IMG/VR virus record: IMGVR_UViG_3300023180_000036 | Coordinates: 1-64,000 of that record | DNA from: a virus | Reading direction: 5' to 3' (one strand) | Length of the DNA: 64,000 nucleotides | Shown: piece after piece, positions 1-64,000 of the stretch | Layout: each line of letters opens with the position of its first letter | Numbering within the stretch: position 1 is the first letter of the stretch | Program-made: the position numbers and the translations under genes | The notes under the pieces: generated by a model | Told to the model about the DNA's origin: nothing | Database searches by the model: none | What the model saw: the letters and a program-made list of their open reading frames with translations, nothing else

Positions 1-1
1 A

Positions 2-130
2 AGAATTGGTGGACTTCATAATTATAACGCATACGGAATAAAAATGTATATACAAGATGCAAAAATTACCAGAGGATTGGCAAAATACACTGCAAACTTT
101 ACACCGCCTACAGAATCATTTAAAGCATAA
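2..130 (+). CDS. C-terminus of LamG/concanavalin-like virion protein (partial)
   Basis: The open frame enters from the left edge and stops at TAA 128-130. The last 42 residues contain an Ala-Lys-Ile-Thr-Arg-Gly segment, then YTANFTPPTESF. This is the typical closing strand and tail of LamG/concanavalin A-like domains in phage tail fibre and other virion proteins. The rest of the gene lies outside the window, so the full architecture is unknown. Confidence 0.6.
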   Translation, partial: RIGGLHNYNAYGIKMYIQDAKITRGLAKYTANFTPPTESFKA

Positions 131-134
131 TACT

Positions 135-172
135 TTCCCTATCCTCAACTAAGTACTCTTTTATTATATACT
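135..172 (-). repeat. 38-bp repeat, copy 1 (orphan promoter leader)
   Basis: A 38-bp sequence beginning TTCCCTATCCTCAACTAAG is identical to 48896-48933. On the minus strand it forms the TATAAT -10 box plus about 28 nt of leader ending in a purine-rich GAGGATAGGGAA. No minus-strand gene follows: the first ATG (128-126) is followed by one codon and a stop. Confidence 0.85.
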
Positions 173-191
173 GGGTTTAGATAAATGTAAA
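163..191 (-). promoter_or_regulatory. Early-type promoter, minus strand, no gene downstream
   Basis: On the minus strand, TTTACA (191-186) and TATAAT (168-163) are separated by exactly 17 bp and preceded by TTTTAGGG. Transcription would run antisense into the 3' end of the LamG-type gene. The same arrangement recurs at 48924-48952. Confidence 0.6.
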
Positions 192-206
192 CCCTAAAAT
201 TAGTTA

Positions 207-235
207 TTTACATTATATAGATAATAGTATATAAT
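207..235 (+). promoter_or_regulatory. Early-type promoter of the glycan island
   Basis: TTTACA (207-212), a 17-bp spacer and TATAAT (230-235) lie 26 bp upstream of the first glycosyltransferase. The promoter is divergent from the minus-strand promoter at 163-191. It probably starts the long run of overlapping genes up to about 13.9 kb. Confidence 0.65.
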
Positions 236-261
236 AATTAAAACAATAGGATGATTTCGTT

Positions 262-1041
262 ATGAAACGATTGATATATCAGGTATACGTTGGAAAGCGT
301 TTAAAACTTTATGATCATTGTGTAAATTCAGTAGCAGAATATTGTAAAAAATATGATATTACTCACGAAGTACAAAGAACTCCCATTCTTAGAATAAAAC
401 CCGACGTGTTTGTAACAAACCGTAGTCGTGAATCATATGAAAAATATGGCGGTTTCTTACCTATATACGAAAAAGAAAATGCTTTTTCTTATTTAAAAAC
501 TTATGATCAAGTTGCCATTATAGATGCCGATGTATGGATAAGACCAAACTCTCCAAATATTTTTGATGACCTAGAACCAGAATATGATTTTGGTGGAGTA
601 GTTGAACGTGAAATGCCTCTTACAAATCAATATAAATCTAAGATTATTGATTATTCAAGAATGCAATATTCTACAATTAAAAAAGTAAACTGGAAATGGA
701 ATAATCTTGGTGCAGAATTTATGAATATGGGTATTATGGTTATGAATCAAAAGATTCAGAAATATTTAAGAGGAGAAACTCCTGCACAATTTATTAGACG
801 ACCAGAGTTTAAATCTTTTGTTGATGGAATGGGTGCTTGGAAATGGTCTACAGATCAAACTCTTTTAAATACTTGGATACGTGAAGAGAATATGAAAATT
901 AAAAATATGGATTGGAGATGGAACGGTTTATTTACTGCAAATACTCGAATTAAAGAGTGCTACTTTGTTCATTTTTTTAAAAAACAATCATTGCCTATGA
1001 ATGGAGAAAATATAAAAGAATTGATGGAATTTGTACAATGA
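262..1041 (+). CDS. GT-A fold glycosyltransferase
   Basis: This 259-aa protein is likely to transfer a sugar from a nucleotide-sugar donor. An Asp-Ala-Asp (D88-D90) sits after a hydrophobic strand (VAIIDADVW), the metal-binding DxD of GT-A enzymes. A Trp-rich C-terminal half with SFVDGMGAWKWSTDQTLLN resembles the acceptor region of GT8-like enzymes. The next gene is a paralogue and overlaps it by 4 nt. It is the first gene behind the promoter at 207-235. Donor and acceptor cannot be told from sequence. Confidence 0.75.
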   Translation: MKRLIYQVYVGKRLKLYDHCVNSVAEYCKKYDITHEVQRTPILRIKPDVFVTNRSRESYEKYGGFLPIYEKENAFSYLKTYDQVAIIDADVWIRPNSPNIFDDLEPEYDFGGVVEREMPLTNQYKSKIIDYSRMQYSTIKKVNWKWNNLGAEFMNMGIMVMNQKIQKYLRGETPAQFIRRPEFKSFVDGMGAWKWSTDQTLLNTWIREENMKIKNMDWRWNGLFTANTRIKECYFVHFFKKQSLPMNGENIKELMEFVQ

Positions 1042-1829
1042 AAAAATTAATATATCAAGTTTGCATTGGTCAAAAAAGTAATTTATATGAATATTGTATT
1101 AATTCTGTAAGTGAATACTGTAAAAGAATAGGAGCTAAACATATAGTTCAGAGAGAACCAATTCTTAGAATTAAACCCAATCCATTTATGAATCAAAGAG
1201 AAGGTAAAACCGGAGGCTGGAAAAAATATGGATACATGCCAATCTTTGAAAAAGAAAATGTTTTTAATTACTTTAAAAAATATGATCTATGTTGTGTAGT
1301 AGATGCCGATATTTATATAAGACCAAATTCTCCAGACATATTTGAAAACTTTAATCAGCAATATGCACTCGGTAGTATATACGAATGTGATTTACCCATA
1401 AATGATAATTACGCACAGAAAATAAAAAATTATTCTAGTATGCTTTCTATGTTTAAATTAGATTGGGATATAAAACCAAGAACTGGACACTCTTTTTTTA
1501 ATTCTGGAGTTATAATATATAATAGTAATAAAATGATAGAAGTGTTAAAAGGAATGAGTCCTAAACAATTTTTAGAACAACAAGAGCTACAAGATTTTAT
1601 AAATGGTATAGGTCCGTTTAAATGGCAATCAGATCAAATGACTCTTAACTATTGGTTAAAAAGAAATAAAATTGATGTACAAAGAATGGATTGGAAATGG
1701 AACTGTTTATATTCTACAGTAAATGACGAAGACTTAAAACAATCTTACTTTGTGCATTTTTTCTTAAAGGATCATCTACCTGATAAAGGTGAAAATATAA
1801 CTAAATTGATGGAAAAAATTAATGTATAA
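1038..1829 (+). CDS. GT-A fold glycosyltransferase, paralogue of the preceding gene
   Basis: This 263-aa protein is collinear with its upstream neighbour: both begin Leu-Ile-Tyr-Gln-Val and share PILRIKP, a DxD (D89-D91) followed by IRPNSP, and a C-terminal YFVHFF. Tandem duplication followed by divergence is the simplest explanation. The start codon overlaps the upstream stop. It probably adds a related sugar to the same glycan. Confidence 0.75.
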   Translation: MKKLIYQVCIGQKSNLYEYCINSVSEYCKRIGAKHIVQREPILRIKPNPFMNQREGKTGGWKKYGYMPIFEKENVFNYFKKYDLCCVVDADIYIRPNSPDIFENFNQQYALGSIYECDLPINDNYAQKIKNYSSMLSMFKLDWDIKPRTGHSFFNSGVIIYNSNKMIEVLKGMSPKQFLEQQELQDFINGIGPFKWQSDQMTLNYWLKRNKIDVQRMDWKWNCLYSTVNDEDLKQSYFVHFFLKDHLPDKGENITKLMEKINV

Positions 1830-1986
1830 TATTTCAACAGTATGTCCAACTCGAGGTCGACCATATTCGTGTGAAAAAATAGTTAAAAGTTGGATTAGGG
1901 CCACAAACAATTCTGAACTTATTATATACTTTCAAAATGATGATAATGAAGAAAATTTAAAAAAATATAGAGAATTAGTCAAATGA
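1822..1986 (+). pseudogene. N-terminal fragment of a family 2-type glycosyltransferase
   Basis: This 54-aa frame begins with STVCPTRGRPYSCEKIV, typical of the first strand and donor-binding loop of GT2-type enzymes. It stops after a second strand (ELIIYFQND), well before any DxD or catalytic region. It overlaps both neighbours by a few bases, so it may still be translated. It is most simply the remnant of a larger gene whose 3' part was replaced by the methyltransferase that follows. Confidence 0.5.
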
Positions 1987-2549
1987 CAATATTATATGAT
2001 ATAGGAGCATATAAAGGATCATTTACTCGTAATATTATTAAAAAAAATCCTAATGTAATTTCTTATATGTTTGAAGCAAACAATAAATTAACAAAGCCTA
2101 AAGATTTAAAAAAACATTATTGGTTTAATTGTGTACTTTCATCTAAAGATAATAAATTAGTTAATTTTTATTACAGAGGCGGAACGGGAGATTCTTATTA
2201 TAAAGAAACAGATATGACCGGTGCATATACTGATCCTAATTCTTATGATTTACAGATTAAAAAAACTAAACATCTTACAGAATTTAATATACCTTTACCT
2301 GATATTATTAAAATTGATACTCAAGGATCCGAATTAGATATTTTATCAGACTGTGATGAAATTTTAAATTACTGTAATACAATATATACGGAAATGCCGG
2401 CACCAAACATGGTTTACAATCAAGGAGCTCCCTCATATGAAGAATATGTAGATTTTTTTAAAAAGCACGGTTTTATAAATTTTTCTATTGAAAAAGAACA
2501 TGTAAAAAGAAATGAAGTATATCAATACGACATAAGGTTTACCAAATGA
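1983..2549 (+). CDS. FkbM-family methyltransferase
   Basis: This 188-aa SAM-dependent methyltransferase is of the FkbM type, which usually O-methylates sugars or polyketides. Visible motifs are the glycine motif YDIGAYKGSFT near the N-terminus, FEAN at the end of strand 2, and IIKIDTQGSELDIL around residues 108-121. The last is the FkbM signature (K-D-x-E-G-x-E type). The gene overlaps both neighbours and sits among glycosyltransferases, so methylation of a glycan is the likely role. Confidence 0.75.
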   Translation: MTILYDIGAYKGSFTRNIIKKNPNVISYMFEANNKLTKPKDLKKHYWFNCVLSSKDNKLVNFYYRGGTGDSYYKETDMTGAYTDPNSYDLQIKKTKHLTEFNIPLPDIIKIDTQGSELDILSDCDEILNYCNTIYTEMPAPNMVYNQGAPSYEEYVDFFKKHGFINFSIEKEHVKRNEVYQYDIRFTK

Positions 2550-3289
2550 AAAAAGATTGGCAAGATTTTTTAAGAAATATACGGACTGAATTGAAATCAC
2601 ACCCTAATGATTTTCTATCTCAAAACACTATATCATACACTGTTCATCCACATTTTACTGGTAATGCTTTGACTTCGCCGCTTTATCGGGATATGATAAA
2701 GCTAGATTTTTTTCAGGATTTGAAAGATCCGTCGTTCGGTAAGCCTTATCTAGGATTTGATGGGCAGTATAGTATATCTACTATTCAATCCGCATATTAT
2801 ATCAATATTTTAAAAAATGCAGGTTACGGACCAGAGATCCTAAACCATGTTACAGATATTGGTGCAGGTTATGGTAATTTATGTAGGTCTTTTTATAAAA
2901 CTGGATTCAAAGGAAAATATAATGTAGTTGACTTCTCCATAATGGGAGAAATGCAAAAGAAGTGGCTAGACAACACTCTTGGAAAAGAATACAATTATAA
3001 AATTTGCGAAATGACTCCACAGAATTTAAATCCATCACAGGAAAAAAGCTTACTGGTTGGAACATTTAGTATTAACGAAATGCCAATGTCGGAACGCATT
3101 AAAATAGAACCTTTTTATCATCTATATGATTTTATTCTTATTGCATTTAAGAATAATGCAAACTTTGGTGTCGATAATCTACCATACTTTAAGGGTCTTA
3201 TAAATAATCTTAATTTATCGCATAATCTGAAAATTACAAAGTGTTCTTATTTTAAAAATAATCTATTTTTAACGGGAATTAAACTATGA
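2546..3289 (+). CDS. Putative sugar O-methyltransferase
   Basis: In this 247-aa protein the central segment HVTDIGAGYGNLCRSFY is a SAM-binding motif I, followed by an acidic strand end (YNVVDFS). The N-terminal 80 residues carry no motif I recognise. The layout resembles the putative sugar O-methyltransferases found in LPS and capsule clusters. It overlaps the flanking genes by 4 nt. Substrate is unknown. Confidence 0.6.
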   Translation: MKKDWQDFLRNIRTELKSHPNDFLSQNTISYTVHPHFTGNALTSPLYRDMIKLDFFQDLKDPSFGKPYLGFDGQYSISTIQSAYYINILKNAGYGPEILNHVTDIGAGYGNLCRSFYKTGFKGKYNVVDFSIMGEMQKKWLDNTLGKEYNYKICEMTPQNLNPSQEKSLLVGTFSINEMPMSERIKIEPFYHLYDFILIAFKNNANFGVDNLPYFKGLINNLNLSHNLKITKCSYFKNNLFLTGIKL

Positions 3290-3720
3290 CTAAAATTTTA
3301 TATACTGGCGGAACTTTTGATCTTTTTCATGCAGGACACGTAAACTTTTTAAGGATGTGTAAGCAGCTTGCAGATACTGTTGTTGTATCACTAAATACTG
3401 ATAAATTTATACAGCAATATAAAGGGTTTGTCCCATTTCATAGCTATGAACAGCGTAGACAGATCTTAGAAGCCTGCATTTATGTTGACAAAGTTATTTC
3501 TAATATATCAGGATCTGATAGTACACAAGCAATAGAAAAAATACAACCACATATTATTGCTATTGGCACTGATTGGGCAAAGAAAGATTACTATGCTCAA
3601 ATGGGATTTTCTCAAGAATGGCTTGATGTTCGTAATATAGTTCTTGTTTACTTACCATATACTGAAAAGATTAGTTCAACAATAATTAAGGAAAAAATTT
3701 CAAAGGCTTATAACCCATGA
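3286..3720 (+). CDS. Cytidylyltransferase-like nucleotidyltransferase (TagD type)
   Basis: This 144-aa protein has GGTFDLFHAGHVN (HxGH at H15-H18) and a C-terminal ISSTIIKEKI, the two hallmark motifs of the glycerol-3-phosphate cytidylyltransferase group. Length matches TagD-like enzymes (about 130-145 aa). It would activate a polyol or sugar phosphate as a CDP derivative for transfer into a surface polymer. Exact substrate is not deducible. Confidence 0.75.
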   Translation: MTKILYTGGTFDLFHAGHVNFLRMCKQLADTVVVSLNTDKFIQQYKGFVPFHSYEQRRQILEACIYVDKVISNISGSDSTQAIEKIQPHIIAIGTDWAKKDYYAQMGFSQEWLDVRNIVLVYLPYTEKISSTIIKEKISKAYNP

Positions 3721-4415
3721 AAGTAGCATTATGTATTAGTGGTCAACAAAGACAGACCAAGATATTGCAAAAAGAAATTGATAAAAGACGTTTATATGCT
3801 TTTAAAGATGTAGATGTAGACTTTTTCTTACATACTTGGAAAAATCAAATTTTATTTTATTATGATGATTTAATTACAGAAGTTGAACCTAATATTGATT
3901 ATGATCCTGTTTTGGATACTACTGAATGGGCTGGTTCATATTTTCAAAGTAAAAGAAAAGAAAAAAAAGGAAAATCCTTATACAATTCCACCAAACAAAT
4001 ATTAGCACACAATACATTAGTGTCCAAATTAAAAAAAGATTATGATATAATAATTAGATGTAGATGGGATATTTATTTTTCTGAAAATATTAATTATAGC
4101 GAATGGTTAAAAAAATCTTATAATGAAGGACCTATCAGTATGGGCCATCGAAGGTGGAATTTAGTATATCTTGATAATCCAAAACCTATGGGTGGCTTAC
4201 AAAAAAAAGGTAATCTTCGATGGGAATATATGATTAGTCCTGATGCTATGATTATACATAAACCAAAAGACTGGGATTGTAACAAAGTCATATCTCTACA
4301 TAAAAAAAAGGAATTACTCCCTGGTGAGTGGGGGTGGTATCAAATACTTAGTTCAGGAAAAAATAATCATAAAGGATATCATGGTGGTGTTCTTACTTTA
4401 GCACAAAGGTGGTAG
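3717..4415 (+). CDS. Putative glycosyltransferase-like protein
   Basis: This 232-aa protein begins with ALCISGQQRQ, then DVDFFLHTW, and has DIIIRCRWDIYF around residues 115-126. This combination occurs in poorly characterised LPS and capsule glycosyltransferase-like proteins (WavE-like). It overlaps the cytidylyltransferase upstream by 4 nt. Assignment is by motif order and context, so it is tentative. Confidence 0.45.
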   Translation: MKVALCISGQQRQTKILQKEIDKRRLYAFKDVDVDFFLHTWKNQILFYYDDLITEVEPNIDYDPVLDTTEWAGSYFQSKRKEKKGKSLYNSTKQILAHNTLVSKLKKDYDIIIRCRWDIYFSENINYSEWLKKSYNEGPISMGHRRWNLVYLDNPKPMGGLQKKGNLRWEYMISPDAMIIHKPKDWDCNKVISLHKKKELLPGEWGWYQILSSGKNNHKGYHGGVLTLAQRW

Positions 4416-4422
4416 AATAAAA

Positions 4423-5565
4423 ATGAAAATTCTAATTTTAGGCGGAGACGGATTTTGCGGATGGCCAACTGCACTTAAACTAAGCGCAGTTGGTCACGAT
4501 GTTCATATTCTTGATAATTTATCTCGTAGAAAGATTGATAAAGATTTAAATAGTTCATCTCTTACAAAAATTGAATCCATTGAAAAAAGACTTGAAACTG
4601 CTAAAAAATTACAAATGGAAATTGGTTTTACTCAAGCTGATGTATGTGATTCTATGGCATTAAAAGATTGTATTGAAAAATTTAGTCCAGATACAATTGT
4701 ACATTTTGCTGAACAAAGAGCTGCACCATATTCTATGATTTCTGATTCAGAAAGAAGATATACAGTAAATAATAATATTACAGCAACACATACATTACTT
4801 AGTACGATTGTGGATGTAAATCCAAATATTCATTTAGTACATTTAGGAACGATGGGTGTGTATGGATATTCAAAGGATTTTGGTGCTATTCCTGAGGGAT
4901 ATTTAGATGTAAAAATAAATTCGACCGAAAAAGATGTTTCGATTTTATATCCAACAAATCCTGGTTCTATATACCACATGACAAAATCTCTTGATCAAAT
5001 TATATTTCAATTTTATAATAAAAACTGGAATCTTAGAATAACAGATTTACATCAAGGAATAGTTTGGGGAACACAAACAGAAGAAACATCTTTGCATCCA
5101 GATTTAGTTAATAGATTTGATTATGATGGTGTTTATGGTACAGTCTTAAATAGATTTATTACTCAAGCTGCTACTAATCATCCTCTTACCGTATACGGTA
5201 TTGGTGGGCAACGTAGAGCATTTATACATATTAATGATACAGTACAATGTATAAAATTATCTATTGAAAATCCTCCCGAGAATACAGATAGAGTTAGAAT
5301 TTTTAATCAGGTTTCTGAAGTAAGGGGCGTTTTAGAACTTGCTAATATATTGAAAGAAAAATATGGAGCTGAAGTTAAACTATATGAAAATCCCAGAAAA
5401 GAACTTCCAGAAAATGAATTAGAAGTTTCTAATGAGGGATTAGTATCTCTTGGATTTGAACCCATTACTCTTTCGGAGAGTTTAATTGATGATTGTAAAT
5501 TTATTGCAGAACAGTTTGGTAATAGAATGAATCCTAATAATATAATGAGTTCTCCAAAATGGTAA
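4423..5565 (+). CDS. sqdB: UDP-sulfoquinovose synthase (SQD1/SqdB-like)
   Basis: This 380-aa enzyme is an extended short-chain dehydrogenase that converts UDP-glucose and sulfite to UDP-sulfoquinovose. The N-terminal NAD loop is LGGDGFCGWPTALKL. Further signatures are HFAEQRAAPYSM, LGTMGVYGY (Thr143), YHMTK (Tyr184, Lys188) and DLHQGIVWG. A C-terminal IMSSPKW matches the IMPSVSW tail of plant SQD1. Together these separate SQD1 from ordinary UDP-glucose epimerases, and full length is present. Sulfotransferase and APS kinase genes lie 1.5-2 kb downstream, pointing to sulfur-containing sugars. It may feed a glycan or sulfolipid; no sulfolipid transferase (SQD2/SqdX) is visible in the window. Confidence 0.88.
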   Translation: MKILILGGDGFCGWPTALKLSAVGHDVHILDNLSRRKIDKDLNSSSLTKIESIEKRLETAKKLQMEIGFTQADVCDSMALKDCIEKFSPDTIVHFAEQRAAPYSMISDSERRYTVNNNITATHTLLSTIVDVNPNIHLVHLGTMGVYGYSKDFGAIPEGYLDVKINSTEKDVSILYPTNPGSIYHMTKSLDQIIFQFYNKNWNLRITDLHQGIVWGTQTEETSLHPDLVNRFDYDGVYGTVLNRFITQAATNHPLTVYGIGGQRRAFIHINDTVQCIKLSIENPPENTDRVRIFNQVSEVRGVLELANILKEKYGAEVKLYENPRKELPENELEVSNEGLVSLGFEPITLSESLIDDCKFIAEQFGNRMNPNNIMSSPKW

Positions 5566-6239
5566 ATATAATTCTTCAACATTATACCGGCAATCTAGGT
5601 GAGCTTGAAATAGCATCTAAATCTGCATTTGAAAAATATGCAGATATGGTAGGGGCAGAATATCATCTTATACGAGGTAATAAATTTAATATTGCATGCA
5701 GACCACCACTTCAAAAGTTGCACATGCTATCCGAAGAGTTTGATGATTATGATACAACTCTTATGGTAGATATTGATATGTTTCCTGTAAAGAATTTAAA
5801 AGAAAATATATTTGAAATAAAAGGGTATGGTAAACATACGCCGCTACAGAAGAAACTAAGATCAGATCAGGTAAGAAGATTTCCTTTATTGGCATCAGAA
5901 AGCGCTCCTTATTGGGGTGGAGCAGTTTATAAATTGCCGAGAGATATTAGACAAAGATTAAGAAAAGAAATTAATCTGGGTGTTGTTATGACTCTAAATG
6001 GTAAAAATATAAACGATAAATCGGGTAAGGGTGATGAAGGTGTTATGCACTATCTTGCAATGAAAGCCGGCATTGGAGAAAAAGATGTTTATCTTCCAGA
6101 CGATAGATGGAGTTATAATAACTTTGATCCTAATCCTGAAAAAGCTGGTTTTATACACATTCGTAAAAAAATTAAACCTGGGGTAAAAAGTCCTAAGATT
6201 GATAATTATCGGAATCTTTTAGAAAAAGGTGTTATATAA
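5559..6239 (+). CDS. GT-A type glycosyltransferase
   Basis: In this 226-aa protein, DTTLMVDIDMFPV places a DxD at D71-D73 after a hydrophobic strand, as in GT-A enzymes. Other visible segments are GDEGVMHYL and a C-terminal GFIHIRKK. It overlaps the end of the sulfoquinovose synthase gene and abuts the next glycosyltransferase, so it is probably co-translated. It could use UDP-sulfoquinovose or a common hexose. Confidence 0.65.
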   Translation: MVNIILQHYTGNLGELEIASKSAFEKYADMVGAEYHLIRGNKFNIACRPPLQKLHMLSEEFDDYDTTLMVDIDMFPVKNLKENIFEIKGYGKHTPLQKKLRSDQVRRFPLLASESAPYWGGAVYKLPRDIRQRLRKEINLGVVMTLNGKNINDKSGKGDEGVMHYLAMKAGIGEKDVYLPDDRWSYNNFDPNPEKAGFIHIRKKIKPGVKSPKIDNYRNLLEKGVI

Positions 6240-7051
6240 TGAATTTAATTTATCAGTACTGGGATGGTATTGTAAAACCAAGTGCTGTTGCTGGATCAAG
6301 TAATATGAAAAGATATGCTAAAAAAATTGATTCAGCATATCTTTTTGAAAGAAACCCAAAATATTTTAAAAATGCACCATTACCACATTATGGTGCATTT
6401 AAACCGGTATTTGATAAATCGTTTGATAAATATGAAAATATCTTATTTGTTGATACAGATGTATTTGCTAAACATAATTTAAATGAAAATATATTTTATA
6501 ATTTTAAAGGTGATATTGGTATGTGTTCAGAACCATTACAACCTAAAATAAGAAATACTAGATCAGACGGTAATTCAAATATGAAAACCGAAAAAATATT
6601 TTCAGAAATTGTAGAATATTATGGTGGATCTCAAATAAAAGATAATGATGGTTTTAATAAAGTTTTTAATTCGGGTGTGGTTTTATATTCTAAAAAAGGT
6701 AGAGAAAAGGCTAGAAAATATTTTGATAAATTTAATCAATACTATAATCTTGCAAGAAATAAAGGTCTTGGAGGAGTATATCTTACAGATCAGAATTATT
6801 TGCAAGCAATGGCTCTTATGCCACATTTTGATTTTCAAGAGTTAGATCCCGAATGGAATTCCTGTATTACTTGGGCTCCAAAAAGTAGAGATTATATTAT
6901 TGATTCAAGAACGGATAAAACTAAATTTGTCCATATACAAATGAGAGGAGCAGATAATCTTTCTGCTACACAGTTAGAAGTAATTACAAATAGGCCCGTT
7001 GAGGAATGGGGAAATGATCATCAAGGAAGAAGATTTAAAACAATAACATAA
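6239..7051 (+). CDS. GT-A type glycosyltransferase
   Basis: In this 270-aa protein, NILFVDTDVF contains the DxD (D72-D74). VFNSGVVLYS and YLTDQNYLQAM resemble the acceptor-side motifs of GT8-like enzymes. The start codon overlaps the stop of the preceding gene. Donor and acceptor are unknown. Confidence 0.7.
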   Translation: MNLIYQYWDGIVKPSAVAGSSNMKRYAKKIDSAYLFERNPKYFKNAPLPHYGAFKPVFDKSFDKYENILFVDTDVFAKHNLNENIFYNFKGDIGMCSEPLQPKIRNTRSDGNSNMKTEKIFSEIVEYYGGSQIKDNDGFNKVFNSGVVLYSKKGREKARKYFDKFNQYYNLARNKGLGGVYLTDQNYLQAMALMPHFDFQELDPEWNSCITWAPKSRDYIIDSRTDKTKFVHIQMRGADNLSATQLEVITNRPVEEWGNDHQGRRFKTIT

Positions 7052-7063
7052 ACTGGACAAAAC

Positions 7064-7603
7064 ATGAAATATAAAATATTCGGAATAGGTTTATCAAGAA
7101 CTGGCACTACAACTTTAACTAATATATTAAATAAAGTTGGATATAACATTATACACTATCCTTCAAATAAAATTCAATTATTTTCAAATGCAAATGATGG
7201 GTGTACTGATATACCTGTTATTTTACACTATAAAGAATTATATAAAACTTTTCCGAATGCTAAATTTGTATATACAATCAGAAATAAAGAAGAATGGTTG
7301 AATTCAATAGTACCATATCTTGAAAGAAAAAGAACGTGGAAAGAGATGTCTGGTTCTCATCAAGAACAGGTAAGAACTAAAATATATGGCTATGCTTTTC
7401 CAACAAGACAACAGGCTAGTAATGCTTGGGATAAACATCATAATAGTGTTATGAAATTCTTTAATAATAAACAAGATAAATTATTAGTATTAGATATAGT
7501 TGGTGGTGATAACACCAATAAATTATGGAAATTTTTGGATATGAATAATAGTAATTTGCCAAAAGAATTTCCTCATAGTAATAAACTAGGGTTAGGAAAA
7601 TGA
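7064..7603 (+). CDS. Sulfotransferase-family protein
   Basis: This 179-aa protein has a GLSRTGTTTL loop (residues 8-17), the 5'-phosphosulfate binding loop of PAPS-dependent sulfotransferases. A FVYTIRNKEEWLNS segment fits the 3'-phosphate site. It is short for the family but contains both nucleotide-binding elements. The APS kinase gene that could make its PAPS donor begins 4 nt before its stop. A sugar-sulfating role is inferred from context. Confidence 0.75.
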   Translation: MKYKIFGIGLSRTGTTTLTNILNKVGYNIIHYPSNKIQLFSNANDGCTDIPVILHYKELYKTFPNAKFVYTIRNKEEWLNSIVPYLERKRTWKEMSGSHQEQVRTKIYGYAFPTRQQASNAWDKHHNSVMKFFNNKQDKLLVLDIVGGDNTNKLWKFLDMNNSNLPKEFPHSNKLGLGK

Positions 7604-8022
7604 AAATACTTATTTTTGGATTACCTGGTAGTGGAAAAACTACGTTGGCAAAACCATTTGCCGAATTAATTAATGGTGTTCATATTAATGCAGATGAAAT
7701 AAGACATACATATAACGATTGGGATTTTAGTATTGAAGGGAGAATGAGACAAGCTCAACGTATGAGACATCTTGCTGATGGAGTAGTTCTTGCCGGTAAA
7801 GTTGCAGTAGCTGATTTTGTAGCTCCTACACATAAAGCCAGAAAAGAATTTAATGCCGATTTTACAGTATGGATGGATACAATAGACGAAGGCAGATTTG
7901 AAGATACTAATGCAATATTTGAAAAAGATACCGAAGTAGATTATCATGTAAAAGGTTGGTTTAATGATACTCACGAACAATTATTACCAGTAGTTAAAAG
8001 ATGGATGGAAAGAAATGTTTGA
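7600..8022 (+). CDS. Adenylylsulfate (APS) kinase-like P-loop kinase
   Basis: In this 140-aa protein a Walker A GLPGSGKTT (residues 7-15) is followed by VHINADEIRHTYN and DFSIEGRMRQAQRMRHLA. These match the adenylate-binding and FS..DR.....R elements of CysC-type APS kinases. VADFVAPTHKARKEF then DFTVWMDT matches the family C-terminal half. The product would be PAPS, the donor for the overlapping sulfotransferase upstream. It is about 40 aa shorter than bacterial CysC. A different small-molecule kinase is possible. Confidence 0.7.
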   Translation: MKILIFGLPGSGKTTLAKPFAELINGVHINADEIRHTYNDWDFSIEGRMRQAQRMRHLADGVVLAGKVAVADFVAPTHKARKEFNADFTVWMDTIDEGRFEDTNAIFEKDTEVDYHVKGWFNDTHEQLLPVVKRWMERNV

Positions 8023-8422
8023 TCATAAAAAACCGACAACGCAAATGCTAGGAAGATGGCAACCGTGGCACCAAGGTCATACTGAATTATTTAAAAAAGC
8101 TTTATTAGAAACTGGTCAAGTTTGTATAATGGTGAGAGATGTTTTTAATATTGAAGGAGATGCCGGTGCAGGAAGAACAATAATACAAGATGATAATCCT
8201 TTTGGCTTTGTTGATATATCTAACAATATACAAGCTGCATTATCAAAAGAGGGGTTTACTTATTACGAAGAATATATTATAATGGAAGTACCAAATATAG
8301 TTGATATAAGTTATGGTAGAGGAGTTGGTTATACATTTACTCAACATGATCTTGGTGAAAAAATTCACAATATTTCTGCAACAAAGATTAGAAAAGAAAT
8401 GAGGAAAAAAGGTAAATTATAA
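8015..8422 (+). CDS. HxGH nucleotidyltransferase, possibly in sulfate activation
   Basis: This 135-aa protein carries LGRWQPWHQGHTELF (HxGH) near the N-terminus and ISATKIRKEM at the C-terminus, both hallmarks of the adenylyl/cytidylyltransferase superfamily. The GR(W/F)QPxHxGH form is known from NMN adenylyltransferases. Overlap with the APS kinase gene raises the possibility of an ATP-sulfurylase-like role, but the sequence does not prove it. Start ATG overlaps the upstream stop. Confidence 0.6.
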   Translation: MFDHKKPTTQMLGRWQPWHQGHTELFKKALLETGQVCIMVRDVFNIEGDAGAGRTIIQDDNPFGFVDISNNIQAALSKEGFTYYEEYIIMEVPNIVDISYGRGVGYTFTQHDLGEKIHNISATKIRKEMRKKGKL

Positions 8423-8423
8423 A

Positions 8424-9122
8424 ATGCAAGCTTATGCCATAGTTATAAAAGATAATGAAATTTCACAAGCAGGTTATAATAATCTGGTTGAAAGCTTTTG
8501 GAACGTTGGTAATGAATTTCCTCTTATAATGTTTGAAGCAATAACACCAGATAATGTAGAAAAAGAAATGAGAGATAATGACTTACAGTGGAATTATCCT
8601 TGGGAAGGTAGTGTTATTGATTTTTCAACAGGTCTTACAAAATCTGCTTATGTGACTGCTAATAGAAAAGCAAGAATGGCTTGTTTTATGAGCCATTTTA
8701 CTTTATGGCAAAAATGTTTTGAAACCAGAGAACCAATGATTATATTAGAACACGATTCTATATTTTTACATAAAATAGATTTTCATCCGGATGATACTGG
8801 ATTTAATATAGTAGGATTAAATAATCCACTTGGTGCTACTCGTAGAGCAAAACAATATTATGATGCAATATTAAAAAATAAACAACCATTTCAACTAACA
8901 CCATATATAGATGAAGATATGAAAGTTCCACAGGGTCTTGCTGGTAATTCAGCTTATCTTATGAAACCTGAAGGTGCAGAAAAAATGATTTCTTTGGTAT
9001 ATAAGTATGGTATGTGGCCAAATGACGCTATTATGTGTAGACAGTTAGTAAACGGTTTAGGCGTAAGTAGAAAATTTTATACAAGAATACAAGGACTAAA
9101 ATCAACAACCACAAAGGAATAA
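8424..9122 (+). CDS. GT25-family glycosyltransferase
   Basis: This 232-aa protein has MACFMSHFTLWQKC followed by MIILEHDSIFL, the order seen in GT25 LPS glycosyltransferases: an S-H-xxLW segment, then an E-x-D strand. GNSAYLMKPEGAEKMI matches the family segment after the catalytic region. A second GT25 gene lies at 11269-11934. Probably part of the glycan assembly set. Confidence 0.78.
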   Translation: MQAYAIVIKDNEISQAGYNNLVESFWNVGNEFPLIMFEAITPDNVEKEMRDNDLQWNYPWEGSVIDFSTGLTKSAYVTANRKARMACFMSHFTLWQKCFETREPMIILEHDSIFLHKIDFHPDDTGFNIVGLNNPLGATRRAKQYYDAILKNKQPFQLTPYIDEDMKVPQGLAGNSAYLMKPEGAEKMISLVYKYGMWPNDAIMCRQLVNGLGVSRKFYTRIQGLKSTTTKE

Positions 9123-9125
9123 TCT

Positions 9126-9263
9126 ATGTGGCTAGTAAGAGAAAAAATTAGTAAAAGTATTGTAGCAATGTGTTCTAGGCTTGTCGACGCTGAAGCTGTA
9201 GCGTGTAAAGGTTTAGAACACGAAAAATTATACATTGTTGAAAAATATAAGGATACAAAGTGA
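9126..9263 (+). CDS. Small hypothetical protein
   Basis: This 45-aa frame from ATG 9126 to TGA 9263 overlaps the GTG start of the GAPDH gene by 4 nt, the coupling seen across this island. No motif is recognised. Support is position and overlap only. Confidence 0.45.
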   Translation: MWLVREKISKSIVAMCSRLVDAEAVACKGLEHEKLYIVEKYKDTK

Positions 9264-10234
9264 TTCGTGTCGGTATAAATGGCTTCGGAAGAATTGGTAG
9301 ATGTCTTGCTAGACATATAATGCAAGACAGAGACGATATGGAACTTGTACAAATAAATGCAAGTGGTGATCCAGAACAAAATATTCATCTTTTAAAATAC
9401 GATAGTGTTCACGGTAGATATACGCCAAAGGATGATCTTACATATAAAATAAACTGGAGCCATTCACGAGACAATAAGTTTTTAAGCTGGGATAGTGTTG
9501 ATTTAGTATTTGAATGTACAGGAGCATATAATGATGGTGATAGTGCAATTCACCATATTAAATATGGTAAAGCAAAGAAAGTTTTAATTAGTGCTCCAGC
9601 TAAAAATGTAGATAGAACGGTTGTATATGGAGTTAATCATAAAGAATTAACAAAGGATGATAATATAGTTAGTAATGCAAGTTGTACAACCAATTGTCTT
9701 GCTCCATTAGTAAAAGTTCTGGATAAATCTTTTGGTATTGTAAGAGGTCAAATGACCACAGTTCATAGTTATACTGGTGATCAAGGAACAATAGATAAAC
9801 GTCATAGAGATTTATACAGAGCAAGAGCAGCCGGATCTAATATGATACCTACTAGTACAGGAGCGGCAAAAGCATTAGAACACGTTTATCCAAAATTAAA
9901 AAATAAAATAAAAGGTAGTGCAATTCGTGTACCTACAATTAATGTAAGTTGTATAGATTTAACTGTCCAGTTAAAAGAAGATGTTAATGAAGATTTAGTG
10001 AATAATACAGTTTTAAATGCTAGTAAACATAATATGAAAGGTATTATAGGATATGAAACACAACCTTTAGTAAGTAGTGACTATAATACAACAAAAGAAA
10101 GTTGTATTTTTGCCCCAGATCAAACAAGAATAGTGGATAATAAATTAGTTAGAGTTCTTGCATGGTATGATAACGAATGGTCATTTAGCTGTAGAATGGC
10201 AGATGTTGCTAGATATATGGGAGATTTAAGATGA
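9260..10234 (+). CDS. gap: Glyceraldehyde-3-phosphate dehydrogenase
   Basis: This 324-aa protein is complete, starts at GTG and has an AAGGA ribosome site. It interconverts glyceraldehyde-3-phosphate and 1,3-bisphosphoglycerate. The Rossmann start is VGINGFGRIGR, followed by HLLKYDSVHGRY. The catalytic motif is ASCTTNCLAP (Cys142), the histidine is in TTVHSYTGDQ (His169), and later come AAGSNMIPTSTGAAKA and AWYDNEWSFS. All catalytic features are present. The ribose-contacting Asp normally found after strand 2 (IND) is Asn-Ala here (QINASGD), which may alter NAD/NADP preference. The inter-strand region before ECTG is several residues shorter than usual. The aldolase gene that follows overlaps by 4 nt. 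Confidence 0.95.
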   Translation: MIRVGINGFGRIGRCLARHIMQDRDDMELVQINASGDPEQNIHLLKYDSVHGRYTPKDDLTYKINWSHSRDNKFLSWDSVDLVFECTGAYNDGDSAIHHIKYGKAKKVLISAPAKNVDRTVVYGVNHKELTKDDNIVSNASCTTNCLAPLVKVLDKSFGIVRGQMTTVHSYTGDQGTIDKRHRDLYRARAAGSNMIPTSTGAAKALEHVYPKLKNKIKGSAIRVPTINVSCIDLTVQLKEDVNEDLVNNTVLNASKHNMKGIIGYETQPLVSSDYNTTKESCIFAPDQTRIVDNKLVRVLAWYDNEWSFSCRMADVARYMGDLR

Positions 10235-11043
10235 AATTTATTGCAGCAATGGATCATAGCGGAGGTTCTACTGGTGGTGTTCTTGAAAGATATGGACAAG
10301 AATATACAGAAGAAAATAAAATGGATCTTATTCATGCCATGAGATTAAGAATGTATAATTCTCCCCATTTTAATTCAGATAATATTTGGGCTGCCATTCT
10401 TTATAAAGATACCGTTGAAAGAGGAATGGTTCCACTTTTATCAAAAAAAGGTATTTTTGCATTTCTTAAAATAGATTCGGGTTGTGCCGAAGATGGTATG
10501 ATGGAAGATTTTAATATAGTTGAAATGTTGGATCTTGCTTTATATAATGATTGTATTGGAACTAAAATGAGAAGCATAGTAAAAACCGATACCATCATGA
10601 AACCAATTGTAAGACAACAGATTACTATAGCTAATATTATTATAGAAAGAGGATTATTACCAATTATTGAACCAGAAGTTCCCATTGATCATCCAGATAA
10701 AGACGATATTGAAAAAGACATGCACAATTATCTTTCTGAAAAATTAAATGAATTAAACGGACAATGTATTCTAAAATTAACTATCCCGACAACCAGAAAT
10801 CTTTATTATGATTTTACCTATCATCCAAAAGTTTATAAAGTAGTAGGTTTAAGCGGAGGATATAGTACTCAAGAAGCTTGTGATAAATTAGCACTAAATA
10901 CAAATATGACGGCAAGTTTTAGTAGAGCATTAAGTGAAAAATTGTATGCAGATCAATTAGATAGTCAATTTAATGCACAAATGAAAGATAACATTCGAAT
11001 GATAAAAAGAGCATCACAAAGCAATACTATATTGAAAAACTAA
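10231..11043 (+). CDS. Class I fructose-bisphosphate aldolase (bacterial FdaB type)
   Basis: This 270-aa protein joins dihydroxyacetone phosphate and glyceraldehyde-3-phosphate to fructose-1,6-bisphosphate, or the reverse. The start FIAAMDHSGGSTGGVLERYG corresponds to the FIAALDQSGGSTPKAL start of bacterial class I aldolases. GTKMRS, GLLPIIEPEV, CILKLTIPTTRNLY (Schiff-base Lys182) and VVGLSGGYS then SFSRAL follow in family order. About 25 residues shorter than cellular homologues, mostly at the N-terminus and before residue 60. It overlaps the GAPDH gene by 4 nt, so the two enzymes, consecutive in the pathway through triose phosphate, are translationally coupled. Confidence 0.92.
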   Translation: MKFIAAMDHSGGSTGGVLERYGQEYTEENKMDLIHAMRLRMYNSPHFNSDNIWAAILYKDTVERGMVPLLSKKGIFAFLKIDSGCAEDGMMEDFNIVEMLDLALYNDCIGTKMRSIVKTDTIMKPIVRQQITIANIIIERGLLPIIEPEVPIDHPDKDDIEKDMHNYLSEKLNELNGQCILKLTIPTTRNLYYDFTYHPKVYKVVGLSGGYSTQEACDKLALNTNMTASFSRALSEKLYADQLDSQFNAQMKDNIRMIKRASQSNTILKN

Positions 11044-11059
11044 GTAATTAGGAGATATT

Positions 11060-11269
11060 ATGAAACAAGATGAAGGCTTAAATTTAGATGTAACTGGTAA
11101 TGAACAGTATAGGAGAGAACTTATTGCTATTCAACAAGAAAATGAAATACTTAAAAAAAATATCAATGATTTACAGGGACAGCTACAATCCGCTTATTAC
11201 CGAATAAAAGTGTTAATAAGTGATTTAGAAAATATGAAAAGAATAGTAGACTTTAACGGAGTTGAATAA
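11060..11269 (+). CDS. Small coiled-coil hypothetical protein
   Basis: This 69-aa protein has a predicted heptad-rich helix through the central region (ELIAIQQENEILKKNI and following). A TTAGGAG ribosome site precedes ATG 11060. The stop overlaps the GT25 start. No family recognised. Confidence 0.6.
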   Translation: MKQDEGLNLDVTGNEQYRRELIAIQQENEILKKNINDLQGQLQSAYYRIKVLISDLENMKRIVDFNGVE

Positions 11270-11934
11270 TGAAAGCCTTTGTTATTTGTATTGACGAAAT
11301 AGAACAATCTGTGCAAGCAGCAGAAAGATGCATAAAATCTGGTGCTAGAAACGGTGTTCTTGTAGAAAAGTTTAAGGCTATTACTCCAGATAATGATTAT
11401 AAAAAAATACTTGAAGAAGATGGGATACCAGTTGATAAATTTGTTGAAGACAGTAACAAATATTCCAGATATGATAGAGTTATTTGTGCATTTTTATCTC
11501 ATTATTCATTATGGAAAGAATGTGCAAAACAAAGTAATAATTTTCTAATTTTAGAACACGATGCTTATTTTAATAATGTAATTACAGTAAATGCTAAGTA
11601 TCATACTGACGATGTGATTTCAGTTGGTGAACCATCTTATGGAAAATTTAATACTCCCAATTTCCTTGGTATAGGTCCTTTAACATCTAAAAGATATTTC
11701 CCGGGTGCTCACGCATATATTATATCACCAAAAGGTGCCAAGAAAGCAATTGAAAAAGCAAAAACTGATGCAGGACCTACTGATGTATTTTTTGGATATC
11801 ATAATTTTGATAATTTACAGGAAAGTTATCCTTGGCCTATATCAGTCAAAGAAAGTTTTAGCACTATTCAGAGAACACCAGGCTGTTTAGCTAAACACGC
11901 ATATAATGATGGAGTTGGTTATGGCATTATATAA
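11269..11934 (+). CDS. GT25-family glycosyltransferase
   Basis: This 221-aa protein has ICAFLSHYSLWKEC followed by FLILEHDAYF, the same motif order as the gene at 8424-9122 and as GT25 LPS enzymes. AHAYIISPKGAKKAI is the matching downstream element. It follows the aldolase and coiled-coil genes, so glycan genes flank the two glycolytic genes on both sides. Confidence 0.78.
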   Translation: MKAFVICIDEIEQSVQAAERCIKSGARNGVLVEKFKAITPDNDYKKILEEDGIPVDKFVEDSNKYSRYDRVICAFLSHYSLWKECAKQSNNFLILEHDAYFNNVITVNAKYHTDDVISVGEPSYGKFNTPNFLGIGPLTSKRYFPGAHAYIISPKGAKKAIEKAKTDAGPTDVFFGYHNFDNLQESYPWPISVKESFSTIQRTPGCLAKHAYNDGVGYGII

Positions 11935-12589
11935 TAAAGCCTTTGTAACAGGATGTGATGAAAGTCACGAATGGATGGTAGAATGGTTCCTTGATAATTT
12001 TAAAAAGCATAATAAATTACCCATAATCTTTGCAGATTTTGGTGTAAGTAAAAAATTTTTAAAATATGCAAAGAAAAACTTCGATTCAGTTATTGATATG
12101 ACAAAGATTAAAGATAAAGGTTGGTTTAAAAAACCTAAATCTATGATCGAAGCATCTAAACTTTCTTCGAGTATTTGTTGGATTGATACGGATATTGAAA
12201 TTTTAAAATCTATAGATGATGTTTTTATTTATGTTGAACCAAATAGACTTGCAATGGTAGAAGATAAACCCTGGACTAAAAGAAGGCGTGATTCAAGAGG
12301 ATTACAATACTATAATTCTGGAATAGTTGCATTTAAGGATTCTCCTGTTATATTACATCAATGGGCTAAAAAAGTAGAAAATTTTCCCCAACAAGGAGAT
12401 CAAGAAGTTTTGCATAGTATGATGGAATCTCCACTTAGTCAAAGAATATATATTTCAGATATACCAAATGAATATAATTGGTTAAGACTTCAATTAGAAC
12501 ATGACGGTCAAGATAGCAATAAAAAGAAAACTATTCATTGGACTGGCCCAAAAGGAAAAGAAAAAATAAAGAAAATGATGGGAATATAA
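11921..12589 (+). CDS. GT-A type glycosyltransferase
   Basis: This 222-aa protein is called from ATG 11921 because GGAG lies 7 nt upstream; an in-frame ATG at 11906 has no ribosome site. SSSICWIDTDIEIL provides a DxD (D89-D91). LQYYNSGIVAFKDS and a GDQEVLH segment resemble GT8-like or capsular glycosyltransferases. It overlaps the GT25 gene by 14 nt. Confidence 0.65.
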   Translation: MALYNKAFVTGCDESHEWMVEWFLDNFKKHNKLPIIFADFGVSKKFLKYAKKNFDSVIDMTKIKDKGWFKKPKSMIEASKLSSSICWIDTDIEILKSIDDVFIYVEPNRLAMVEDKPWTKRRRDSRGLQYYNSGIVAFKDSPVILHQWAKKVENFPQQGDQEVLHSMMESPLSQRIYISDIPNEYNWLRLQLEHDGQDSNKKKTIHWTGPKGKEKIKKMMGI

Positions 12590-13234
12590 ATGATTATACC
12601 AAGACCACCAAAACACACACTAGATGTGCCTGGATTTAATAATCAGATTCATTTAGAAAGTCTTGAAAAATTTACTAAAATTATTCCAGAAAATTCTAAA
12701 GTTCTTGAGATAGGTTGTGCTTTTGGTTGTAGTACTTGGGCTTTAATGAATGCATTGCCGAAAGGATGTAAATTACACGTATGTGATACTTTTGGAATGG
12801 ATAATCCGATGTTAAAACAACAACATTATAACGGTATTATGACTAAACATTCTCACAATCCGGCGGTAGTATATGCTCTAAGTTTATATATGGAAAAAAA
12901 TCATAGAGAAGTATTTGAATATTGTGTATCTCAACATCCTAGATACTTTGAGTTGCATAAAAAAACTCATGCCAAAAAGAGTCTTGAAGTTTTAGAAAAT
13001 GATAATAAATGGGATATGGTTTATATTGATGGACACCATGCTTATTCTACAGTTAAAAAGGAATTGAGTTATTTAAATGGAACTAAATATTTATGTGGAG
13101 ATGATTATCATCCAGTACACGAAGGTACTATGAAAGCAATAGATGAGTTTTTAGTGGATAATGAATATAATTTTGAACACGATGACTTTGAAACAGGATC
13201 TGGATTTTGGAAAATGGAATTAAAAAATGGGTGA
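12590..13234 (+). CDS. Class I SAM-dependent methyltransferase
   Basis: In this 214-aa protein, VLEIGCAFGCSTWAL is motif I and DMVYIDGHHAYSTVKKEL is the YIDG-H-Y segment typical of the Methyltransf_24 group, which often modifies sugars in surface clusters. It directly abuts the preceding gene. Substrate is unknown. Confidence 0.72.
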   Translation: MIIPRPPKHTLDVPGFNNQIHLESLEKFTKIIPENSKVLEIGCAFGCSTWALMNALPKGCKLHVCDTFGMDNPMLKQQHYNGIMTKHSHNPAVVYALSLYMEKNHREVFEYCVSQHPRYFELHKKTHAKKSLEVLENDNKWDMVYIDGHHAYSTVKKELSYLNGTKYLCGDDYHPVHEGTMKAIDEFLVDNEYNFEHDDFETGSGFWKMELKNG

Positions 13235-13901
13235 TGTAGCACATATTATTGGAAACGGAAAAAGTTCTGGATTTTATAAGCACGATAAAGGTTTAAAAAT
13301 AGCTTGTAATCTACCACCTTTTGAGGTTCAAAATCTTTATACTACCGTAATGGTTGATTTTAAAATGATGAATGCAATACATAAAAATCATATTACTGTT
13401 CCAGGTGATTGGGTTTTAGGTGCAAGACCGCATAAATGGATGGAAATGAAAAATGACTTTTATGTGAAATACTCAAAACAAATTAAAGAATTTTATCTTG
13501 TCTTACCTAAATATGCTGCTAATTATACAGACTTTAATTGTGGACATATGGCAACTCATTGGGTAGCAAATAAACTAAAGAGAAAAGAAATTCATATGTA
13601 TGGATTTGATTCAATCTTTGAGTTTGATACAACAAGTATGTCAGATACTTTTATGGAATCAGTAAGAGACAATCTTAATACACAAAGATTAACGTCTAAA
13701 TGGAGACCTATTTGGCATGGTATTTTTAATGAATTTAAAAATACACAGTTTGTTATATATCATGATGTAGGTAATGCACAAATTCCTCTTCCGAAAAATG
13801 TTGAAGTAAGAGACAACAATAAGGGAGTTAGAGCAGTACGAAAAAGAAATAAAGAATATAAGCCCGAACCATTTGATAAAACTAAACTTTCTAGTGCATA
13901 A
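13227..13901 (+). CDS. Uncharacterised protein with sialyltransferase-like (GT42/DUF115) features
   Basis: This 224-aa protein starts VAHIIGNGKSSGFY, like the nucleotide-binding GNGPSL loop of GT42 sialyltransferases and DUF115 proteins. About residue 108 it reads NCGHMATHWVANKLKRKEIHMYGFD, similar to the SG..A..LAxxLGxKEIxLxGxD region of those enzymes. The match is by eye only, and function remains open. Last gene of the island; an early-type promoter follows. Confidence 0.4.
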   Translation: MGDVAHIIGNGKSSGFYKHDKGLKIACNLPPFEVQNLYTTVMVDFKMMNAIHKNHITVPGDWVLGARPHKWMEMKNDFYVKYSKQIKEFYLVLPKYAANYTDFNCGHMATHWVANKLKRKEIHMYGFDSIFEFDTTSMSDTFMESVRDNLNTQRLTSKWRPIWHGIFNEFKNTQFVIYHDVGNAQIPLPKNVEVRDNNKGVRAVRKRNKEYKPEPFDKTKLSSA

Positions 13902-13906
13902 GAGGG

Positions 13907-13935
13907 TTTACATCTTCTAAAAAATAGTATATTAT
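13907..13935 (+). promoter_or_regulatory. Early-type promoter
   Basis: TTTACA (13907-13912), a 17-bp spacer and TATTAT (13930-13935), with AGAGGG before the -35. An AGAGGTGG ribosome site and the start of the HExxH protein follow 19 bp later. Confidence 0.6.
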
Positions 13936-13953
13936 ACTTTATAGAGGTGGCAA

Positions 13954-14361
13954 ATGTATTACTATATCGACAACCGACCAAAAAATATTTCATTTAAATT
14001 TTTAGATGAGGTATTAGACTTTGCTCAATATTATTTGGGTTTAAATTCAGATTATATAATAAAAATAGTGTTTTTAGGTGATCTTGGAGATACGGTGTGG
14101 GGGTACTGCAACGGTCTTGAAGATGAAGATTATGTGATAGAAGTGAGTTCCAAGTTAAGTAGTGGAGATATAGTAGAAACCATATTTCACGAATTAGTGC
14201 ATGTAAAACAAATTATAGATGGTAGATTAGATGATGATGGAAGAACATGGAAAGGTAAAACTTACGATACAGTAAAAACACCATATAAAGAACTGCCTTG
14301 GGAAATAGAAGCATTTGAACTTCAAAAACTTATGGCAAATGAATTTTTTTCTGCCAAATAA
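13954..14361 (+). CDS. Putative zinc metallopeptidase (HExxH)
   Basis: In this 135-aa protein, VETIFHELVHVKQ gives H79-E80-x-x-H83, the zinc site of many metallopeptidases. A following acidic stretch and a distal Glu (WEIEAFELQ) could supply the third ligand, as in SprT-like proteins. Driven by its own early-type promoter, so an early takeover role is plausible. Substrate is unknown. Confidence 0.55.
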   Translation: MYYYIDNRPKNISFKFLDEVLDFAQYYLGLNSDYIIKIVFLGDLGDTVWGYCNGLEDEDYVIEVSSKLSSGDIVETIFHELVHVKQIIDGRLDDDGRTWKGKTYDTVKTPYKELPWEIEAFELQKLMANEFFSAK

Positions 14362-14372
14362 CATTTTAGGGG

Positions 14373-14401
14373 TTTACAAACTGGTTAAAATATACTATAT
14401 T
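14373..14401 (+). promoter_or_regulatory. Early-type promoter with extended upstream motif
   Basis: TTTACA (14373-14378), 17 bp and TATATT (14396-14401), preceded by ATTTTAGGGG. The core ATTTTAGGGGTTTACAAA is identical to the promoter at 20666. It precedes a run of small early genes. Confidence 0.65.
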
Positions 14402-14433
14402 AATAGTATAAAGAGAATCGGAAGGAAGAAAAA

Positions 14434-14673
14434 ATGATTGACTTTATCTCAGCAAGCGAAGGTAAAATCCAACTTTGGGAAGATGATATGATTGTAGCAG
14501 AAGCATGCACTGCTAAGTCAATTGCTTACTTTCTTCAAGAACACGGCTTTGATGGAAATGTTTATGCTTCATCTTCAATGGACTTTGCTTCAGAAGAAGG
14601 TTTCGAAACCGACCAATGTGCAAATGATCTTTGGGAAAAATCTGTAAATCTTTACTATGCTGTTCAACACTAA
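14434..14673 (+). CDS. Small acidic hypothetical protein
   Basis: This 79-aa protein has a strong GGAAGGAAG ribosome site upstream of ATG. It is acidic, with a short helical segment (AKSIAYFLQEHGF). It is not recognised. Expressed from the early-type promoter at 14373. Confidence 0.65.
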   Translation: MIDFISASEGKIQLWEDDMIVAEACTAKSIAYFLQEHGFDGNVYASSSMDFASEEGFETDQCANDLWEKSVNLYYAVQH

Positions 14674-14690
14674 AAACGGAAAAAATATAA

Positions 14691-14864
14691 ATGAATAAAC
14701 ATGAAGCAGAATTTATTGCAGAACAGCAACGGCGGATTAATCCTAGTCCAGTAATTAGTAGTCTTGAAGAAATGATTGAAGATGATTATAAAGCTTGGAT
14801 TAAAAGCGGTAGAAGTCCGGTGTTTAACGAATTTCTAAAATCAAAATTTAGAATGGAAAGCTAA
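14691..14864 (+). CDS. Small hypothetical protein
   Basis: This 57-aa frame runs from ATG 14691 to TAA 14864, between two other small early genes and in the same direction, with ACGGAAAAA upstream. It is mostly charged helix. No family recognised. Confidence 0.5.
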   Translation: MNKHEAEFIAEQQRRINPSPVISSLEEMIEDDYKAWIKSGRSPVFNEFLKSKFRMES

Positions 14865-14869
14865 AATTA

Positions 14870-15091
14870 ATGCTTCAAGACGAGGTATATCACGCTCAAG
14901 TGGCACTTGATATTTTAGAATTTGATTATCACCGACCATTTATAAATGGTAAATGTAATAGGGAAAATATCGAAAATAAAATTGTAGAAGGCATTCTTAA
15001 GAAAGAACTTGAACCCATGAATGATAAAGATGTAAATATCATTTGTGATTTAATTGACATTTTAATTTTTGAACTAGGAGTTAAAGATTAA
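14870..15091 (+). CDS. Small hypothetical protein
   Basis: This 73-aa protein is helical and acidic, and ends 6 bp before the first tRNA. No motif recognised. It probably shares the transcript with the preceding genes and with the tRNA cluster. Confidence 0.55.
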   Translation: MLQDEVYHAQVALDILEFDYHRPFINGKCNRENIENKIVEGILKKELEPMNDKDVNIICDLIDILIFELGVKD

Positions 15092-15097
15092 TAAATG

Positions 15098-15174
15098 GGT
15101 TACGTAGCTCAACTGGATAGAGCAACTGACTTCTAATCAGTAGGTTGAGGGTTCGAGTCCTTCCGTGACCGCCA
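15098..15174 (+). tRNA. tRNA-Arg(UCU)
   Basis: The acceptor GGTTACG pairs with CGTGACC (one G-U). The D-arm has AGCTCAACTGGATAGAGC. The anticodon loop CTTCTAA gives UCU, the T-arm has GGTTCGAGTCC, and the 3' CCA is encoded. It reads AGA, the most common arginine codon in the window's AT-rich genes. Confidence 0.95.
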
Positions 15175-15178
15175 AAAA

Positions 15179-15255
15179 CGGAGTATAGCACAGCCTGGTA
15201 GTGCGCTTGGTTTGGGACCAAGAGGTCCAAGGTTCGAATCCTTGTACTCCGACCA
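15179..15255 (+). tRNA. tRNA-Pro(UGG)
   Basis: The acceptor CGGAGTA pairs with TACTCCG. The anticodon stem is CTTGG/CCAAG with loop TTTGGGA, giving UGG. T-loop GGTTCGAATCC; CCA is encoded at 15253-15255. It lies 4 bp after tRNA-Arg, so the two are surely co-transcribed. Confidence 0.95.
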
Positions 15256-15265
15256 ATACACACTA

Positions 15266-15361
15266 ATAAATTTTGATATACACATGAGAGTAGATGCACC
15301 TGCTTTCCAGTGCATAGGACAAGGACCGAAAGTCACAAGTCATGTGTATATCAAAATTTAT
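15266..15361. ncRNA. Long structured hairpin RNA locus inside the tRNA cluster
   Basis: A perfect 22-bp inverted repeat (15266-15287 with 15340-15361) encloses 52 nt. The enclosed part holds a second stem-loop: ATGCA and CTG at 15294-15302 pair with CAG and TGCAT at 15308-15315, with one bulged C. A small GAC/GTC stem around CGAAA lies at 15324-15334. No open frame or tRNA fold fits. Its place between tRNA-Pro and tRNA-Asn recalls the stable RNAs C and D of the T4 tRNA cluster, but no sequence match is claimed. Strand is taken as the tRNA strand but is not proven. Confidence 0.6.
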
Positions 15362-15369
15362 ATAACAAT

Positions 15370-15444
15370 TCCGGCGTAGCTCAGCGGTAGAGCAGTTGAC
15401 TGTTAATCAATTGGTCGTAGGTTCGATCCCTACCGCCGGAGCCA
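15370..15444 (+). tRNA. tRNA-Asn(GUU)
   Basis: The acceptor TCCGGCG pairs with CGCCGGA. The anticodon loop CTGTTAA gives GUU. T-arm AGGTTCGATCCCT; CCA is encoded at 15442-15444. It starts 9 bp after the long hairpin. Confidence 0.95.
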
Positions 15445-15458
15445 TAATAGAGGATAAA

Positions 15459-15620
15459 ATGTGGGTTTTATTAGTAATAAGTTATATTTCTGAATATAAT
15501 GATTATAAAGTAACTGAATTTAACAGATATGCAAATCAGAATCAATGTATAATTAATCAAACAGTATTAGAATCAACCTTTAAAGATAATGAAAAAGCAG
15601 TTTGTATAAAGGGTCTGTAG
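15459..15620 (+). CDS. Small hypothetical protein within the tRNA cluster
   Basis: This 53-aa frame from ATG 15459 has an AGAGGA ribosome site. It starts with a hydrophobic stretch (MWVLLVISYI) and runs 10 nt into the Met-type tRNA gene, ending at TAG. A longer frame begins inside tRNA-Asn but has no ribosome site. Unrecognised. Confidence 0.45.
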   Translation: MWVLLVISYISEYNDYKVTEFNRYANQNQCIINQTVLESTFKDNEKAVCIKGL

Positions 15621-15686
15621 CATAGCGGTTAATGCTCCCCGCTCATAACGGGTAGATCGTAGGTTCGAATCCTACCAGACCCACCA
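15611..15686 (+). tRNA. tRNA with CAU anticodon (Met, or Ile after lysidine modification)
   Basis: The acceptor GGGTCTG pairs with CAGACCC. The anticodon loop CTCATAA gives CAU. T-arm AGGTTCGAATCCT; CCA is encoded at 15684-15686. G1-C72 pairing excludes a typical bacterial initiator. Elongator Met and Ile2 cannot be distinguished by eye. Confidence 0.93.
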
Positions 15687-15695
15687 ATTAAAAGG

Positions 15696-15703
15696 TATAA
15701 ATA
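15696..15703 (+). promoter_or_regulatory. T4-type late promoter TATAAATA
   Basis: An exact TATAAATA lies 10 bp after the last tRNA and 37 bp before the preferred start of the next gene. It marks the switch from the early tRNA transcript to late expression. Confidence 0.65.
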
Positions 15704-15739
15704 GTTTAAGAGATGAAAAAAATATCGGTTACGGAAAAA

Positions 15740-16051
15740 ATGGCTACAATACCAAATACAGGAATGCCTTTTGATGTGCATCAAGTTATGCAAGCTTCTA
15801 TGTACAGACCACCTATTGATCAATATCCAAATTCAGAAAATATAAAACCCCCGATAAAAAAAGAACCTATTCGTGTCATAGAACAAATGGATCGTTCTTC
15901 AGTTAAATATGATAGTACAGAAGATTTCTATGCAAAACTAGAAGTAATTAAACAACAAATGAAAAATGCAGAATTTATTAAATATAAAAGAGATGCATCT
16001 GTAGTTAATACAAAGATGGATCAAGGAAAAATAGTAAATATTGTAGCTTAA
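15740..16051 (+). CDS. Hypothetical late protein
   Basis: This 103-aa protein is called from ATG 15740. The alternative ATG at 15713 lies only about 10 bp from the late -10 box and would be nearly leaderless. Pro-rich N-terminal half (YRPPIDQYPN, KPPIKKEP), lysine-rich C-terminal half. No family recognised. It converges with the minus-strand nuclease-like gene, sharing the gap at 16051/16052. Confidence 0.6.
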   Translation: MATIPNTGMPFDVHQVMQASMYRPPIDQYPNSENIKPPIKKEPIRVIEQMDRSSVKYDSTEDFYAKLEVIKQQMKNAEFIKYKRDASVVNTKMDQGKIVNIVA

Positions 16052-16819
16052 TTACTTATGATACCAATCCAAATCTGGGGCTATAATATCTACAGATTTA
16101 CCTTTAATTGGAGCAAGATTCATTGGAGATTTTTTTACACTCTTTATTGACATCTCAAAGGTAAACTGATAATTACCACCACCTTTAGCTTGTACTCTTG
16201 CTCTATATCCTAGAGTTGCAGCTTGACTAAATCTAGGGACACCTTTAAACTTTAGGGGGTTGGATGGACCGAGTAAATAAAATCCTGTAGTTCCTACATT
16301 TATATAATATGTTTTTTTCTTATTATAATATAACTCAATATTAGATGCAGGTATTTCAGCTTTAACTTCTTCAAATCTTTTTAATTCTTTTGCATAGATA
16401 GCACGTTTATCAAGACCTTCAATTTCAGCTTTTAATTCTGGAGAAGTGGAAAATTTATAAGGTTTGTTTTTCCACTTATCATTTATTGCATCCAATACAC
16501 CATATGTCATAGCTAAATTACGAATAAATATCTTTTCTTCTTCTGTAGGTTTTGGTTCATCAAAATACCATTTTCCATTGGCATATTTAATAACTAAAGA
16601 TCCTCCGGAAGCACCTGGAGAAATTTTTAATTCACAGCCAGACTGTTTACCTGCTCTTTGAATCATAAGATCTGGAATATCGGAACCTGCTCCGGCAGGA
16701 GTAAAATCTTTTGGAACTATACCCATAGGTTTTAAAACTTTTACTGCGTTTACTTCATATTGAAAACCTTGTTGTGCAGTACTAACCATTTCTGTAATGT
16801 ATCCTCTAAAAGTTTGCAT
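16052..16819 (-). CDS. Putative PD-(D/E)XK nuclease
   Basis: This 255-aa protein has GAGSDIPDLMIQ followed by SGCELKIS, giving Asp50 and Glu63-x-Lys65. This spacing is typical of PD-(D/E)XK endonuclease cores; Glu22 in the preceding helix could be the extra acidic residue. The C-terminal half is basic. Expressed from its own minus-strand late promoter at 16859-16852. One of only two genes called on the minus strand. Candidate roles are DNA processing during packaging or attack on competitor DNA; neither is shown. Confidence 0.6.
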   Translation of the reverse strand: MQTFRGYITEMVSTAQQGFQYEVNAVKVLKPMGIVPKDFTPAGAGSDIPDLMIQRAGKQSGCELKISPGASGGSLVIKYANGKWYFDEPKPTEEEKIFIRNLAMTYGVLDAINDKWKNKPYKFSTSPELKAEIEGLDKRAIYAKELKRFEEVKAEIPASNIELYYNKKKTYYINVGTTGFYLLGPSNPLKFKGVPRFSQAATLGYRARVQAKGGGNYQFTFEMSIKSVKKSPMNLAPIKGKSVDIIAPDLDWYHK

Positions 16820-16851
16820 AAATATATTCCTATAGAATTAATCCTTTATTC

Positions 16852-16859
16852 TATTTATA
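16852..16859 (-). promoter_or_regulatory. T4-type late promoter, minus strand
   Basis: TATAAATA on the minus strand, 33 bp upstream of the PD-(D/E)XK gene start. It is divergent from the late promoter at 16871 on the other strand. Confidence 0.65.
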
Positions 16860-16870
16860 TTTTTTATTTT

Positions 16871-16878
16871 TATAAATA
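16871..16878 (+). promoter_or_regulatory. T4-type late promoter
   Basis: Exact TATAAATA, 28 bp upstream of the lipase start, with an ATAGGAG ribosome site in between. Confidence 0.7.
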
Positions 16879-16905
16879 TAATATGAAGGAATATAGGAGC
16901 TAAAA

Positions 16906-17664
16906 ATGTTATCCAGTTTATCGTTTGAAAAAAAGAGTTTACTTTTTGGTCAATTAGCAAGTATAGCATATATGCCGCTTAAAGAAGCAAAGATTGAAGC
17001 AAAAAAATTGGGATTTAATAATACTACTTTTTATGATAAAGATGGTGCTCAAGCATATAGATTTATGAATAAAAATGATATTGTTATTGCATGTAGAGGT
17101 ACTGAACCAACTCAATGGAATGATATTAAAGCAGACTTAAAAGCCATACCAGTTATGGCGGAAACAGTAAGTAGAGTACATAAAGGATTTAAACAAGAAG
17201 TAGATGATTTGTGGCCAATGGTAAAACCAGAGTTAGAAACAAAAACAAATTTAACAAAAAATCTTTGGTTTTGTGGACATAGTTTAGGTGCAGCAATGAC
17301 TACTATTATGGCAAGTAGAGCATTTCATGATGATAATCTTACAGATCCGACTGAAGTATATACATATGGTTCTCCAAGAGTAGGTTGGAAAAAATATGTT
17401 AAAAGTTTAGGAATGACTCATCATAGATTTGTAAATAATAATGATATTGTCACTAGAGTTCCTTTGTGGATTATGGGATATAGACATCACGGTACTATGC
17501 ACTATTTTAATAGACATGGAGATTATAGTAAAGCCACCGGTTGGAATAAAGTAAAAGATAGATTAATGGGTATGTGGATAGGTTTAAAAAAAGGTAAAAT
17601 AGATAACATTGGTGATCATCCAATGGGATCTTATATTCCATGTTTAGAAAAAATGCAACAATAG
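16906..17664 (+). CDS. Class 3 lipase (alpha/beta hydrolase)
   Basis: This 252-aa protein has the sequence order of fungal-type class 3 lipases. An oxyanion-side segment DIVIACRGTEPTQWND precedes the nucleophile elbow FCGHSLGAAM (Ser126). Then come YTYGSPRVG, the acid NNNDIVTRVP (Asp180) and GDHPMGSYI (His238). The full triad is present. No signal peptide. A late promoter precedes it and the next gene is a CHAP-like lipoprotein overlapping by 25 nt. This suggests a role in membrane or lipid attack during lysis or in the virion. Triglyceride or phospholipid specificity is unknown. Confidence 0.88.
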   Translation: MLSSLSFEKKSLLFGQLASIAYMPLKEAKIEAKKLGFNNTTFYDKDGAQAYRFMNKNDIVIACRGTEPTQWNDIKADLKAIPVMAETVSRVHKGFKQEVDDLWPMVKPELETKTNLTKNLWFCGHSLGAAMTTIMASRAFHDDNLTDPTEVYTYGSPRVGWKKYVKSLGMTHHRFVNNNDIVTRVPLWIMGYRHHGTMHYFNRHGDYSKATGWNKVKDRLMGMWIGLKKGKIDNIGDHPMGSYIPCLEKMQQ

Positions 17665-18137
17665 TTTTCTGTTTAGGACTTCTTATAGCGTGTGAACCTA
17701 TAGAATATTCCTCTAAAGATATTACTAAACCTGCTGAACAGTATTTGGGTTTAGATGAAAATAGAAATAGAAAACAATTAAAAGAATTAGTAGGTATAGA
17801 TCCGGCTCGTATTGAATGGTGTGCAGCATTTGTAAATGCAATTCTTGATATGCAAGATATACCTGGATCTGAATCAGTGAGTGATTATCCTTTAATGGCT
17901 CGTAGTTTTTTAACTTGGGGTGAAAAAGTTCACCAAGATGATATACAGAAGGGTGATATAGTAATATTTCCTAGGGGGGATAAAAATTGGGAAGGTCATG
18001 TCGGTTTTTTTATAAGAAAAACGTTTGATAATAATAAGGAAAAATGGATAATACTAGGTGGAAATCAAGATAACACTGTAAGCTATGCTGAATATATTCC
18101 TAAAAAAGCAATAGCTATAAGAAGAAAAATAAATTAA
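17640..18137 (+). CDS. CHAP/TIGR02594-like cell-wall hydrolase with lipoprotein signal
   Basis: This 165-aa protein has a short basic N-terminus, a hydrophobic stretch and a lipobox ending LIAC (Cys18), indicating a lipoprotein. The catalytic part has IEWCAAFVNAIL (Cys61), GDIVIFPRG and EGHVGFF (His120), matching CHAP/NlpC-type peptidoglycan amidases. Probably the endolysin, or a membrane-anchored wall hydrolase. It overlaps the lipase gene, so the two products are made together late. No holin is obvious in the window. Confidence 0.78.
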   Translation: MFRKNATIVFCLGLLIACEPIEYSSKDITKPAEQYLGLDENRNRKQLKELVGIDPARIEWCAAFVNAILDMQDIPGSESVSDYPLMARSFLTWGEKVHQDDIQKGDIVIFPRGDKNWEGHVGFFIRKTFDNNKEKWIILGGNQDNTVSYAEYIPKKAIAIRRKIN

Positions 18138-18140
18138 GTG

Positions 18141-18169
18141 TTTACTTTTCCTAAAAAATATATTAGAAT
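18141..18169 (+). promoter_or_regulatory. Early-type promoter
   Basis: TTTACT (18141-18146), 17 bp and TAGAAT (18164-18169), just after the hydrolase stop and 23 bp before the glycine-zipper gene. The -10 is one base off consensus. Confidence 0.5.
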
Positions 18170-18192
18170 AAAAGAATCTAATGGAGAAGAAA

Positions 18193-18690
18193 ATGAAAAA
18201 AACTTTAACTGCAATAATCTTAGCTATGATTTCATCGGCGGCTATAGCCGATATTAGAGCTGCAGAAGTTTGGTATGTTGAAAATGTAAATGTTCAACAA
18301 CAAACTCAAGAACCAAGTCAACAATGTTCTTTACAGCAAGTTCCAGTATATGGTACGATACATAATCAACATGCATCAGGAATTAATAATAACGTTCTTG
18401 CTGGAGCTATTATCGGTGGATTAATTGGCGGAACCTCTAAAGGTAGTGATTCTGGGATACTTCCTGGTATGATCGTAGGCGGGCTTCTTGGTAGCACAAC
18501 ACCAGGAGCACAAAGACAAAAGATTATAGGTTATAAAACCCAAGAAGTTTGTAATACTGTATATCATCCTATAAATCAGCAAGTCAAGTCTCAAATAGTT
18601 CATTGGAAATATGGAAGTAAACGTGGTTACTTTTATAGTAATCAGAAACACTTTGTAGGTCAGACCGTAATGGTTGATGTGGATATGTAA
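18193..18690 (+). CDS. Secreted glycine-zipper (2TM) protein
   Basis: This 165-aa protein is called from ATG 18193 with a GGAGAAG ribosome site. A cleavable signal peptide (basic start, hydrophobic core, AIA before Asp) is followed by a Gln-rich region. A glycine zipper at residues 65-100 (AGAIIGGLIGG, then GMIVGGLLG) is like the Rickettsia 17-kDa antigen/2TM family. Such proteins lie in the periplasm or outer membrane. Expressed from an early-type promoter, so superinfection exclusion or envelope modification is possible. Not established. Confidence 0.7.
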   Translation: MKKTLTAIILAMISSAAIADIRAAEVWYVENVNVQQQTQEPSQQCSLQQVPVYGTIHNQHASGINNNVLAGAIIGGLIGGTSKGSDSGILPGMIVGGLLGSTTPGAQRQKIIGYKTQEVCNTVYHPINQQVKSQIVHWKYGSKRGYFYSNQKHFVGQTVMVDVDM

Positions 18691-18704
18691 TAAAGGTTTA
18701 TATC

Positions 18705-18878
18705 ATGAGAAACGTGAATACACAGAATACTTTTTCTGTTGATAATGATGGTCACATTCGTCTTAAAACAAGCTCGACACCCAAAGATATGGGCATCCAA
18801 AACGGAGATACATTTGCAGTTTTAATAATTGAAGGCGAAGCCGTTTTAGTGAGAATGGAATTAGAATTGAAAGAGTAA
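18705..18878 (+). CDS. Small AbrB/SpoVT-like protein
   Basis: This 57-aa protein runs from ATG 18705 to TAA 18878. The layout (a strand, then GIQNGDTFAVLII, then VLVRMELEL) resembles the swapped-hairpin AbrB/SpoVT fold, as in antitoxins and transition-state regulators. The fold call is tentative. It overlaps the next gene by one base. Confidence 0.45.
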   Translation: MRNVNTQNTFSVDNDGHIRLKTSSTPKDMGIQNGDTFAVLIIEGEAVLVRMELELKE

Positions 18879-19123
18879 TGAAAGAATCTAATTTAAAATC
18901 TCGTAAATTAATTTTTCTAAAAGATATAATTGAAACCAAAGTTCGTAAAGAACAAGAGTTGGCTTATTATCAGAAAAAACTTGAAGAATTAAAAGAAAAA
19001 ATGAACTATCTTCGTCATGATATTGACTTGACTAATACTATCATTAATATTATTGAAGAAGAAAAAATTATTGATTTTAAAGAGCAAATGGAAGAAAGAT
19101 TGCTTCTAAAGGATGATAAATAA
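18878..19123 (+). CDS. Coiled-coil hypothetical protein
   Basis: This 81-aa protein is almost entirely charged helix with heptad spacing (KLEELKEKMNYLRHDI). Its start overlaps the upstream stop and its end overlaps the next gene by 11 nt. Unrecognised. Confidence 0.6.
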   Translation: MKESNLKSRKLIFLKDIIETKVRKEQELAYYQKKLEELKEKMNYLRHDIDLTNTIINIIEEEKIIDFKEQMEERLLLKDDK

Positions 19124-19316
19124 AGTGACGTGTAATAATCACCATTTATTTTTTGAACCATTAAAAAATGGTCACTTTAAAGCAGTTGATACATGGTGTG
19201 GGTATAAGATAAATCAAAAAATTTGGTATTGTTCAGATAAATGTAAAGATAAAGGCATTGAAGGATCACCTAAAGGATATATATCATCTGATGACGAACC
19301 TATAATGAACGATTAA
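19113..19316 (+). CDS. Small Cys/His-rich hypothetical protein
   Basis: This 67-aa protein has Cys and His at CNNHH, WCGY and YCSDKCKDKG, compatible with a small zinc-binding knuckle. Starts inside the preceding gene. No family recognised. Confidence 0.5.
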   Translation: MINKVTCNNHHLFFEPLKNGHFKAVDTWCGYKINQKIWYCSDKCKDKGIEGSPKGYISSDDEPIMND

Positions 19317-19326
19317 AGGAAATTAT

Positions 19327-19629
19327 ATGAGTAAACTTCCATATGCATTTAAAAGAGATTTACAAAATTTAATTCAAGCTCACAGATTGGATAATATCTG
19401 TGGAAAACCAACTTACTTATTAGCGGATTATATAATGAAACAAATCGAAGCTTTTCAAAGTCAACATATTGAACCTAGAAATTGGTGGAATGATATAAAT
19501 AGTAATGTACCATCCCCTGTTTTTGAAAAAGGTTATCCTTCATATGAAGCGGTAAATAAAGATCAGCCGGTTCAAGAAAGATATCATGAATATATGGGAA
19601 GAATGTTAAAGGAAAATGCAGATGAGTGA
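19327..19629 (+). CDS. Hypothetical protein
   Basis: This 100-aa protein has an AAAGGAAA ribosome site before ATG. Helical, with Trp-Trp at the centre (RNWWNDIN). No motif recognised. Resembles in size the small conserved proteins common in marine T4-like phages. Confidence 0.6.
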   Translation: MSKLPYAFKRDLQNLIQAHRLDNICGKPTYLLADYIMKQIEAFQSQHIEPRNWWNDINSNVPSPVFEKGYPSYEAVNKDQPVQERYHEYMGRMLKENADE

Positions 19630-19882
19630 TATTTTTGATTTTGGTTTTACAGCAGTAGATGAATCTGAACTAGAAGCTGTACAAGCTCTTGGTGCAACTG
19701 CTAAAGATGTAGAGGAAAAAGCTTCTACTACGCAAGACAAACTTGATAAGTTGTATAACGCTATTATCCCGCTTTTAAATAATCTTAAAGCAAATCCAGA
19801 AAAAGAATATATTCTCTGGCCGAATCGGTTATCAAAAGTAGAAGCCTTTGAAACACATTTAACAGATATATACAATTCATAA
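19622..19882 (+). CDS. Conserved T4-like phage hypothetical protein
   Basis: This 86-aa protein is called from ATG 19622 because the ribosome site AAAGGA lies about 9 nt upstream; ATG 19616 is too close to it. The start MSDIFDFGFTAVDE is one I associate with a conserved small protein of marine T4-like phages. The rest is coiled-coil-like. Function unknown. Confidence 0.6.
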   Translation: MSDIFDFGFTAVDESELEAVQALGATAKDVEEKASTTQDKLDKLYNAIIPLLNNLKANPEKEYILWPNRLSKVEAFETHLTDIYNS

Positions 19883-19918
19883 AATTATAAGTTATTTATT
19901 TTATTAGATTCTTTTTTG

Positions 19919-19947
19919 TTTACATTTCATACAAAATGTAGTATGTT
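19919..19947 (+). promoter_or_regulatory. Early-type promoter
   Basis: TTTACA (19919-19924), 17 bp and TATGTT (19942-19947), 28 bp upstream of the second HExxH protein. Confidence 0.55.
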
Positions 19948-19975
19948 ATAAGTGTAGGCAATGAAAGGATCTATA

Positions 19976-20617
19976 ATGCAGATTATTAACTCACATCAGA
20001 AAGCGCTTTACAATCATCTAAAACAAAAAGGATGGAATCATGAAGTTATAAGCGCTTATCTTAAATATGAGAGAAATAAAAAATCCATTATTCATACTAA
20101 AAGAATTACTCTTGGTACAGATTCTCAAAAAACAAAAACATATAAAGCCGAATGGGCTTTTGAAGCAAAGTGTAAGAACGATATTATAGACTTTGATGAT
20201 TTAAAAGAAGCCGAAAAATTTATGAAACGAGTCATAAATTCAAAAACTTGGCTTCAACTTTGCGGCGGATTGGGACGTAGAATACCAATATTAGAAACAA
20301 ACGGGTTTCGTGGTAAAACAGCAGGACGTGCCTTTGTAAATAAGATACAGCTTTGTCCTAAAAATGGAATGAATTCATATACCTTATTACACGAACTTGC
20401 ACATGTGGCTGGGTATATGCATCACGATGTAGGATTTCGCATTTGCCTTCTTAAATTAGTGTCTCGTTTTATAGGTAGAAAGCCTGCTGATGAATTAAAG
20501 AAACAATTCAAAGCTCTGAAACTAAAAGTTACTATTAGTAATCATATTAAATCTCCTGAACAGTGGCTCAAAACATATGAAAGATTAGAAAATGCAAGGG
20601 CTGCTCGAGCAGCCTAA
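19976..20617 (+). CDS. Putative zinc metallopeptidase (HExxH)
   Basis: This 213-aa protein is called from ATG 19976 with an AAAGGA ribosome site. YTLLHELAHVAGYMHHDVGF gives H139-E140-x-x-H143, with His149/His150 as a candidate third ligand, a spacing near that of SprT-type and M-gluzincin-like proteins. A basic C-terminal region ends in an Ala/Arg-rich tail. Early-type promoter. Target is unknown. Confidence 0.55.
   Translation: MQIINSHQKALYNHLKQKGWNHEVISAYLKYERNKKSIIHTKRITLGTDSQKTKTYKAEWAFEAKCKNDIIDFDDLKEAEKFMKRVINSKTWLQLCGGLGRRIPILETNGFRGKTAGRAFVNKIQLCPKNGMNSYTLLHELAHVAGYMHHDVGFRICLLKLVSRFIGRKPADELKKQFKALKLKVTISNHIKSPEQWLKTYERLENARAARAA
20599..20614 (+). terminator. GC-rich palindrome at gene end, possible weak terminator
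   Basis: GGCTGC-TCGA-GCAGCC forms a 6-bp stem overlapping the last codons and ends 1 bp before the stop codon. Only a short T-run (ACTTTTG) follows, so termination would be weak. Confidence 0.35.
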
Positions 20618-20665
20618 TACTTTTGTATATGGAAAGATAATGAGTATAGGTATACATTTTAGGGG

Positions 20666-20694
20666 TTTACAAACCATTAAAAATGTGATATGTT
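20666..20694 (+). promoter_or_regulatory. Early-type promoter with extended upstream motif
   Basis: TTTACA (20666-20671), 17 bp and TATGTT (20689-20694), preceded by ATTTTAGGGG exactly as at 14373 and close to the minus-strand promoter at 45924. Confidence 0.65.
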
Positions 20695-20719
20695 CAAAAT
20701 ATAAAGAAAGGAATAAAGT

Positions 20720-21307
20720 ATGATTAACAATATGAATAAGATAATCTTAACAGATTGCGATGGAGTTCTCATGAACTGGGAATTTGCTTTTAATCTTTGG
20801 ATGAAACATAAAGGTTATTCAGTCGCTCCAGGTAAAGAAAATGCTTATGATATGGGCGAGCGTTATGATTTAGATAATCAAACTAAAAAATTAGTTGTTC
20901 AAACTTTTAATGAATCCGCAGCTATTGGTTTTCTACCTCCCCTACGTGATGCAATGTATTATGTAGATTTACTTCATCGTAAACATGGATTTACTTTTCA
21001 TATGATTACATCATTATCTCTTGATCCATCAGCTCAAGCTCTTCGGATTGAAAATACTAAAAAACTATTTGGTGAAACAGCATTTAGTAGTTTTTCTTTT
21101 GCAGATACTGGTGCTGATAAAGATGATGTTTTGGAACCATATAGAGATACTGGATATATTTGGCTTGAAGATAAAACAGAAAATGCCGAACTTGGAGATC
21201 GGCTCGGATTAGAAAGCATTCTTATTGAACATGGTCATAATATGAATAATAAACAATTCCCTTTAATGAAAAACTGGAGAGATTTATATGAATATGTCAC
21301 TGTCTGA
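20720..21307 (+). CDS. HAD-superfamily phosphatase, probable deoxyribonucleotidase-like
   Basis: This 195-aa protein has ILTDCDGVLMNW (Asp12, Asp14), the HAD nucleophile motif in the form seen in 5'(3')-deoxyribonucleotidase-like phage proteins. Motif II Thr/Ser is in FHMITSLS and a late acidic segment WLEDKTENAELG fits motif IV. GAAAGGAA precedes ATG 20720. Role in nucleotide or other phosphate ester turnover is inferred. Confidence 0.6.
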   Translation: MINNMNKIILTDCDGVLMNWEFAFNLWMKHKGYSVAPGKENAYDMGERYDLDNQTKKLVVQTFNESAAIGFLPPLRDAMYYVDLLHRKHGFTFHMITSLSLDPSAQALRIENTKKLFGETAFSSFSFADTGADKDDVLEPYRDTGYIWLEDKTENAELGDRLGLESILIEHGHNMNNKQFPLMKNWRDLYEYVTV

Positions 21308-21500
21308 ACTATTAGTTTTAAGATCCGAGTATGAAGACTTGGCAAGAAATTTTGATGTTGCTGAGGATAAGCGTCATGGAGTTATAAATAGCTTAGAGTG
21401 GTTTAAACGATATGGTAATCGCAAAAACAGATTTAGAAATGGCTATGATAGAGCAATAGAAATATGTAATGTCATGCTGAAAGAAATTAAAAGGGAATAG
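21288..21500 (+). CDS. Small hypothetical protein
   Basis: This 70-aa helical, basic protein overlaps the HAD gene by 20 nt. No motif recognised. Confidence 0.5.
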   Translation: MNMSLSELLVLRSEYEDLARNFDVAEDKRHGVINSLEWFKRYGNRKNRFRNGYDRAIEICNVMLKEIKRE

Positions 21501-21502
21501 GA

Positions 21503-22183
21503 ATGCCATCAAAGTCAGTCCTTATAGCACGAGCTTTTAGTAAAACAGGGGTCTTATCTACAGTTATAGATTCGGCTCCTTCCTTGTCATATGGAGATAA
21601 TAATGTTTTATCTTTAATAGATTCTTCATATGTTTCAAGTAGGGCCCCGGCGGGTTATACTGATGGTGACGTCTTGTTGTTAATAGATTCGGCTTATGTT
21701 ACGGCTCGAGCTCCAGCCGGTGGTGGAAGTTCTATAACTACGTACGCTAATCTTGCTGCCTTTCCTTCAACTGGAAATACACTTTCAGATCAAGGATATG
21801 ATGAAGAAACGGATACTTTATACATATGGAACGGGACTCAGTGGCTGGATATAAATAGACAAACAGTGTTTTCTTATTACTTAGTAAATGCTGGAAATTT
21901 CACTGGACCAAAAGAAGGCACTCAAACGATAACACCTAACAACAATATTACGCTCGTTAATCTTGCGGCTTCAATAGATGCCGAGGTTGGATCCGCTGTG
22001 ATATTTGATGTTGAAAAAAATGATTCTGCGGTTCAAACATTTACAATACCTTCAGGTCAAACTGAAATAAACGCAAACTTTAATTCAAACATAACCTTTA
22101 CAAACACCGATAATATATCAGTTGATATAACTTCCGGAAGCGCAAAGGATCTGGTCGTAAAAATAAACTATAAGGAAACATAA
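21503..22183 (+). CDS. Tail fibre-related structural protein
   Basis: This 226-aa protein has an AGGA ribosome site before ATG. Twice it carries a short unit of the form LIDSSYVSSRAP / LIDSAYVTARAP, also seen in variant form in the protein at 26952-28031 (IVDSAYIQARQ). A middle segment YIWNGTQWLDI resembles fibre sugar-binding or attachment repeats. First of a group of virion genes before gp13. Confidence 0.55.
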   Translation: MPSKSVLIARAFSKTGVLSTVIDSAPSLSYGDNNVLSLIDSSYVSSRAPAGYTDGDVLLLIDSAYVTARAPAGGGSSITTYANLAAFPSTGNTLSDQGYDEETDTLYIWNGTQWLDINRQTVFSYYLVNAGNFTGPKEGTQTITPNNNITLVNLAASIDAEVGSAVIFDVEKNDSAVQTFTIPSGQTEINANFNSNITFTNTDNISVDITSGSAKDLVVKINYKET

Positions 22184-22185
22184 AA

Positions 22186-23556
22186 ATGGCAGTTACAGTT
22201 ACAGATAACTCACTTAGTACAAACGCTAGGTATGTAGTTTATTCTGGAAGTACGGTAGCAGACGATGCTCAGACAATTCTACTTGGTATCAAAGATGCAC
22301 TTGTTAATCTAGGATGGACTAAATGGGATAATGCTGGAGCAAATGCAGTGCTGGGTACAGCTGCTGATGCAAAAATCATTATGAGAAAAGAAACTTACGA
22401 TAACGCGAGTTCTGGCCACTATAAGTACATGATACTTAGGTTGAGTTCAACGGGATCGGCTCATACTCTTAAGATAGCATATGCTGCTGATCACTCAAAT
22501 AATGCGTCTTATAACAGTTGGGTAAACATAGCATATAACAGAACATCGTTTAATGACAATGAAGGCAAAGCTATTACTTTATCATTTTTATCAGGAGGAT
22601 CCATTTGGATATTTGTCGAAGATCATTCTATTGTTTTTAAGTTTACGGGAACTGGATTCACTGAAGCCACTCAGGGTTCATGTTTATATTTTGGAGAGTA
22701 TGAGAAAATATTTGGAGAAGCCTGTGATGCTTCTACTGGTTACATACACAATGGCGTTGCTATAGACGGAAATGATTTTGTGACTCGTACTGGAACATTT
22801 GGCTATTATAATGGTATATGGGCAAATGGGTCTTACGGTGGATCAGCCTCTGGCTATGTTGGATATGTAAATCCAAAACTAGCCGGTACCGGTGGAGGTT
22901 TTGGGTCTCAGTTTGCTTTAACAGAATATCCACAAGCAGCTGGTTCTACATATACTATTTTGCGCGCCGGTCAGGCGAATTGGAATGCTCCATTAGCTTC
23001 GACTTCAGCCACTGATGCTGATGGTATACTTGATTATACCCGAGCACATCTGGGATGGTTAGGATGGATAGGACATGTGGCCCCGGCGCACATATCTAAC
23101 TTAGCAACGGTAATTGATGGTTCCCAATCCCAAAGCGTTCCTCAAACGGATATGTTTACTTCTGGATATTGGAGATACACTACTACTCCAGTGGAAGAGA
23201 TAGCACAATTTTTGCCCAATCCTTCTAGCCCGTCATCAATAGCTCTATATGAACCTGTGATTTCTTCTGGAACTGTTAATTATAATCATCTTACCTCTTC
23301 CAGCGCTCATTCATATGATAGCTACAGTTCTAGTTCACAAAGAAGAGGATTTGCTATACATGGAAAGCTTTTAGGTTTTAGAATGTCTGCAGGTCAACCG
23401 CCTACTGAATCAGGGGGCTATCAGTTTTTAGATACCGGAACTATACCTTTAGACGCCGATGGTTACTATAGTGCTTCTGGTACACCTACTTCATGTTGGG
23501 CAATTCCAATATTTAACGGTACTAGAGCAAGCGCGTGCATATGGGTTAAGAAATGA
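22186..23556 (+). CDS. Putative virion structural protein
   Basis: This 456-aa protein is rich in Gly, Ser, Tyr and Asn, low in Lys, with no signal peptide and no enzymatic motif I recognise. Composition and position between fibre-like genes suggest an externally exposed fibre or decoration protein. Overlaps the next gene by 4 nt. Confidence 0.5.
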   Translation: MAVTVTDNSLSTNARYVVYSGSTVADDAQTILLGIKDALVNLGWTKWDNAGANAVLGTAADAKIIMRKETYDNASSGHYKYMILRLSSTGSAHTLKIAYAADHSNNASYNSWVNIAYNRTSFNDNEGKAITLSFLSGGSIWIFVEDHSIVFKFTGTGFTEATQGSCLYFGEYEKIFGEACDASTGYIHNGVAIDGNDFVTRTGTFGYYNGIWANGSYGGSASGYVGYVNPKLAGTGGGFGSQFALTEYPQAAGSTYTILRAGQANWNAPLASTSATDADGILDYTRAHLGWLGWIGHVAPAHISNLATVIDGSQSQSVPQTDMFTSGYWRYTTTPVEEIAQFLPNPSSPSSIALYEPVISSGTVNYNHLTSSSAHSYDSYSSSSQRRGFAIHGKLLGFRMSAGQPPTESGGYQFLDTGTIPLDADGYYSASGTPTSCWAIPIFNGTRASACIWVKK

Positions 23557-23996
23557 CTTTAGCAAATAATCCAACACCTGATTCAATAGGTACTGGGGAT
23601 TTTTATTTTGATTCAGCTGGAGATATTGTTGAAGCTAATACCGATTTAGTTTCGGCTATATCTCTTTCTTCTACATCATCCACAGGATCTTTAGAATTTT
23701 CAAACATATCTTCATCCAATCCAAAAACTGGATTTAACAATACGGAAATATTAGAAGCACAATCTATAACATCAACCTCGTCTACAGGAGTTTTAGAATA
23801 CGCAAACATATCTTCATCCAATCCAAAAACTGGATTTAACAACACAGATATATTTGAAATTCAATCTGTATCATCTCATACGCCTACTGCTATTATTACA
23901 CAAGCAGAAATAAAAGCAAATAATCCAATTACTGGATTCGGCACTTCTGGTGTGGATCCAAAAATAATTAAATACGAAATGACAATAAGGATATAA
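23553..23996 (+). CDS. Repeat-containing virion-associated protein
   Basis: This 147-aa protein has two internal copies of about 34 residues (each with NISSSNPKTGFNNT) and a third degenerate copy (IKANNPITGFGTSG). The DNA behind the two copies shares an exact 40-bp block. Repetitive Ser/Thr/Asn-rich design suggests a fibre or linker component. Confidence 0.5.
   Translation: MTLANNPTPDSIGTGDFYFDSAGDIVEANTDLVSAISLSSTSSTGSLEFSNISSSNPKTGFNNTEILEAQSITSTSSTGVLEYANISSSNPKTGFNNTDIFEIQSVSSHTPTAIITQAEIKANNPITGFGTSGVDPKIIKYEMTIRI
23701..23842 (+). repeat. 40-bp direct repeat inside a virion gene
   Basis: Positions 23701-23740 and 23803-23842 are identical over 40 bp, 102 bp apart (34 codons), so the repeat is in frame. 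Nucleotide identity in a diverged flank suggests recent duplication or gene conversion. Confidence 0.8.
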
Positions 23997-24001
23997 AACA
24001 A

Positions 24002-24298
24002 ATGTCTGAAGAATTACTTGCTACTTTAAAAGTACAAATGAAACACCTCATAGATGAAGCTTGTGATATCTATATGTTTAACATTTCAACAGATACACAC
24101 AGCAGAATTAGAATGAAAGCCGCTCAAGATTTTAATAGTAGAATTTGGCTTTTACATTTCGATGAATCAAATGCTTGGATTGCTTCAACAGGAGCTCCCG
24201 CAAATAATGCTGATCATTATACGCAGGTCGCTTTGTGGGAGAATCTTCCAGTTGAAAAAATGGTTCCTCCTGTTGAAATAAGCGAAGACTCTGCATAA
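24002..24298 (+). CDS. Hypothetical virion-region protein
   Basis: This 98-aa protein has no recognised motif. It has a WLLHFDESNAWIAST segment and an acidic C-terminus. It lies between fibre-like genes and the gp13 late promoter. Confidence 0.5.
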   Translation: MSEELLATLKVQMKHLIDEACDIYMFNISTDTHSRIRMKAAQDFNSRIWLLHFDESNAWIASTGAPANNADHYTQVALWENLPVEKMVPPVEISEDSA

Positions 24299-24324
24299 AT
24301 AACCAAAGCTTAATTATTTTTTTA

Positions 24325-24332
24325 TATAAATA
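24325..24332 (+). promoter_or_regulatory. T4-type late promoter for the neck genes
   Basis: Exact TATAAATA, 32 bp upstream of gp13, with a TAGGAAAG ribosome site between. Confidence 0.7.
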
Positions 24333-24363
24333 GTAGCAAATACTATTTAATAGGAAAGTTATA

Positions 24364-25119
24364 ATGGCTGCAGTTACATCAAGAGATGAATTATCCGAAT
24401 ATTGTTTAAGAAGGCTTGGCGCTCCAGTTATAGAGATAAACGTTGATCCAGATCAAGTTGAAGATAGAATAGATGAAGCCCTTGAATTTTTTCAAGAGTT
24501 TCATTCTGATGCTACACTGCGTACTTATTTCAAACATCTTATAACAGAAACAGATGTAGAAAACGAGTACATTACAATGCCTAATAATATAGACATTGTT
24601 TCTAAACTTTTTCCCGTTTCAAGTTCTAGTAATAACAGCATTGATATGTTCAGTGTTAAGTATCAAATGATGCTTAATGATATTACTGATCTTCAAAACT
24701 TTGCTGGTGATCTTGCGTATTATACTCAACTACAGCAATATTTAACTTTGATTGATATGAAGTTAAATGGTTTGCCTCAAGTACAATTTTCCAGACATCA
24801 GAACAGACTTTATATTTTTGGAGATTTTAATGATAAAGATATAAAAGCTGGAGACTATATTGTGGCTGAAGTATATCAGATAATTGATCCAGATACACAT
24901 ACCAATGTTTACAATGATAAGTTTATCAAAGCGTATAGTACCGCACTTATCAAGAGACAATGGGGTGCTAATCTTTTAAAGTTTGAAGGAATGCAACTAC
25001 CCGGTGGTGTGATGTTAAACGGGCGGCAGATTTATGAAGATGCAATGCAAGACATTGAAAAACTTGAAGAGAATATACGCCTAGAGCATGAAATGCCAGC
25101 AGACTTTTTTGTAGGATAA
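24364..25119 (+). CDS. 13: Neck protein gp13
   Basis: This 251-aa protein forms the T4-like neck, closing the head after packaging. The N-terminal ELSEYCLRRLGAPVIEINV segment and the following VEDRIDEALEFFQEFH are conserved gp13 features. KAYSTALIKRQWGANLLKFEG is the conserved C-terminal helix. It is first in the canonical 13-14-15 order that follows. Confidence 0.88.
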   Translation: MAAVTSRDELSEYCLRRLGAPVIEINVDPDQVEDRIDEALEFFQEFHSDATLRTYFKHLITETDVENEYITMPNNIDIVSKLFPVSSSSNNSIDMFSVKYQMMLNDITDLQNFAGDLAYYTQLQQYLTLIDMKLNGLPQVQFSRHQNRLYIFGDFNDKDIKAGDYIVAEVYQIIDPDTHTNVYNDKFIKAYSTALIKRQWGANLLKFEGMQLPGGVMLNGRQIYEDAMQDIEKLEENIRLEHEMPADFFVG

Positions 25120-25122
25120 TAG

Positions 25123-26085
25123 ATGGCTCTTAATCATTATTTTAATCAGAAAGCCAAAAATGAACAAAATCTCTATGAAGATATAATCATAGAGAGTCTA
25201 AAAATATACGGTCAAGATGTATATTATTTGCCTCGTGAGATAGTAAACGAAAATGATATATTTGGTGAAGATGTCCCATCTAAATTTTCTTCAGCTTATA
25301 AAATAGAAATGTATATAGAAAATACAGAAGGATTTGACGGAGAAGGTGATCTATTTACCAAATTTGGTGTTGAAATAAGAGATGCTGCTACATTTATAGT
25401 TTCCAGAAAGAGATGGACTAATGTAGTTGGCCAAATGAACAATAAAATAGAAAGTATTAGACCTAGAGAAGGTGATCTAATTTATCTTACTCTTACAAAT
25501 AAACTATTTGAAATTATGCATGTTGAACACGAACAGCCTTTTTACCAACTAAGCAATCTTCCTACATTTAAATTAAGATGCGAGCTATTTACATACAGTG
25601 ATGAAAGACTTGATACAAACGTTGATGTAATTGATAATATAGAAAAATTAGGCTATAATCTTAAACTGCTTATGAATCAAGGTGTTGATAGTATTAATTC
25701 TCGTTACTCATATGACTTTATGGAAGGTGAATTTGTTCAACAAACTCTATCAAATGGTAAAGTTCTCACAGCTGAAGTTCTTGAATATAATCAACAATTA
25801 AATTATGTTGTAGTTTCTCATATAAGCACAAGTGATGGTAGCTACGGAATGTTTGTTCCTGGAACTATAACTAATACAAGAGAAAGAAATATATCAGGTG
25901 CTCTTGCATTTGTTGGTGATTCTTCAATACAAGTTGAAAGAACACTTATTAGTATAAATGAAAATATTTACGGTGATAGTAGTTTTGCACAAAATGATGT
26001 ATTTGATACAACCGAAAATTCATTTGCATTAGATTTCCTAGACTTTTCTGAAACTAACCCATTTGGTGATCCAGAGGATTTATAA
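25123..26085 (+). CDS. 14: Neck protein gp14
   Basis: This 320-aa protein follows gp13 by 3 bp. NEQNLYEDIIIESLKIYGQD and VYYLPR then FGEDVPSKF near the N-terminus, and a central RPREGDLIYL, are typical of gp14 from marine T4-like phages. It joins head and tail with gp13. Confidence 0.88.
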   Translation: MALNHYFNQKAKNEQNLYEDIIIESLKIYGQDVYYLPREIVNENDIFGEDVPSKFSSAYKIEMYIENTEGFDGEGDLFTKFGVEIRDAATFIVSRKRWTNVVGQMNNKIESIRPREGDLIYLTLTNKLFEIMHVEHEQPFYQLSNLPTFKLRCELFTYSDERLDTNVDVIDNIEKLGYNLKLLMNQGVDSINSRYSYDFMEGEFVQQTLSNGKVLTAEVLEYNQQLNYVVVSHISTSDGSYGMFVPGTITNTRERNISGALAFVGDSSIQVERTLISINENIYGDSSFAQNDVFDTTENSFALDFLDFSETNPFGDPEDL

Positions 26086-26936
26086 TGTTTACATATTTTT
26101 ACCATCAGAGAATAAGAAAGTCAGTAGCTTTATTTGGAACCCTTTTTAATAACATTTATGTTATTCGTAAAGATAAAACTGGAAAATCAATTAGTCAAAT
26201 TAAAGTGCCTTTAGCATATGCACCAAGAGAAAAATATTTAGAAAGAATTAGAACAAATCCAGATTTAAGAAATAATTCTCAGATTGCTCTTAAACTTCCT
26301 AGAATGTCATTTGAAATTACAAGTATTGGATATGACCCAGAAAGAAAACTTCCTAAATTAAATAATTATCATAGAGGTATTACTAATACAACAAGGGATA
26401 AGTTTTTTTCTCCAAGTCCATATCAGATTACTTTTCAATTAAATATTTTTTCTAAAAATCAAGACGATGCCTTACAAATAGTTGAGCAGATTCTTCCTTA
26501 CTTTAATCCTCAATATACTATTAGTATTAAACCTTTTAATGATGCTCATTCTGATATAGTTGAAGATGTTCCTGTTACAATACAGGGTGTAAATTTTAGT
26601 GATGATTTTGAAGGAACGCTTGAAAATAGAAGAACAATTATTTATACATTAGATTTTGGAATGTCTGTTAACTTTTACGGTCCAATTGATCCTCAATCAA
26701 TTGTTCGTCGTGTGGATACTACCATACATCAAGCTGTAGATTTCAGTGTTACCGATGATCCAAAATTAGAAAGAATTATTACCACACCGAATCCTATTGA
26801 AGTTAATCCAGATAGTGATTATGGATTTGACACAACATTAGACGTATATGATAATGAACCAGAAGTTATATTATCATCACTATATGTCGAAGATGATTAT
26901 GTATTATCAGGTTATGTAGACTCTTCGGGTGCATAA
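26085..26936 (+). CDS. 15: Tail sheath stabiliser/completion protein gp15
   Basis: This 283-aa protein overlaps gp14 by one base. FTYFYHQRIRKSVALFGTLF and a KVPLAYAPREKYLERI segment are gp15 signatures; LPRMSFEITSIGYDPERKL follows as in the family. It caps the tail before head joining. Confidence 0.9.
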   Translation: MFTYFYHQRIRKSVALFGTLFNNIYVIRKDKTGKSISQIKVPLAYAPREKYLERIRTNPDLRNNSQIALKLPRMSFEITSIGYDPERKLPKLNNYHRGITNTTRDKFFSPSPYQITFQLNIFSKNQDDALQIVEQILPYFNPQYTISIKPFNDAHSDIVEDVPVTIQGVNFSDDFEGTLENRRTIIYTLDFGMSVNFYGPIDPQSIVRRVDTTIHQAVDFSVTDDPKLERIITTPNPIEVNPDSDYGFDTTLDVYDNEPEVILSSLYVEDDYVLSGYVDSSGA

Positions 26937-26951
26937 AAACAGGAGATAGAA

Positions 26952-28031
26952 ATGCCAATTGTTCTTAGAAACAGTAAAAACTCTGCTCTAACACACTCGG
27001 AGCTTGACGGAAACTTTACGGATCTTGATACTCGAGTTAATTCAAAAGCAGATTCATCTACTATTACAGGAATAGTAGATCAAGATTATATTAGAAATAG
27101 ACAGATTACATATTTGGATTCTGTTGATATTACATCAAGGATTACATCACTTATTGATTCTAATTATATACAAACAAGACAAAATACTTATGATAATGCA
27201 GATGTTAATACTCACTTAAATCTTGGTAATGCTGCTCCTAATCAAATTCTTAGTTGGACAGGTGCAGACTTTGATTGGATTAATCAGACATCAGGAACTG
27301 GTGGAGGAATTGATTCTGCTGTAGTTATTAATATTGTAGATTCAGCATATATTCAAGCTAGACAACAGACAGCAGTAACTTATACAAATTCAGATGTTGA
27401 CACTCATCTAAACACAAGCACCGCAAGCGCAAATGAAATTTTAAGTTGGACTGGTACTGATTATGATTGGGTAGCACAGTCGGGTGGTGGTAGCGGATTG
27501 GATTCTGCGGGTGTTGCTTCTTATTTGAATGGAGGTTGGAACTTTCATCTTATTCCTGATACAAATTCTACTTATGATATCGGCAGCGCAGAATATAAGG
27601 TAAGACACTTATATTTAAGTGATAATAGTTTATATTTCGACTCTGGTCAGACTAGTATAGGATTTGAAACTATAGGAACTAGTAAAAATCTTAAATTTAA
27701 TAATAATGTAGTAAAAGAAGCATCTCATACCGAAGAAGCAGGCGGACCAGTTGATATAAGTAAAACAAACCATTTTGTTACTACAGGAGCTACATATGAC
27801 CTTCCAAATGGAGAGTATGTAGGACAAGAATTAAAATTCTGGCATAAAACACAAGGCGGAACAAACATAGTTAGAGTGAATGTGCTTAATGCAAAATGGA
27901 GAAATGGTGGTGGAGTACTAAGTACTATTCCTAATATGTTATGGGATCAAGATAAAACAAATACTGCATGCTATGGCTGCATCTGGGATGGTGAAGCTTG
28001 GATTATTGGAGAAGGTTCATTAGGAGCATAA
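26952..28031 (+). CDS. Tail fibre-like structural protein
   Basis: This 359-aa protein is inserted between gp15 and gp16. The N-terminus MPIVLRNSKNSALTHSELDGN is a phrase common at the start of fibre-like proteins of marine phages. Units of the form SLIDSNYIQTRQ and IVDSAYIQARQ are repeated, and ILSWTGADFDWI/ILSWTGTDYDWV is duplicated. A C-terminal domain of about 110 aa could be globular. Probably virion fibre or whisker. Confidence 0.6.
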   Translation: MPIVLRNSKNSALTHSELDGNFTDLDTRVNSKADSSTITGIVDQDYIRNRQITYLDSVDITSRITSLIDSNYIQTRQNTYDNADVNTHLNLGNAAPNQILSWTGADFDWINQTSGTGGGIDSAVVINIVDSAYIQARQQTAVTYTNSDVDTHLNTSTASANEILSWTGTDYDWVAQSGGGSGLDSAGVASYLNGGWNFHLIPDTNSTYDIGSAEYKVRHLYLSDNSLYFDSGQTSIGFETIGTSKNLKFNNNVVKEASHTEEAGGPVDISKTNHFVTTGATYDLPNGEYVGQELKFWHKTQGGTNIVRVNVLNAKWRNGGGVLSTIPNMLWDQDKTNTACYGCIWDGEAWIIGEGSLGA

Positions 28032-28032
28032 C

Positions 28033-28401
28033 GTGAGTGAAGATAGAGTAGATGATGACTTCGAATATTCAAGAAGAACTTATTATGATCTAATAGAAAA
28101 AGGTCAGGGTGCTCTTGAAGAGATGATGGAAGTCGCTAAGCAACTGGAACATCCCAGAGCATTTGAAGTTGTATCTGGGATGATTAAAAATATATCAGAC
28201 GTAAATGATAGACTTATGGATCTTCATAAGAAAAAGAAAGATTATTTAAAAAAAGACGAACCTAAACAGGTTGAAGGAACAACCAATAATAATCTTTTTG
28301 TTGGTTCTACCGTAGAACTGCAACGTATGCTTCAAGATATGAATAAAAAACAAGATAATGTAATTGATATTACGGACAGATTAAGAGATGAATCAGAGTG
28401 A
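28033..28401 (+). CDS. 16: Small terminase subunit gp16
   Basis: This 122-aa protein starts at GTG. FEYSRRTYYDLIEKGQGALEEM and ISDVNDRLMDLHKKKKD match the helical DNA-recognition region of gp16. The C-terminus overlaps gp17 by 14 nt, the usual arrangement. It regulates packaging initiation with gp17. Confidence 0.87.
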   Translation: MSEDRVDDDFEYSRRTYYDLIEKGQGALEEMMEVAKQLEHPRAFEVVSGMIKNISDVNDRLMDLHKKKKDYLKKDEPKQVEGTTNNNLFVGSTVELQRMLQDMNKKQDNVIDITDRLRDESE

Positions 28402-29980
28402 AAGTTACCTCGGTAACCCAAACGTAAAACGTGATGGTATTGTTCAGCAGTGGACTCAAGAACAGATAAATGAGTATGTAAAGTGTTCTCAAGATTCTTC
28501 ATACTTTGCAAAAAATTACTGTAAAATTATATCGCTTGATAAAGGATTAGTGCCTTTTATTTTATATCCATATCAAGAGAAAATGTTTAAACATTTTAAT
28601 GATAATAGATTTTCAATAGTTCTTGCTTGTCGGCAATCGGGTAAATCTATTTCTTCTGTTGCTTATTTGCTTTGGTTTGCATTATTTCATCCCGAAAAAA
28701 CTATTGCAATTATGGCAAATAAAGGTGCTACTGCAAGAGAAATGCTTAGTAGAATTACTCTTATGCTTGAAAACTTACCGTTCTTTTTACAACCTGGATG
28801 TAAAGCACTTAATAAAGGATCTATAGAATTTAGTAATAATTCAAGAATAGTTGCAGCTGCTACATCTGGTTCTTCTATTCGTGGTATGTCTGTTAATCTT
28901 TTATATCTTGATGAATTTGCTTTTGTGGAACGAGCAAATGAATTTTATACTTCAACATATCCTGTTGTTTCATCTGGTAAAGATACAAAAGTAATTATTA
29001 CCTCCACTGCTAATGGTATTGGTAATGTATTTCATAAGATATGGGAAGGTGCTACTCAAGGAGTTAATGAATATAAATCATTTAGAGTAGATTGGTGGGA
29101 TGTTCCTGGAAGAGATAAAGAATGGGCAAAGCAAACTATTGCTAATACCTCTCAGTTACAGTTTGATCAAGAATTTGGAAATACATTCTTCGGCACAGGA
29201 GATACTCTTATTGGTGCTGAAACTTTATTATCTTTAAGAAGAAAAGATCCTATCCAAATAACAAAGGAAGGTGTTAAAATATATGAAAAACCTGTAAAAG
29301 GTCATCAATACATTATGACTGTAGATGTTGCAAAGGGTAGAGGTCAAGATTATTCGACTTTTAATTTACTCGATGTGACGGCTAATCCATTTAAACAGGT
29401 TGCAGTCTATCGCAACAATACTATTTCTCCATTACTCTACCCAAATATTATTTATAAATTTGCAACCTCTTATAATGAAGCTATGGTGGTAATTGAATCA
29501 AATGATGCAGGACAAGTTGTCTGTAATGGTCTATACCACGAATTAGAATATGAAAATATGTTTGTTGAGTCAACCGTAAAAGCTAATTCTCTTGGATTAC
29601 TTATGACTAGAAAAGTTAAACGTATTGGTTGTTCTTCTTTTAAAGATTTGTTGGAAAACCAAAAAATAGAAATAGTCGATGAAAATACTATACTTGAAAT
29701 ATCTACATTTGTTGCAAAAGGTCAGTCATATGAAGCATCTCAAGGTAATCACGATGATTTAGTAATGAATTTTATTATGTTTAGTTATTTTAGCGGAACA
29801 ATATTTTTTAATGAAATAACAGATATTAACATTAAAAAAATGATGTTTGAAGAAAGAATGAAAGAAATTGAAGATGATATATTACCATTTGGATTTATAG
29901 ATGATGGATTAGATCAGCAACCACAATATGATCCAGAAAGAGAAGGATGGGCTGTTGAGTATAGTCATGAAAACTTCTAA
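28388..29980 (+). CDS. 17: Large terminase subunit gp17
   Basis: This 530-aa protein is the packaging ATPase and headful nuclease. Walker A is ACRQSGKS (residues 80-87) and Walker B is LYLDEF (172-177). A coupling motif ITSTANG follows. The RNase H-like nuclease has TVDVAKGRGQDYST, VVIESNDAG and a late GNHDDLVMNF. Complete and unsplit. Confidence 0.95.
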   Translation: MNQSESYLGNPNVKRDGIVQQWTQEQINEYVKCSQDSSYFAKNYCKIISLDKGLVPFILYPYQEKMFKHFNDNRFSIVLACRQSGKSISSVAYLLWFALFHPEKTIAIMANKGATAREMLSRITLMLENLPFFLQPGCKALNKGSIEFSNNSRIVAAATSGSSIRGMSVNLLYLDEFAFVERANEFYTSTYPVVSSGKDTKVIITSTANGIGNVFHKIWEGATQGVNEYKSFRVDWWDVPGRDKEWAKQTIANTSQLQFDQEFGNTFFGTGDTLIGAETLLSLRRKDPIQITKEGVKIYEKPVKGHQYIMTVDVAKGRGQDYSTFNLLDVTANPFKQVAVYRNNTISPLLYPNIIYKFATSYNEAMVVIESNDAGQVVCNGLYHELEYENMFVESTVKANSLGLLMTRKVKRIGCSSFKDLLENQKIEIVDENTILEISTFVAKGQSYEASQGNHDDLVMNFIMFSYFSGTIFFNEITDINIKKMMFEERMKEIEDDILPFGFIDDGLDQQPQYDPEREGWAVEYSHENF

Positions 29981-29991
29981 ACTCATTTTTA

Positions 29992-29999
29992 TATAAATA
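29992..29999 (+). promoter_or_regulatory. T4-type late promoter for sheath gene
   Basis: Exact TATAAATA, 68 bp upstream of gp18, which has an AAAGGAAAG ribosome site. Confidence 0.68.
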
Positions 30000-30067
30000 C
30001 TATTAATTGAAAAAAAACGTATTATGGAATAGCTTATAATTTACCAAAATGGAAAAAGGAAAGAGAC

Positions 30068-32122
30068 ATGGCTTTATATACAGCATCAGAGTCTCCGGCA
30101 ATTATTACTCGTGAAGTTGACCTAACTAACGGAGTCCCAAACGTACCTACATCAACCGGGGTATTAGTAGGAGATTTTCGCTGGGGTCCTGTAAATCAGC
30201 CGGTACTCGTTAACAACGAAGCAACTCTTGCAAGTAAATTTGGAAATCCTGATCAAGACGAAGATAGAGCAGTAGATTTCCTTAGTGCATCGAGTTACTT
30301 ACAATATTCAGATGATCTTTATGTCATTAGAGCAATCACAAAATCTACAGCTACTGGCGGAGCACAAATTCCAGCAGTACTTACTGCAACAACCGCAAAT
30401 GGTATTATTACTGCAGTTTCTGTAGCACCAAATGGCGGTTATACTTCTGAACCAACAGTTACAATTTCAGCACCAGATTCTGGCGAAACTCCAGTATTTA
30501 CTGTAGTTTATGACGCAGTAAATGATGAAATTGATTCAATTACTGTACTTAATGATTCAGACGGTCAAGGTAATATTACCTATAGATACGATACTCCACC
30601 AGTATTTACAATTACTGGAGGCGGAAGAGAAACGGTTGCAATTAATGCATATGATGCCACAAACACACCAGAAACATTACCTGTTGTAGAAAATCGTGAT
30701 GGTTGGGATGCAGACAAATCAGGTCATGCAAACAACAATCATCTTACCATTGCTAAATGGCCTGGTGAACTAGGAAACTCATTAAAAGTTTGCTATTGTG
30801 GTGCTAATGATTCAGATTTCACTAACTGGACTTATACTGCAAGCGCTGGTCAAACAATTAATTTAAGTTCATATTTTACTGGAGCTCCAGGAACATCACA
30901 ATTTGCAGCCGATAGAGGTGCTTCAAATGATGAAGTTCATGTTGTTGTAATTGATGAAGATGGTGAATTTACTGGCGTTCCCAATAGAGTACTTGAAGTT
31001 TTCCCATTCTTATCTCTTGCATCAAATGCAAAAACAGAACAGGGTACGGTAAATTATGCACCTGATGTTGTTGCTAAAAGTTCAAGTTATATTTGGATTG
31101 CTAAAATGCCAGCAGCATTTGGTTCAAATGCAGGTACTGCAACAACTAATGGTAAAAATTATGCAGGGCCCGGAGTTTTAACACATTCTACAAGTCTTGT
31201 AAATGGTTCAAATTCGGGAAGTATAAGTTCTGCTGAATATGCAACAGCATTTGCAACAGTAAATGATCCAAATAATATATCTGTAGATTTCTTAATTGCT
31301 CCAGGTATGGGTAGTGCATCAGAACAACAAACTGTAGTAAACAATATGGTATCTATTGCAGAAAACGATAGAAAAGACTGTGTAGTTGTTACGTCTCCAA
31401 ACAGAGCTGCAATAATAGGAAGTGCTAATCCTAGAACAGATATTATTGCTGCACAATCTAGTAATGTATTTACTCGTAGTTCATATCTATTTGCAGATTC
31501 AAATTATCTTAAGGTATATGATAAATTTAATGATAGATATATCTTCATACCTGCTGCAGCTTCAACTGCTGGTATTATGGCAGCTTCAGATAATGATACA
31601 GCACCTTGGTTTTCACCCGCTGGAACAAGAAGAGGAAGATACTTTGGTGTAACATCTCTGGCATATAACCCAGATAAATCTGATAGAGATGAACTATATA
31701 AAGCTGGATTTAATCCAATTGCAAATATTCCAGGGCAAGGAATTACTTTATATGGTGATAAAACTCATCTATCAAGACCTTCTGCATTTGATAGAATTAA
31801 TGTTCGTAGATTGTTCCTTACTCTCGAAAGAGCAATATCTTCGGCCGCTCAAAATATTCTCTTTGAATTCAATGATGAATTTACAAGAGCTGAGTTTGTA
31901 AATATTGTAGAACCAGTTCTTAGAAATATTCAGGGCAGAAGAGGTATTACTGATTTTAAACTTGTGTGTGATGAAACTAATAATACACCAGAAATAGTTG
32001 ACACAAATCAGTTCATAGCAAATATCTTCATTAAACCCGCAAGATCGATCAACTTCATTACTCTTAATTTTGTAGCGGTAAGATCTGGCGTTTCTTTTGA
32101 AGAAGTCGTCGGCGCAGTATAA
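30068..32122 (+). CDS. 18: Tail sheath protein gp18
   Basis: This 684-aa protein forms the contractile sheath. N-terminus SPAIITREVDLTNGVPNV and C-terminal conserved block (RLFLTLERAISSAAQNILFE, then GVSFEEVVGA) are standard for T4-like sheaths. Length is near T4 gp18 (659 aa). Followed by gp19. Confidence 0.93.
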   Translation: MALYTASESPAIITREVDLTNGVPNVPTSTGVLVGDFRWGPVNQPVLVNNEATLASKFGNPDQDEDRAVDFLSASSYLQYSDDLYVIRAITKSTATGGAQIPAVLTATTANGIITAVSVAPNGGYTSEPTVTISAPDSGETPVFTVVYDAVNDEIDSITVLNDSDGQGNITYRYDTPPVFTITGGGRETVAINAYDATNTPETLPVVENRDGWDADKSGHANNNHLTIAKWPGELGNSLKVCYCGANDSDFTNWTYTASAGQTINLSSYFTGAPGTSQFAADRGASNDEVHVVVIDEDGEFTGVPNRVLEVFPFLSLASNAKTEQGTVNYAPDVVAKSSSYIWIAKMPAAFGSNAGTATTNGKNYAGPGVLTHSTSLVNGSNSGSISSAEYATAFATVNDPNNISVDFLIAPGMGSASEQQTVVNNMVSIAENDRKDCVVVTSPNRAAIIGSANPRTDIIAAQSSNVFTRSSYLFADSNYLKVYDKFNDRYIFIPAAASTAGIMAASDNDTAPWFSPAGTRRGRYFGVTSLAYNPDKSDRDELYKAGFNPIANIPGQGITLYGDKTHLSRPSAFDRINVRRLFLTLERAISSAAQNILFEFNDEFTRAEFVNIVEPVLRNIQGRRGITDFKLVCDETNNTPEIVDTNQFIANIFIKPARSINFITLNFVAVRSGVSFEEVVGAV

Positions 32123-32137
32123 TAGGGGTATATAAAA

Positions 32138-32683
32138 ATGGCAATTTTAGGCGTAAATGATTTTAAATCAAAACTTAGAGGTGGAGGCGCACGCCCAAAT
32201 CTCTTTCAAGTAATATTAACTTTCCCGGCTTATGTTACCGGGGACGTTGAACTTGCATCATTCTTAATTAAAGCTGCTCAGATGCCGGCTTCAACTATGG
32301 GAACAATTCCAGTACCATATAGAGGGCGTCAATTGCAGATAGCTGGAGATAGAGTATTTGAGCCATGGACAGTTACTGTTATTAACGACACTGATTTTAA
32401 AATTAGACAGTCAATGGAACAGTGGATGAATGGTATAAATGCACATCAAGCAAATACTGGTCTTACTAATCCAGCAGATTATCAAGTTGATGCTGCAGTA
32501 CAGCAGTTGGATAAAGATGCTTCTGTTCTATATGAATACAGATTTAGAGGTATTTTCCCAACGGCAATTTCTTCAATTGATCTATCTTATGAAAATGTAG
32601 ATACTATTGAAGAATTTGGTGTGGAGTTCCAACTTCAATATTGGGAGAGTATTACTCCTGATGGGTCTACAGTAACTACTTAA
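32138..32683 (+). CDS. 19: Tail tube protein gp19
   Basis: This 181-aa protein has FKSKLRGGGARPNLFQV at the start, LIKAAQMPASTMGTIPVPYRGRQ, and YEYRFRGIFPTAISSIDL near the end, the classic T4-like tail tube order. A GGGGTAT ribosome site lies between gp18 and gp19. Confidence 0.93.
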   Translation: MAILGVNDFKSKLRGGGARPNLFQVILTFPAYVTGDVELASFLIKAAQMPASTMGTIPVPYRGRQLQIAGDRVFEPWTVTVINDTDFKIRQSMEQWMNGINAHQANTGLTNPADYQVDAAVQQLDKDASVLYEYRFRGIFPTAISSIDLSYENVDTIEEFGVEFQLQYWESITPDGSTVTT

Positions 32684-32703
32684 AAGTTGAATAAATATAA
32701 TTT

Positions 32704-32731
32704 GGTTAGGGGAAAAATTCCCCTAACCTTT
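32704..32731 (+). terminator. Rho-independent-type terminator after gp19
   Basis: A perfect 11-bp stem (32704-32714 with 32718-32728) with an AAA loop, followed by TTT. It separates gp19 from gp20. The T-run is short, so attenuation rather than full stop is possible. Confidence 0.65.
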
Positions 32732-32750
32732 ATATAGTTAAAGGATAGTT

Positions 32751-34268
32751 ATGGCAGATAATTCAATTAAGCTTTTTGGATTTGAAATCAAAAGGGCTAA
32801 CTCATCTGAAAAAGCACAGCAGAAAATTAAATCGGTTGTTCCTCAAACCGATGATGATGGTGCTGGTTATATTACTGCTTCCGGTAGTCATTTTGGTCAA
32901 TATTTAGATATAGACGGAAGTTCTGCAAAAGATAATTATCAGATGATAAGAAAATATCGTGGTGTTGCAGTACATCCAGAAGTAGATAATGCTATTGAAG
33001 ATATTGTTAATGAAGCGATTGTTGGTGATGAAGATATAGAACCTATTAGTCTTACACTTGAAGATGTTGAATTTCCAGAAAATGTTAAAAAACAAATACA
33101 AGAAGAATTTGAAAATATTCTTGGTATGTTAAATTTTTCAGAAAACGGACACGATATATTTAGAAGATGGTATATTGATGGTAGATTATATCATCATTTA
33201 GTAGTTGATGAAAAAAATGAAAAAGCTGGAATACAGGACATTAGATTTATAGACGCTTTAAAAATTCGTAAAATGAAAGAGGTAAAAAAGAAAAAAGACC
33301 CTCTTACAAATGCGGATATTATAGAAAGTGTAAAAGAGTATTATGTTTATCAAGAAAGACCAGGTCAAGAAAGACAAGCAGTAAAGTTTACTCTTGATTC
33401 TATCAGTTATGTAACATCAGGACTATTAGATGAAACTCGTAAAAAAGTAGTATCTCATTTACATAAATGTATTAAACCAATTAATCAGTTAAGAATGATG
33501 GAAGACTCGCTTGTCATTTATAGACTTGCTAGAGCACCAGAACGTAGAATTTTTTATATTGATGTAGGTAACTTACCAAAAGGTAAAGCTGAAGAATACA
33601 TGAAAAATATTATGACCAAATATCGTAATAAATTAGTATATGACGCTCAAAATGGAGAACTAAGAGATGACCGTAAACATATGTCTATGTTGGAAGATTT
33701 TTGGTTACCTCGTAGAGAAGGTGGTAGAGGTACTGAAATCTCTACTTTACCAGGAGGAGAAAATCTTGGTCAGATAGATGACATAGTTTATTTCCAAAAA
33801 CGTGTTTATCGTGCATTAAACGTTCCTATTAATAGATTAGAACAGGAAGCACAATTTTCTCTCGGACGTTCAACAGAAATATCAAGAGACGAAGTTAAAT
33901 TTCAAAAATTTATTGATAGACTTCGTAAAAAATTTAGTCACTTATTCTTAGGAATCTTAAAAAAACAGCTTATTTTAAAAAAGATCATTACCGACTCTGA
34001 TTGGGATAATCACAAAATACATTTTAAAATTGATTATGCAAGAGATAATTATTTTGCAGAATCTAAAGAAAGTGAAATATTAAAAGATCGAATTCAAACT
34101 CTTGATATGATGCAACAGTATGTTGGAGAATATTATACTAAAGATTGGGTTATGAGAAATGTTCTAAAGTTTACCGAAGAAGAAATGAAAGAAATGGAAC
34201 AAGACGTAGATGATGAAAATCAAGAAAAAGCAGATGAGATAGATAATATTGAATCTGATAACACATAG
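32751..34268 (+). CDS. 20: Portal vertex protein gp20
   Basis: This 505-aa protein forms the dodecameric portal. Recognised segments are KYRGVAVHPEVDNAIEDIVN, RIFYIDVGNLPKGKAEEYM, a central STLPGGENLGQIDDIVYF and LFLGILKKQLILK. Length and order match T4 gp20 (524 aa). The acidic C-terminal tail is usual. Confidence 0.95.
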   Translation: MADNSIKLFGFEIKRANSSEKAQQKIKSVVPQTDDDGAGYITASGSHFGQYLDIDGSSAKDNYQMIRKYRGVAVHPEVDNAIEDIVNEAIVGDEDIEPISLTLEDVEFPENVKKQIQEEFENILGMLNFSENGHDIFRRWYIDGRLYHHLVVDEKNEKAGIQDIRFIDALKIRKMKEVKKKKDPLTNADIIESVKEYYVYQERPGQERQAVKFTLDSISYVTSGLLDETRKKVVSHLHKCIKPINQLRMMEDSLVIYRLARAPERRIFYIDVGNLPKGKAEEYMKNIMTKYRNKLVYDAQNGELRDDRKHMSMLEDFWLPRREGGRGTEISTLPGGENLGQIDDIVYFQKRVYRALNVPINRLEQEAQFSLGRSTEISRDEVKFQKFIDRLRKKFSHLFLGILKKQLILKKIITDSDWDNHKIHFKIDYARDNYFAESKESEILKDRIQTLDMMQQYVGEYYTKDWVMRNVLKFTEEEMKEMEQDVDDENQEKADEIDNIESDNT

Positions 34269-34285
34269 CTCAAAGTTTTTAGATA

Positions 34286-37200
34286 ATGTATGATTTAATA
34301 ACCTATACAACAAATAAAGGGCAAAGTGGAACACTAGATCCGTCTAGTTCGCCAAGTATTATAACAAGAACGATTGATTTTGATACAGTCTGGATTGATC
34401 TTTCTGTAGATTTAGAACAATCACCAAATCCAGAATATATTCGTGGTTGGTTTTTTGAACTTAATGAATTACCTGGATATAGTTTTTATCCAAATTCATC
34501 TGCAATTCAAACTGGATTAAATCCTCCAGAAAAAAGAATATTTACATCAAATCAGAAAATTAGATTATACATAGATTTAAATACTATGTTACAACTTGAT
34601 GGTTTAAGACCTCATGACTTTGTTTTATCTACAGTTGTTGCAACATCAGAAGAAAATTTAAAAAGAGGAAATTGGATAGAAACTAATCGTTCCGATTTAT
34701 TTTTTACCATATATGCAAATGGTAATCCTCCTGTGGAATTTTTGGATGTATTACCAGAAACTTTATTTGAATCAGATTTCGGAGAACCAACAAGAAGTCT
34801 TACTATAGACTCTGCCTATATTAATGGGATGAGGGTTGACTCTGCACATATTAGACACTTAGCATATGTAAATCTCTTAGAAGGCGATTCTGCTTATTTT
34901 ACTAATGTTACAACTAATAAAATATTAACAGATTTGTTATCTGCAAATATTAATAGTGATATATCTATTTTATCTAATCTTAATATAGATTCTAATAAAA
35001 TAATAGGTATAGGATCAGAAAATAGTGGTAATGTATTAGATTTAGACTATGATGAACCAACAGATAGAAATAATAGTATAGCTCTAACTTCAGTTCAATC
35101 TATTCATAATTTTTTAGATGTGAATAATAGTGAAGATAGTAATTATTGGGCTTTATATAATAATTTAAATGCATATAGTGATTCAATTAATAGAAATAAT
35201 GCAATATTTTTAATTGATGAAGATGGTACTGTTACAGCAAAAGCTATAAATGTAAATCAGTATATTTTAGACAGTGATGGATTAAAATGGTCTAATGATA
35301 GTAATGCAAGAATATATTATGATAGTAATTTAAAATTATGGAAAATAGAACCTGGTTTATTTGAGATAGTAGATTCAGAACAAATTATTGAAAATAATCC
35401 TCTTTTATCTATTATATCAACTGGGAGAGACGGTCAGTTTTTATCTTTTGCAGAATCAGCAGAATCTTATTATTTAGATTATGCATTAAAAACCGGAAGA
35501 TTTATAATAGATGAACAAACTTTGGCAGAGGAAAAAGATTATATTCCTGATACAGAATTAGAGTCTATGGATTCTAATGCTAAGTACATATATTATGATC
35601 GGTTTAGTAGATTTTCGCATCTTTATGATCAAGGAGTTACATTTCCACTTACTGATTCTGATGCTCAACTTTTAGATTCTGATGCTCAAGTTTTAAGATA
35701 TGATGAAACAACAAATTCAATATATGGCGATTTTGCTACAACGGCTTTTTCTGGAATTATATCTCCTAAAAGATATGATACTTATAGAGTAAAAGCAACG
35801 TTTAATTCAACCACACCTACTGATTTTCCTATATTTTTAGTAGTTGCTCAATTAAAAATACGGGGAAAAGAATATACAATTAGTGCGTTCAGAAGACCTA
35901 AAGGAACTTTACAAACTTATGGAGATTATTTAGAAACTGGACAAATAATTACAGAACCTCCTTCATGGGGTTTAGTTTATAATTTTGGTCAAAAAGATGC
36001 ATACTATTTTGATTTTGATTGGGTATCAAGAGGATCTGCACCGGCACCTGTTACACCAAATTTTGAAGGTGAAAGTACAAGCGATTGGGTTTCTTCTGGT
36101 CAGACAACTGTTTTTGCAGAAAAGGTTGGAAATGTAATAAGTGTTGTAACAAATCAGTTTGGTGATACTAATATTGAAAATTTTGAATTTAGAACTGGAA
36201 TTGAATTAGATATTGAAAAAGCAATTGCTAACGGCAAAACTTTTCTTGCACCATTTTTAAATGCAGAAACTTCTTATGGTTTTGGTGTTAAAGGGCAGAG
36301 TGGTGTTATTATATCAGATATAGCATTTGAAACAGAAGATCCTGAAAAGTATATATTTGATTTAAAAAATGATATAGTTTATACTTATATTTCCGAAAGA
36401 AATTTAACAGAAGGAAATTATCCTACAGTACCAGTTTTAGTTGAAAATGCGGGCTATTATGCTTTGGATAGTAGTGTTGGTGTTAGCGATATTATGAAAA
36501 CAGGAAGATTCTTTTATAATGAAAGAACTAAGACACTATTTTGGAAAGATCCAGATAATACATATAAACTTATACAGGAAGTAGATTTAAATAGAGACTT
36601 TTTAGGTAAATATATTGAACTAAGAGGCACAGGTTTAAATAATAATTCACCAGCATATCTTTATATTAATAATGAACCTGATTATTTTGAATTTGATGAA
36701 AATCCAATTTTTTTAAATGGTTACCATGGCCATGGTAGAGGTTTGAATCTCACTATATTTGGAAATGATGGTACTAAAATTTCTTCTAATACTTATGATA
36801 CTCATGGCGATTCTGCTAATTCCACATTACTAGCAGATGCTATAAACAATATGTCTAATGGTCAAATTGGAGCAATAACTTCTTATGACGCTTGGATTTC
36901 TAATGTAAATGATAAATTAAAAACTGCAGCATTAAGTCAAGGTTTAATGAAATTTTATAATGCACCAAAATTTCCAATTAGAAATCCCTATGCAGCAGTA
37001 TTTCAAAAAACTGGAAGCGAAACTCCTAGATCACATGAAACAACTTCTGGAGATTCATCACTATCACCACATGCAGATTTAAGTTTTCATATTACAAGAG
37101 GAACTTTCCATACTTATGGTCCAGAACAGCCAAATTCTTTATCGGCTTGGAATGGAAAAAAAGAAGCATGGATAGATGAAAACCATAATACAAAAATTAA

Positions 37201-40200
37201 TCAAACTCTTATGCTTACAGAAGGTAGACGTAAGGGCATGGCTTTTGAGGAAACTTCTTTTACTTCTACCGGTATTAATGAAGATAGTGCTAGAATATAT
37301 CTTACTTCAGAAGAAGATTCTCAAAGAACATTAGTTATCAGAGTTGGAGATGATTTAAATGATAAGATAGCATTTGAAGTTCCGGATATAGATGGTGTTT
37401 TACAGAACGGATTTATTAATTTTCATAGAGGAAATTTACATATAGTATATGATCAAACACCGCAATTAGGAGGTGATCTTGATGTACAAGACTTTAGAAT
37501 TTATAAAGATTCATTAGCATTTGAATTATTCGATCTAGGCTATTCTTTAGGTAAAGGCGATAATAGTATAGCTACAGCTTCACGTCAAAGCATCTTTAAT
37601 TTTATAGATAAAAATGATAATGAAACGGATAATTTTTTTGGTATCTTTTCAAATAAAGAACCACTAATAGAAGCAACTACTGTTAATGATGCAATATTTG
37701 CTGTTATGGAAGACGGTTCCGTTATATTTAATTTTGCTAATGCTGGAACAGGACCAACAGAAATAGGCGGATCAACAGGTAGACAGACTGGGCTAACAAC
37801 AGATGATGTACCAGAAGGACCTTCAGGATTAAATCTTTATTTTGATTCGGCAAGAGTTTTTCTTGCATTAAAATATGAAAATAATAATGCTAATACTTCA
37901 TATGATGCTAACGGCGGTGGTATAGGTAATATCACAGTAGATCAAGCAAATAAAACCCTTAAATTTGACGGCATTACTAATACTGACGGTTTGCCCGAAG
38001 GTTCTACTAATCTTTATTTTACTGATGAAAGAGCACAAGATGCAGTTGGTAGTATTATGTCTGGAGATGACGATATATCGGTTGTCTACGACGACGGAGC
38101 TAATACTATTGCAATAACATCAACACTTACTCAAGAAACAGTATTTGGATTACAGAGTAAGTATTCTTTAACTTCTGCAGGCGGTGGTGCATTAGGTCAA
38201 GTTAAATTAAACATTGACTCAAACGGAATTCAAAGAAGTGAAATAGTAAATATTAGAGGCACAAACGGAATTAATGTAAGTGGAGACTCAAATTATATTA
38301 CAGTCGATGCTTCAGATTTAGTAAAAAATTATAATATTTTAAGTGATAACTTATCTAATGGTGCAGAATTAATTTTAAGAGAAACGGATATTAATAATAA
38401 TGCAACAGATGATCAAGTAGCATTTATAGGAACTGAAGGTATTTCAATATCACAAACTAATGGTAATAGTATTACAATATCTGGAATTGATCTTCAAGCA
38501 GTAAGCAGAATAACAGCCACAGAAAACGGGAATCAAAAATTTATAACTTTAATTGATTCAAGTCCTGTTGCCGGAGTTACTACAACTAATTTATTAGTTA
38601 CTGGAGCAAATGGTTTAGAAGTTGATGTAGATAGTAATGGAGCCGGTACAACTACTCTTGATTTTAGTGCAGCTGCTTTACAAATTACTTCTACACTTCA
38701 AGCTGATAGTTATGAAAAAATTATTTTTACAGAAACTGATGCCGATGGAAACACTTCATCACAATTTATAAGATTTGTAGGTGATGGTGGTATGAGTATT
38801 ACCTCTAGAGGTCCACAAGGGACTGATGATGGACAAATAACTATAAGTGCAGCTAGTATGCACCACCCCAATACTACCTACGTAACTAATTTTGCAACAC
38901 CGATTTTAAATCCTACTAATATAGTCGATTTTAACTTAATACACGAAGGACCCGATAGTGGAGAAAATACAACACTAAAAATTAAATCTAAGGACGGAAT
39001 TTTAGTAGAAGAATCGAATGGTGAACTGGTTATTGGTGCAATAGTCCAGATTGAACAAATTAATAATGAAACAATATCTTTTGAAACTAATGGAGATAGT
39101 GGTATTTCTTTTGGTTCTACAACTTCATTTACTACAAATAGTTCAACATCAGAAACCATACAAGTTAATCATGGTGCTACAGGTTCTGGCACTACGGTTG
39201 CAACAAATAATAGTGGTCAAACAGTTATACAAAATATTACAGTTGATAAATTTGGTCATATACAATCTACAAGTAATGCTACAGTAGCAGGTCAATATTT
39301 AATGAGTGCAACTGATGCTAATAATGATCCGGTTATTAGATTAGATACTCAAGCTAATGGACAAAGTGGTTCTGCAGAAGATGTTATAATTGAAGGGCAG
39401 GGTGCGGTAAAAATTTCAGTTGGTACTGGTGGAACAGATAAAATTATAATAAGAGTTGATAGTAGTGATTTTGCAAATATAGCATTTAATGACTTAACTG
39501 ATGGTAATTCGACTAACACATCAAATAGTAATACTGGCCATGATGTAACTCTTGGAAATCTTAATCACGTAGGACATGTTCCTGCATGGGACGGGACAAA
39601 CTTTACAACGCGTAAACTAGCTTTCAACGGTCACGATATTACAGATCTGGATGTAGGTGGTGTGGCTTTTGAAGAAGTTTTAGCTTGGGTTGGACCAAAT
39701 TATCCTGTTGGTGGAGGTCAAAATGCTTGGAGAAATGCAGCTCTAAGCGATTTACTTGATATACCATCCAGTATTGATGATTTAAGTGATGTAGATACAA
39801 CTACAACAGCACCAACAAATGGTCAAGCACTAGTTTGGGATGGATCGAACTTTGTACCAGGTGATGTTGCAGCTTCGTTAGCTATGAATGATCTTACAGA
39901 TGTTAGCACATCAAGCATAACTGATGGTCAAGTTTTGATTTATCAAAGTTCATCTTCTAGCTTCATTCCGGGTGATGCAGGAAATACTTACACCGCAGGT
40001 GATGGATTGGATCTATCTGTAAGCAACGAATTTAGTTTAGATATTAAAGCAAACATGGGTTTGGTTATTGATAATACAGAGTTATCAATTGACACTACTG
40101 TTAAAACCGATAATATACAAGCTCAAACAGCAAGTTCTTCAGTTACATTATCAAACTCTGGTGGAAATACTAAGTTAGAAATTACAAATGATGGTGGCTT

Positions 40201-40552
40201 AAATTTAAACGGAACCCTTGCTAATACATTTACGGTAAGTGCAGCAGGTGCTGTTGTTGCAGCTGATGATATATCAGCATTTTCAGATGAAAGATTGAAG
40301 ACCGATGTTAAAACCATAGATAATGCATTATATCTTGTTAATAAATTAAGAGGTGTTTCATTTACTAAAAATAAAAAGAGTGGAATAGGCGTTATTGCTC
40401 AAGAGATAGAAAAAATAATACCTGAAGTTGTAAATACGGCAGAAGACGAAATGGGTACTAAATCTGTTGCTTATGGTAATTTAGTAGGTGTTCTTATTGA
40501 AGCTATAAAAGAACTTTCTGAAAAAGTTGAAAAACTTGAAAGGAAAATATAA
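34286..40552 (+). CDS. Giant tail fibre with C-terminal S74 chaperone domain
   Basis: This 2088-aa protein has a beta-rich N-terminal region (about 1-180) that may be the attachment domain. Long Asn/Asp/Ser-rich stretches follow with repeated phrases: TGLTTDDVPEG / GLPEGSTNLYFT, and LSDVDTTTTAPTNGQALVWDG / LTDVSTSSITDGQVLIY. The final ~90 residues are an intramolecular chaperone of Peptidase_S74 type. AFSDERLKTDVKTIDNAL has Ser2000 and Lys2005 of the self-cleavage dyad, and GVIAQEIEKIIPEVV follows. The chaperone would trimerise the fibre and then cut itself off. It is inserted between gp20 and the core genes and is read together with the adhesin that follows. Confidence 0.85.
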   Translation: MYDLITYTTNKGQSGTLDPSSSPSIITRTIDFDTVWIDLSVDLEQSPNPEYIRGWFFELNELPGYSFYPNSSAIQTGLNPPEKRIFTSNQKIRLYIDLNTMLQLDGLRPHDFVLSTVVATSEENLKRGNWIETNRSDLFFTIYANGNPPVEFLDVLPETLFESDFGEPTRSLTIDSAYINGMRVDSAHIRHLAYVNLLEGDSAYFTNVTTNKILTDLLSANINSDISILSNLNIDSNKIIGIGSENSGNVLDLDYDEPTDRNNSIALTSVQSIHNFLDVNNSEDSNYWALYNNLNAYSDSINRNNAIFLIDEDGTVTAKAINVNQYILDSDGLKWSNDSNARIYYDSNLKLWKIEPGLFEIVDSEQIIENNPLLSIISTGRDGQFLSFAESAESYYLDYALKTGRFIIDEQTLAEEKDYIPDTELESMDSNAKYIYYDRFSRFSHLYDQGVTFPLTDSDAQLLDSDAQVLRYDETTNSIYGDFATTAFSGIISPKRYDTYRVKATFNSTTPTDFPIFLVVAQLKIRGKEYTISAFRRPKGTLQTYGDYLETGQIITEPPSWGLVYNFGQKDAYYFDFDWVSRGSAPAPVTPNFEGESTSDWVSSGQTTVFAEKVGNVISVVTNQFGDTNIENFEFRTGIELDIEKAIANGKTFLAPFLNAETSYGFGVKGQSGVIISDIAFETEDPEKYIFDLKNDIVYTYISERNLTEGNYPTVPVLVENAGYYALDSSVGVSDIMKTGRFFYNERTKTLFWKDPDNTYKLIQEVDLNRDFLGKYIELRGTGLNNNSPAYLYINNEPDYFEFDENPIFLNGYHGHGRGLNLTIFGNDGTKISSNTYDTHGDSANSTLLADAINNMSNGQIGAITSYDAWISNVNDKLKTAALSQGLMKFYNAPKFPIRNPYAAVFQKTGSETPRSHETTSGDSSLSPHADLSFHITRGTFHTYGPEQPNSLSAWNGKKEAWIDENHNTKINQTLMLTEGRRKGMAFEETSFTSTGINEDSARIYLTSEEDSQRTLVIRVGDDLNDKIAFEVPDIDGVLQNGFINFHRGNLHIVYDQTPQLGGDLDVQDFRIYKDSLAFELFDLGYSLGKGDNSIATASRQSIFNFIDKNDNETDNFFGIFSNKEPLIEATTVNDAIFAVMEDGSVIFNFANAGTGPTEIGGSTGRQTGLTTDDVPEGPSGLNLYFDSARVFLALKYENNNANTSYDANGGGIGNITVDQANKTLKFDGITNTDGLPEGSTNLYFTDERAQDAVGSIMSGDDDISVVYDDGANTIAITSTLTQETVFGLQSKYSLTSAGGGALGQVKLNIDSNGIQRSEIVNIRGTNGINVSGDSNYITVDASDLVKNYNILSDNLSNGAELILRETDINNNATDDQVAFIGTEGISISQTNGNSITISGIDLQAVSRITATENGNQKFITLIDSSPVAGVTTTNLLVTGANGLEVDVDSNGAGTTTLDFSAAALQITSTLQADSYEKIIFTETDADGNTSSQFIRFVGDGGMSITSRGPQGTDDGQITISAASMHHPNTTYVTNFATPILNPTNIVDFNLIHEGPDSGENTTLKIKSKDGILVEESNGELVIGAIVQIEQINNETISFETNGDSGISFGSTTSFTTNSSTSETIQVNHGATGSGTTVATNNSGQTVIQNITVDKFGHIQSTSNATVAGQYLMSATDANNDPVIRLDTQANGQSGSAEDVIIEGQGAVKISVGTGGTDKIIIRVDSSDFANIAFNDLTDGNSTNTSNSNTGHDVTLGNLNHVGHVPAWDGTNFTTRKLAFNGHDITDLDVGGVAFEEVLAWVGPNYPVGGGQNAWRNAALSDLLDIPSSIDDLSDVDTTTTAPTNGQALVWDGSNFVPGDVAASLAMNDLTDVSTSSITDGQVLIYQSSSSSFIPGDAGNTYTAGDGLDLSVSNEFSLDIKANMGLVIDNTELSIDTTVKTDNIQAQTASSSVTLSNSGGNTKLEITNDGGLNLNGTLANTFTVSAAGAVVAADDISAFSDERLKTDVKTIDNALYLVNKLRGVSFTKNKKSGIGVIAQEIEKIIPEVVNTAEDEMGTKSVAYGNLVGVLIEAIKELSEKVEKLERKI

Positions 40553-41781
40553 TGCCATTTGTGCCAAGTACAGGAACACTATCATTTAATAATGACATAG
40601 AAGCTGTTTTTGAAGATCAGTCTCCGCCTACAATGAGTTTATCTGAATACTATAGAAATGGAACAAATGTTCAAACTGCTGTCACAGCAGGAAACGTTGA
40701 TACTAATACTGTAGTTACATCCGGTATTCCTACATCTGGTACAATTAGTTTTAGTGATTTTAGAAATCAAGGTTATGATCTACTAGTACAATCTGCTATT
40801 TATGATAGAAATAATACAAATATCACTCTGGGAACAGAGTTTACTTTTACCGTTCCTTCAGGAGTAACAGAAATATCTGCATTTTGTGTAGGAGCAGGTG
40901 GCGGCGGTGGAGGTAATGATGGTGTTTCTGGTCCAACATCTTCTGGAGGCGGCGGTGGAGGTGCTGTATGGGGACATTGGACAGTCTCGCCTGGTTCAGT
41001 TTTTTATTGTAATGTAGGCGTAGGCGGCTATGGAGGTTCTACTTCGCCAGGTATATCTAATGGAGGTAATGGAGGAGATACTTATATAAGACAAGGCACA
41101 ACATACTTTTTAAGAGCATATGGTGGTGATGGCGGAATAACAAATTATGGATCAAATAATGTTATTAGTTATACCGGAGGTTCTGGAGGTTCATATACCG
41201 GAACACAACAAGGTGGTGGTGGTGTTGGGGGTGACGGAGGTGATGGTGTTTCTAACTCTGGCGGCGGCGGAGGTGGTGGTGCTGGTGGTTATGGTGGAGC
41301 AGGTTCGGGCACGGGAGGTGACGGACAAGCAGGTTTTGCAACTAGTACTACTCAAACAGATGGTGTAGGTGGCGCTGGTGCTGGAGGAGAACAGAGTAAT
41401 AGTGGTTATGTAAGGGTTGTTTCAAGTGGTGGTGCTGTTGGTATATTTGGACAAGGTAATAGTGGATCAACAACCGGAAGTACTGATCCAAGAGTTTCAT
41501 CTAGTAGACATGGATCTACATATTCAGCTGGATTTCCAGGTAATGTTTTAGTACCAGCTTCTGGTCTCGGATCTATTACCGTTGCAACAGGTCGTTCAAT
41601 TACTAACAATTCAGGAAAAGCAGCATCACCTGGTGCAGGCGGCGGTGGTCTTGAAGATGATACGTTAGGACTTGGCCAAGAGGGTGGAGATGGTGCTATA
41701 AGAATTGTTTGGGGTTATCAATCAGATGGTACTACACAAAGAAGATATCCTTCAGCTTTTGCTGTAGCAGGTGATTACTAA
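40552..41781 (+). CDS. Glycine-rich receptor-binding adhesin
   Basis: This 409-aa protein has its start overlapping the giant fibre stop by one base. An N-terminal domain (SFNNDIEAVFEDQSPPTMSL, SFSDFRNQ) is followed by about 270 residues dominated by polyglycine runs (GAGGGGGG, SGGGGGGG, GGGGGGGAGGYGG). Serine and short variable insertions lie between them. This is the layout of gp38-type adhesins whose loops bind host receptors. It probably caps the tip of the preceding fibre. Confidence 0.75.
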   Translation: MPFVPSTGTLSFNNDIEAVFEDQSPPTMSLSEYYRNGTNVQTAVTAGNVDTNTVVTSGIPTSGTISFSDFRNQGYDLLVQSAIYDRNNTNITLGTEFTFTVPSGVTEISAFCVGAGGGGGGNDGVSGPTSSGGGGGGAVWGHWTVSPGSVFYCNVGVGGYGGSTSPGISNGGNGGDTYIRQGTTYFLRAYGGDGGITNYGSNNVISYTGGSGGSYTGTQQGGGGVGGDGGDGVSNSGGGGGGGAGGYGGAGSGTGGDGQAGFATSTTQTDGVGGAGAGGEQSNSGYVRVVSSGGAVGIFGQGNSGSTTGSTDPRVSSSRHGSTYSAGFPGNVLVPASGLGSITVATGRSITNNSGKAASPGAGGGGLEDDTLGLGQEGGDGAIRIVWGYQSDGTTQRRYPSAFAVAGDY

Positions 41782-41804
41782 ATAAAAGTCAAAAACCTAA
41801 TTTA

Positions 41805-41812
41805 TATAAATA
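41805..41812 (+). promoter_or_regulatory. T4-type late promoter for the prohead genes
   Basis: Exact TATAAATA, 24 bp before the gp67-like gene, with a GGAGAAA ribosome site between. Probably drives 67-68-21-22-23. Confidence 0.7.
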
Positions 41813-41835
41813 ATCTAAAATATGGAGAAATAATT

Positions 41836-42144
41836 ATGAATGATGAATTAAATACAGAAGATGATGAAATTGAAACCATTGATACAACAGCAGAAGAAGA
41901 TATTAATACAGAAGAAGAATCTGAAATAGATCCTATAGAAGCAATGATATCAGCTATTGAAGATAAGGATTTTATTAGTTCTTCAAATATTTTTAATGAT
42001 CTAGTTTCTAGTAAAATGACAGATGCAATTGATAATAAAAGAATAGAAATAGCAGATAGAATTTATAATAATGCACCTGAAGAAATTGATACAGAAGTAG
42101 ATATGGAAATAGATAACGAAGTAGAAGAAGATGAAGTCGTTTAA
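41836..42144 (+). CDS. 67: Acidic prohead core protein, gp67-like
   Basis: This 102-aa protein is extremely acidic (Glu/Asp/Thr blocks at both ends) with a central conserved-looking segment AISAIEDKDFISSSNIFNDL. Position directly after the fibre insertion and before gp68/gp21 matches T4 gp67, the precursor of internal peptides. Called by position and composition. Confidence 0.7.
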   Translation: MNDELNTEDDEIETIDTTAEEDINTEEESEIDPIEAMISAIEDKDFISSSNIFNDLVSSKMTDAIDNKRIEIADRIYNNAPEEIDTEVDMEIDNEVEEDEVV

Positions 42145-42325
42145 ACAATTAAAAGCCAATTTAGAAGAATCTAAAAAAATGAAAGTTAAAGGAATCTCTA
42201 TAGAGATTGTTAAGGCTGGAAATAAATTTAAGGCTATGGTAGACGGAGATCATCTCGATACTTATGCTTCGGAAAAAGAAGCTGAAAAAATGGCGAAGGA
42301 ATTCGTCAAGCAATATAAAGGATAG
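42131..42325 (+). CDS. 68: Prohead core protein, gp68-like (short)
   Basis: This 64-aa basic protein (FKQLKANLEESKKMKVKG, ... KMAKEFVKQYKG) overlaps the gp67-like gene by 14 nt. It lies where T4 has gene 68 but is less than half the length of T4 gp68 (141 aa). The assignment rests on synteny. Confidence 0.5.
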   Translation: MKSFKQLKANLEESKKMKVKGISIEIVKAGNKFKAMVDGDHLDTYASEKEAEKMAKEFVKQYKG

Positions 42326-42329
42326 AACT

Positions 42330-43025
42330 ATGAAGCTTATTGCGGAATATAACGATCATCAATTATCTTATATTACTGAGGATACAGAATCAGGAAAGAA
42401 AAACTATGTGATTGAAGGTATCTTCGCACAAGCTGAAAGTAAGAATAGAAACGGCAGAATATATCCAAGAGAAATTTTGGAGTCTGCTGTACATAAATTT
42501 GCAACTGAACAGGTTGCAACTAAGAGAGCAGTTGGAGAACTGAATCATCCAGATGGTCCAACTGTTAACTTAGATAAGGTTTCACATCGCATCACCGAAC
42601 TTAATTGGGACGGTAATAATGTGATGGGAAAGGCGCTTATATTAGATACTCCAATGGGAAACATTGTAAAAGGTCTCCTCGATGGTGGTGTTCAACTAGG
42701 CGTTTCAACTCGTGGTATGGGAAGTCTTGAGAATCGTAATGGGACAATGTATGTTAAAGAAGATTTTCATTTAGCAACTGTCGACATTGTACAAGATCCA
42801 TCTGCTCCGCAAGCATTCGTTAATGGGATAATGGAAGGCGTAGAGTGGGTTTGGAACAATGGTGTGATTCAACCTCAGCACCTTATTGAAGAGGATGTTG
42901 AAGAAATTGAAGAAGAAACTCAGGATATTGAAGAAATTGAGACTGAAATTAGAAAAGCTCCGCGTGCTGACTTGCATTTAGTACAGGAACGTGAGTTTAA
43001 GAATTTCCTCTCGTTGCTCAAATAA
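42330..43025 (+). CDS. 21: Prohead protease gp21
   Basis: This 231-aa protein is called from ATG 42330 with an AAAGGA ribosome site. An upstream in-frame ATG lies inside the preceding gene. SKNRNGRIYPREIL, GELNHPDGPTVNLDKVSH (catalytic His) and GVQLGVSTRGMGSL (catalytic Ser) are the hallmark motifs. It matures the capsid and scaffold proteins. The acidic C-terminal tail (VEEIEEETQDIEE) is common in this group. Confidence 0.93.
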   Translation: MKLIAEYNDHQLSYITEDTESGKKNYVIEGIFAQAESKNRNGRIYPREILESAVHKFATEQVATKRAVGELNHPDGPTVNLDKVSHRITELNWDGNNVMGKALILDTPMGNIVKGLLDGGVQLGVSTRGMGSLENRNGTMYVKEDFHLATVDIVQDPSAPQAFVNGIMEGVEWVWNNGVIQPQHLIEEDVEEIEEETQDIEEIETEIRKAPRADLHLVQEREFKNFLSLLK

Positions 43026-43039
43026 AAGAGGAGTCAAAC

Positions 43040-44122
43040 ATGACTGATCAAGTAAAAGACCAGGATATTGAACTCGATGAAGCAGCGGAAGTTGTGGATG
43101 AGGCTCATGATCCTAAGAATGCAGAAGCTCAATCTGTTGCATCAGTAGATGCTGCAGGTGATGCGACTAAAGCTGCTCCAAAACGGAAAGGCGACAAGTC
43201 AAACTCAGAGCCAATGCCAAAAACAAAAGCCGGCATGGTTAACGCCATGTATAATAAAATGAATAAGATGAAGAAAGAAGATCTGCAAGCATCTTATAAA
43301 AGCATGATGGGTGAAGAAATTGAACTCGAAGATGAGATCATTACTTCAGACCATTCACAGGATCTGGAAGCGTTGATTGCAAACGAAGAAGGATTGGCTG
43401 AAGGCTTTAAACATAAAGCTGCTACTATTTTTGAAGCTGCTGTTAATTCTAAAGTACAAGAGTATGTTTCTGTTAAACAAGCAGAGATGGATGCTCAAAT
43501 GGCGGAAAGAGTTGCTGCACTTGAAGAACAAATGGCAGTTGAAATCGAAGAAGGTCTCAACGAAACACGTGGAGAGCTTGTTGAAAAAATCGACAGCTAT
43601 CTAAACTACGTTGTTGAAACTTGGATGGAAGAAAACAAGCTGGCTGTAGAAAAAGGCTTGAGAACTGAAATTGCAGAAACATTCATGAACAATCTGAAAG
43701 AACTGTTTACTGAATCTTATATTGAAGTTCCAGAATCCAAAATCGATCTAGTGGACGATCTTGTAGAACAAGTTGAAGAACTTGAAAAGCAATTGAATTC
43801 ACAGACCGAGAAAAACATTTCAATGTCAGAATCTGTAAAATCAATGAAGAAAGAAATTTGCATCCGCGAAGCTTCAAAAGATTTAGCAGAAACACAAGTT
43901 GAAAAGCTTAGAAATCTAGCTGAAAGCGTTGACTTTGATAACGAAGAAGATTTTATTTCAAAAATTGCAACACTTAAAGAATCATACTTTGGTCAAAAAT
44001 CTACAAAGCCTGTAGATACACCAGTAGAAATGGTTAATGAAACTGTTGAAGAAGAAGAAATAGATGAAACTGAAATTTCAAGTAACATGAGTAGATACTT
44101 ATCAGCTTTGAGAACACAATAA
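43040..44122 (+). CDS. 22: Prohead scaffold protein gp22
   Basis: This 360-aa protein lies between gp21 and gp23, with a GAGGAG ribosome site. Highly charged and mainly coiled coil, with an N-terminal acidic domain and repeated Glu-rich helices. The lack of a globular core, the length and the order 21-22-23 identify the assembly scaffold degraded by gp21. Confidence 0.88.
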   Translation: MTDQVKDQDIELDEAAEVVDEAHDPKNAEAQSVASVDAAGDATKAAPKRKGDKSNSEPMPKTKAGMVNAMYNKMNKMKKEDLQASYKSMMGEEIELEDEIITSDHSQDLEALIANEEGLAEGFKHKAATIFEAAVNSKVQEYVSVKQAEMDAQMAERVAALEEQMAVEIEEGLNETRGELVEKIDSYLNYVVETWMEENKLAVEKGLRTEIAETFMNNLKELFTESYIEVPESKIDLVDDLVEQVEELEKQLNSQTEKNISMSESVKSMKKEICIREASKDLAETQVEKLRNLAESVDFDNEEDFISKIATLKESYFGQKSTKPVDTPVEMVNETVEEEEIDETEISSNMSRYLSALRTQ

Positions 44123-44141
44123 TTTAAGGGGACAAAAGAAA

Positions 44142-45470
44142 ATGTCTAATACATATAAAAATCTCACGGAGAAATGGGCACCAGTGCTCAATGAAGAATC
44201 AGCAGGTAGAATTGATGATTCTTACAGAAGATCAGTAACAGCTGTTGTTCTTGAAAACCAAGAAAAAGCTCTTGCTGAGCAACGTCAAGCTGAAGCTGGT
44301 TTCTTGGCAGAATCACCAGGAAACAATACTGGTTCAGTAGGTAACTGGGATCCAATCCTTATTTCTCTTGTACGTCGTGCAATGCCAAATATGATGGCAT
44401 ATGATGTATGTGGTGTTCAGCCAATGACGGGCCCAACTGGTCTGATCTTCGCAATGAAGTCACGCTATGGTGCTGGTTCAACAAGTTCAACTGAAGCACT
44501 CTTTAATGAAGCAGATACTACTTTCAGTGGTGATTCTTCAGCAACTCAAGGTTCAGCTGGACCATCAGGTCTTTCTGGTGTAACAGATGCTGGTGCAGAT
44601 AGTACACTAGATAACGACCGTGTAACCAATGGCTTTGGCGGTGGTATGCCAACAGCAGACGGCGAAGGACTTGGAACAACTAATCCTAACTTCAACGAAA
44701 TGGGTTTCACCATTGAAAAAGCAACTGTTTCAGCGAAAACACGTGCGTTGAAAGCAGAGTACAGCCTTGAGCTTGCACAAGACTTGAAAGCGATTCATGG
44801 TCTTGATGCAGAATCAGAGCTGGCAAATATTCTGTCAACTGAAATTCTTGCGGAAATTAACCGTGAAGTAATTCGCACAATCAACTCACAAGCTAAAACT
44901 GGTGCTTCTACATCACAAACTGCACTTAACGGCGTATTCGATCTTGCAAATGATGCAGACGGTCGTTGGTCAGTAGAGAAGTTCAAAGGTCTTATGGTAC
45001 AAATCGAGCGTGAAGCAAATACTATTGCTAAAGAAACTCGGAGAGGCCGTGGTAACTTCATCATTACATCTTCAGACGTAGCTTCTTGCTTGTCAGCAAC
45101 AGGTATGCTTGACTATGCTCCGGCAATGTCAACAAACCTGAACGTAGATGACACAGGAAACACATTTGCAGGTGTTCTTAACGGACGTACTCGTGTATAT
45201 ATCGACCCATATGCAACAACCGACTATGTAACCGTAGGTTATAAAGGTACTAATGCTTATGATGCCGGTGTATTCTATTGCCCATATGTACCGCTTACAA
45301 TGGTACGTGCAGTGGGTGAAAATGACTTCCAGCCAAAAATCGGGTTTAAAACTCGTTACGGCATGGTATCAAACCCATTTGTTGGTTTAACACCTTCAAA
45401 TGGTCTTGCTGCAGCGAAGTCTAACCAGTACTACCGCATCTTCCGCGTGGATAACATCCTTAACGCATAA
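44142..45470 (+). CDS. 23: Major capsid protein gp23
   Basis: This 442-aa protein has SVGNWDPILISLVRRAMPNMMAYDVCG (split here: SVGNWDPILI, RRAMPNMM), TGLIFAMKSRYG and SAKTRALKAEYSLELAQD, the diagnostic gp23 blocks. A gp21 cleavage site is likely after Leu-Ala-Glu57 (FLAE before SPGN). Slightly shorter than T4 gp23 (521 aa), as in marine relatives. Base composition is richer in GC than the surrounding genes, as for a highly expressed gene. A strong terminator follows. Confidence 0.96.
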   Translation: MSNTYKNLTEKWAPVLNEESAGRIDDSYRRSVTAVVLENQEKALAEQRQAEAGFLAESPGNNTGSVGNWDPILISLVRRAMPNMMAYDVCGVQPMTGPTGLIFAMKSRYGAGSTSSTEALFNEADTTFSGDSSATQGSAGPSGLSGVTDAGADSTLDNDRVTNGFGGGMPTADGEGLGTTNPNFNEMGFTIEKATVSAKTRALKAEYSLELAQDLKAIHGLDAESELANILSTEILAEINREVIRTINSQAKTGASTSQTALNGVFDLANDADGRWSVEKFKGLMVQIEREANTIAKETRRGRGNFIITSSDVASCLSATGMLDYAPAMSTNLNVDDTGNTFAGVLNGRTRVYIDPYATTDYVTVGYKGTNAYDAGVFYCPYVPLTMVRAVGENDFQPKIGFKTRYGMVSNPFVGLTPSNGLAAAKSNQYYRIFRVDNILNA

Positions 45471-45480
45471 GATTATTAAT

Positions 45481-45506
45481 AAAAAAGGGAGGGGTTTAAC
45501 CCTCCC
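45481..45506 (-). terminator. Terminator for the minus-strand gene
   Basis: On the minus strand GGGAGGG pairs with CCCTCCC (45506-45500 with 45493-45487) around a 6-nt loop and is followed by six T. It ends transcription of the 45534-45872 gene before it enters gp23. Confidence 0.75.
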
Positions 45507-45511
45507 AACTA

Positions 45512-45535
45512 AGCTCCATTCGTGGGGCTTTTTTT
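45512..45535 (+). terminator. Terminator after gp23
   Basis: AGCTCCA-TTCG-TGGGGCT forms a 7-bp stem (one G-U) with a TTCG tetraloop, followed by TTTTTT. A strong intrinsic terminator for the capsid transcript, back to back with the opposite-strand terminator. Confidence 0.85.
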
Positions 45536-45872
45536 ATGATATCTTCTTTAACCAGTCTGACATAATCTTTTCTGCCCACTTAGGATTTTTATTTTCTAAA
45601 ATTTTAAGAGGTGAGCCATTGATACCGTCTTGTTTACGTGCTTCAACATATTCTTCAACAGTAAATGATTTACAAAGTTCTTTTACAAATTTTGCTTTTG
45701 TAATTGGCCCTTTATATTTGAACCGAGCAATAAATAGTTCTTTTGGCATACCTACACGTGATGGGTGGCAGTTAGGAACAACTTGATCCCAGGTAGGTTG
45801 ACCTTCATATGTACCTGTGTATTCAAGATACCCACCGTAATATGTAAACTTTGATTTATCAAACTGTGTCAT
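45534..45872 (-). CDS. Hypothetical protein (minus strand, early-type promoter)
   Basis: This 112-aa protein is isolated on the minus strand between gp23 and the next + strand genes. It has its own promoter (45929-45901), a CGGAGAAA ribosome site and a terminator. Aromatic N-terminal third (SKFTYYGGYLEYTGTYEG), basic elsewhere. No family recognised. Independent control suggests an early accessory function. Confidence 0.65.
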   Translation of the reverse strand: MTQFDKSKFTYYGGYLEYTGTYEGQPTWDQVVPNCHPSRVGMPKELFIARFKYKGPITKAKFVKELCKSFTVEEYVEARKQDGINGSPLKILENKNPKWAEKIMSDWLKKIS

Positions 45873-45900
45873 TAGTTTCTCCGATTCTATTTACTCTTAC

Positions 45901-45929
45901 AAGATATACTAAAAATTGGTATTTGTAAA
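45901..45929 (-). promoter_or_regulatory. Early-type promoter, minus strand
   Basis: On the minus strand TTTACA (45929-45924), 17 bp and TATCTT (45906-45901), preceded by ATTTTAGGGG as at 14373 and 20666. The region from -10 to ATG resembles the 38-bp repeat leaders (AGTATAT, AAGAGTA, ribosome site, ACTAATG). This suggests those are the same promoter-leader type. Confidence 0.68.
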
Positions 45930-45953
45930 CCCCTAAAATACACTTTTTATTAA

Positions 45954-45961
45954 TATAAATA
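45954..45961 (+). promoter_or_regulatory. T4-type late promoter
   Basis: Exact TATAAATA, 25 bp before the tail-tube-like gene, with an ACGGAGA ribosome site. It is divergent from the early-type promoter at 45929-45901. Confidence 0.68.
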
Positions 45962-45985
45962 GATATAACTTCAACGGAGATTGAT

Positions 45986-46483
45986 ATGGCTGATCTTACT
46001 GAAAATTTTAATTTTCTACAACCTAGCAACTTTAAAGTTGTTATTGACAGAAAAAATTATGGTAATTTGGAATTTTTTGCACAAAGAGTTGTACATCCTG
46101 GGGTAAATGTTACGGCTCCTATAGTACCTTATAGCCGTTTGCAAAGTATTTCTATACCCGGAGATACTCTTGGTGTTGATGATTTAGCATTTGATGTTCT
46201 TGTAGATGAAAATATGACAAGTTATACAGAAGTTTATAATTGGTTAGAAAGTCTTGTTGTGACTCCTACAAGAAGTCGAGATAAAATTTTAGCTGAAGAT
46301 CAAAATGTGGTAGATATAACACTTTCTATATTAAGCAGTCATAATAATGTAATTAAAAAAATTAGATATATAGATTGTGTAGTAACAAATATAGGAACTC
46401 TTTTATTGGAAGCAGCCGCTACTGAAACACCAGTGGTTACATTTCCAGTAAACTTCAAAGTATCATATTTTGAATTAGTATAG
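45986..46483 (+). CDS. Tail-tube-like structural protein
   Basis: This 165-aa protein has NFKVVIDRKNYGNLEFFAQR, VPYSRLQSISIPGDTLGVDD, DENMTSYTEVYNWLESLV and a C-terminal VNFKVSYFEL. These are the features of the T4-like tube/baseplate-tube family that includes gp19 and gp54. It is distinct from gp19 at 32138. It could be gp54, the tube initiator, or gp3-like. It has its own late promoter. Confidence 0.6.
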   Translation: MADLTENFNFLQPSNFKVVIDRKNYGNLEFFAQRVVHPGVNVTAPIVPYSRLQSISIPGDTLGVDDLAFDVLVDENMTSYTEVYNWLESLVVTPTRSRDKILAEDQNVVDITLSILSSHNNVIKKIRYIDCVVTNIGTLLLEAAATETPVVTFPVNFKVSYFELV

Positions 46484-46516
46484 ATACTATTAATAAAATT
46501 TATTATGGAGACATAT

Positions 46517-46966
46517 GTGTTGAATCTTGAAAACATACTTAATGAATGGTCAAAAGATAGTGAAATAGATGAACACCACTTAGATAGATCATCTATACAA
46601 ATAGCAAAACTTCATTCAAAATATTTACAGTATCTTTCAATAGCAAAATTACAATTGAAAAAAACTGAACTAAATCAAAAAATTCTACTTAAAGATAAAT
46701 GGCTTTATTATACAAATAAAATGTCACAAGAAGAAATGGATGAAAGAGGTTGGGATTATGATCCATATAATGGTGTTAAAGTTATGAAAGGTGATATGAA
46801 TCACATTTATGATTCAGATATAGATATACAAGCAAGTGAAGAAAAGATTACTTATTATAAAACTTTAGTTGAAACTTTAACAGAAATTGTTTCTAATATT
46901 AATTGGAAACACCAGACAATAAGTAATATTATAAAATGGAAACAATTTGAAGCTGGTGGTTTTTAG
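46517..46966 (+). CDS. uvsY: Recombination mediator UvsY
   Basis: This protein is about 149 aa. GTG 46517 is chosen because GGAG lies 6 nt upstream; the in-frame ATG at 46505 has no ribosome site. Helical, with KLHSKYLQYLSIAKLQLKK, DKWLYYTNKMS and a C-terminal IKWKQFEAGGF that matches the DMRAFEAGK end of T4 UvsY. It loads UvsX on gp32-coated DNA. It overlaps uvsW by one base, as in marine T4-like phages. Confidence 0.85.
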   Translation: MLNLENILNEWSKDSEIDEHHLDRSSIQIAKLHSKYLQYLSIAKLQLKKTELNQKILLKDKWLYYTNKMSQEEMDERGWDYDPYNGVKVMKGDMNHIYDSDIDIQASEEKITYYKTLVETLTEIVSNINWKHQTISNIIKWKQFEAGGF

Positions 46967-48474
46967 TGGATATAGTTAAAATACAAAAGAAAGATCATGC
47001 AAATATGATTATTGGATGTGATTGGGGTATTGCTCAAGAATTATCTGATTATTTTTCTTTCTTTGTTCCTGGTTATAAATTTATGCCTTTATATAAAAAT
47101 AAGGTATGGGACGGCAAAATAAGATTATTTAATGTAAATAATTGTGAACTTTCTTGTGGTCTTATATCTTATGTAAAAGATTTTTGTGAAAAAAGAAATT
47201 ATCAATTAGAATATGAAGAAAGCCAATTTGGATTACCTGAATCATATAATGAAATAAATCCAAATGATATAATGAATTTTATAAAAAATCTTAATCTAAA
47301 AAGTAAAGGTGAATCTATTTCTATTAGAGATTACCAATTTAATGCAATATGCGAAGGATTAAAAAGAAAAAGATCAATACTTTTATCTCCTACAGGATCT
47401 GGAAAATCTTTAATTTTATATTGTTTATCTAAATATTGGTTACAAATGCTAACAGATGGTTGGAAATATCCAAGAGCGGGAAGAGTATTAATCATTGTTC
47501 CGACAACATCTTTAGTAGAACAAATGTATGGTGATTTTATAGATTATGGACAAAAACCAGAAGGTATGCATAAAATATACTCTGGTAAAGATAAAGATTT
47601 TGAAAGTGCTATTTGTATAAGTACATGGCAATCAATATATAAAATGCCAGCTGCCTGGTTTGATCAGTTTGGTATGGTTTTAGGAGATGAATGTCATGGA
47701 TTTAAATCAAAATCTCTTACAAATATAATGAATAAATGTAGACTTGCTGAATATAGATTTGGTACTACAGGCACATTAGATGGAACACAAACTCATCAAC
47801 TTGTATTAGAAGGTCTTTTTGGCAAGGTAATGAAAGTTACTACAACCAAGACTCTACAAGATAATCAGACACTTGCAGATTTAGAAATTTTTATGATACA
47901 ACTTCAGTATAGCGAAGAAATTAAAAAACAAATAGTAGGATTACAATATCAAGATGAAATAGACTATATTGTTAAATATGAACAAAGAAATAAGTTTATA
48001 AGGAATCTTGCTTTAGATCAAAAAGGTAATACATTAGTTTTATTTCAGTTTGTTGAAAAACATGGAAAACCTCTTTTTGATTTAATAAATACTAAAGCTA
48101 AAGAAGGTAGAAAAGTATTTTTTGTAAGTGGTGCTACTGAAACTTCTGATAGAGAAGCTATTAGAAAAATAACAGAAGGACAAAAAGATGCTATCATTGT
48201 TGCTAGTCTTGGTACTTTTAGTACTGGCATTAACATACGGAATTTGCACAATATTATTTTTGCAAGTCCTTCAAAGTCACAAATCAAGGTCCTACAGTCT
48301 ATTGGTAGGGGACTTCGGAAATCGGAAGATGGATCAAATACTAGACTCTATGATATAGCTGACGATTTTAAATATAAATCGAGAAAAAATTATGCACTTT
48401 TGCATAGCGAAGAAAGATTAAAAATTTATAAAAAAGAAAAATTTAATTTTAAATTCTATAAGGTTCCAATATGA
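46966..48474 (+). CDS. uvsW: DNA/RNA helicase UvsW
   Basis: This 502-aa protein starts at GTG overlapping the uvsY stop. SF2 helicase motifs: Q-like region ISIRDYQFNAI, motif I LLSPTGSGKS (around 139-148), motif II LGDECHGF, motif III GTTGTLDG, and motif VI QSIGRGLRKSED. Length equals T4 UvsW (503 aa). It unwinds R-loops and branched DNA at the switch to recombination-dependent replication. Confidence 0.95.
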   Translation: MDIVKIQKKDHANMIIGCDWGIAQELSDYFSFFVPGYKFMPLYKNKVWDGKIRLFNVNNCELSCGLISYVKDFCEKRNYQLEYEESQFGLPESYNEINPNDIMNFIKNLNLKSKGESISIRDYQFNAICEGLKRKRSILLSPTGSGKSLILYCLSKYWLQMLTDGWKYPRAGRVLIIVPTTSLVEQMYGDFIDYGQKPEGMHKIYSGKDKDFESAICISTWQSIYKMPAAWFDQFGMVLGDECHGFKSKSLTNIMNKCRLAEYRFGTTGTLDGTQTHQLVLEGLFGKVMKVTTTKTLQDNQTLADLEIFMIQLQYSEEIKKQIVGLQYQDEIDYIVKYEQRNKFIRNLALDQKGNTLVLFQFVEKHGKPLFDLINTKAKEGRKVFFVSGATETSDREAIRKITEGQKDAIIVASLGTFSTGINIRNLHNIIFASPSKSQIKVLQSIGRGLRKSEDGSNTRLYDIADDFKYKSRKNYALLHSEERLKIYKKEKFNFKFYKVPI

Positions 48475-48893
48475 TTGACATAAACAACGTTAAACAAATA
48501 AAACTTTCAGATGGTTCGGAAATTATTTGCGAAATAATGGAAGAACTCGAAGAAGATATTGTTGTTCGCTGTGCTTTTAGAATAGCAAGAATTGATTTAG
48601 ATGTAGAAAGAAGTTATTATATGTTTAAACCTTGGATGACATATGTAGAAGAACCTGATCATTTCGTAACAATTAATTTATATCATTTACTTGCCGCTAC
48701 AATTCCATCCAAAGAAATTTTAGAACAATATGAAAATGCTATAGAAAAAATTAATGAAGCACGAAATGAAAAACAAGATAATATAATCCAAGCTTCAACT
48801 AAAGAAGTAAAAGATCAGATTACAGTAAAACACGATTCAGAATCTGATAATGTATTAAAATTCAATTTTGTGGATAAAACTAAATTACATTAG
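48471..48893 (+). CDS. Conserved phage hypothetical, possible Sm-like N-terminus
   Basis: This 140-aa protein overlaps uvsW by 4 nt. The N-terminal part (IKLSDGSEIICEIMEELEEDIVV is the region; key phrase LSDGSEIICEI) has the strand pattern of Sm-like folds. A charged helix follows. The fold is a guess. It ends right next to the minus-strand orphan promoter. Confidence 0.5.
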   Translation: MIDINNVKQIKLSDGSEIICEIMEELEEDIVVRCAFRIARIDLDVERSYYMFKPWMTYVEEPDHFVTINLYHLLAATIPSKEILEQYENAIEKINEARNEKQDNIIQASTKEVKDQITVKHDSESDNVLKFNFVDKTKLH

Positions 48894-48895
48894 TA

Positions 48896-48933
48896 TTCCC
48901 TATCCTCAACTAAGTACTCTTTTATTATATACT
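48896..48933 (-). repeat. 38-bp repeat, copy 2 (orphan promoter leader)
   Basis: Identical over 38 bp to 135-172. On the minus strand it provides TATAAT and a leader ending GAGGATAGGGAA. The first ATG (48890-48888) is followed directly by TAA, so no protein is made. It reads antisense into the 3' end of 48471-48893. Confidence 0.85.
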
Positions 48934-48952
48934 AGATTCGGGTAGCTGTAAA
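48924..48952 (-). promoter_or_regulatory. Early-type promoter, minus strand, no gene downstream
   Basis: On the minus strand TTTACA (48952-48947), 17 bp and TATAAT (48929-48924). The spacer differs from copy 1 but has the same length. The transcript would oppose the uvsW region genes. Confidence 0.62.
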
Positions 48953-48986
48953 CAAAAAAATATTGCAATTTTAAATAAATTAGTTG

Positions 48987-49015
48987 TTTACAGCCATCTT
49001 GTATTAGTTTATAAT
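48987..49015 (+). promoter_or_regulatory. Early-type promoter for gp55
   Basis: TTTACA (48987-48992), 17 bp and TATAAT (49010-49015), 24 bp before gp55. Perfect match to the window's early consensus; divergent from the minus promoter 35 bp away. Confidence 0.72.
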
Positions 49016-49038
49016 ATATAGGTAAAAGGTTTATATTT

Positions 49039-49635
49039 ATGGTAAAGAAAACAAAAAACGTACACTATATTAATAATTCAGAATTTTCTCTGGCTATTGT
49101 TGATTATGTTAAAAAAGTTACTGTGGCAAAGGAAAGCAATGAAACTTTGCCTGTTGTCCCAGATTATATAGCTAAAAGCTTTTTACAAATTGCTGAAAAT
49201 TTATCCCATAAATCCAATTTTATTAGATATACATATCGTGAAGAAATGGTAATGGATGCAGTTGAAAACTGTTTAAAAGCAATAGAAAATTATGATATAA
49301 ATGCAACAACAAGATCAGGTAAACCAAATGCTTTTGCTTATTTCACTCAAATTATATGGTATGCTTTTTTACGAAGAATTACAAAAGAAAAGAAACAACA
49401 AGATATTAAAGAAAAATATTTAGCACAATCAGGAATTGATGCTTTCCTAGTAACAGAACTTGGTACAACAGACCCATCATCTCAAGTGGCTAATCACTTT
49501 ATAGATACATTAAAAGATAGAATTGATAAAGTAAAAGCTTATGATACAGAAATTAAAACCTTTTCAAAGAAAATAAAAAATAAAAAGAAAAGAGCAATTA
49601 ATGTAGACTCTGATTTATCGGATTTTTTGGAATAA
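49039..49635 (+). CDS. 55: Late transcription sigma factor gp55
   Basis: This 198-aa protein directs host RNA polymerase to TATAAATA late promoters, many of which occur here. EMVMDAVENCLKAIENYD and NAFAYFTQIIWYAFLRRITKEKK correspond to sigma region 2 as in T4 gp55 (185 aa). Basic tail. It has its own strong early-type promoter, as required for timing. Confidence 0.92.
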   Translation: MVKKTKNVHYINNSEFSLAIVDYVKKVTVAKESNETLPVVPDYIAKSFLQIAENLSHKSNFIRYTYREEMVMDAVENCLKAIENYDINATTRSGKPNAFAYFTQIIWYAFLRRITKEKKQQDIKEKYLAQSGIDAFLVTELGTTDPSSQVANHFIDTLKDRIDKVKAYDTEIKTFSKKIKNKKKRAINVDSDLSDFLE

Positions 49636-49642
49636 TATATAA

Positions 49643-50704
49643 ATGAAAATAGCAGTATTAAATGATACTCATTGCGGTATCAGGAATAGTTCTGATGTGT
49701 TTTTAAATAATGCAGCAGATTTTTATGAAAACATCTTTTTCCCATATTGTAAAGAAAATGATATTAAGCAAATTATTCATCTTGGTGATTATTATGATCA
49801 TCGTAAATTTGTTAATTTTAGGGCGTTAAATCATAATAGGAAACATTTTTTATCACATCTACGTGATTATGGTATGACTATGGATATTATACCTGGTAAT
49901 CATGATACCTATTATAAAAATACAAACGATTTAAATAGCCTAAAAGAACTACTCGGCCATTTTATGAACGAAATTAATATTATTATGGACCCACGTGTTC
50001 TTGAATACGGCTCACTTAAAATTGCAATGTTACCCTGGATTACCCAAGAGAATTATGATAAATCTATGGAATTTATTAAAAACTGTAAAGCTGATTGGCT
50101 GGGCGGGCATCTTGAATTAACAGGATTTGATCTTATGAGAGGAGTTGTAAATAAACATGGTATGGATCACTCTGTTTTTTCAAGATTTGAAAAAGTTTTA
50201 TCTGGTCATTTCCATACTAAATCACATAAAGATAATGTAATTTATTTAGGAACACAAATGGAATTTTTCTGGTCAGATGCTCATGATCCTAAATATTTTC
50301 ATGTAATAGATACCGAAACAAGAGAAATGGAAGCTATTAGAAATCCATATACTTTATTTGAAAAAATAATATATGATGATTCAAAAAGGAATTATTCAGA
50401 ATATAATGTAGATCATTTAGATTATAAATTTGTAAAAATAGTTGTAATTAATAAATCTGACCTCTTTACATTTGACCGTTTTATTGATAGAATACAAAAT
50501 AGAAAGATTCATGAATTAAAAATTGCAGAAAACTTTAATGAGTTTATCGGAGAAAATGTTGAAGATGAAAATATCTCTTTAGAGGACACCGAAATGCTAT
50601 TAGATAGTTATGTTGATGCAGTTGAAACTGATCTTGATAAAGATAAAATAAAAGTAAATATGAGAAAACTTTTAACAGAAGCACAGTCTATGGAAATAGT
50701 TTAA
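49643..50704 (+). CDS. 47: Recombination endonuclease subunit gp47 (SbcD/Mre11-like)
   Basis: This 353-aa protein has metallophosphoesterase motifs in order: AVLNDTHCGIR (Asp8, His10), IIHLGDYYDHRK, IIPGNHDTYY, GGHLELTG and LSGHFHTKS. With gp46 it resects DNA ends for recombination and host DNA degradation. Length is near T4 gp47 (339 aa). Confidence 0.95.
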   Translation: MKIAVLNDTHCGIRNSSDVFLNNAADFYENIFFPYCKENDIKQIIHLGDYYDHRKFVNFRALNHNRKHFLSHLRDYGMTMDIIPGNHDTYYKNTNDLNSLKELLGHFMNEINIIMDPRVLEYGSLKIAMLPWITQENYDKSMEFIKNCKADWLGGHLELTGFDLMRGVVNKHGMDHSVFSRFEKVLSGHFHTKSHKDNVIYLGTQMEFFWSDAHDPKYFHVIDTETREMEAIRNPYTLFEKIIYDDSKRNYSEYNVDHLDYKFVKIVVINKSDLFTFDRFIDRIQNRKIHELKIAENFNEFIGENVEDENISLEDTEMLLDSYVDAVETDLDKDKIKVNMRKLLTEAQSMEIV

Positions 50705-50817
50705 TGCCAAAACGTGAAAAGATAAGCTGTTTATCAAAGAAATGGGAAAAAGCTTTTAAGAAAGCTGCCAAGAAAAAAGATAGACAAAAATCTAAAAAAG
50801 AAATAAGGCAGAGATAA
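50704..50817 (+). CDS. Small basic protein between gp47 and gp46
   Basis: This 37-aa, Lys/Arg-rich frame (MPKREKISCLSKKWEKAF) overlaps gp47 and gp46 by one base each, which argues that it is translated. T4 also has small frames near here. Function unknown; a nucleic-acid-binding role is plausible from charge. Confidence 0.5.
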   Translation: MPKREKISCLSKKWEKAFKKAAKKKDRQKSKKEIRQR

Positions 50818-52535
50818 TGATTATTTTTAAATCTATTCGATATAAAAACTTTTTATCGACAGGTAATAATTGGACAAATATTAGTCTTAATAAATCAAAA
50901 TCCACTCTTATAGTAGGGCAGAATGGTGCCGGAAAGTCAACAATTCTTGATGCTCTTTCTTTTGCTTTGTTTGGCAAGCCTCATCGTAATATTAATAAAC
51001 CACAATTGGTTAATACAATTAATAATAAAGATAGTATTGTAGAAGTAGAATTTATTATAGGAAAGTCTATTTTTAAAGTTGTTCGTGGTATTAAACCGCA
51101 AATATTTGAAATATGGAAAAATGGTGAGATGATTAATCAATCTTCTCATGCCAAGGAGTACCAGAAGATCCTTGAACAAAACATTATTAAGCTTAATCAT
51201 AAAAGCTTTCATCAAATTGTTGTGCTTGGTTCCTCTTCCTTTATTCCTTTCATGCAACTCCCTGCACAACATAGGAGAGATGTAATTGAGGATCTTCTGG
51301 ACATTAATGTTTTTTCAAAGATGAACATTCTCATAAAAGAAAAAAATAGTATTTTAAAAGAAAAGTTAAAAGATAATTCATATCAATTAGATATATTAAA
51401 TAACAAACTAGAATCTCAGAGAAAATATATCAGAGATATAACTCAAATAAATGAGGATGAGATTAATGATAAAAAAGAAAAAATATCCGAAGTACAAAAG
51501 AACATCGAAGGATTACACCATTCAAATGCCGAATTTTCGAGTTTTATTCAAGACTCTGCCGAAAACACAAGAGATGCACTTAAAGAAGCCAATGATGAGA
51601 AACAGTCCATTCTGCACGATAAGGCTACTGCGACATCAACCATTAAGTCAATTGTTAAAGAATCGAAATTTTATGAAAAGAATGATAACTGCCCGACGTG
51701 TTCGCAAGTCATAGATCCAGAACTTAAATCAAAAAAGATTGAAGAGTGTAAACATAATGCACTTGATATCAAAAAACAGATGGATTTACTTGAAGAAAAA
51801 AATAAAGAATTAACAGAAAGATTGGAATATTGGAATATACAAACAGAAAAAATTCGTGATTTTCAATCTAAGATAAATGGTAATAATCAAACCATAGAAT
51901 CTTTACTTTCTCAAATACAAAGTTTAAATAAGGATATTGAAAGATTAAGTTCCAGAGAAGGCGATATAGGTGAAGCCAACGAAGAACTTAATAATATGAT
52001 TGAAGAAAGAAATAATTTAATGGAATTTAAATTAGAACTTAATGAAGAATATTCTTATAATAATGTTATGGCAGAAATGCTTAAAGATACGGGTATTAAA
52101 ACTAAAGTCATTAAACAATACATACCTGTTATCAATAAACTCGTGAATCAATATCTTCAAGTTCTTGATTTCTTTGTTCATTTTAATTTAGATGAAAGTT
52201 TCCAAGAAACTATTAGATCCCGTCATAGAGATGCTTTTTCATATGATTCTTTTTCTGAAGGAGAAAAACAAAGAATAGATCTTGCATTATTATTTACTTG
52301 GCGCATGATAGCCAAAATGAAAAATTCTGTAGCCACTAATTTACTTATATTAGATGAAACTTTTGATTCATCTTTAGATCATGATGGTGTAGATAATCTT
52401 ATGAAAATCCTACATACTCTTGATGATGATACAAATGTTTTTGTTATATCTCATAAAGGAGAAATACTTGATGGAAAATTTGAAGAAAAGCTGGAGTTTA
52501 GAAAAGAGAAAAACTTCAGTAAGATGGTGGCATAA
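50817..52535 (+). CDS. 46: Recombination endonuclease subunit gp46 (SbcC/Rad50-like)
   Basis: This 572-aa protein has Walker A GQNGAGKS (34-41), a long coiled coil with zinc hook CPTCSQ near the middle, the signature FSEGEKQRIDLAL, and Walker B LLILDETFDSSLD. Complete; partner of gp47. Confidence 0.95.
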   Translation: MIIFKSIRYKNFLSTGNNWTNISLNKSKSTLIVGQNGAGKSTILDALSFALFGKPHRNINKPQLVNTINNKDSIVEVEFIIGKSIFKVVRGIKPQIFEIWKNGEMINQSSHAKEYQKILEQNIIKLNHKSFHQIVVLGSSSFIPFMQLPAQHRRDVIEDLLDINVFSKMNILIKEKNSILKEKLKDNSYQLDILNNKLESQRKYIRDITQINEDEINDKKEKISEVQKNIEGLHHSNAEFSSFIQDSAENTRDALKEANDEKQSILHDKATATSTIKSIVKESKFYEKNDNCPTCSQVIDPELKSKKIEECKHNALDIKKQMDLLEEKNKELTERLEYWNIQTEKIRDFQSKINGNNQTIESLLSQIQSLNKDIERLSSREGDIGEANEELNNMIEERNNLMEFKLELNEEYSYNNVMAEMLKDTGIKTKVIKQYIPVINKLVNQYLQVLDFFVHFNLDESFQETIRSRHRDAFSYDSFSEGEKQRIDLALLFTWRMIAKMKNSVATNLLILDETFDSSLDHDGVDNLMKILHTLDDDTNVFVISHKGEILDGKFEEKLEFRKEKNFSKMVA

Positions 52536-53734
52536 TGCCAAATATTGAAATAACAACCAAACCTACAGGTAGAAGCCCAGAAAATAAATATTTTTTAGGA
52601 GAAAAAACAAAACATCTTGATTTAACTAGACCCAAATATAATAAAATTGGAAATTTAGAAGATTATGAAGTAATGCGTATGAGAATGGATCTTATGGACT
52701 ATTCTCACAATCTTGTATTTTATACTGCCGGTTTATGTTTTCGTGTAGAAACTAATGATGATAGACACGCACAGTTTGTTCGTAATATGTTTCCAGTAGT
52801 AGATAATCCTTTACAATACACTGCCGATTGGACAATTATTCATAATACGGAAATGGTAGTTGATAAACCATATATCTATGTTAATTTAGATGAACATGTT
52901 ATGTTAATTTGTGGTACTACATTTTTAGGAGAAATTAAAAAAGGTATCTTTGGTATTATTAGTTTTGAATTACCAGAAAAAGATATTCTACCTATGCATT
53001 GTAGTGCATTTACATATAATGATACAACTAATCTTATGTTTGGATTAAGTGGTACTGGTAAAACCACATTAAGTAGTGATCCAGAATATAAACTAATTAG
53101 TGATGATGAAGTTTACTGGGATGATACTGGCATTCATATGGTAGAAACGGGCTGCTATGCTAAAAGTGAAGGTCTGACTCCAGAAACTCATCATACTATT
53201 TTTTATGCTGTTGAAGATGCTAGAAAAAAAGAATGTTTAGTAATAGAAAATCCTGGTGTATCAAATGCTAGATTAAGTTATCCTATAACTTCTGTTGAAA
53301 ATGCATATTATAGTAATGAAGATTTTGGTCACCCAGATAATATATTTTTCTTAACTATGGATGCAACTGGTACCTTTCCACCAGTATCTAAGATTGATGA
53401 TAAGGCAGTAAAGCGTTTCTTTGAAACGGGTTATACCAGTCAAATGCCAGGTACTGAAGCAGGATCTGAAGAAATAAAACCATTATTTAGCCCATGCTAT
53501 GGATCACCATTTATGCCGAGAGCAGTAAAAGAGTATAGTGATTTATTAATGAAAAAGGTTCGGAAACACGAATGTAATGTTTATTTAATCAACACTGGTA
53601 TGGATACTAATGGTAATAGATATGCTTTAGATTTTACTCGTAAAACAGTAAAGACTGCAATAGATATAGGTTATAGTATTAATAATGATATACCTAATAT
53701 GTTAGAAAAATTAATTGATAGATATGGAAAATAA
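52535..53734 (+). CDS. pckA: Phosphoenolpyruvate carboxykinase (ATP type), compact
   Basis: This 399-aa protein overlaps gp46 by one base. PEPCK converts oxaloacetate and ATP to phosphoenolpyruvate, CO2 and ADP. Motifs in order: TGRSPENKYF (substrate Arg13, as GRSPKDKY in E. coli), EIKKGIFG (Lys135-Lys136), MHCSAF (metal His), P-loop GLSGTGKT (170-177) and kinase-2 LISDDEVYW (Asp190-Asp191). Later come SNARLSYPI, NIFFLTMDATGTFPPVSK, GYTSQMPGTEAG and VYLINTGMD. All catalytic elements survive although it is about 130 residues shorter than cellular enzymes (about 530 aa). No tandem host flank is seen, so it is integrated as a phage gene in the replication operon. Confidence 0.92.
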   Translation: MPNIEITTKPTGRSPENKYFLGEKTKHLDLTRPKYNKIGNLEDYEVMRMRMDLMDYSHNLVFYTAGLCFRVETNDDRHAQFVRNMFPVVDNPLQYTADWTIIHNTEMVVDKPYIYVNLDEHVMLICGTTFLGEIKKGIFGIISFELPEKDILPMHCSAFTYNDTTNLMFGLSGTGKTTLSSDPEYKLISDDEVYWDDTGIHMVETGCYAKSEGLTPETHHTIFYAVEDARKKECLVIENPGVSNARLSYPITSVENAYYSNEDFGHPDNIFFLTMDATGTFPPVSKIDDKAVKRFFETGYTSQMPGTEAGSEEIKPLFSPCYGSPFMPRAVKEYSDLLMKKVRKHECNVYLINTGMDTNGNRYALDFTRKTVKTAIDIGYSINNDIPNMLEKLIDRYGK

Positions 53735-53737
53735 TTG

Positions 53738-53766
53738 TTTACTATATTAGAAAAATATGATATAAT
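53738..53766 (+). promoter_or_regulatory. Early-type promoter for gp45
   Basis: TTTACT (53738-53743), 17 bp and TATAAT (53761-53766), 34 bp before the clamp gene start. Confidence 0.68.
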
Positions 53767-53799
53767 TAGCTATGTTTTATGAAATGGAGAAAAATTATA

Positions 53800-54474
53800 A
53801 TGGAACTTAGTGAATCAACACTTTCGGTGTTAAAGAATTATGCTTCAATAAATTCAAATTTAGTTATTAATGAAGGCAATACACTTCAAACTATCTCTGA
53901 AGCAAAAAATATTCTTTCTAAGGCTGAAATTAAGGAAACCTTTCCAAGAACATTTGGTATTTATGATCTAAATGAATTTTTGGGTGTCCTTGGTTTGGTA
54001 GATTCGCCACGGCTTAATTTTGAACAAGATTATGTTATTATTGGAGATTCTACTGGAAGATCAAAGATAAAATATTTTTATTCTGATACTGAAATATTAA
54101 CTTCTCCTTCAAAAGAAGTAAAAATGCCAGATACAGATATAAGGTTTACTCTTGACGGAGATACTTTAAATAAAGTAAAAAGAGCAGCATCTGCTCTTGG
54201 TCATGGTGAATTACATGTGAGACCTAGTGGATCAAGTGTAAGTTTAGTTGTTACATCAGGTGAAAATGCTACTGCAAATAGTTTTTCTATTGATGTGGAA
54301 GGTAGTTCTAACACTGATAAATACAATTTTATTTTTAATATTTCTAATTTAAAAATTGATCAAGGAGATTATGAAGTAGAAATTTCTTCAAAACTAATTT
54401 CTAAATTTACTAAAAGTACTGGTGATCTTATGTACTGGATTGCCCTTGAAAAGACATCAACATACGGAGAATAA
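53800..54474 (+). CDS. 45: Sliding clamp gp45
   Basis: This 224-aa protein is called from ATG 53800 with GGAGAAA upstream; the in-frame ATG at 53779 overlaps that ribosome site. ELSESTLSVLKNYASINSNL and FGIYDLNEFLGVLGLVD are typical gp45 segments; length is near T4 gp45 (228 aa). It tethers gp43 and activates late transcription with gp55. Confidence 0.93.
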   Translation: MELSESTLSVLKNYASINSNLVINEGNTLQTISEAKNILSKAEIKETFPRTFGIYDLNEFLGVLGLVDSPRLNFEQDYVIIGDSTGRSKIKYFYSDTEILTSPSKEVKMPDTDIRFTLDGDTLNKVKRAASALGHGELHVRPSGSSVSLVVTSGENATANSFSIDVEGSSNTDKYNFIFNISNLKIDQGDYEVEISSKLISKFTKSTGDLMYWIALEKTSTYGE

Positions 54475-54477
54475 TAA

Positions 54478-54678
54478 ATGTCTGATAAAGAAGATCAAAA
54501 ACGAGCAATGGAACTTTTGAATCAAATTGCCCGTAGTTCAATTGCTATTATTGATACTATTACACAACGTGGCGGTTTTCGTGGAGAAGAATTGTCTACT
54601 ATTGGTAACCTACGTGACCAGTGTACACAAGGTGTGCAAGTTGTAGAAAATTGGAAACAAGAACAAGCCGAAGATTAA
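54478..54678 (+). CDS. Small hypothetical protein between gp45 and gp44
   Basis: This 66-aa acidic helical protein starts 3 bp after gp45. A phrase RSSIAIIDTITQRGGFRGEE suggests a compact conserved helix-turn segment. Position between clamp and loader implies a replication-linked role, unproven. Confidence 0.6.
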   Translation: MSDKEDQKRAMELLNQIARSSIAIIDTITQRGGFRGEELSTIGNLRDQCTQGVQVVENWKQEQAED

Positions 54679-54700
54679 TATTTAAGGATATTATTATATT

Positions 54701-55639
54701 ATGAACAGTGATTTTTTGTGGGTAGAAAAATATCGCCCAGCAACTATTGAAGATACTATCCTAACACCTAATCTAAAAACTATTTTTCAAAATATTATCA
54801 AGTCCGGTGAATTGCCTAATATGCTTTTTTCTGGGACTGCCGGTCTTGGTAAAACAACTGTAGCTAAAGCATTATGTAATGAATTAGAACTTGATTACAT
54901 TTTAGTTAACGGTTCAGAAGAAGGCAATATTGATACTCTTAGAACTAAGATAAAACAATTTGCTTCTTCTGTTTCCCTGCAAGGCGGGTATAAAGTAGTC
55001 ATTCTCGATGAGGCTGATTATTTGAACCCCCAGAGCACCCAACCTGCTTTGCGGGGATTCATAGAAGAATTTTCAAATAATTGTAGATTTATTCTTACTT
55101 GTAATTTTAAGAATAGAATTATTGAACCACTTCATTCGAGATGTTCTGTTTATGAGTTTAATACATCTAAAAAAGATATGGCCCCTTTGGCTGCTCAAAT
55201 GCTATCTCGACTTCAAACCATTTTAAAGAAAGAAAATGTAGAATTTGAAAATAAAATTTTAGCTGAGCTCATTATGAAATATGGTCCAGATTGGAGACGT
55301 ATTCTAAATGAAGTCCAAAGATATTCCATTGGTGGAAAAATTGATTCTGGTATTCTTATCAATATTGGCGATCAATCTTATAAGAGTCTTATGGATTTTC
55401 TTAAGAATAAAGACTTTAAGAAAATGCGATCATGGGTTGTAAATAATATTGATACAGATGCATCATCAATCTTCCGTGGTATATATGATAGAATGACAGA
55501 TCATATAAAGCCACAATCTATACCAGCACTTGTTCTTATCTTAGCTGATTATCAATATAAAAATGCTTTTGTTGCAGATCACGAATTAAACGTAGTAGCC
55601 TGTATGACTGAAATAATGGCTAACGTGGAGTTTACATAG
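54701..55639 (+). CDS. 44: Clamp loader large subunit gp44
   Basis: This 312-aa AAA+ ATPase has the start [15 protein letters not shown], Walker A GTAGLGKT (45-52), Walker [11 protein letters not shown] (about 100-109), sensor 1 [11 protein letters not shown] and Arg finger SRC. Length is near T4 gp44 (319 aa). Works with gp62, which is displaced 2 kb downstream here. Confidence 0.95.
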
Positions 55640-55640
55640 A

Positions 55641-56789
55641 ATGATTTTGGATAATGAATTAAAACTTGATTATAGTGATGTTTTAATTAGACCTAAAAGA
55701 AGCACACTCGGATCACGTAAAGAAGTAGATTTAAATAGAAAGTTTACTTTTGCTAATTTGGGTGGGGCTAGAGAAAGTTCATATGATTATGATGGTGTTC
55801 CTATCATGGCAGCTAATATGGACGGTGTTGGTACTATGGAAATGGCTGATGAATTAAGTGAGCATTATAATATGTTTACTTGTCTTGTTAAGACATATAG
55901 CGCCGAAGAACTTATAGATTTTTTTAATCCAAGAGTTGACTTACGAACAGAATTTGTTGCCATGAGTATTGGCATTACAAAAGCTGACAAAGAAAAGCTT
56001 GCTCAAGTTTATAACAAAACTCAAAGAAATCTGAAATATCTTTGTGTGGATGTGGCAAACGGATATAGTGAGCGTTTTGTGCAGTTTATTAAGTTTCTTA
56101 GAGAACATTATCCTTTTCTTGTAATTATTGCAGGTAATGTAGTTACTGCAGATCAAACACAGGAGTTAATCTTAAATGGCGCTGATATTGTTAAAGTTGG
56201 TATTGGTCCTGGTAGCGTATGCACTACTAGGATACAGACTGGAGTGGGATATCCGCAACTTAGTGCGGTTATCGAATGTGCAGACGCAGCACATGGATTG
56301 GGTGGCCATATCATTGCTGATGGTGGTTGTACTTGTCCTGGTGATGTTGCTAAAGCCTTTGCTGCTGGTGCCGACTTTGTAATGCTAGGCGGTATGCTTG
56401 CAGGACACGATGAAGGCGGCGGTGAAATAATTACTAAGTACTATCAAAGCAACGAACTAAGACCAGAACGTGATGATGGAATGAATGGAGAAATTCCTGA
56501 AAAAAATTGGTTTGAAGAAGTTATTAAAGAAAAGAAATTTGTTCAATTTTATGGTATGAGTAGTAAAGCTGCAAATGATAAACATTTTGGTGGTTTAAAG
56601 GAATATCGATCATCTGAAGGAAGAGAAGTTTTAATTCCATATCGTGGATCAGTTAAAAACACCACTCAAGATATATTGGGTGGTATTCGATCTACATGTA
56701 CATATGTAGGAGCAAGAAAATTAAAACAGCTAAGTAAGTGTACTACCTTTGTAAGATGTACAAATCAATTTAATAAAGTGTATGCTTAG
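55641..56789 (+). CDS. guaC: GMP reductase (GuaC type; IMPDH/GMPR family)
   Basis: This 382-aa protein catalyses NADPH-dependent GMP to IMP, returning guanine nucleotides to the adenine branch. [18 protein letters not shown] at the start, [20 protein letters not shown] and [20 protein letters not shown] (loop Cys) follow. Then come [21 protein letters not shown] and [12 protein letters not shown]; the QTGVGYPQ form is GMP reductase rather than IMP dehydrogenase. No CBS domains. Inserted between gp44 and gp62, genes that are normally adjacent. In an AT-rich phage it could tilt pools towards A. Confidence 0.88.
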
Positions 56790-56791
56790 TA

Positions 56792-56820
56792 TTTACTTTT
56801 CTTTAAATATAGGTTATAAT
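56792..56820 (+). promoter_or_regulatory. Early-type promoter before the dexA-gp62 group
   Basis: TTTACT (56792-56797), 17 bp and TATAAT (56815-56820). The -10 ends one base before the ATG of the next frame, so a transcript started here would not contain that start codon. It probably serves dexA, gp62 and regA. Confidence 0.55.
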
Positions 56821-56821
56821 A

Positions 56822-57037
56822 ATGAGTGAGTTTACATCATCATATCAATCTCTTAAAGGCAGTTTACTCAGAACTTTAGTTTATACTATTGGGCATTTTT
56901 TTATTGCAATAACCTGTCTTATGCTTATATCAGATGTACCTCTTTGGATAGCAGCTACAGACGCTGTAGTAGAACCTCTTGCAAATGCAGTATGGTTTTA
57001 TTTTTTAGATAGATTGTGGATAGCAAAGAATGACTGA
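56822..57037 (+). CDS. Small membrane protein, DUF2061-like
   Basis: This 71-aa protein has SLLRTLVYTIGHFFIAITCL and a second hydrophobic stretch (LWIAATDAVVEPLANAVWFY), followed by LDRLWIA. This two-helix layout resembles DUF2061 membrane proteins. The start is uncertain: ATG 56822 has only TAGG upstream and sits inside the promoter described at 56792. It must be read from the guaC transcript. Confidence 0.6.
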   Translation: MSEFTSSYQSLKGSLLRTLVYTIGHFFIAITCLMLISDVPLWIAATDAVVEPLANAVWFYFLDRLWIAKND

Positions 57038-57140
57038 AATTATTTTATATAACATATTATTCTGGGTACCATATTATTGGATTTGTGCCCTACCTCAACG
57101 TATATTTCAAAAACAAATAGATGAGACTATAAATGACTAA
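57030..57140 (+). CDS. Small hydrophobic hypothetical protein
   Basis: This 36-aa frame overlaps the gene before and the dexA start by 8 nt each. One hydrophobic/aromatic stretch (YNILFWVPYYWICALP) suggests a small membrane protein. Supported by overlap only. Confidence 0.45.
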   Translation: MTEIILYNILFWVPYYWICALPQRIFQKQIDETIND

Positions 57141-57720
57141 TTCTTTAATATTTGACTTTGAAACATTATCTACAGATAGATATAATGGTGTAGTTGTTTC
57201 TTTAGCAATTCTTAAATTTTCAGAAGATAATTTTACAATTAATACTGGTTATACTTTTTCTGAATTAGTTAATTCTGCAAAACTTTTAAAGTTTGATGTT
57301 CAAGACCAAGTTAAAAACTATAATAGGGTAATAGATAAAAAAACTTTGGAATGGTGGAATGAACAAGGAACTGAAGCAAAGAAACAGATAATTCCATCAG
57401 ACAGAGATAAATCAATTAATGAACTTTATGACTTTTTTATATCAGTATCCGACAATAATACTGATAAAGTATATACAAGAGGTAATAATTTTGATCCTAT
57501 TATATTTGAAAATATTATGGACCAATTACATAAACCACAACCATATAGATTTTGGCAATTAAGAGATACCAGATCAATTATAGAAGGTCTATCTTGGGGC
57601 AGCGGATTAAGAAATAATTTTATACCTGAGGGATGTGAAGATTTTATTCATCATAATCCTATTCATGATATTGCTATAGATGTTATGAGAATACAAGCTT
57701 TAGTGAGGGCTATTTCGTGA
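57133..57720 (+). CDS. dexA: Exonuclease DexA (DEDD family)
   Basis: This 195-aa protein has motif I LIFDFETLS (Asp8, Glu10), TLEWWNEQGTEAKKQIIPSD, motif II YTRGNNFDPIIFE, FWQLRDTRSIIE, and motif III HHNPIHDIAID. The same elements occur in this order in T4 DexA (227 aa): DFETMG, STIEWWKNQSPEARKNI, FWNQRDIRTRIE, HDSIHDCAKD. A 3'-5' exonuclease acting on DNA or RNA. Confidence 0.88.
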   Translation: MTNSLIFDFETLSTDRYNGVVVSLAILKFSEDNFTINTGYTFSELVNSAKLLKFDVQDQVKNYNRVIDKKTLEWWNEQGTEAKKQIIPSDRDKSINELYDFFISVSDNNTDKVYTRGNNFDPIIFENIMDQLHKPQPYRFWQLRDTRSIIEGLSWGSGLRNNFIPEGCEDFIHHNPIHDIAIDVMRIQALVRAIS

Positions 57721-58097
57721 ATCACTTTGATTATTTAAATAGTATTAATTATTCTAAAGAAAATATAATGAAAGATAATTTGGATGAAAAAGCATATAAT
57801 TCATTCATGGTTAATCGTGGATTATCTTATTTTAATGATACTGTTATATATGCCAATGAAATGAATATGAATGCTCATATAGATTCAAAAATGCAATATG
57901 ACTTCCTTAGAACTCTCATTAGAAAACGTAAAAGATTTTCTAAATGGACCAAAGAGGATAAAAACTTAGATGTTGACTTAATAAAAGAATATTACGGATA
58001 TTCTAAAGAAAAAGCATATCAAGTGCTTCCTTTACTTACAAAAGAACAAATGGATTATATTAGTAAGAAGATGAGTAAAGGTGGCAAAAAACCGTAA
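57717..58097 (+). CDS. 62: Clamp loader small subunit gp62
   Basis: This 126-aa protein starts at GTG, overlapping dexA by 4 nt. HFDYLNSINYSKENIM and YNSFMVNRGLSYFNDTVIYAN are characteristic of gp62 in marine T4-like phages, which are shorter than T4 gp62 (187 aa). In T4 it is adjacent to gp44; here guaC and three other genes separate them. Confidence 0.87.
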   Translation: MNHFDYLNSINYSKENIMKDNLDEKAYNSFMVNRGLSYFNDTVIYANEMNMNAHIDSKMQYDFLRTLIRKRKRFSKWTKEDKNLDVDLIKEYYGYSKEKAYQVLPLLTKEQMDYISKKMSKGGKKP

Positions 58098-58108
58098 ATA
58101 TAAGTTAT

Positions 58109-58116
58109 TATAAATA
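58109..58116 (+). promoter_or_regulatory. T4-type late promoter before regA
   Basis: Exact TATAAATA, 47 bp upstream of regA, giving the regulator a possible late supply besides early readthrough. Confidence 0.55.
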
Positions 58117-58163
58117 GAAATATCATGATATAACTATAATAATAATTTACGTGAGTTGAAGAT

Positions 58164-58580
58164 ATGAATGAAGTCAATAATGAATTAGTGAAATGGACTC
58201 CAGAAACTATGCTGGAAGTTTCTCTAAATGAACCTGATGATTTTTTAAAGGTCAGAGAAACACTCACCCGTATAGGGGTTGCATCTCGAAAAGAAAAAAA
58301 ACTATTTCAGTCTTGTCATATATTACATAAACAAGGCAGATACTTTATAGTTCATTTTAAAGAACTATTTTTATTAGATGGTAAAAAATCTAATTTAGAA
58401 GAAGGCGATATTGCTAGAAGAAATACGATCGCTACTCTTATGTCAGACTGGGGCTTAGTAACAATTCAAGAAGAAAGTAAAGCGCAGCCTTTATCCCCAT
58501 TAAGACAAATTAAAATTATCCCATTTAAAGATAAACAAGAATGGGAGCTATGTCCAAAATATAATATTGGAAGAAAATAG
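58164..58580 (+). CDS. regA: Translational repressor RegA
   Basis: This 138-aa protein has DDFLKVRETLTRIGVASRKE, LFQSCHILHKQGRYFIVHFK and KQEWELCPKYNIG, which align segment by segment with T4 RegA (122 aa). The N-terminal extension is about 18 residues. Binds ribosome sites of early mRNAs. A terminator follows. Confidence 0.95.
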   Translation: MNEVNNELVKWTPETMLEVSLNEPDDFLKVRETLTRIGVASRKEKKLFQSCHILHKQGRYFIVHFKELFLLDGKKSNLEEGDIARRNTIATLMSDWGLVTIQEESKAQPLSPLRQIKIIPFKDKQEWELCPKYNIGRK

Positions 58581-58586
58581 AATATC

Positions 58587-58616
58587 AGCTATTCATTAAA
58601 GTAATAGCTTATTTTT
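58587..58616 (+). terminator. Terminator after regA
   Basis: AGCTATT pairs with AATAGCT (58587-58593 with 58603-58609), 9-nt loop, followed by TATTTTT. Ends the replication operon. Confidence 0.65.
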
Positions 58617-58623
58617 ATAAATA
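58616..58623 (+). promoter_or_regulatory. T4-type late promoter for hsp20
   Basis: Exact TATAAATA overlapping the last base of the regA terminator tract. It places hsp20 and the DUF1127-like genes under gp55 control. Confidence 0.68.
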
Positions 58624-58654
58624 ATAGTGGATGCCAGAAATGGGTCCACTATTA
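58622..58654 (+). promoter_or_regulatory. Hairpin in the hsp20 leader
   Basis: A perfect 10-bp stem (58622-58631 with 58645-58654) with a 13-nt loop that can form a small CC/GG pair. It overlaps the late -10 and initiation region and ends before the AAGGAG ribosome site, so it does not mask the ribosome site. May protect the 5' end or mark the initiation region. Confidence 0.5.
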
Positions 58655-58682
58655 ATTCTTGCTTGACAAAAAGGAGAAAACA

Positions 58683-59156
58683 ATGACAGGCATACAAACA
58701 CTTTTTCCACGTTCATCTTTTGTTGGTTTTGATCATCTATTTAATGAGTTAGAATACACAGCTAAACATTCAAAAGATCATTACCCCCCACATAATATTA
58801 TTAAAACAGATGAAAACGATTATTTAATCGAGCTTGCTGTTGCAGGGTTTTCCAAAGATGAACTAACAGTTGAAGTTAAAGATAGAACTTTAACAGTAAC
58901 AGGAGAACACGAATCAAGAGGTCGTGAGTTTATACATCGTGGTATTAGCACGAAAAAGTTTAAGCGCACGTTCCGGCTGTCAGAGCACGTACACGTACAC
59001 GGAGCAGATATTCAGGACGGTATTCTTGCAATAGAATTGAAGTACGTCGTTCCTGAAGAAATGCGTCCTCGTAAAATTACAATTGGAAAATTTAACGAGG
59101 TCGAACATGACACAAGCAGTACTGGTAGCGCACAGCTACTTAACGAAAACAGCTGA
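58683..59156 (+). CDS. Small heat-shock protein Hsp20
   Basis: This 157-aa protein is called from ATG 58683 with AAGGAG 9 nt upstream. Alpha-crystallin domain from about residue 35: NIIKTDENDYLIELAVAGF, LTVEVKDRTLTVTGEH, FKRTFRLSEHVHVHGADI and DGILAIELKY. An ATP-independent chaperone, known in many marine T4-like phages, thought to protect virion or replication proteins. The C-terminal half has GC-richer codons than its neighbours, suggesting separate acquisition. Confidence 0.93.
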   Translation: MTGIQTLFPRSSFVGFDHLFNELEYTAKHSKDHYPPHNIIKTDENDYLIELAVAGFSKDELTVEVKDRTLTVTGEHESRGREFIHRGISTKKFKRTFRLSEHVHVHGADIQDGILAIELKYVVPEEMRPRKITIGKFNEVEHDTSSTGSAQLLNENS

Positions 59157-59334
59157 ACTGTTAATTGAGTTCTTTAAATCATTAAAACAAGCACGTAAAC
59201 TAAACAAACTACAGCGCCAAACATACAACGAATTGATGGCTTTGTCTGATAAGGATTTAAACGATATCGGAATCCATAGAGGTGATATTAGATATATCGC
59301 TTATCAGAATCAAAACCTGAAAGGGTGGGTATAA
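59107..59334 (+). CDS. DUF1127-domain small protein
   Basis: This 75-aa protein starts at ATG 59107 with GAGG upstream, overlapping hsp20 by 50 nt. The C-terminal half YNELMALSDKDLNDIGIHRGDIRY is the DUF1127 pattern (region 59212-59289; key LSDKDLNDIGIHRGDI). Such proteins are abundant in Alphaproteobacteria, where some bind RNA. Probably of host origin. Confidence 0.75.
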   Translation: MTQAVLVAHSYLTKTAELLIEFFKSLKQARKLNKLQRQTYNELMALSDKDLNDIGIHRGDIRYIAYQNQNLKGWV

Positions 59335-59534
59335 TGGTGGCACAAGTAACCCACATTTGGTGGTCACTTAGACAAGAACTGGTTTCAATGCTTTCTTCAG
59401 CGTGGAAATCATTTAACCACTTTGCATTAGTAGTTGGTCACTCACGTGCCGCAACACATTTGGCTAGAATGGGATACCATGAACAAGCCAAGAATGTTAT
59501 GATGGAATTAAAGAAGCTGCAAAATAATCGCTAA
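59334..59534 (+). CDS. Small DUF1127-associated protein
   Basis: This 66-aa protein overlaps the DUF1127 gene by one base. HSRAATHLARMGYHEQAKNVM resembles the short helical proteins that accompany DUF1127 genes in Alphaproteobacteria. Trp/Leu-rich N-terminus. Function unknown. Confidence 0.55.
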   Translation: MVAQVTHIWWSLRQELVSMLSSAWKSFNHFALVVGHSRAATHLARMGYHEQAKNVMMELKKLQNNR

Positions 59535-59539
59535 TGTAT

Positions 59540-59547
59540 TATAAATA
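59540..59547 (+). promoter_or_regulatory. T4-type late promoter
   Basis: Exact TATAAATA directly after the preceding stop, 84 bp upstream of the next gene. Confidence 0.65.
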
Positions 59548-59580
59548 AAACTTTATAATCAGAAGGCTTTAGTTAGCTCA

Positions 59581-59600
59581 GGGGGCGGGAAACCGCCCCT
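59581..59600 (+). promoter_or_regulatory. GC-rich GNRA hairpin in a late leader
   Basis: GGGGCGG-GAAA-CCGCCCC, a 7-bp GC stem plus one G-U pair and a GAAA tetraloop, within the 5' leader of the 59632 gene. No T-run follows, so it is not a terminator. Exceptionally GC-rich for this genome; may stabilise the message or bind a protein. Confidence 0.6.
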
Positions 59601-59631
59601 CAGATCACACACAATCACAAGGAAAATAAAA

Positions 59632-59856
59632 ATGACAAATAAAAACCCATTTGAAATCAGAGCAGATATGCTCAAACTTGCAAAAGACTATATGGATCAA
59701 CAGTATCATATGAATGTAGACTTTTGGAGACAACAGTTTGATACAAACAAAGCAACAGCTGAAGAATTTCAAAAAGCAATCCAAGAATATTATACAATGG
59801 ATGATCTAATGGATAAAGCAAAAGAAATGTATTCTTTTGTTTCAAAGAAAGATTAA
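59632..59856 (+). CDS. Small conserved-looking late protein
   Basis: This 74-aa protein has an AAGGAAAA ribosome site. Helical: EIRADMLKLAKDYMDQQYHM then FWRQQFDTN. Similar small proteins occur in marine T4-like phages. No function known. Late expression suggests a virion or assembly role. Confidence 0.6.
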   Translation: MTNKNPFEIRADMLKLAKDYMDQQYHMNVDFWRQQFDTNKATAEEFQKAIQEYYTMDDLMDKAKEMYSFVSKKD

Positions 59857-59857
59857 T

Positions 59858-60010
59858 ATGAAAGGCTGGCTTAACTGGTGGCTATATTTAAGGAAAATGG
59901 GCTATCCTTTTTTCTACAGTATAGAATGGGCTTATTATAATAATAAGTACTGGCATCCAGAAGGTATTTGGCCATATGATATGAAAAAAAGACGTTTACA
60001 ATCTTTCTAA
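59858..60010 (+). CDS. Small aromatic-rich hypothetical protein
   Basis: This 50-aa frame starts one base after the preceding stop. Rich in Trp and Tyr (GWLNWWLYLRKMGYPFFYS). Its 3' end contains the gp43 promoter. No ribosome site beyond AAAGA; moderate support. Confidence 0.45.
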   Translation: MKGWLNWWLYLRKMGYPFFYSIEWAYYNNKYWHPEGIWPYDMKKRRLQSF

Positions 60011-60023
60011 TTTATGATATAAT
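59995..60023 (+). promoter_or_regulatory. Early-type promoter for gp43
   Basis: TTTACA (59995-60000), 17 bp and TATAAT (60018-60023), perfect consensus, 25 bp before the polymerase start. Confidence 0.72.
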
Positions 60024-60047
60024 AATTCCAAACTGGAGGTTATTATT

Positions 60048-62630
60048 TTGAATTCATTCTACACTTCAGTGAACCGTTATGGCAATTCCATTCTTTATCG
60101 TGGATATTCACCTAACGGTTCACCTATTAATCAACGCTATAAATTTAAACCAAAATTTTGGTTACCATCTAAAAATCCAACAGAGATAAAATCCTTTGAT
60201 GGTACGAATATTGCACCAGTCGAATTTGAAAAAATGAGCGATGCTAAAGAATTTCTTGAGCAATATTCGGAAATGGAAGGTGCAAAAATATATGGCACCC
60301 GTAATTATATTCATCAGTTTATTACAGAAAAATTTCCTGATGATATTAAATTTAATCCAAAAAATACAAATGTAGTTAATTTTGATATAGAAGTTGCTTC
60401 TGATGATGGTTTCCCTACACCAGAAGCTGCAGCTTATCCTATTATATCAATTGCGCTTAAATCTAGTAAATCTTCCATATATCAAGTATGGGGTTTAGAT
60501 AATTATGATCCGTCTAAAACTGAAATTAATTTAGATGGTGGACAAATCCAATATCATCAATTTAATTCAGAAGAAGCCATGATGGTTTCGTTTCTAACAT
60601 ACTGGACTAAAAATTATCCAGATATTATAACTGGCTGGAATACCAGATTTTTTGACATACCGTATCTCGTTAATCGGATCAAGATTATTGGAACACAGGA
60701 AGCTGCTAATAAATTATCACCGTGGAAACTTGTTAATGAAAGAAATACCACAATCATGGGTCGACCACAGGTTAACCATGAAATTGTTGGTATTCAACAA
60801 GCCGACTATCTTGAATTATTTAAAAAGTTTGGATACTCATATGGTACTCAAGAATCGTATAGATTAGATCATGTTGCAAATACGGTACTTGGAGAAAAGA
60901 AATTATCTTATGAAGAACATGGTAATCTTTATACTTTATATAAACAAGATCATCAAAAATTTATTGACTATAATATTAGAGATGTACAACTAATTGATAA
61001 AATGGATGCCAAGATGGGTCTTATTAATCTGGCTATGACTATGGCATATAGGGCTGGAACTAATTTATCTGATACTTTTGGCACGACTTCAATTTGGGAA
61101 TCTATCCTTTATCGCAGATTACTTTCTAAAAATATTGTTTCTCCTATTGAACAAATAAAAAGAGTTGCTTATGAAAATAATTCTAATCCCAATGTTATTG
61201 AAGGTGGTTATGTAAAAGATCCTCAAGTAGGAGCACACGATTGGGTAGTATCTTTTGATTTAAATTCTCTGTATCCAAATATTATTGTTCAATCTAACAT
61301 ATCACCGGAAACTATTATTCGCAATAAAACTTGGAGATTTTTCCCTCAAGGTGTTGATCATTATCTAAACGGAGAAGATAAAATTGATGAAGAATTTTCT
61401 GTTTGTGCTAGTGGTGTTCCTTTTTCAAGAGAAAAACAGGGTATTATTCCAGAACTTATTGTGGATTATTATTCAGAAAGAACACAAATAAAGAAGAAAA
61501 TGTTAGATGCAAAATCTCAGTATGAAAAAACAAAATCTTCATATCTCGAGTCTGAGATTAATCAGCTAGAAAATAATCAGATGGCAATTAAAATTTTGCT
61601 TAATTCTCTTTATGGTGCTCTTGCTAATAAACACTTTAAATATTTTGATAATGCTCTTGCTGAAAGCGTAACTTTAACTGGTCAGCTTTCGATCAAGTGG
61701 GCGGAAAGAGCAATAAATGAAGAAATGAATAAAATCTTAAAAACAGAAAATACCGATTATGTTATAGCAATTGATACTGATTCTGTTTATATTAATTTTG
61801 GTCCTCTTATTGAAAAATTAAATCCTAAAGATCCCGTAAAAGCCATTGATAAATTATGTAAAGACCACTTTGAAAAAATTATTGCTATGGCATATGATAA
61901 ACTATTTTACAGACTTAATGGTTATACTCCAAGAATGGAAATGGGTAGAGAAGTTATTGCAGATCGTGGAATATGGACTGCTAAAAAACGCTATATACTT
62001 AACGTACATAATAACGAAGGAGTACAATACGCAGAACCTAAACTAAAAATGATGGGTATAGAAGCAATTAAATCTTCAACACCTCAAGTTGTAAGAGATA
62101 AATTCAGAGAAATATTTAAGATTATTATTAGTAGCACAGAAACGGAAACACGTAATTATATTAATAATTTTAAATCTGAATTTAAATCTTTACCTCCAGA
62201 AGCGGTCGCTTTTCCTAGAGGTGTTTCAGATATTAATAAATTTTCACATAATAAAAATATTTATTGTAATTCTGCCCATTCTAAAAAATGGACAGAAGGT
62301 TCTAAACAAATAGATGTAAAAACAACACCTATTCATGTTCGTGGTGCTCTTTTATATAACTATCATGTAAAAGATAAAGCTTTAGATAAAAAGTATATTA
62401 TGATACAAAACGGAGAAAAAATTAAATTTACTTATATGAAACTTCCTAATCCTATTCGTGAAAATGTTATTTCTTTTCCAGATTATTTACCTGAAGAATT
62501 AAATTTACATAAATATGTGGACTATGATATGCAATTTGAAAAAACATTTATCGAACCTCTTAACCCTATACTTGAAGCTGTAGGGTGGTCGGTAAAAGAT
62601 GTTCAAACTTTGGAGGACTTTTTTGGATGA
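60048..62630 (+). CDS. 43: DNA polymerase gp43 (family B)
   Basis: This 860-aa protein starts at TTG, supported by GGAGG 8 nt upstream. 3'-5' exonuclease: NFDIEVASDDG (Asp113, Glu115), later GWNTRFFDIPYL and YNIRDVQLID. Polymerase motif A SFDLNSLYPNII, motif B KILLNSLYGALANKHFKYFD, motif C IAIDTDSVYI (Asp576, Asp578). Complete and unsplit, with no intein or intron. It overlaps the phosphomannomutase gene by 4 nt. Confidence 0.97.
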   Translation: MNSFYTSVNRYGNSILYRGYSPNGSPINQRYKFKPKFWLPSKNPTEIKSFDGTNIAPVEFEKMSDAKEFLEQYSEMEGAKIYGTRNYIHQFITEKFPDDIKFNPKNTNVVNFDIEVASDDGFPTPEAAAYPIISIALKSSKSSIYQVWGLDNYDPSKTEINLDGGQIQYHQFNSEEAMMVSFLTYWTKNYPDIITGWNTRFFDIPYLVNRIKIIGTQEAANKLSPWKLVNERNTTIMGRPQVNHEIVGIQQADYLELFKKFGYSYGTQESYRLDHVANTVLGEKKLSYEEHGNLYTLYKQDHQKFIDYNIRDVQLIDKMDAKMGLINLAMTMAYRAGTNLSDTFGTTSIWESILYRRLLSKNIVSPIEQIKRVAYENNSNPNVIEGGYVKDPQVGAHDWVVSFDLNSLYPNIIVQSNISPETIIRNKTWRFFPQGVDHYLNGEDKIDEEFSVCASGVPFSREKQGIIPELIVDYYSERTQIKKKMLDAKSQYEKTKSSYLESEINQLENNQMAIKILLNSLYGALANKHFKYFDNALAESVTLTGQLSIKWAERAINEEMNKILKTENTDYVIAIDTDSVYINFGPLIEKLNPKDPVKAIDKLCKDHFEKIIAMAYDKLFYRLNGYTPRMEMGREVIADRGIWTAKKRYILNVHNNEGVQYAEPKLKMMGIEAIKSSTPQVVRDKFREIFKIIISSTETETRNYINNFKSEFKSLPPEAVAFPRGVSDINKFSHNKNIYCNSAHSKKWTEGSKQIDVKTTPIHVRGALLYNYHVKDKALDKKYIMIQNGEKIKFTYMKLPNPIRENVISFPDYLPEELNLHKYVDYDMQFEKTFIEPLNPILEAVGWSVKDVQTLEDFFG

Positions 62631-63358
62631 TTAATTATGTTTTTGATGTGGATGGAACTCTTACACCCAGTAGAATGAAAATGGATAAAGAGTTTCAAAA
62701 ATTCTTTTTAGAATTTATAGAAAAAAACAACGTCTATCTTGTTACGGGTTCAGATTATATAAAAACGGTCGAACAGGTTGGTAAAGAGATATGTGAAAAA
62801 GTTATTAAATGCTATAACTGTTGCGGCAATAGTATTTGGCAGAATGGAGAAGAAATTTATAAGTCTGATTGGAAACTTTCAGAAGAAATTGTGGATTGGC
62901 TAAAAAAAGAATTAAAGAATAGTAAATTTAGTATAAGGACTGGAAATCATATAGAACAGAGACCAGGCTTGGTAAATTTTAGTATTCTTGGTAGAAATGC
63001 TTCTTTTGAAGAAAGATTCATATATACACAATGGGACGATCAAATAGATGAAAGAATAACAATTGCCAAAAAATTCAATCAGAGGTTTTCCTACTATAAA
63101 GCACAAGTTGCAGGAGAAACCGGAATTGATATTACTCAAATAGGAAATGATAAAAGTCAAGTTGCAAATCATATAGATGGTCCTATTGTATTTTTTGGTG
63201 ATAAAATGAAAGCCGGTGGCAATGATTATCCTTTAGCATTAGAAGTTAAAATGAGACCAGACTCTTGGAATCATGAAGTAAAAGACTGGAAAGAAACATA
63301 TAAAATATTAACTAATTTATCATATAAAGGTTTACAAAAAGTCGAATATAATGTATAA
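62627..63358 (+). CDS. Phosphomannomutase (eukaryotic-type, HAD superfamily)
   Basis: This 243-aa protein is called from ATG 62627 (GGAGG upstream, ATGA overlap with gp43). VFDVDGTLTPSRMKMD is HAD motif I. YLVTGSDYIKTVEQVG, IRTGNHIEQRPGLVNFSILG, ITQIGNDKSQVANHI and VFFGDKMKAGGNDYPLA follow in the order of eukaryotic PMM. Converts mannose-6-P to mannose-1-P for GDP-mannose. It could supply the glycan island at the window start. Confidence 0.88.
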   Translation: MINYVFDVDGTLTPSRMKMDKEFQKFFLEFIEKNNVYLVTGSDYIKTVEQVGKEICEKVIKCYNCCGNSIWQNGEEIYKSDWKLSEEIVDWLKKELKNSKFSIRTGNHIEQRPGLVNFSILGRNASFEERFIYTQWDDQIDERITIAKKFNQRFSYYKAQVAGETGIDITQIGNDKSQVANHIDGPIVFFGDKMKAGGNDYPLALEVKMRPDSWNHEVKDWKETYKILTNLSYKGLQKVEYNV

Positions 63359-63359
63359 T
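63331..63359 (+). promoter_or_regulatory. Early-type promoter for the cupin gene
   Basis: TTTACA (63331-63336), 17 bp and TATAAT (63354-63359), overlapping the PMM stop codon. Confidence 0.68.
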
Positions 63360-63387
63360 ACTATTAATATTATGAAAGATAAAAACA

Positions 63388-63747
63388 ATGAGTAAAGCAG
63401 GAAAAGTGTGGGGTGTAACAGAACTTATTGAAGCGAATGGTTCTTTAGAGTTTCATCGTATTCAAATGAATAAAGGAGGTGTTTGTTCTAAACATCTTCA
63501 TGAGTTTAAATGGAATGGGTTCTATGTCGAAAAAGGTGTAATGTTGGTTCGTGTCTGGCAGAAGGATTATGATCTTGTGGACGAAACTATTTTATATGAA
63601 GGAGATTATACAAAAGTCAAACCAGGTCTTTATCATCAGTTTGAATGCCTAGAGTCCGGTGTTGCTTACGAACTCTATTGGGCTGAGTTTAATCATAACG
63701 ATATTGTAAGAGAAACTGTAGGGTATAATGAAAAAAATAAAAAGTAA
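63388..63747 (+). CDS. Cupin-domain protein, sugar-phosphate isomerase-like
   Basis: This 119-aa single cupin has IQMNKGGVCSKHLHEFKWNGFYVEKG, supplying the His-x-His...Glu metal site (HLH), and a second motif PGLYHQFECLESG. Like the C-terminal cupin of type II mannose-6-phosphate isomerase. Next to PMM this suggests mannose metabolism, though single cupins have many roles. Confidence 0.6.
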   Translation: MSKAGKVWGVTELIEANGSLEFHRIQMNKGGVCSKHLHEFKWNGFYVEKGVMLVRVWQKDYDLVDETILYEGDYTKVKPGLYHQFECLESGVAYELYWAEFNHNDIVRETVGYNEKNKK

Positions 63748-63907
63748 TAGTTGGACTTTAGAAGTACAAGAAAATGGAAAAACTAAGGAACTATTTATTG
63801 AATTTCCTCCTGAAGCTCTTAGTCAAGTAGGCTGGGATGAAGGAGATACTTTACTTTGGGAAGAATTAACTGATGGTGTTTGGAGTATAACAAAGAAAGA
63901 TGACTAA
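63728..63907 (+). CDS. Small AbrB-like protein
   Basis: This 59-aa frame from ATG 63728 to TAA 63907 overlaps the cupin by 20 nt. QVGWDEGDTLLWEEL then VWSITKK recalls the GLKEGDEV hairpin of AbrB-like proteins. Comparable with the protein at 18705. Tentative. Confidence 0.45.
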   Translation: MKKIKSNSWTLEVQENGKTKELFIEFPPEALSQVGWDEGDTLLWEELTDGVWSITKKDD

Positions 63908-64000
63908 AATGAAAATCGGTTTAACGGCTAGTACATTTGATTTACTACACGCTGGTCATATAATGATGTTAAGAGAAGCCAAATCAAAATGTGACTGGCT
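63900..64000 (+). CDS. HxGH nucleotidyltransferase, N-terminus (partial)
   Basis: Runs off the window. GLTASTFDLLHAGHIMMLREAK contains HAGH of the cytidylyl/adenylyltransferase superfamily (same fold as the genes at 3286 and 8015). Start may be ATG 63900 or ATG 63909. Probably another sugar or polyol activating enzyme. Confidence 0.65.
   Translation, partial: MTKMKIGLTASTFDLLHAGHIMMLREAKSKCDW

Follow-up and report, generated by a model that had tools for sequence, protein, structure and literature searches.

A compact ATP-type phosphoenolpyruvate carboxykinase in marine viruses and its possible transfer to an alphaproteobacterial lineage

Why does a virus carry a gene of central carbon metabolism between gp46 and gp45, does that gene encode a working enzyme, and where did it come from? 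We define "the window" as the whole stretch of 64,000 nucleotides that was analysed, part of an 82,462-base virus fragment. An open reading frame of the window with an ATG start and 399 codons matches phosphoenolpyruvate carboxykinase (PEPCK). The genes that flank it (gp47, gp46, gp45 and gp44, by Pfam and PHROG) are virus genes, so a metabolic gene of host type lies within a virus genome. Together with gp43, these neighbours show that the virus is T4-like. The gene and its immediate surroundings are as follows.

50817-52535, + strand: gp46 recombination nuclease subunit (phrog_77, E = 6.9e-168)
52535-53734, + strand: compact ATP-type PEPCK, 399 aa (PF01293; AlphaFold/PDB; compact relatives)
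53779-54474, + strand: gp45 sliding clamp (PF09116, phrog_223)

The gp46 stop codon and the PEPCK start codon share exactly one base (GCATAATGCC; TAA at 52533-52535 and ATG at 52535, giving TAATG), and 44 bases lie between the end of the PEPCK gene and the start of gp45. The first-pass annotation had called the gene fused to gp46 by a one-base overlap; the overlap is real, but it is an overlap and not a fusion. An IMPDH/GMP-reductase family gene (55641-56789; PF00478, phrog_9582) lies between gp44 and gp43; close relatives, L005 and L008 among them, were not found to have it there. Elsewhere in the window, positions 34286-40552 form a single 2088-aa open reading frame in the structural region.

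The sole Pfam family on the open reading frame is PF01293, PEPCK_ATP, with an E value of 4.7e-92 and 309.6 bits against a curated cut-off of 26.5 bits; the alignment covers profile positions 34-437 of 465. No GTP-type PEPCK was matched in Pfam, and the fold similarity to GTP enzymes is far weaker. The protein has no PHROG match and scores below every NCBIfam PEPCK cut-off (261.6 versus 590 for the pckA equivalog TIGR00224, and at best 300.5 versus 636 for the PRK09344 subfamilies). As had been estimated, it is about 130 residues shorter than cellular enzymes: 141 fewer than E. coli PckA (540 aa) and 130 fewer than the Thermus enzyme (529 aa).

The residues expected of an active enzyme are retained. 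In E. coli numbering, the window protein has R65, K212, K213, H232, G248-T256, D268, D269, R333, R449 and T455, and so does each of the 50 compact representatives in an alignment with 39 long rows. The initial claim of an ATP-type PEPCK with all active-site motifs agrees with these counts, with the PF01293 match and with the fold described below. The principal positions in the window are these.

52571-52573, + strand: Arg13, equivalent to E. coli Arg65, substrate-binding (invariant in 50/50 compact and 39/39 long rows)
52922-52924, + strand: Phe130, aligned with E. coli Tyr207, the compact-subfamily signature (Phe in 50/50 compact, Tyr in 39/39 long rows)
52937-52942, + strand: Lys135-Lys136, equivalent to E. 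coli Lys212-Lys213, metal/phosphoryl site (invariant)
53042-53068, + strand: P-loop GLSGTGKTT, residues 170-178 (invariant in compact rows)
53102-53107, + strand: Asp190-Asp191, equivalent to E. coli Asp268-Asp269, metal ligand (invariant)

Two positions that are invariant in the long rows are changed in every compact row, with Phe replacing Tyr207 and His replacing Glu297; the Phe is also seen in a motif count made on 73 unique compact proteins. E297H, I290E and G283T are changed in all or nearly all compact members; among nucleotide-related positions, R449 and T455 are retained while E297 is His in every compact row. Because these substitutions accompany a very long subfamily stem, nucleotide choice or kinetics may differ from those of the long enzymes. 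Among the best fold matches is structure 6at3, by its title an E. coli Y207F mutant crystallised with oxaloacetate, and since oxaloacetate is bound there, Phe at this position is compatible with substrate binding and is not disqualifying. A search of open-access text for Tyr207 mutants found nothing.

The alignment indicates that about 139 residues of E. coli PckA are absent from the compact form, mostly from both termini and from loops: segments 6-55, 85-90, 124-131, 178-186, 316-324, 480-491 and 500-540, the remainder being residues 1-2 and isolated positions. The AlphaFold model of the window protein has a pLDDT of 84.9 and a pTM of 0.87, with residues 301-314 as the sole low-confidence stretch, and its top 35 PDB matches are all ATP-PEPCKs (TM 0.79-0.84 by query length). 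The structure prediction that had been proposed gives a PEPCK fold. The possibility raised at the outset that the protein is a different P-loop kinase is very unlikely, as that fold comes with invariant substrate, metal and nucleotide residues. The compact form shares with cellular ATP-type PckA (PF01293; structures from E. coli, Thermus and Anaerobiospirillum) its fold, P-loop, metal and substrate residues and most of its alignable length, at about 27-35% identity to solved structures; it differs in the missing segments, in Phe207 and His297 throughout, and in falling under the pckA cut-offs.

The gene is not peculiar to one virus. A scan of IMG/VR with the window protein gave 53 loci, and wider and partner-seeded scans brought the total to no fewer than 74 distinct viral sequences of the gene, in several genome positions; 73 distinct compact proteins were counted among the relatives. 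Full-length copies have 393-412 aa, apart from a single one of 429 aa, and in one contig the gene is frameshifted (L046, 8001-9232), through either an assembly error or decay to a pseudogene. Estimates of dN/dS were 0.14-0.17 for the window gene against three relatives (L004, L013 and L019) and 0.06 between L004 and L013, indicating that the viral compact gene is under purifying selection. Judged from these comparisons, compact ATP-type PEPCK is a distinct subfamily. The suggestion that it is a distinct viral subfamily is correct as to distinctness but not as to being purely viral, as five alphaproteobacterial genomes also have the compact gene.

No isolate phage record had a compact PEPCK; matches in the phage collection reach at most about 36% identity and are host-type genes or come from one huge phage. 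Matches in Staphylococcus phage UPMK_1 and in Salmonella and E. coli "phage" records were set aside as host DNA, because they are host-type pckA amid host-type genes (partial records, bacterial contigs) or short unannotated records. Compact copies in Neomarinimicrobiota (L060) and Flavobacteriales (L061) metagenome-assembled genomes were rejected as cellular and are read as mis-binned virus, since their contexts are virus-like and both assemblies own a full-length PEPCK. The former lies on a 335 kb contig (PBPT01000016.1), near an HNH-type gene common to L023-L025; this contig may belong to a large virus that was binned with a bacterial genome.

Several virus-borne PEPCKs were already known: those of giant viruses, one full-length huge-phage enzyme, and the pckA of one survey. 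The giant-virus proteins (Catovirus and Klosneuvirus) are likewise ATP-PEPCKs but differ in size (480 and 788 aa models), in having eukaryotic hosts, and in sequence (about 30% and 16% identity). PEPCK in Mimiviridae has been viewed as possible gluconeogenesis (PMC9270025), and pckA and aldolase appear, as list-level annotation, among viral auxiliary metabolic and carbon genes of hadal trench sediments (PMC12448302). The 636-kb uncultured phage record LR756504.1 also has an ATP-PEPCK, flanked by virion-like genes. That gene (L056, 7854-9428) is full-length at 524 aa and keeps Tyr207, and because it groups with a Flavobacteriales enzyme it is taken as an independent acquisition. Searches confined to open-access literature turned up no description of the compact subfamily, the Phe signature, the gene linkage or a cellular counterpart. 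Below the NCBIfam cut-offs, without a PHROG family and absent from isolate phage records, the compact gene is easy to overlook.

Placement varies among the viruses. A search for the same insertion elsewhere recovered one IMG/VR group with the order gp46-PEPCK-gp45 and the same one-base overlap, and nearly all other gp46-linked relatives share the -3 spacing. In other viruses PEPCK follows gp43 or has no T4-type genes close by, so that the insertion between gp46 and gp45, correctly noted for the window, is one of several placements.

The window itself contains two further genes of sugar-phosphate metabolism, as had been claimed, about 42 kb from PEPCK and overlapping each other by 4 bases, and two more genes with homologues near PEPCK in other viruses.

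9260-10234, + strand: type I GAPDH with INAS replacing IND, an NADP-type, GapB-like signature (PF02800/PF00044; TIGR01534 over cut-off; 8wwz alignment)
10231-11043, + strand: compact class I fructose-bisphosphate aldolase, 270 aa (PF00274 just over cut-off; NF003784 E = 5e-74, under cut-off)
62585-63358, + strand: HAD/PMM-type phosphatase (PF03332; homologue near PEPCK in 23/74 viral loci)
63388-63747, + strand: cupin-like protein (PF07883 slightly under cut-off; homologue in the kdsA-PEPCK-kdsB run of L030)

By eye, the GAPDH-aldolase pair sits in the middle of a cluster (262-13901) of apparent glycosyltransferase and methyltransferase genes that also includes an apparent cytidylyltransferase and sugar epimerase.

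In the fetched flanks of the 74 distinct PEPCK sequences, aldolase was found at 24, GAPDH at 12, kdsA at 16, kdsB at 12 and PRPP synthetase at seven. At least one of aldolase, GAPDH, kdsA and kdsB was present in 41 of these flanks, and 33 had none of the four. As a control, 75 contigs that were seeded with gp43 and lack PEPCK (858 kb in all), and that cover one neighbourhood and not random positions, gave aldolase 1, GAPDH 0, kdsA 0 and kdsB 1. Among 20 larger, mostly fragmentary records, aldolase occurred in only 11 and GAPDH in 6. The arrangements differ from virus to virus: aldolase, GAPDH and PEPCK are contiguous in L023-L025 (the upstream genes of L023 were identified by clustering), aldolase follows PEPCK by about 30 bases in L019-L021, PRPP synthetase, aldolase, PEPCK and GAPDH lie inside about 9.5 kb in L026, and L030 has the order kdsA, PEPCK, kdsB, cupin, HAD phosphatase, cytidylyltransferase. 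The many differing gene orders suggest repeated assembly, not one inherited block. In three contigs (L235, L237 and L238) a viral aldolase is followed by kdsA and kdsB, with no PEPCK in the fetched stretch; aldolase, like PEPCK, is thus associated with KDO genes in its own right.

Other genes seen by eye near PEPCK include an S-adenosylmethionine synthetase-like gene (L035, 6911-7999) and an AIR synthetase (purM)-like gene (L037, 4008-4868), both just upstream of it. L030 encodes a small secreted, pseudoazurin-like cupredoxin (3255-3686), an unusual cargo near gp43. In L026 an iron-sulfur-related run (566-2256; SufT/MIP18-like protein, ferredoxin and A-type carrier) directly precedes PRPP synthetase, aldolase and PEPCK.

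The partner genes bear on the direction of flux. All full viral GAPDHs listed have INAS or INAT where the Brucella-type enzyme has IND. The window GAPDH aligns at INAS with its second-best PDB match, the GAPDH-2 structure 8wwz, which we take to be Bacillus subtilis GapB, an NADP-dependent anabolic enzyme; GapB has INAS at the coenzyme site as the viral protein does, and the viral protein is somewhat shorter. This motif points to probable NADP use by the viral GAPDHs. The aldolase keeps the class I catalytic-site motifs, which are also present in relatives. The KdsA next to PEPCK scores over the NCBIfam cut-off for 3-deoxy-8-phosphooctulonate synthase, an enzyme that joins PEP to arabinose-5-phosphate. 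With an NADP-type GAPDH, an aldolase and kdsA as partners, PEP formation and anabolic flow seem favoured. The original proposal of a gluconeogenic flow gains from the linkage to aldolase, GAPDH and PRPP synthetase, but needs widening: where kdsA is adjacent, PEP may feed KDO synthesis besides gluconeogenesis.

We consider it probable that the window gene encodes a working, streamlined ATP-dependent PEPCK that forms PEP and feeds gluconeogenic or anabolic flow in infection. The compact enzyme would convert oxaloacetate and ATP to PEP, CO2 and ADP, and the PEP would pass up the host's lower gluconeogenic path. The viral GAPDH, probably using NADPH, and the aldolase, which this virus and many of its gene relatives encode, would then help move carbon from triose phosphates into hexose and pentose phosphates for nucleotide synthesis, a step to which the linked PRPP synthetase of seven relatives would belong; in some relatives PEP could also enter KDO synthesis through the neighbouring kdsA. 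Against this reading count the very long stem with its subfamily-wide substitutions, the 42 kb that separate PEPCK from GAPDH and aldolase in the window, and the 33 loci with none of the four partners in the fetched flank.

Other functions can be weighed against the same evidence. The frequency of kdsA and kdsB, often adjacent to PEPCK, and the aldolase-kdsA-kdsB runs with no PEPCK in the fetched stretch would fit a narrow role, the supply of PEP for KDO or a related sugar acid that modifies the host surface or virion, in place of general gluconeogenesis. We think this unlikely, as neither kdsA nor kdsB was found in the 82 kb of the window's own virus and in other viruses the partners of PEPCK are instead GAPDH, aldolase and PRPP synthetase. 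ATP-PEPCKs are reversible, and carboxylating bacteria, Actinobacillus and Anaerobiospirillum among them, are the source of some homologues of solved structure, so the enzyme might run from PEP, CO2 and ADP to oxaloacetate and ATP for aspartate and pyrimidine synthesis. An adjoining KdsA that consumes PEP, partners that fit the anabolic direction and the Phe at position 207 in every member make that a decidedly poor prospect. Least probable is that the protein has become a kinase or binding protein and is no longer a PEPCK. The long stem, the loss of about 139 residues, the subfamily-wide Y207F, E297H and G283T and the sub-threshold NCBIfam scores could be read in that way, but the invariant active site, the predicted fold and the cellular genomes considered next, in which the compact gene is the only PEPCK detected and lies at the pckA place of their relatives, make it very doubtful.

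When bacterial and archaeal genomes were scanned, the compact gene turned up in five alphaproteobacterial single-cell or metagenome genomes (L062-L066), all of one marine lineage, at 64-65% identity to the window protein. No second PEPCK was detected in these incomplete genomes. In L062 and L066, where the context was read, the gene is chromosomal, beside hprK, rapZ, 3-hydroxyacyl-CoA dehydrogenase and acyl-CoA dehydrogenase (hprK and rapZ were called by NCBIfam, hprK under its cut-off). Gene order suggests that the lineage belongs to the Rhodobacterales. All 150 genomes sampled from the same order have a PEPCK, and G001 alone among them aligns with the compact query along its length. A full-length pckA follows hprK-chvG-chvI in the corresponding neighbourhood of G411. 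The closest sister genomes, at 71% ParC identity, have no gene in this slot and carry an ordinary 534-aa pckA at another site, in several of them near urease genes.

The phylogeny that had been called for separates compact from long PEPCKs, with a very long branch between the two groups. In the unrooted tree the cellular compact copies fall inside one viral subgroup (branches 99/93 and 100/100), which favours transfer from virus to cell. The cellular copies are also at least 94% identical to each other, whereas viral copies range down to 61-63% identity with the window protein. The opposite history, in which the lineage's own pckA decayed to the compact form and was then taken by viruses, is a less likely origin that still deserves weight. 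The compact copy occupies the ancestral pckA slot, a root with cells outside all viruses was not rejected (p-AU 0.24), and neither was a tree that attaches the compact clade to that order's own long pckA (p-AU 0.63). Against it stand the nesting of the cellular copies, their shallow diversity and the ordinary gene kept by the sister lineage. The AU tests do not settle the root, and on these sequence comparisons we lean toward virus-to-cell transfer. Our tentative view of the whole, held at a little under even confidence, is that a gluconeogenesis/PEP module, made up of compact PEPCK, NADP-type GAPDH, compact aldolase and kdsA/kdsB, came together repeatedly in several marine phage lineages, and that a virus-evolved minimal PEPCK passed to a marine alphaproteobacterial lineage and replaced its own pckA at the ancestral locus.

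The best known carbon strategy of phages is that of the cyanophages, which drive the sugar phosphates of their photosynthetic hosts through the pentose phosphate pathway. If the proposed role is correct, PEPCK, NADP-type GAPDH and aldolase would provide its counterpart for heterotrophs living on organic acids, turning TCA-cycle carbon into sugars and nucleotides. The missing segments pose the question of how small an ATP-PEPCK can be, and the alphaproteobacterial lineage is a natural test of whether the compact enzyme functions. If the transfer occurred as we suggest, a central-metabolism enzyme of a cell would have been swapped for a viral version.
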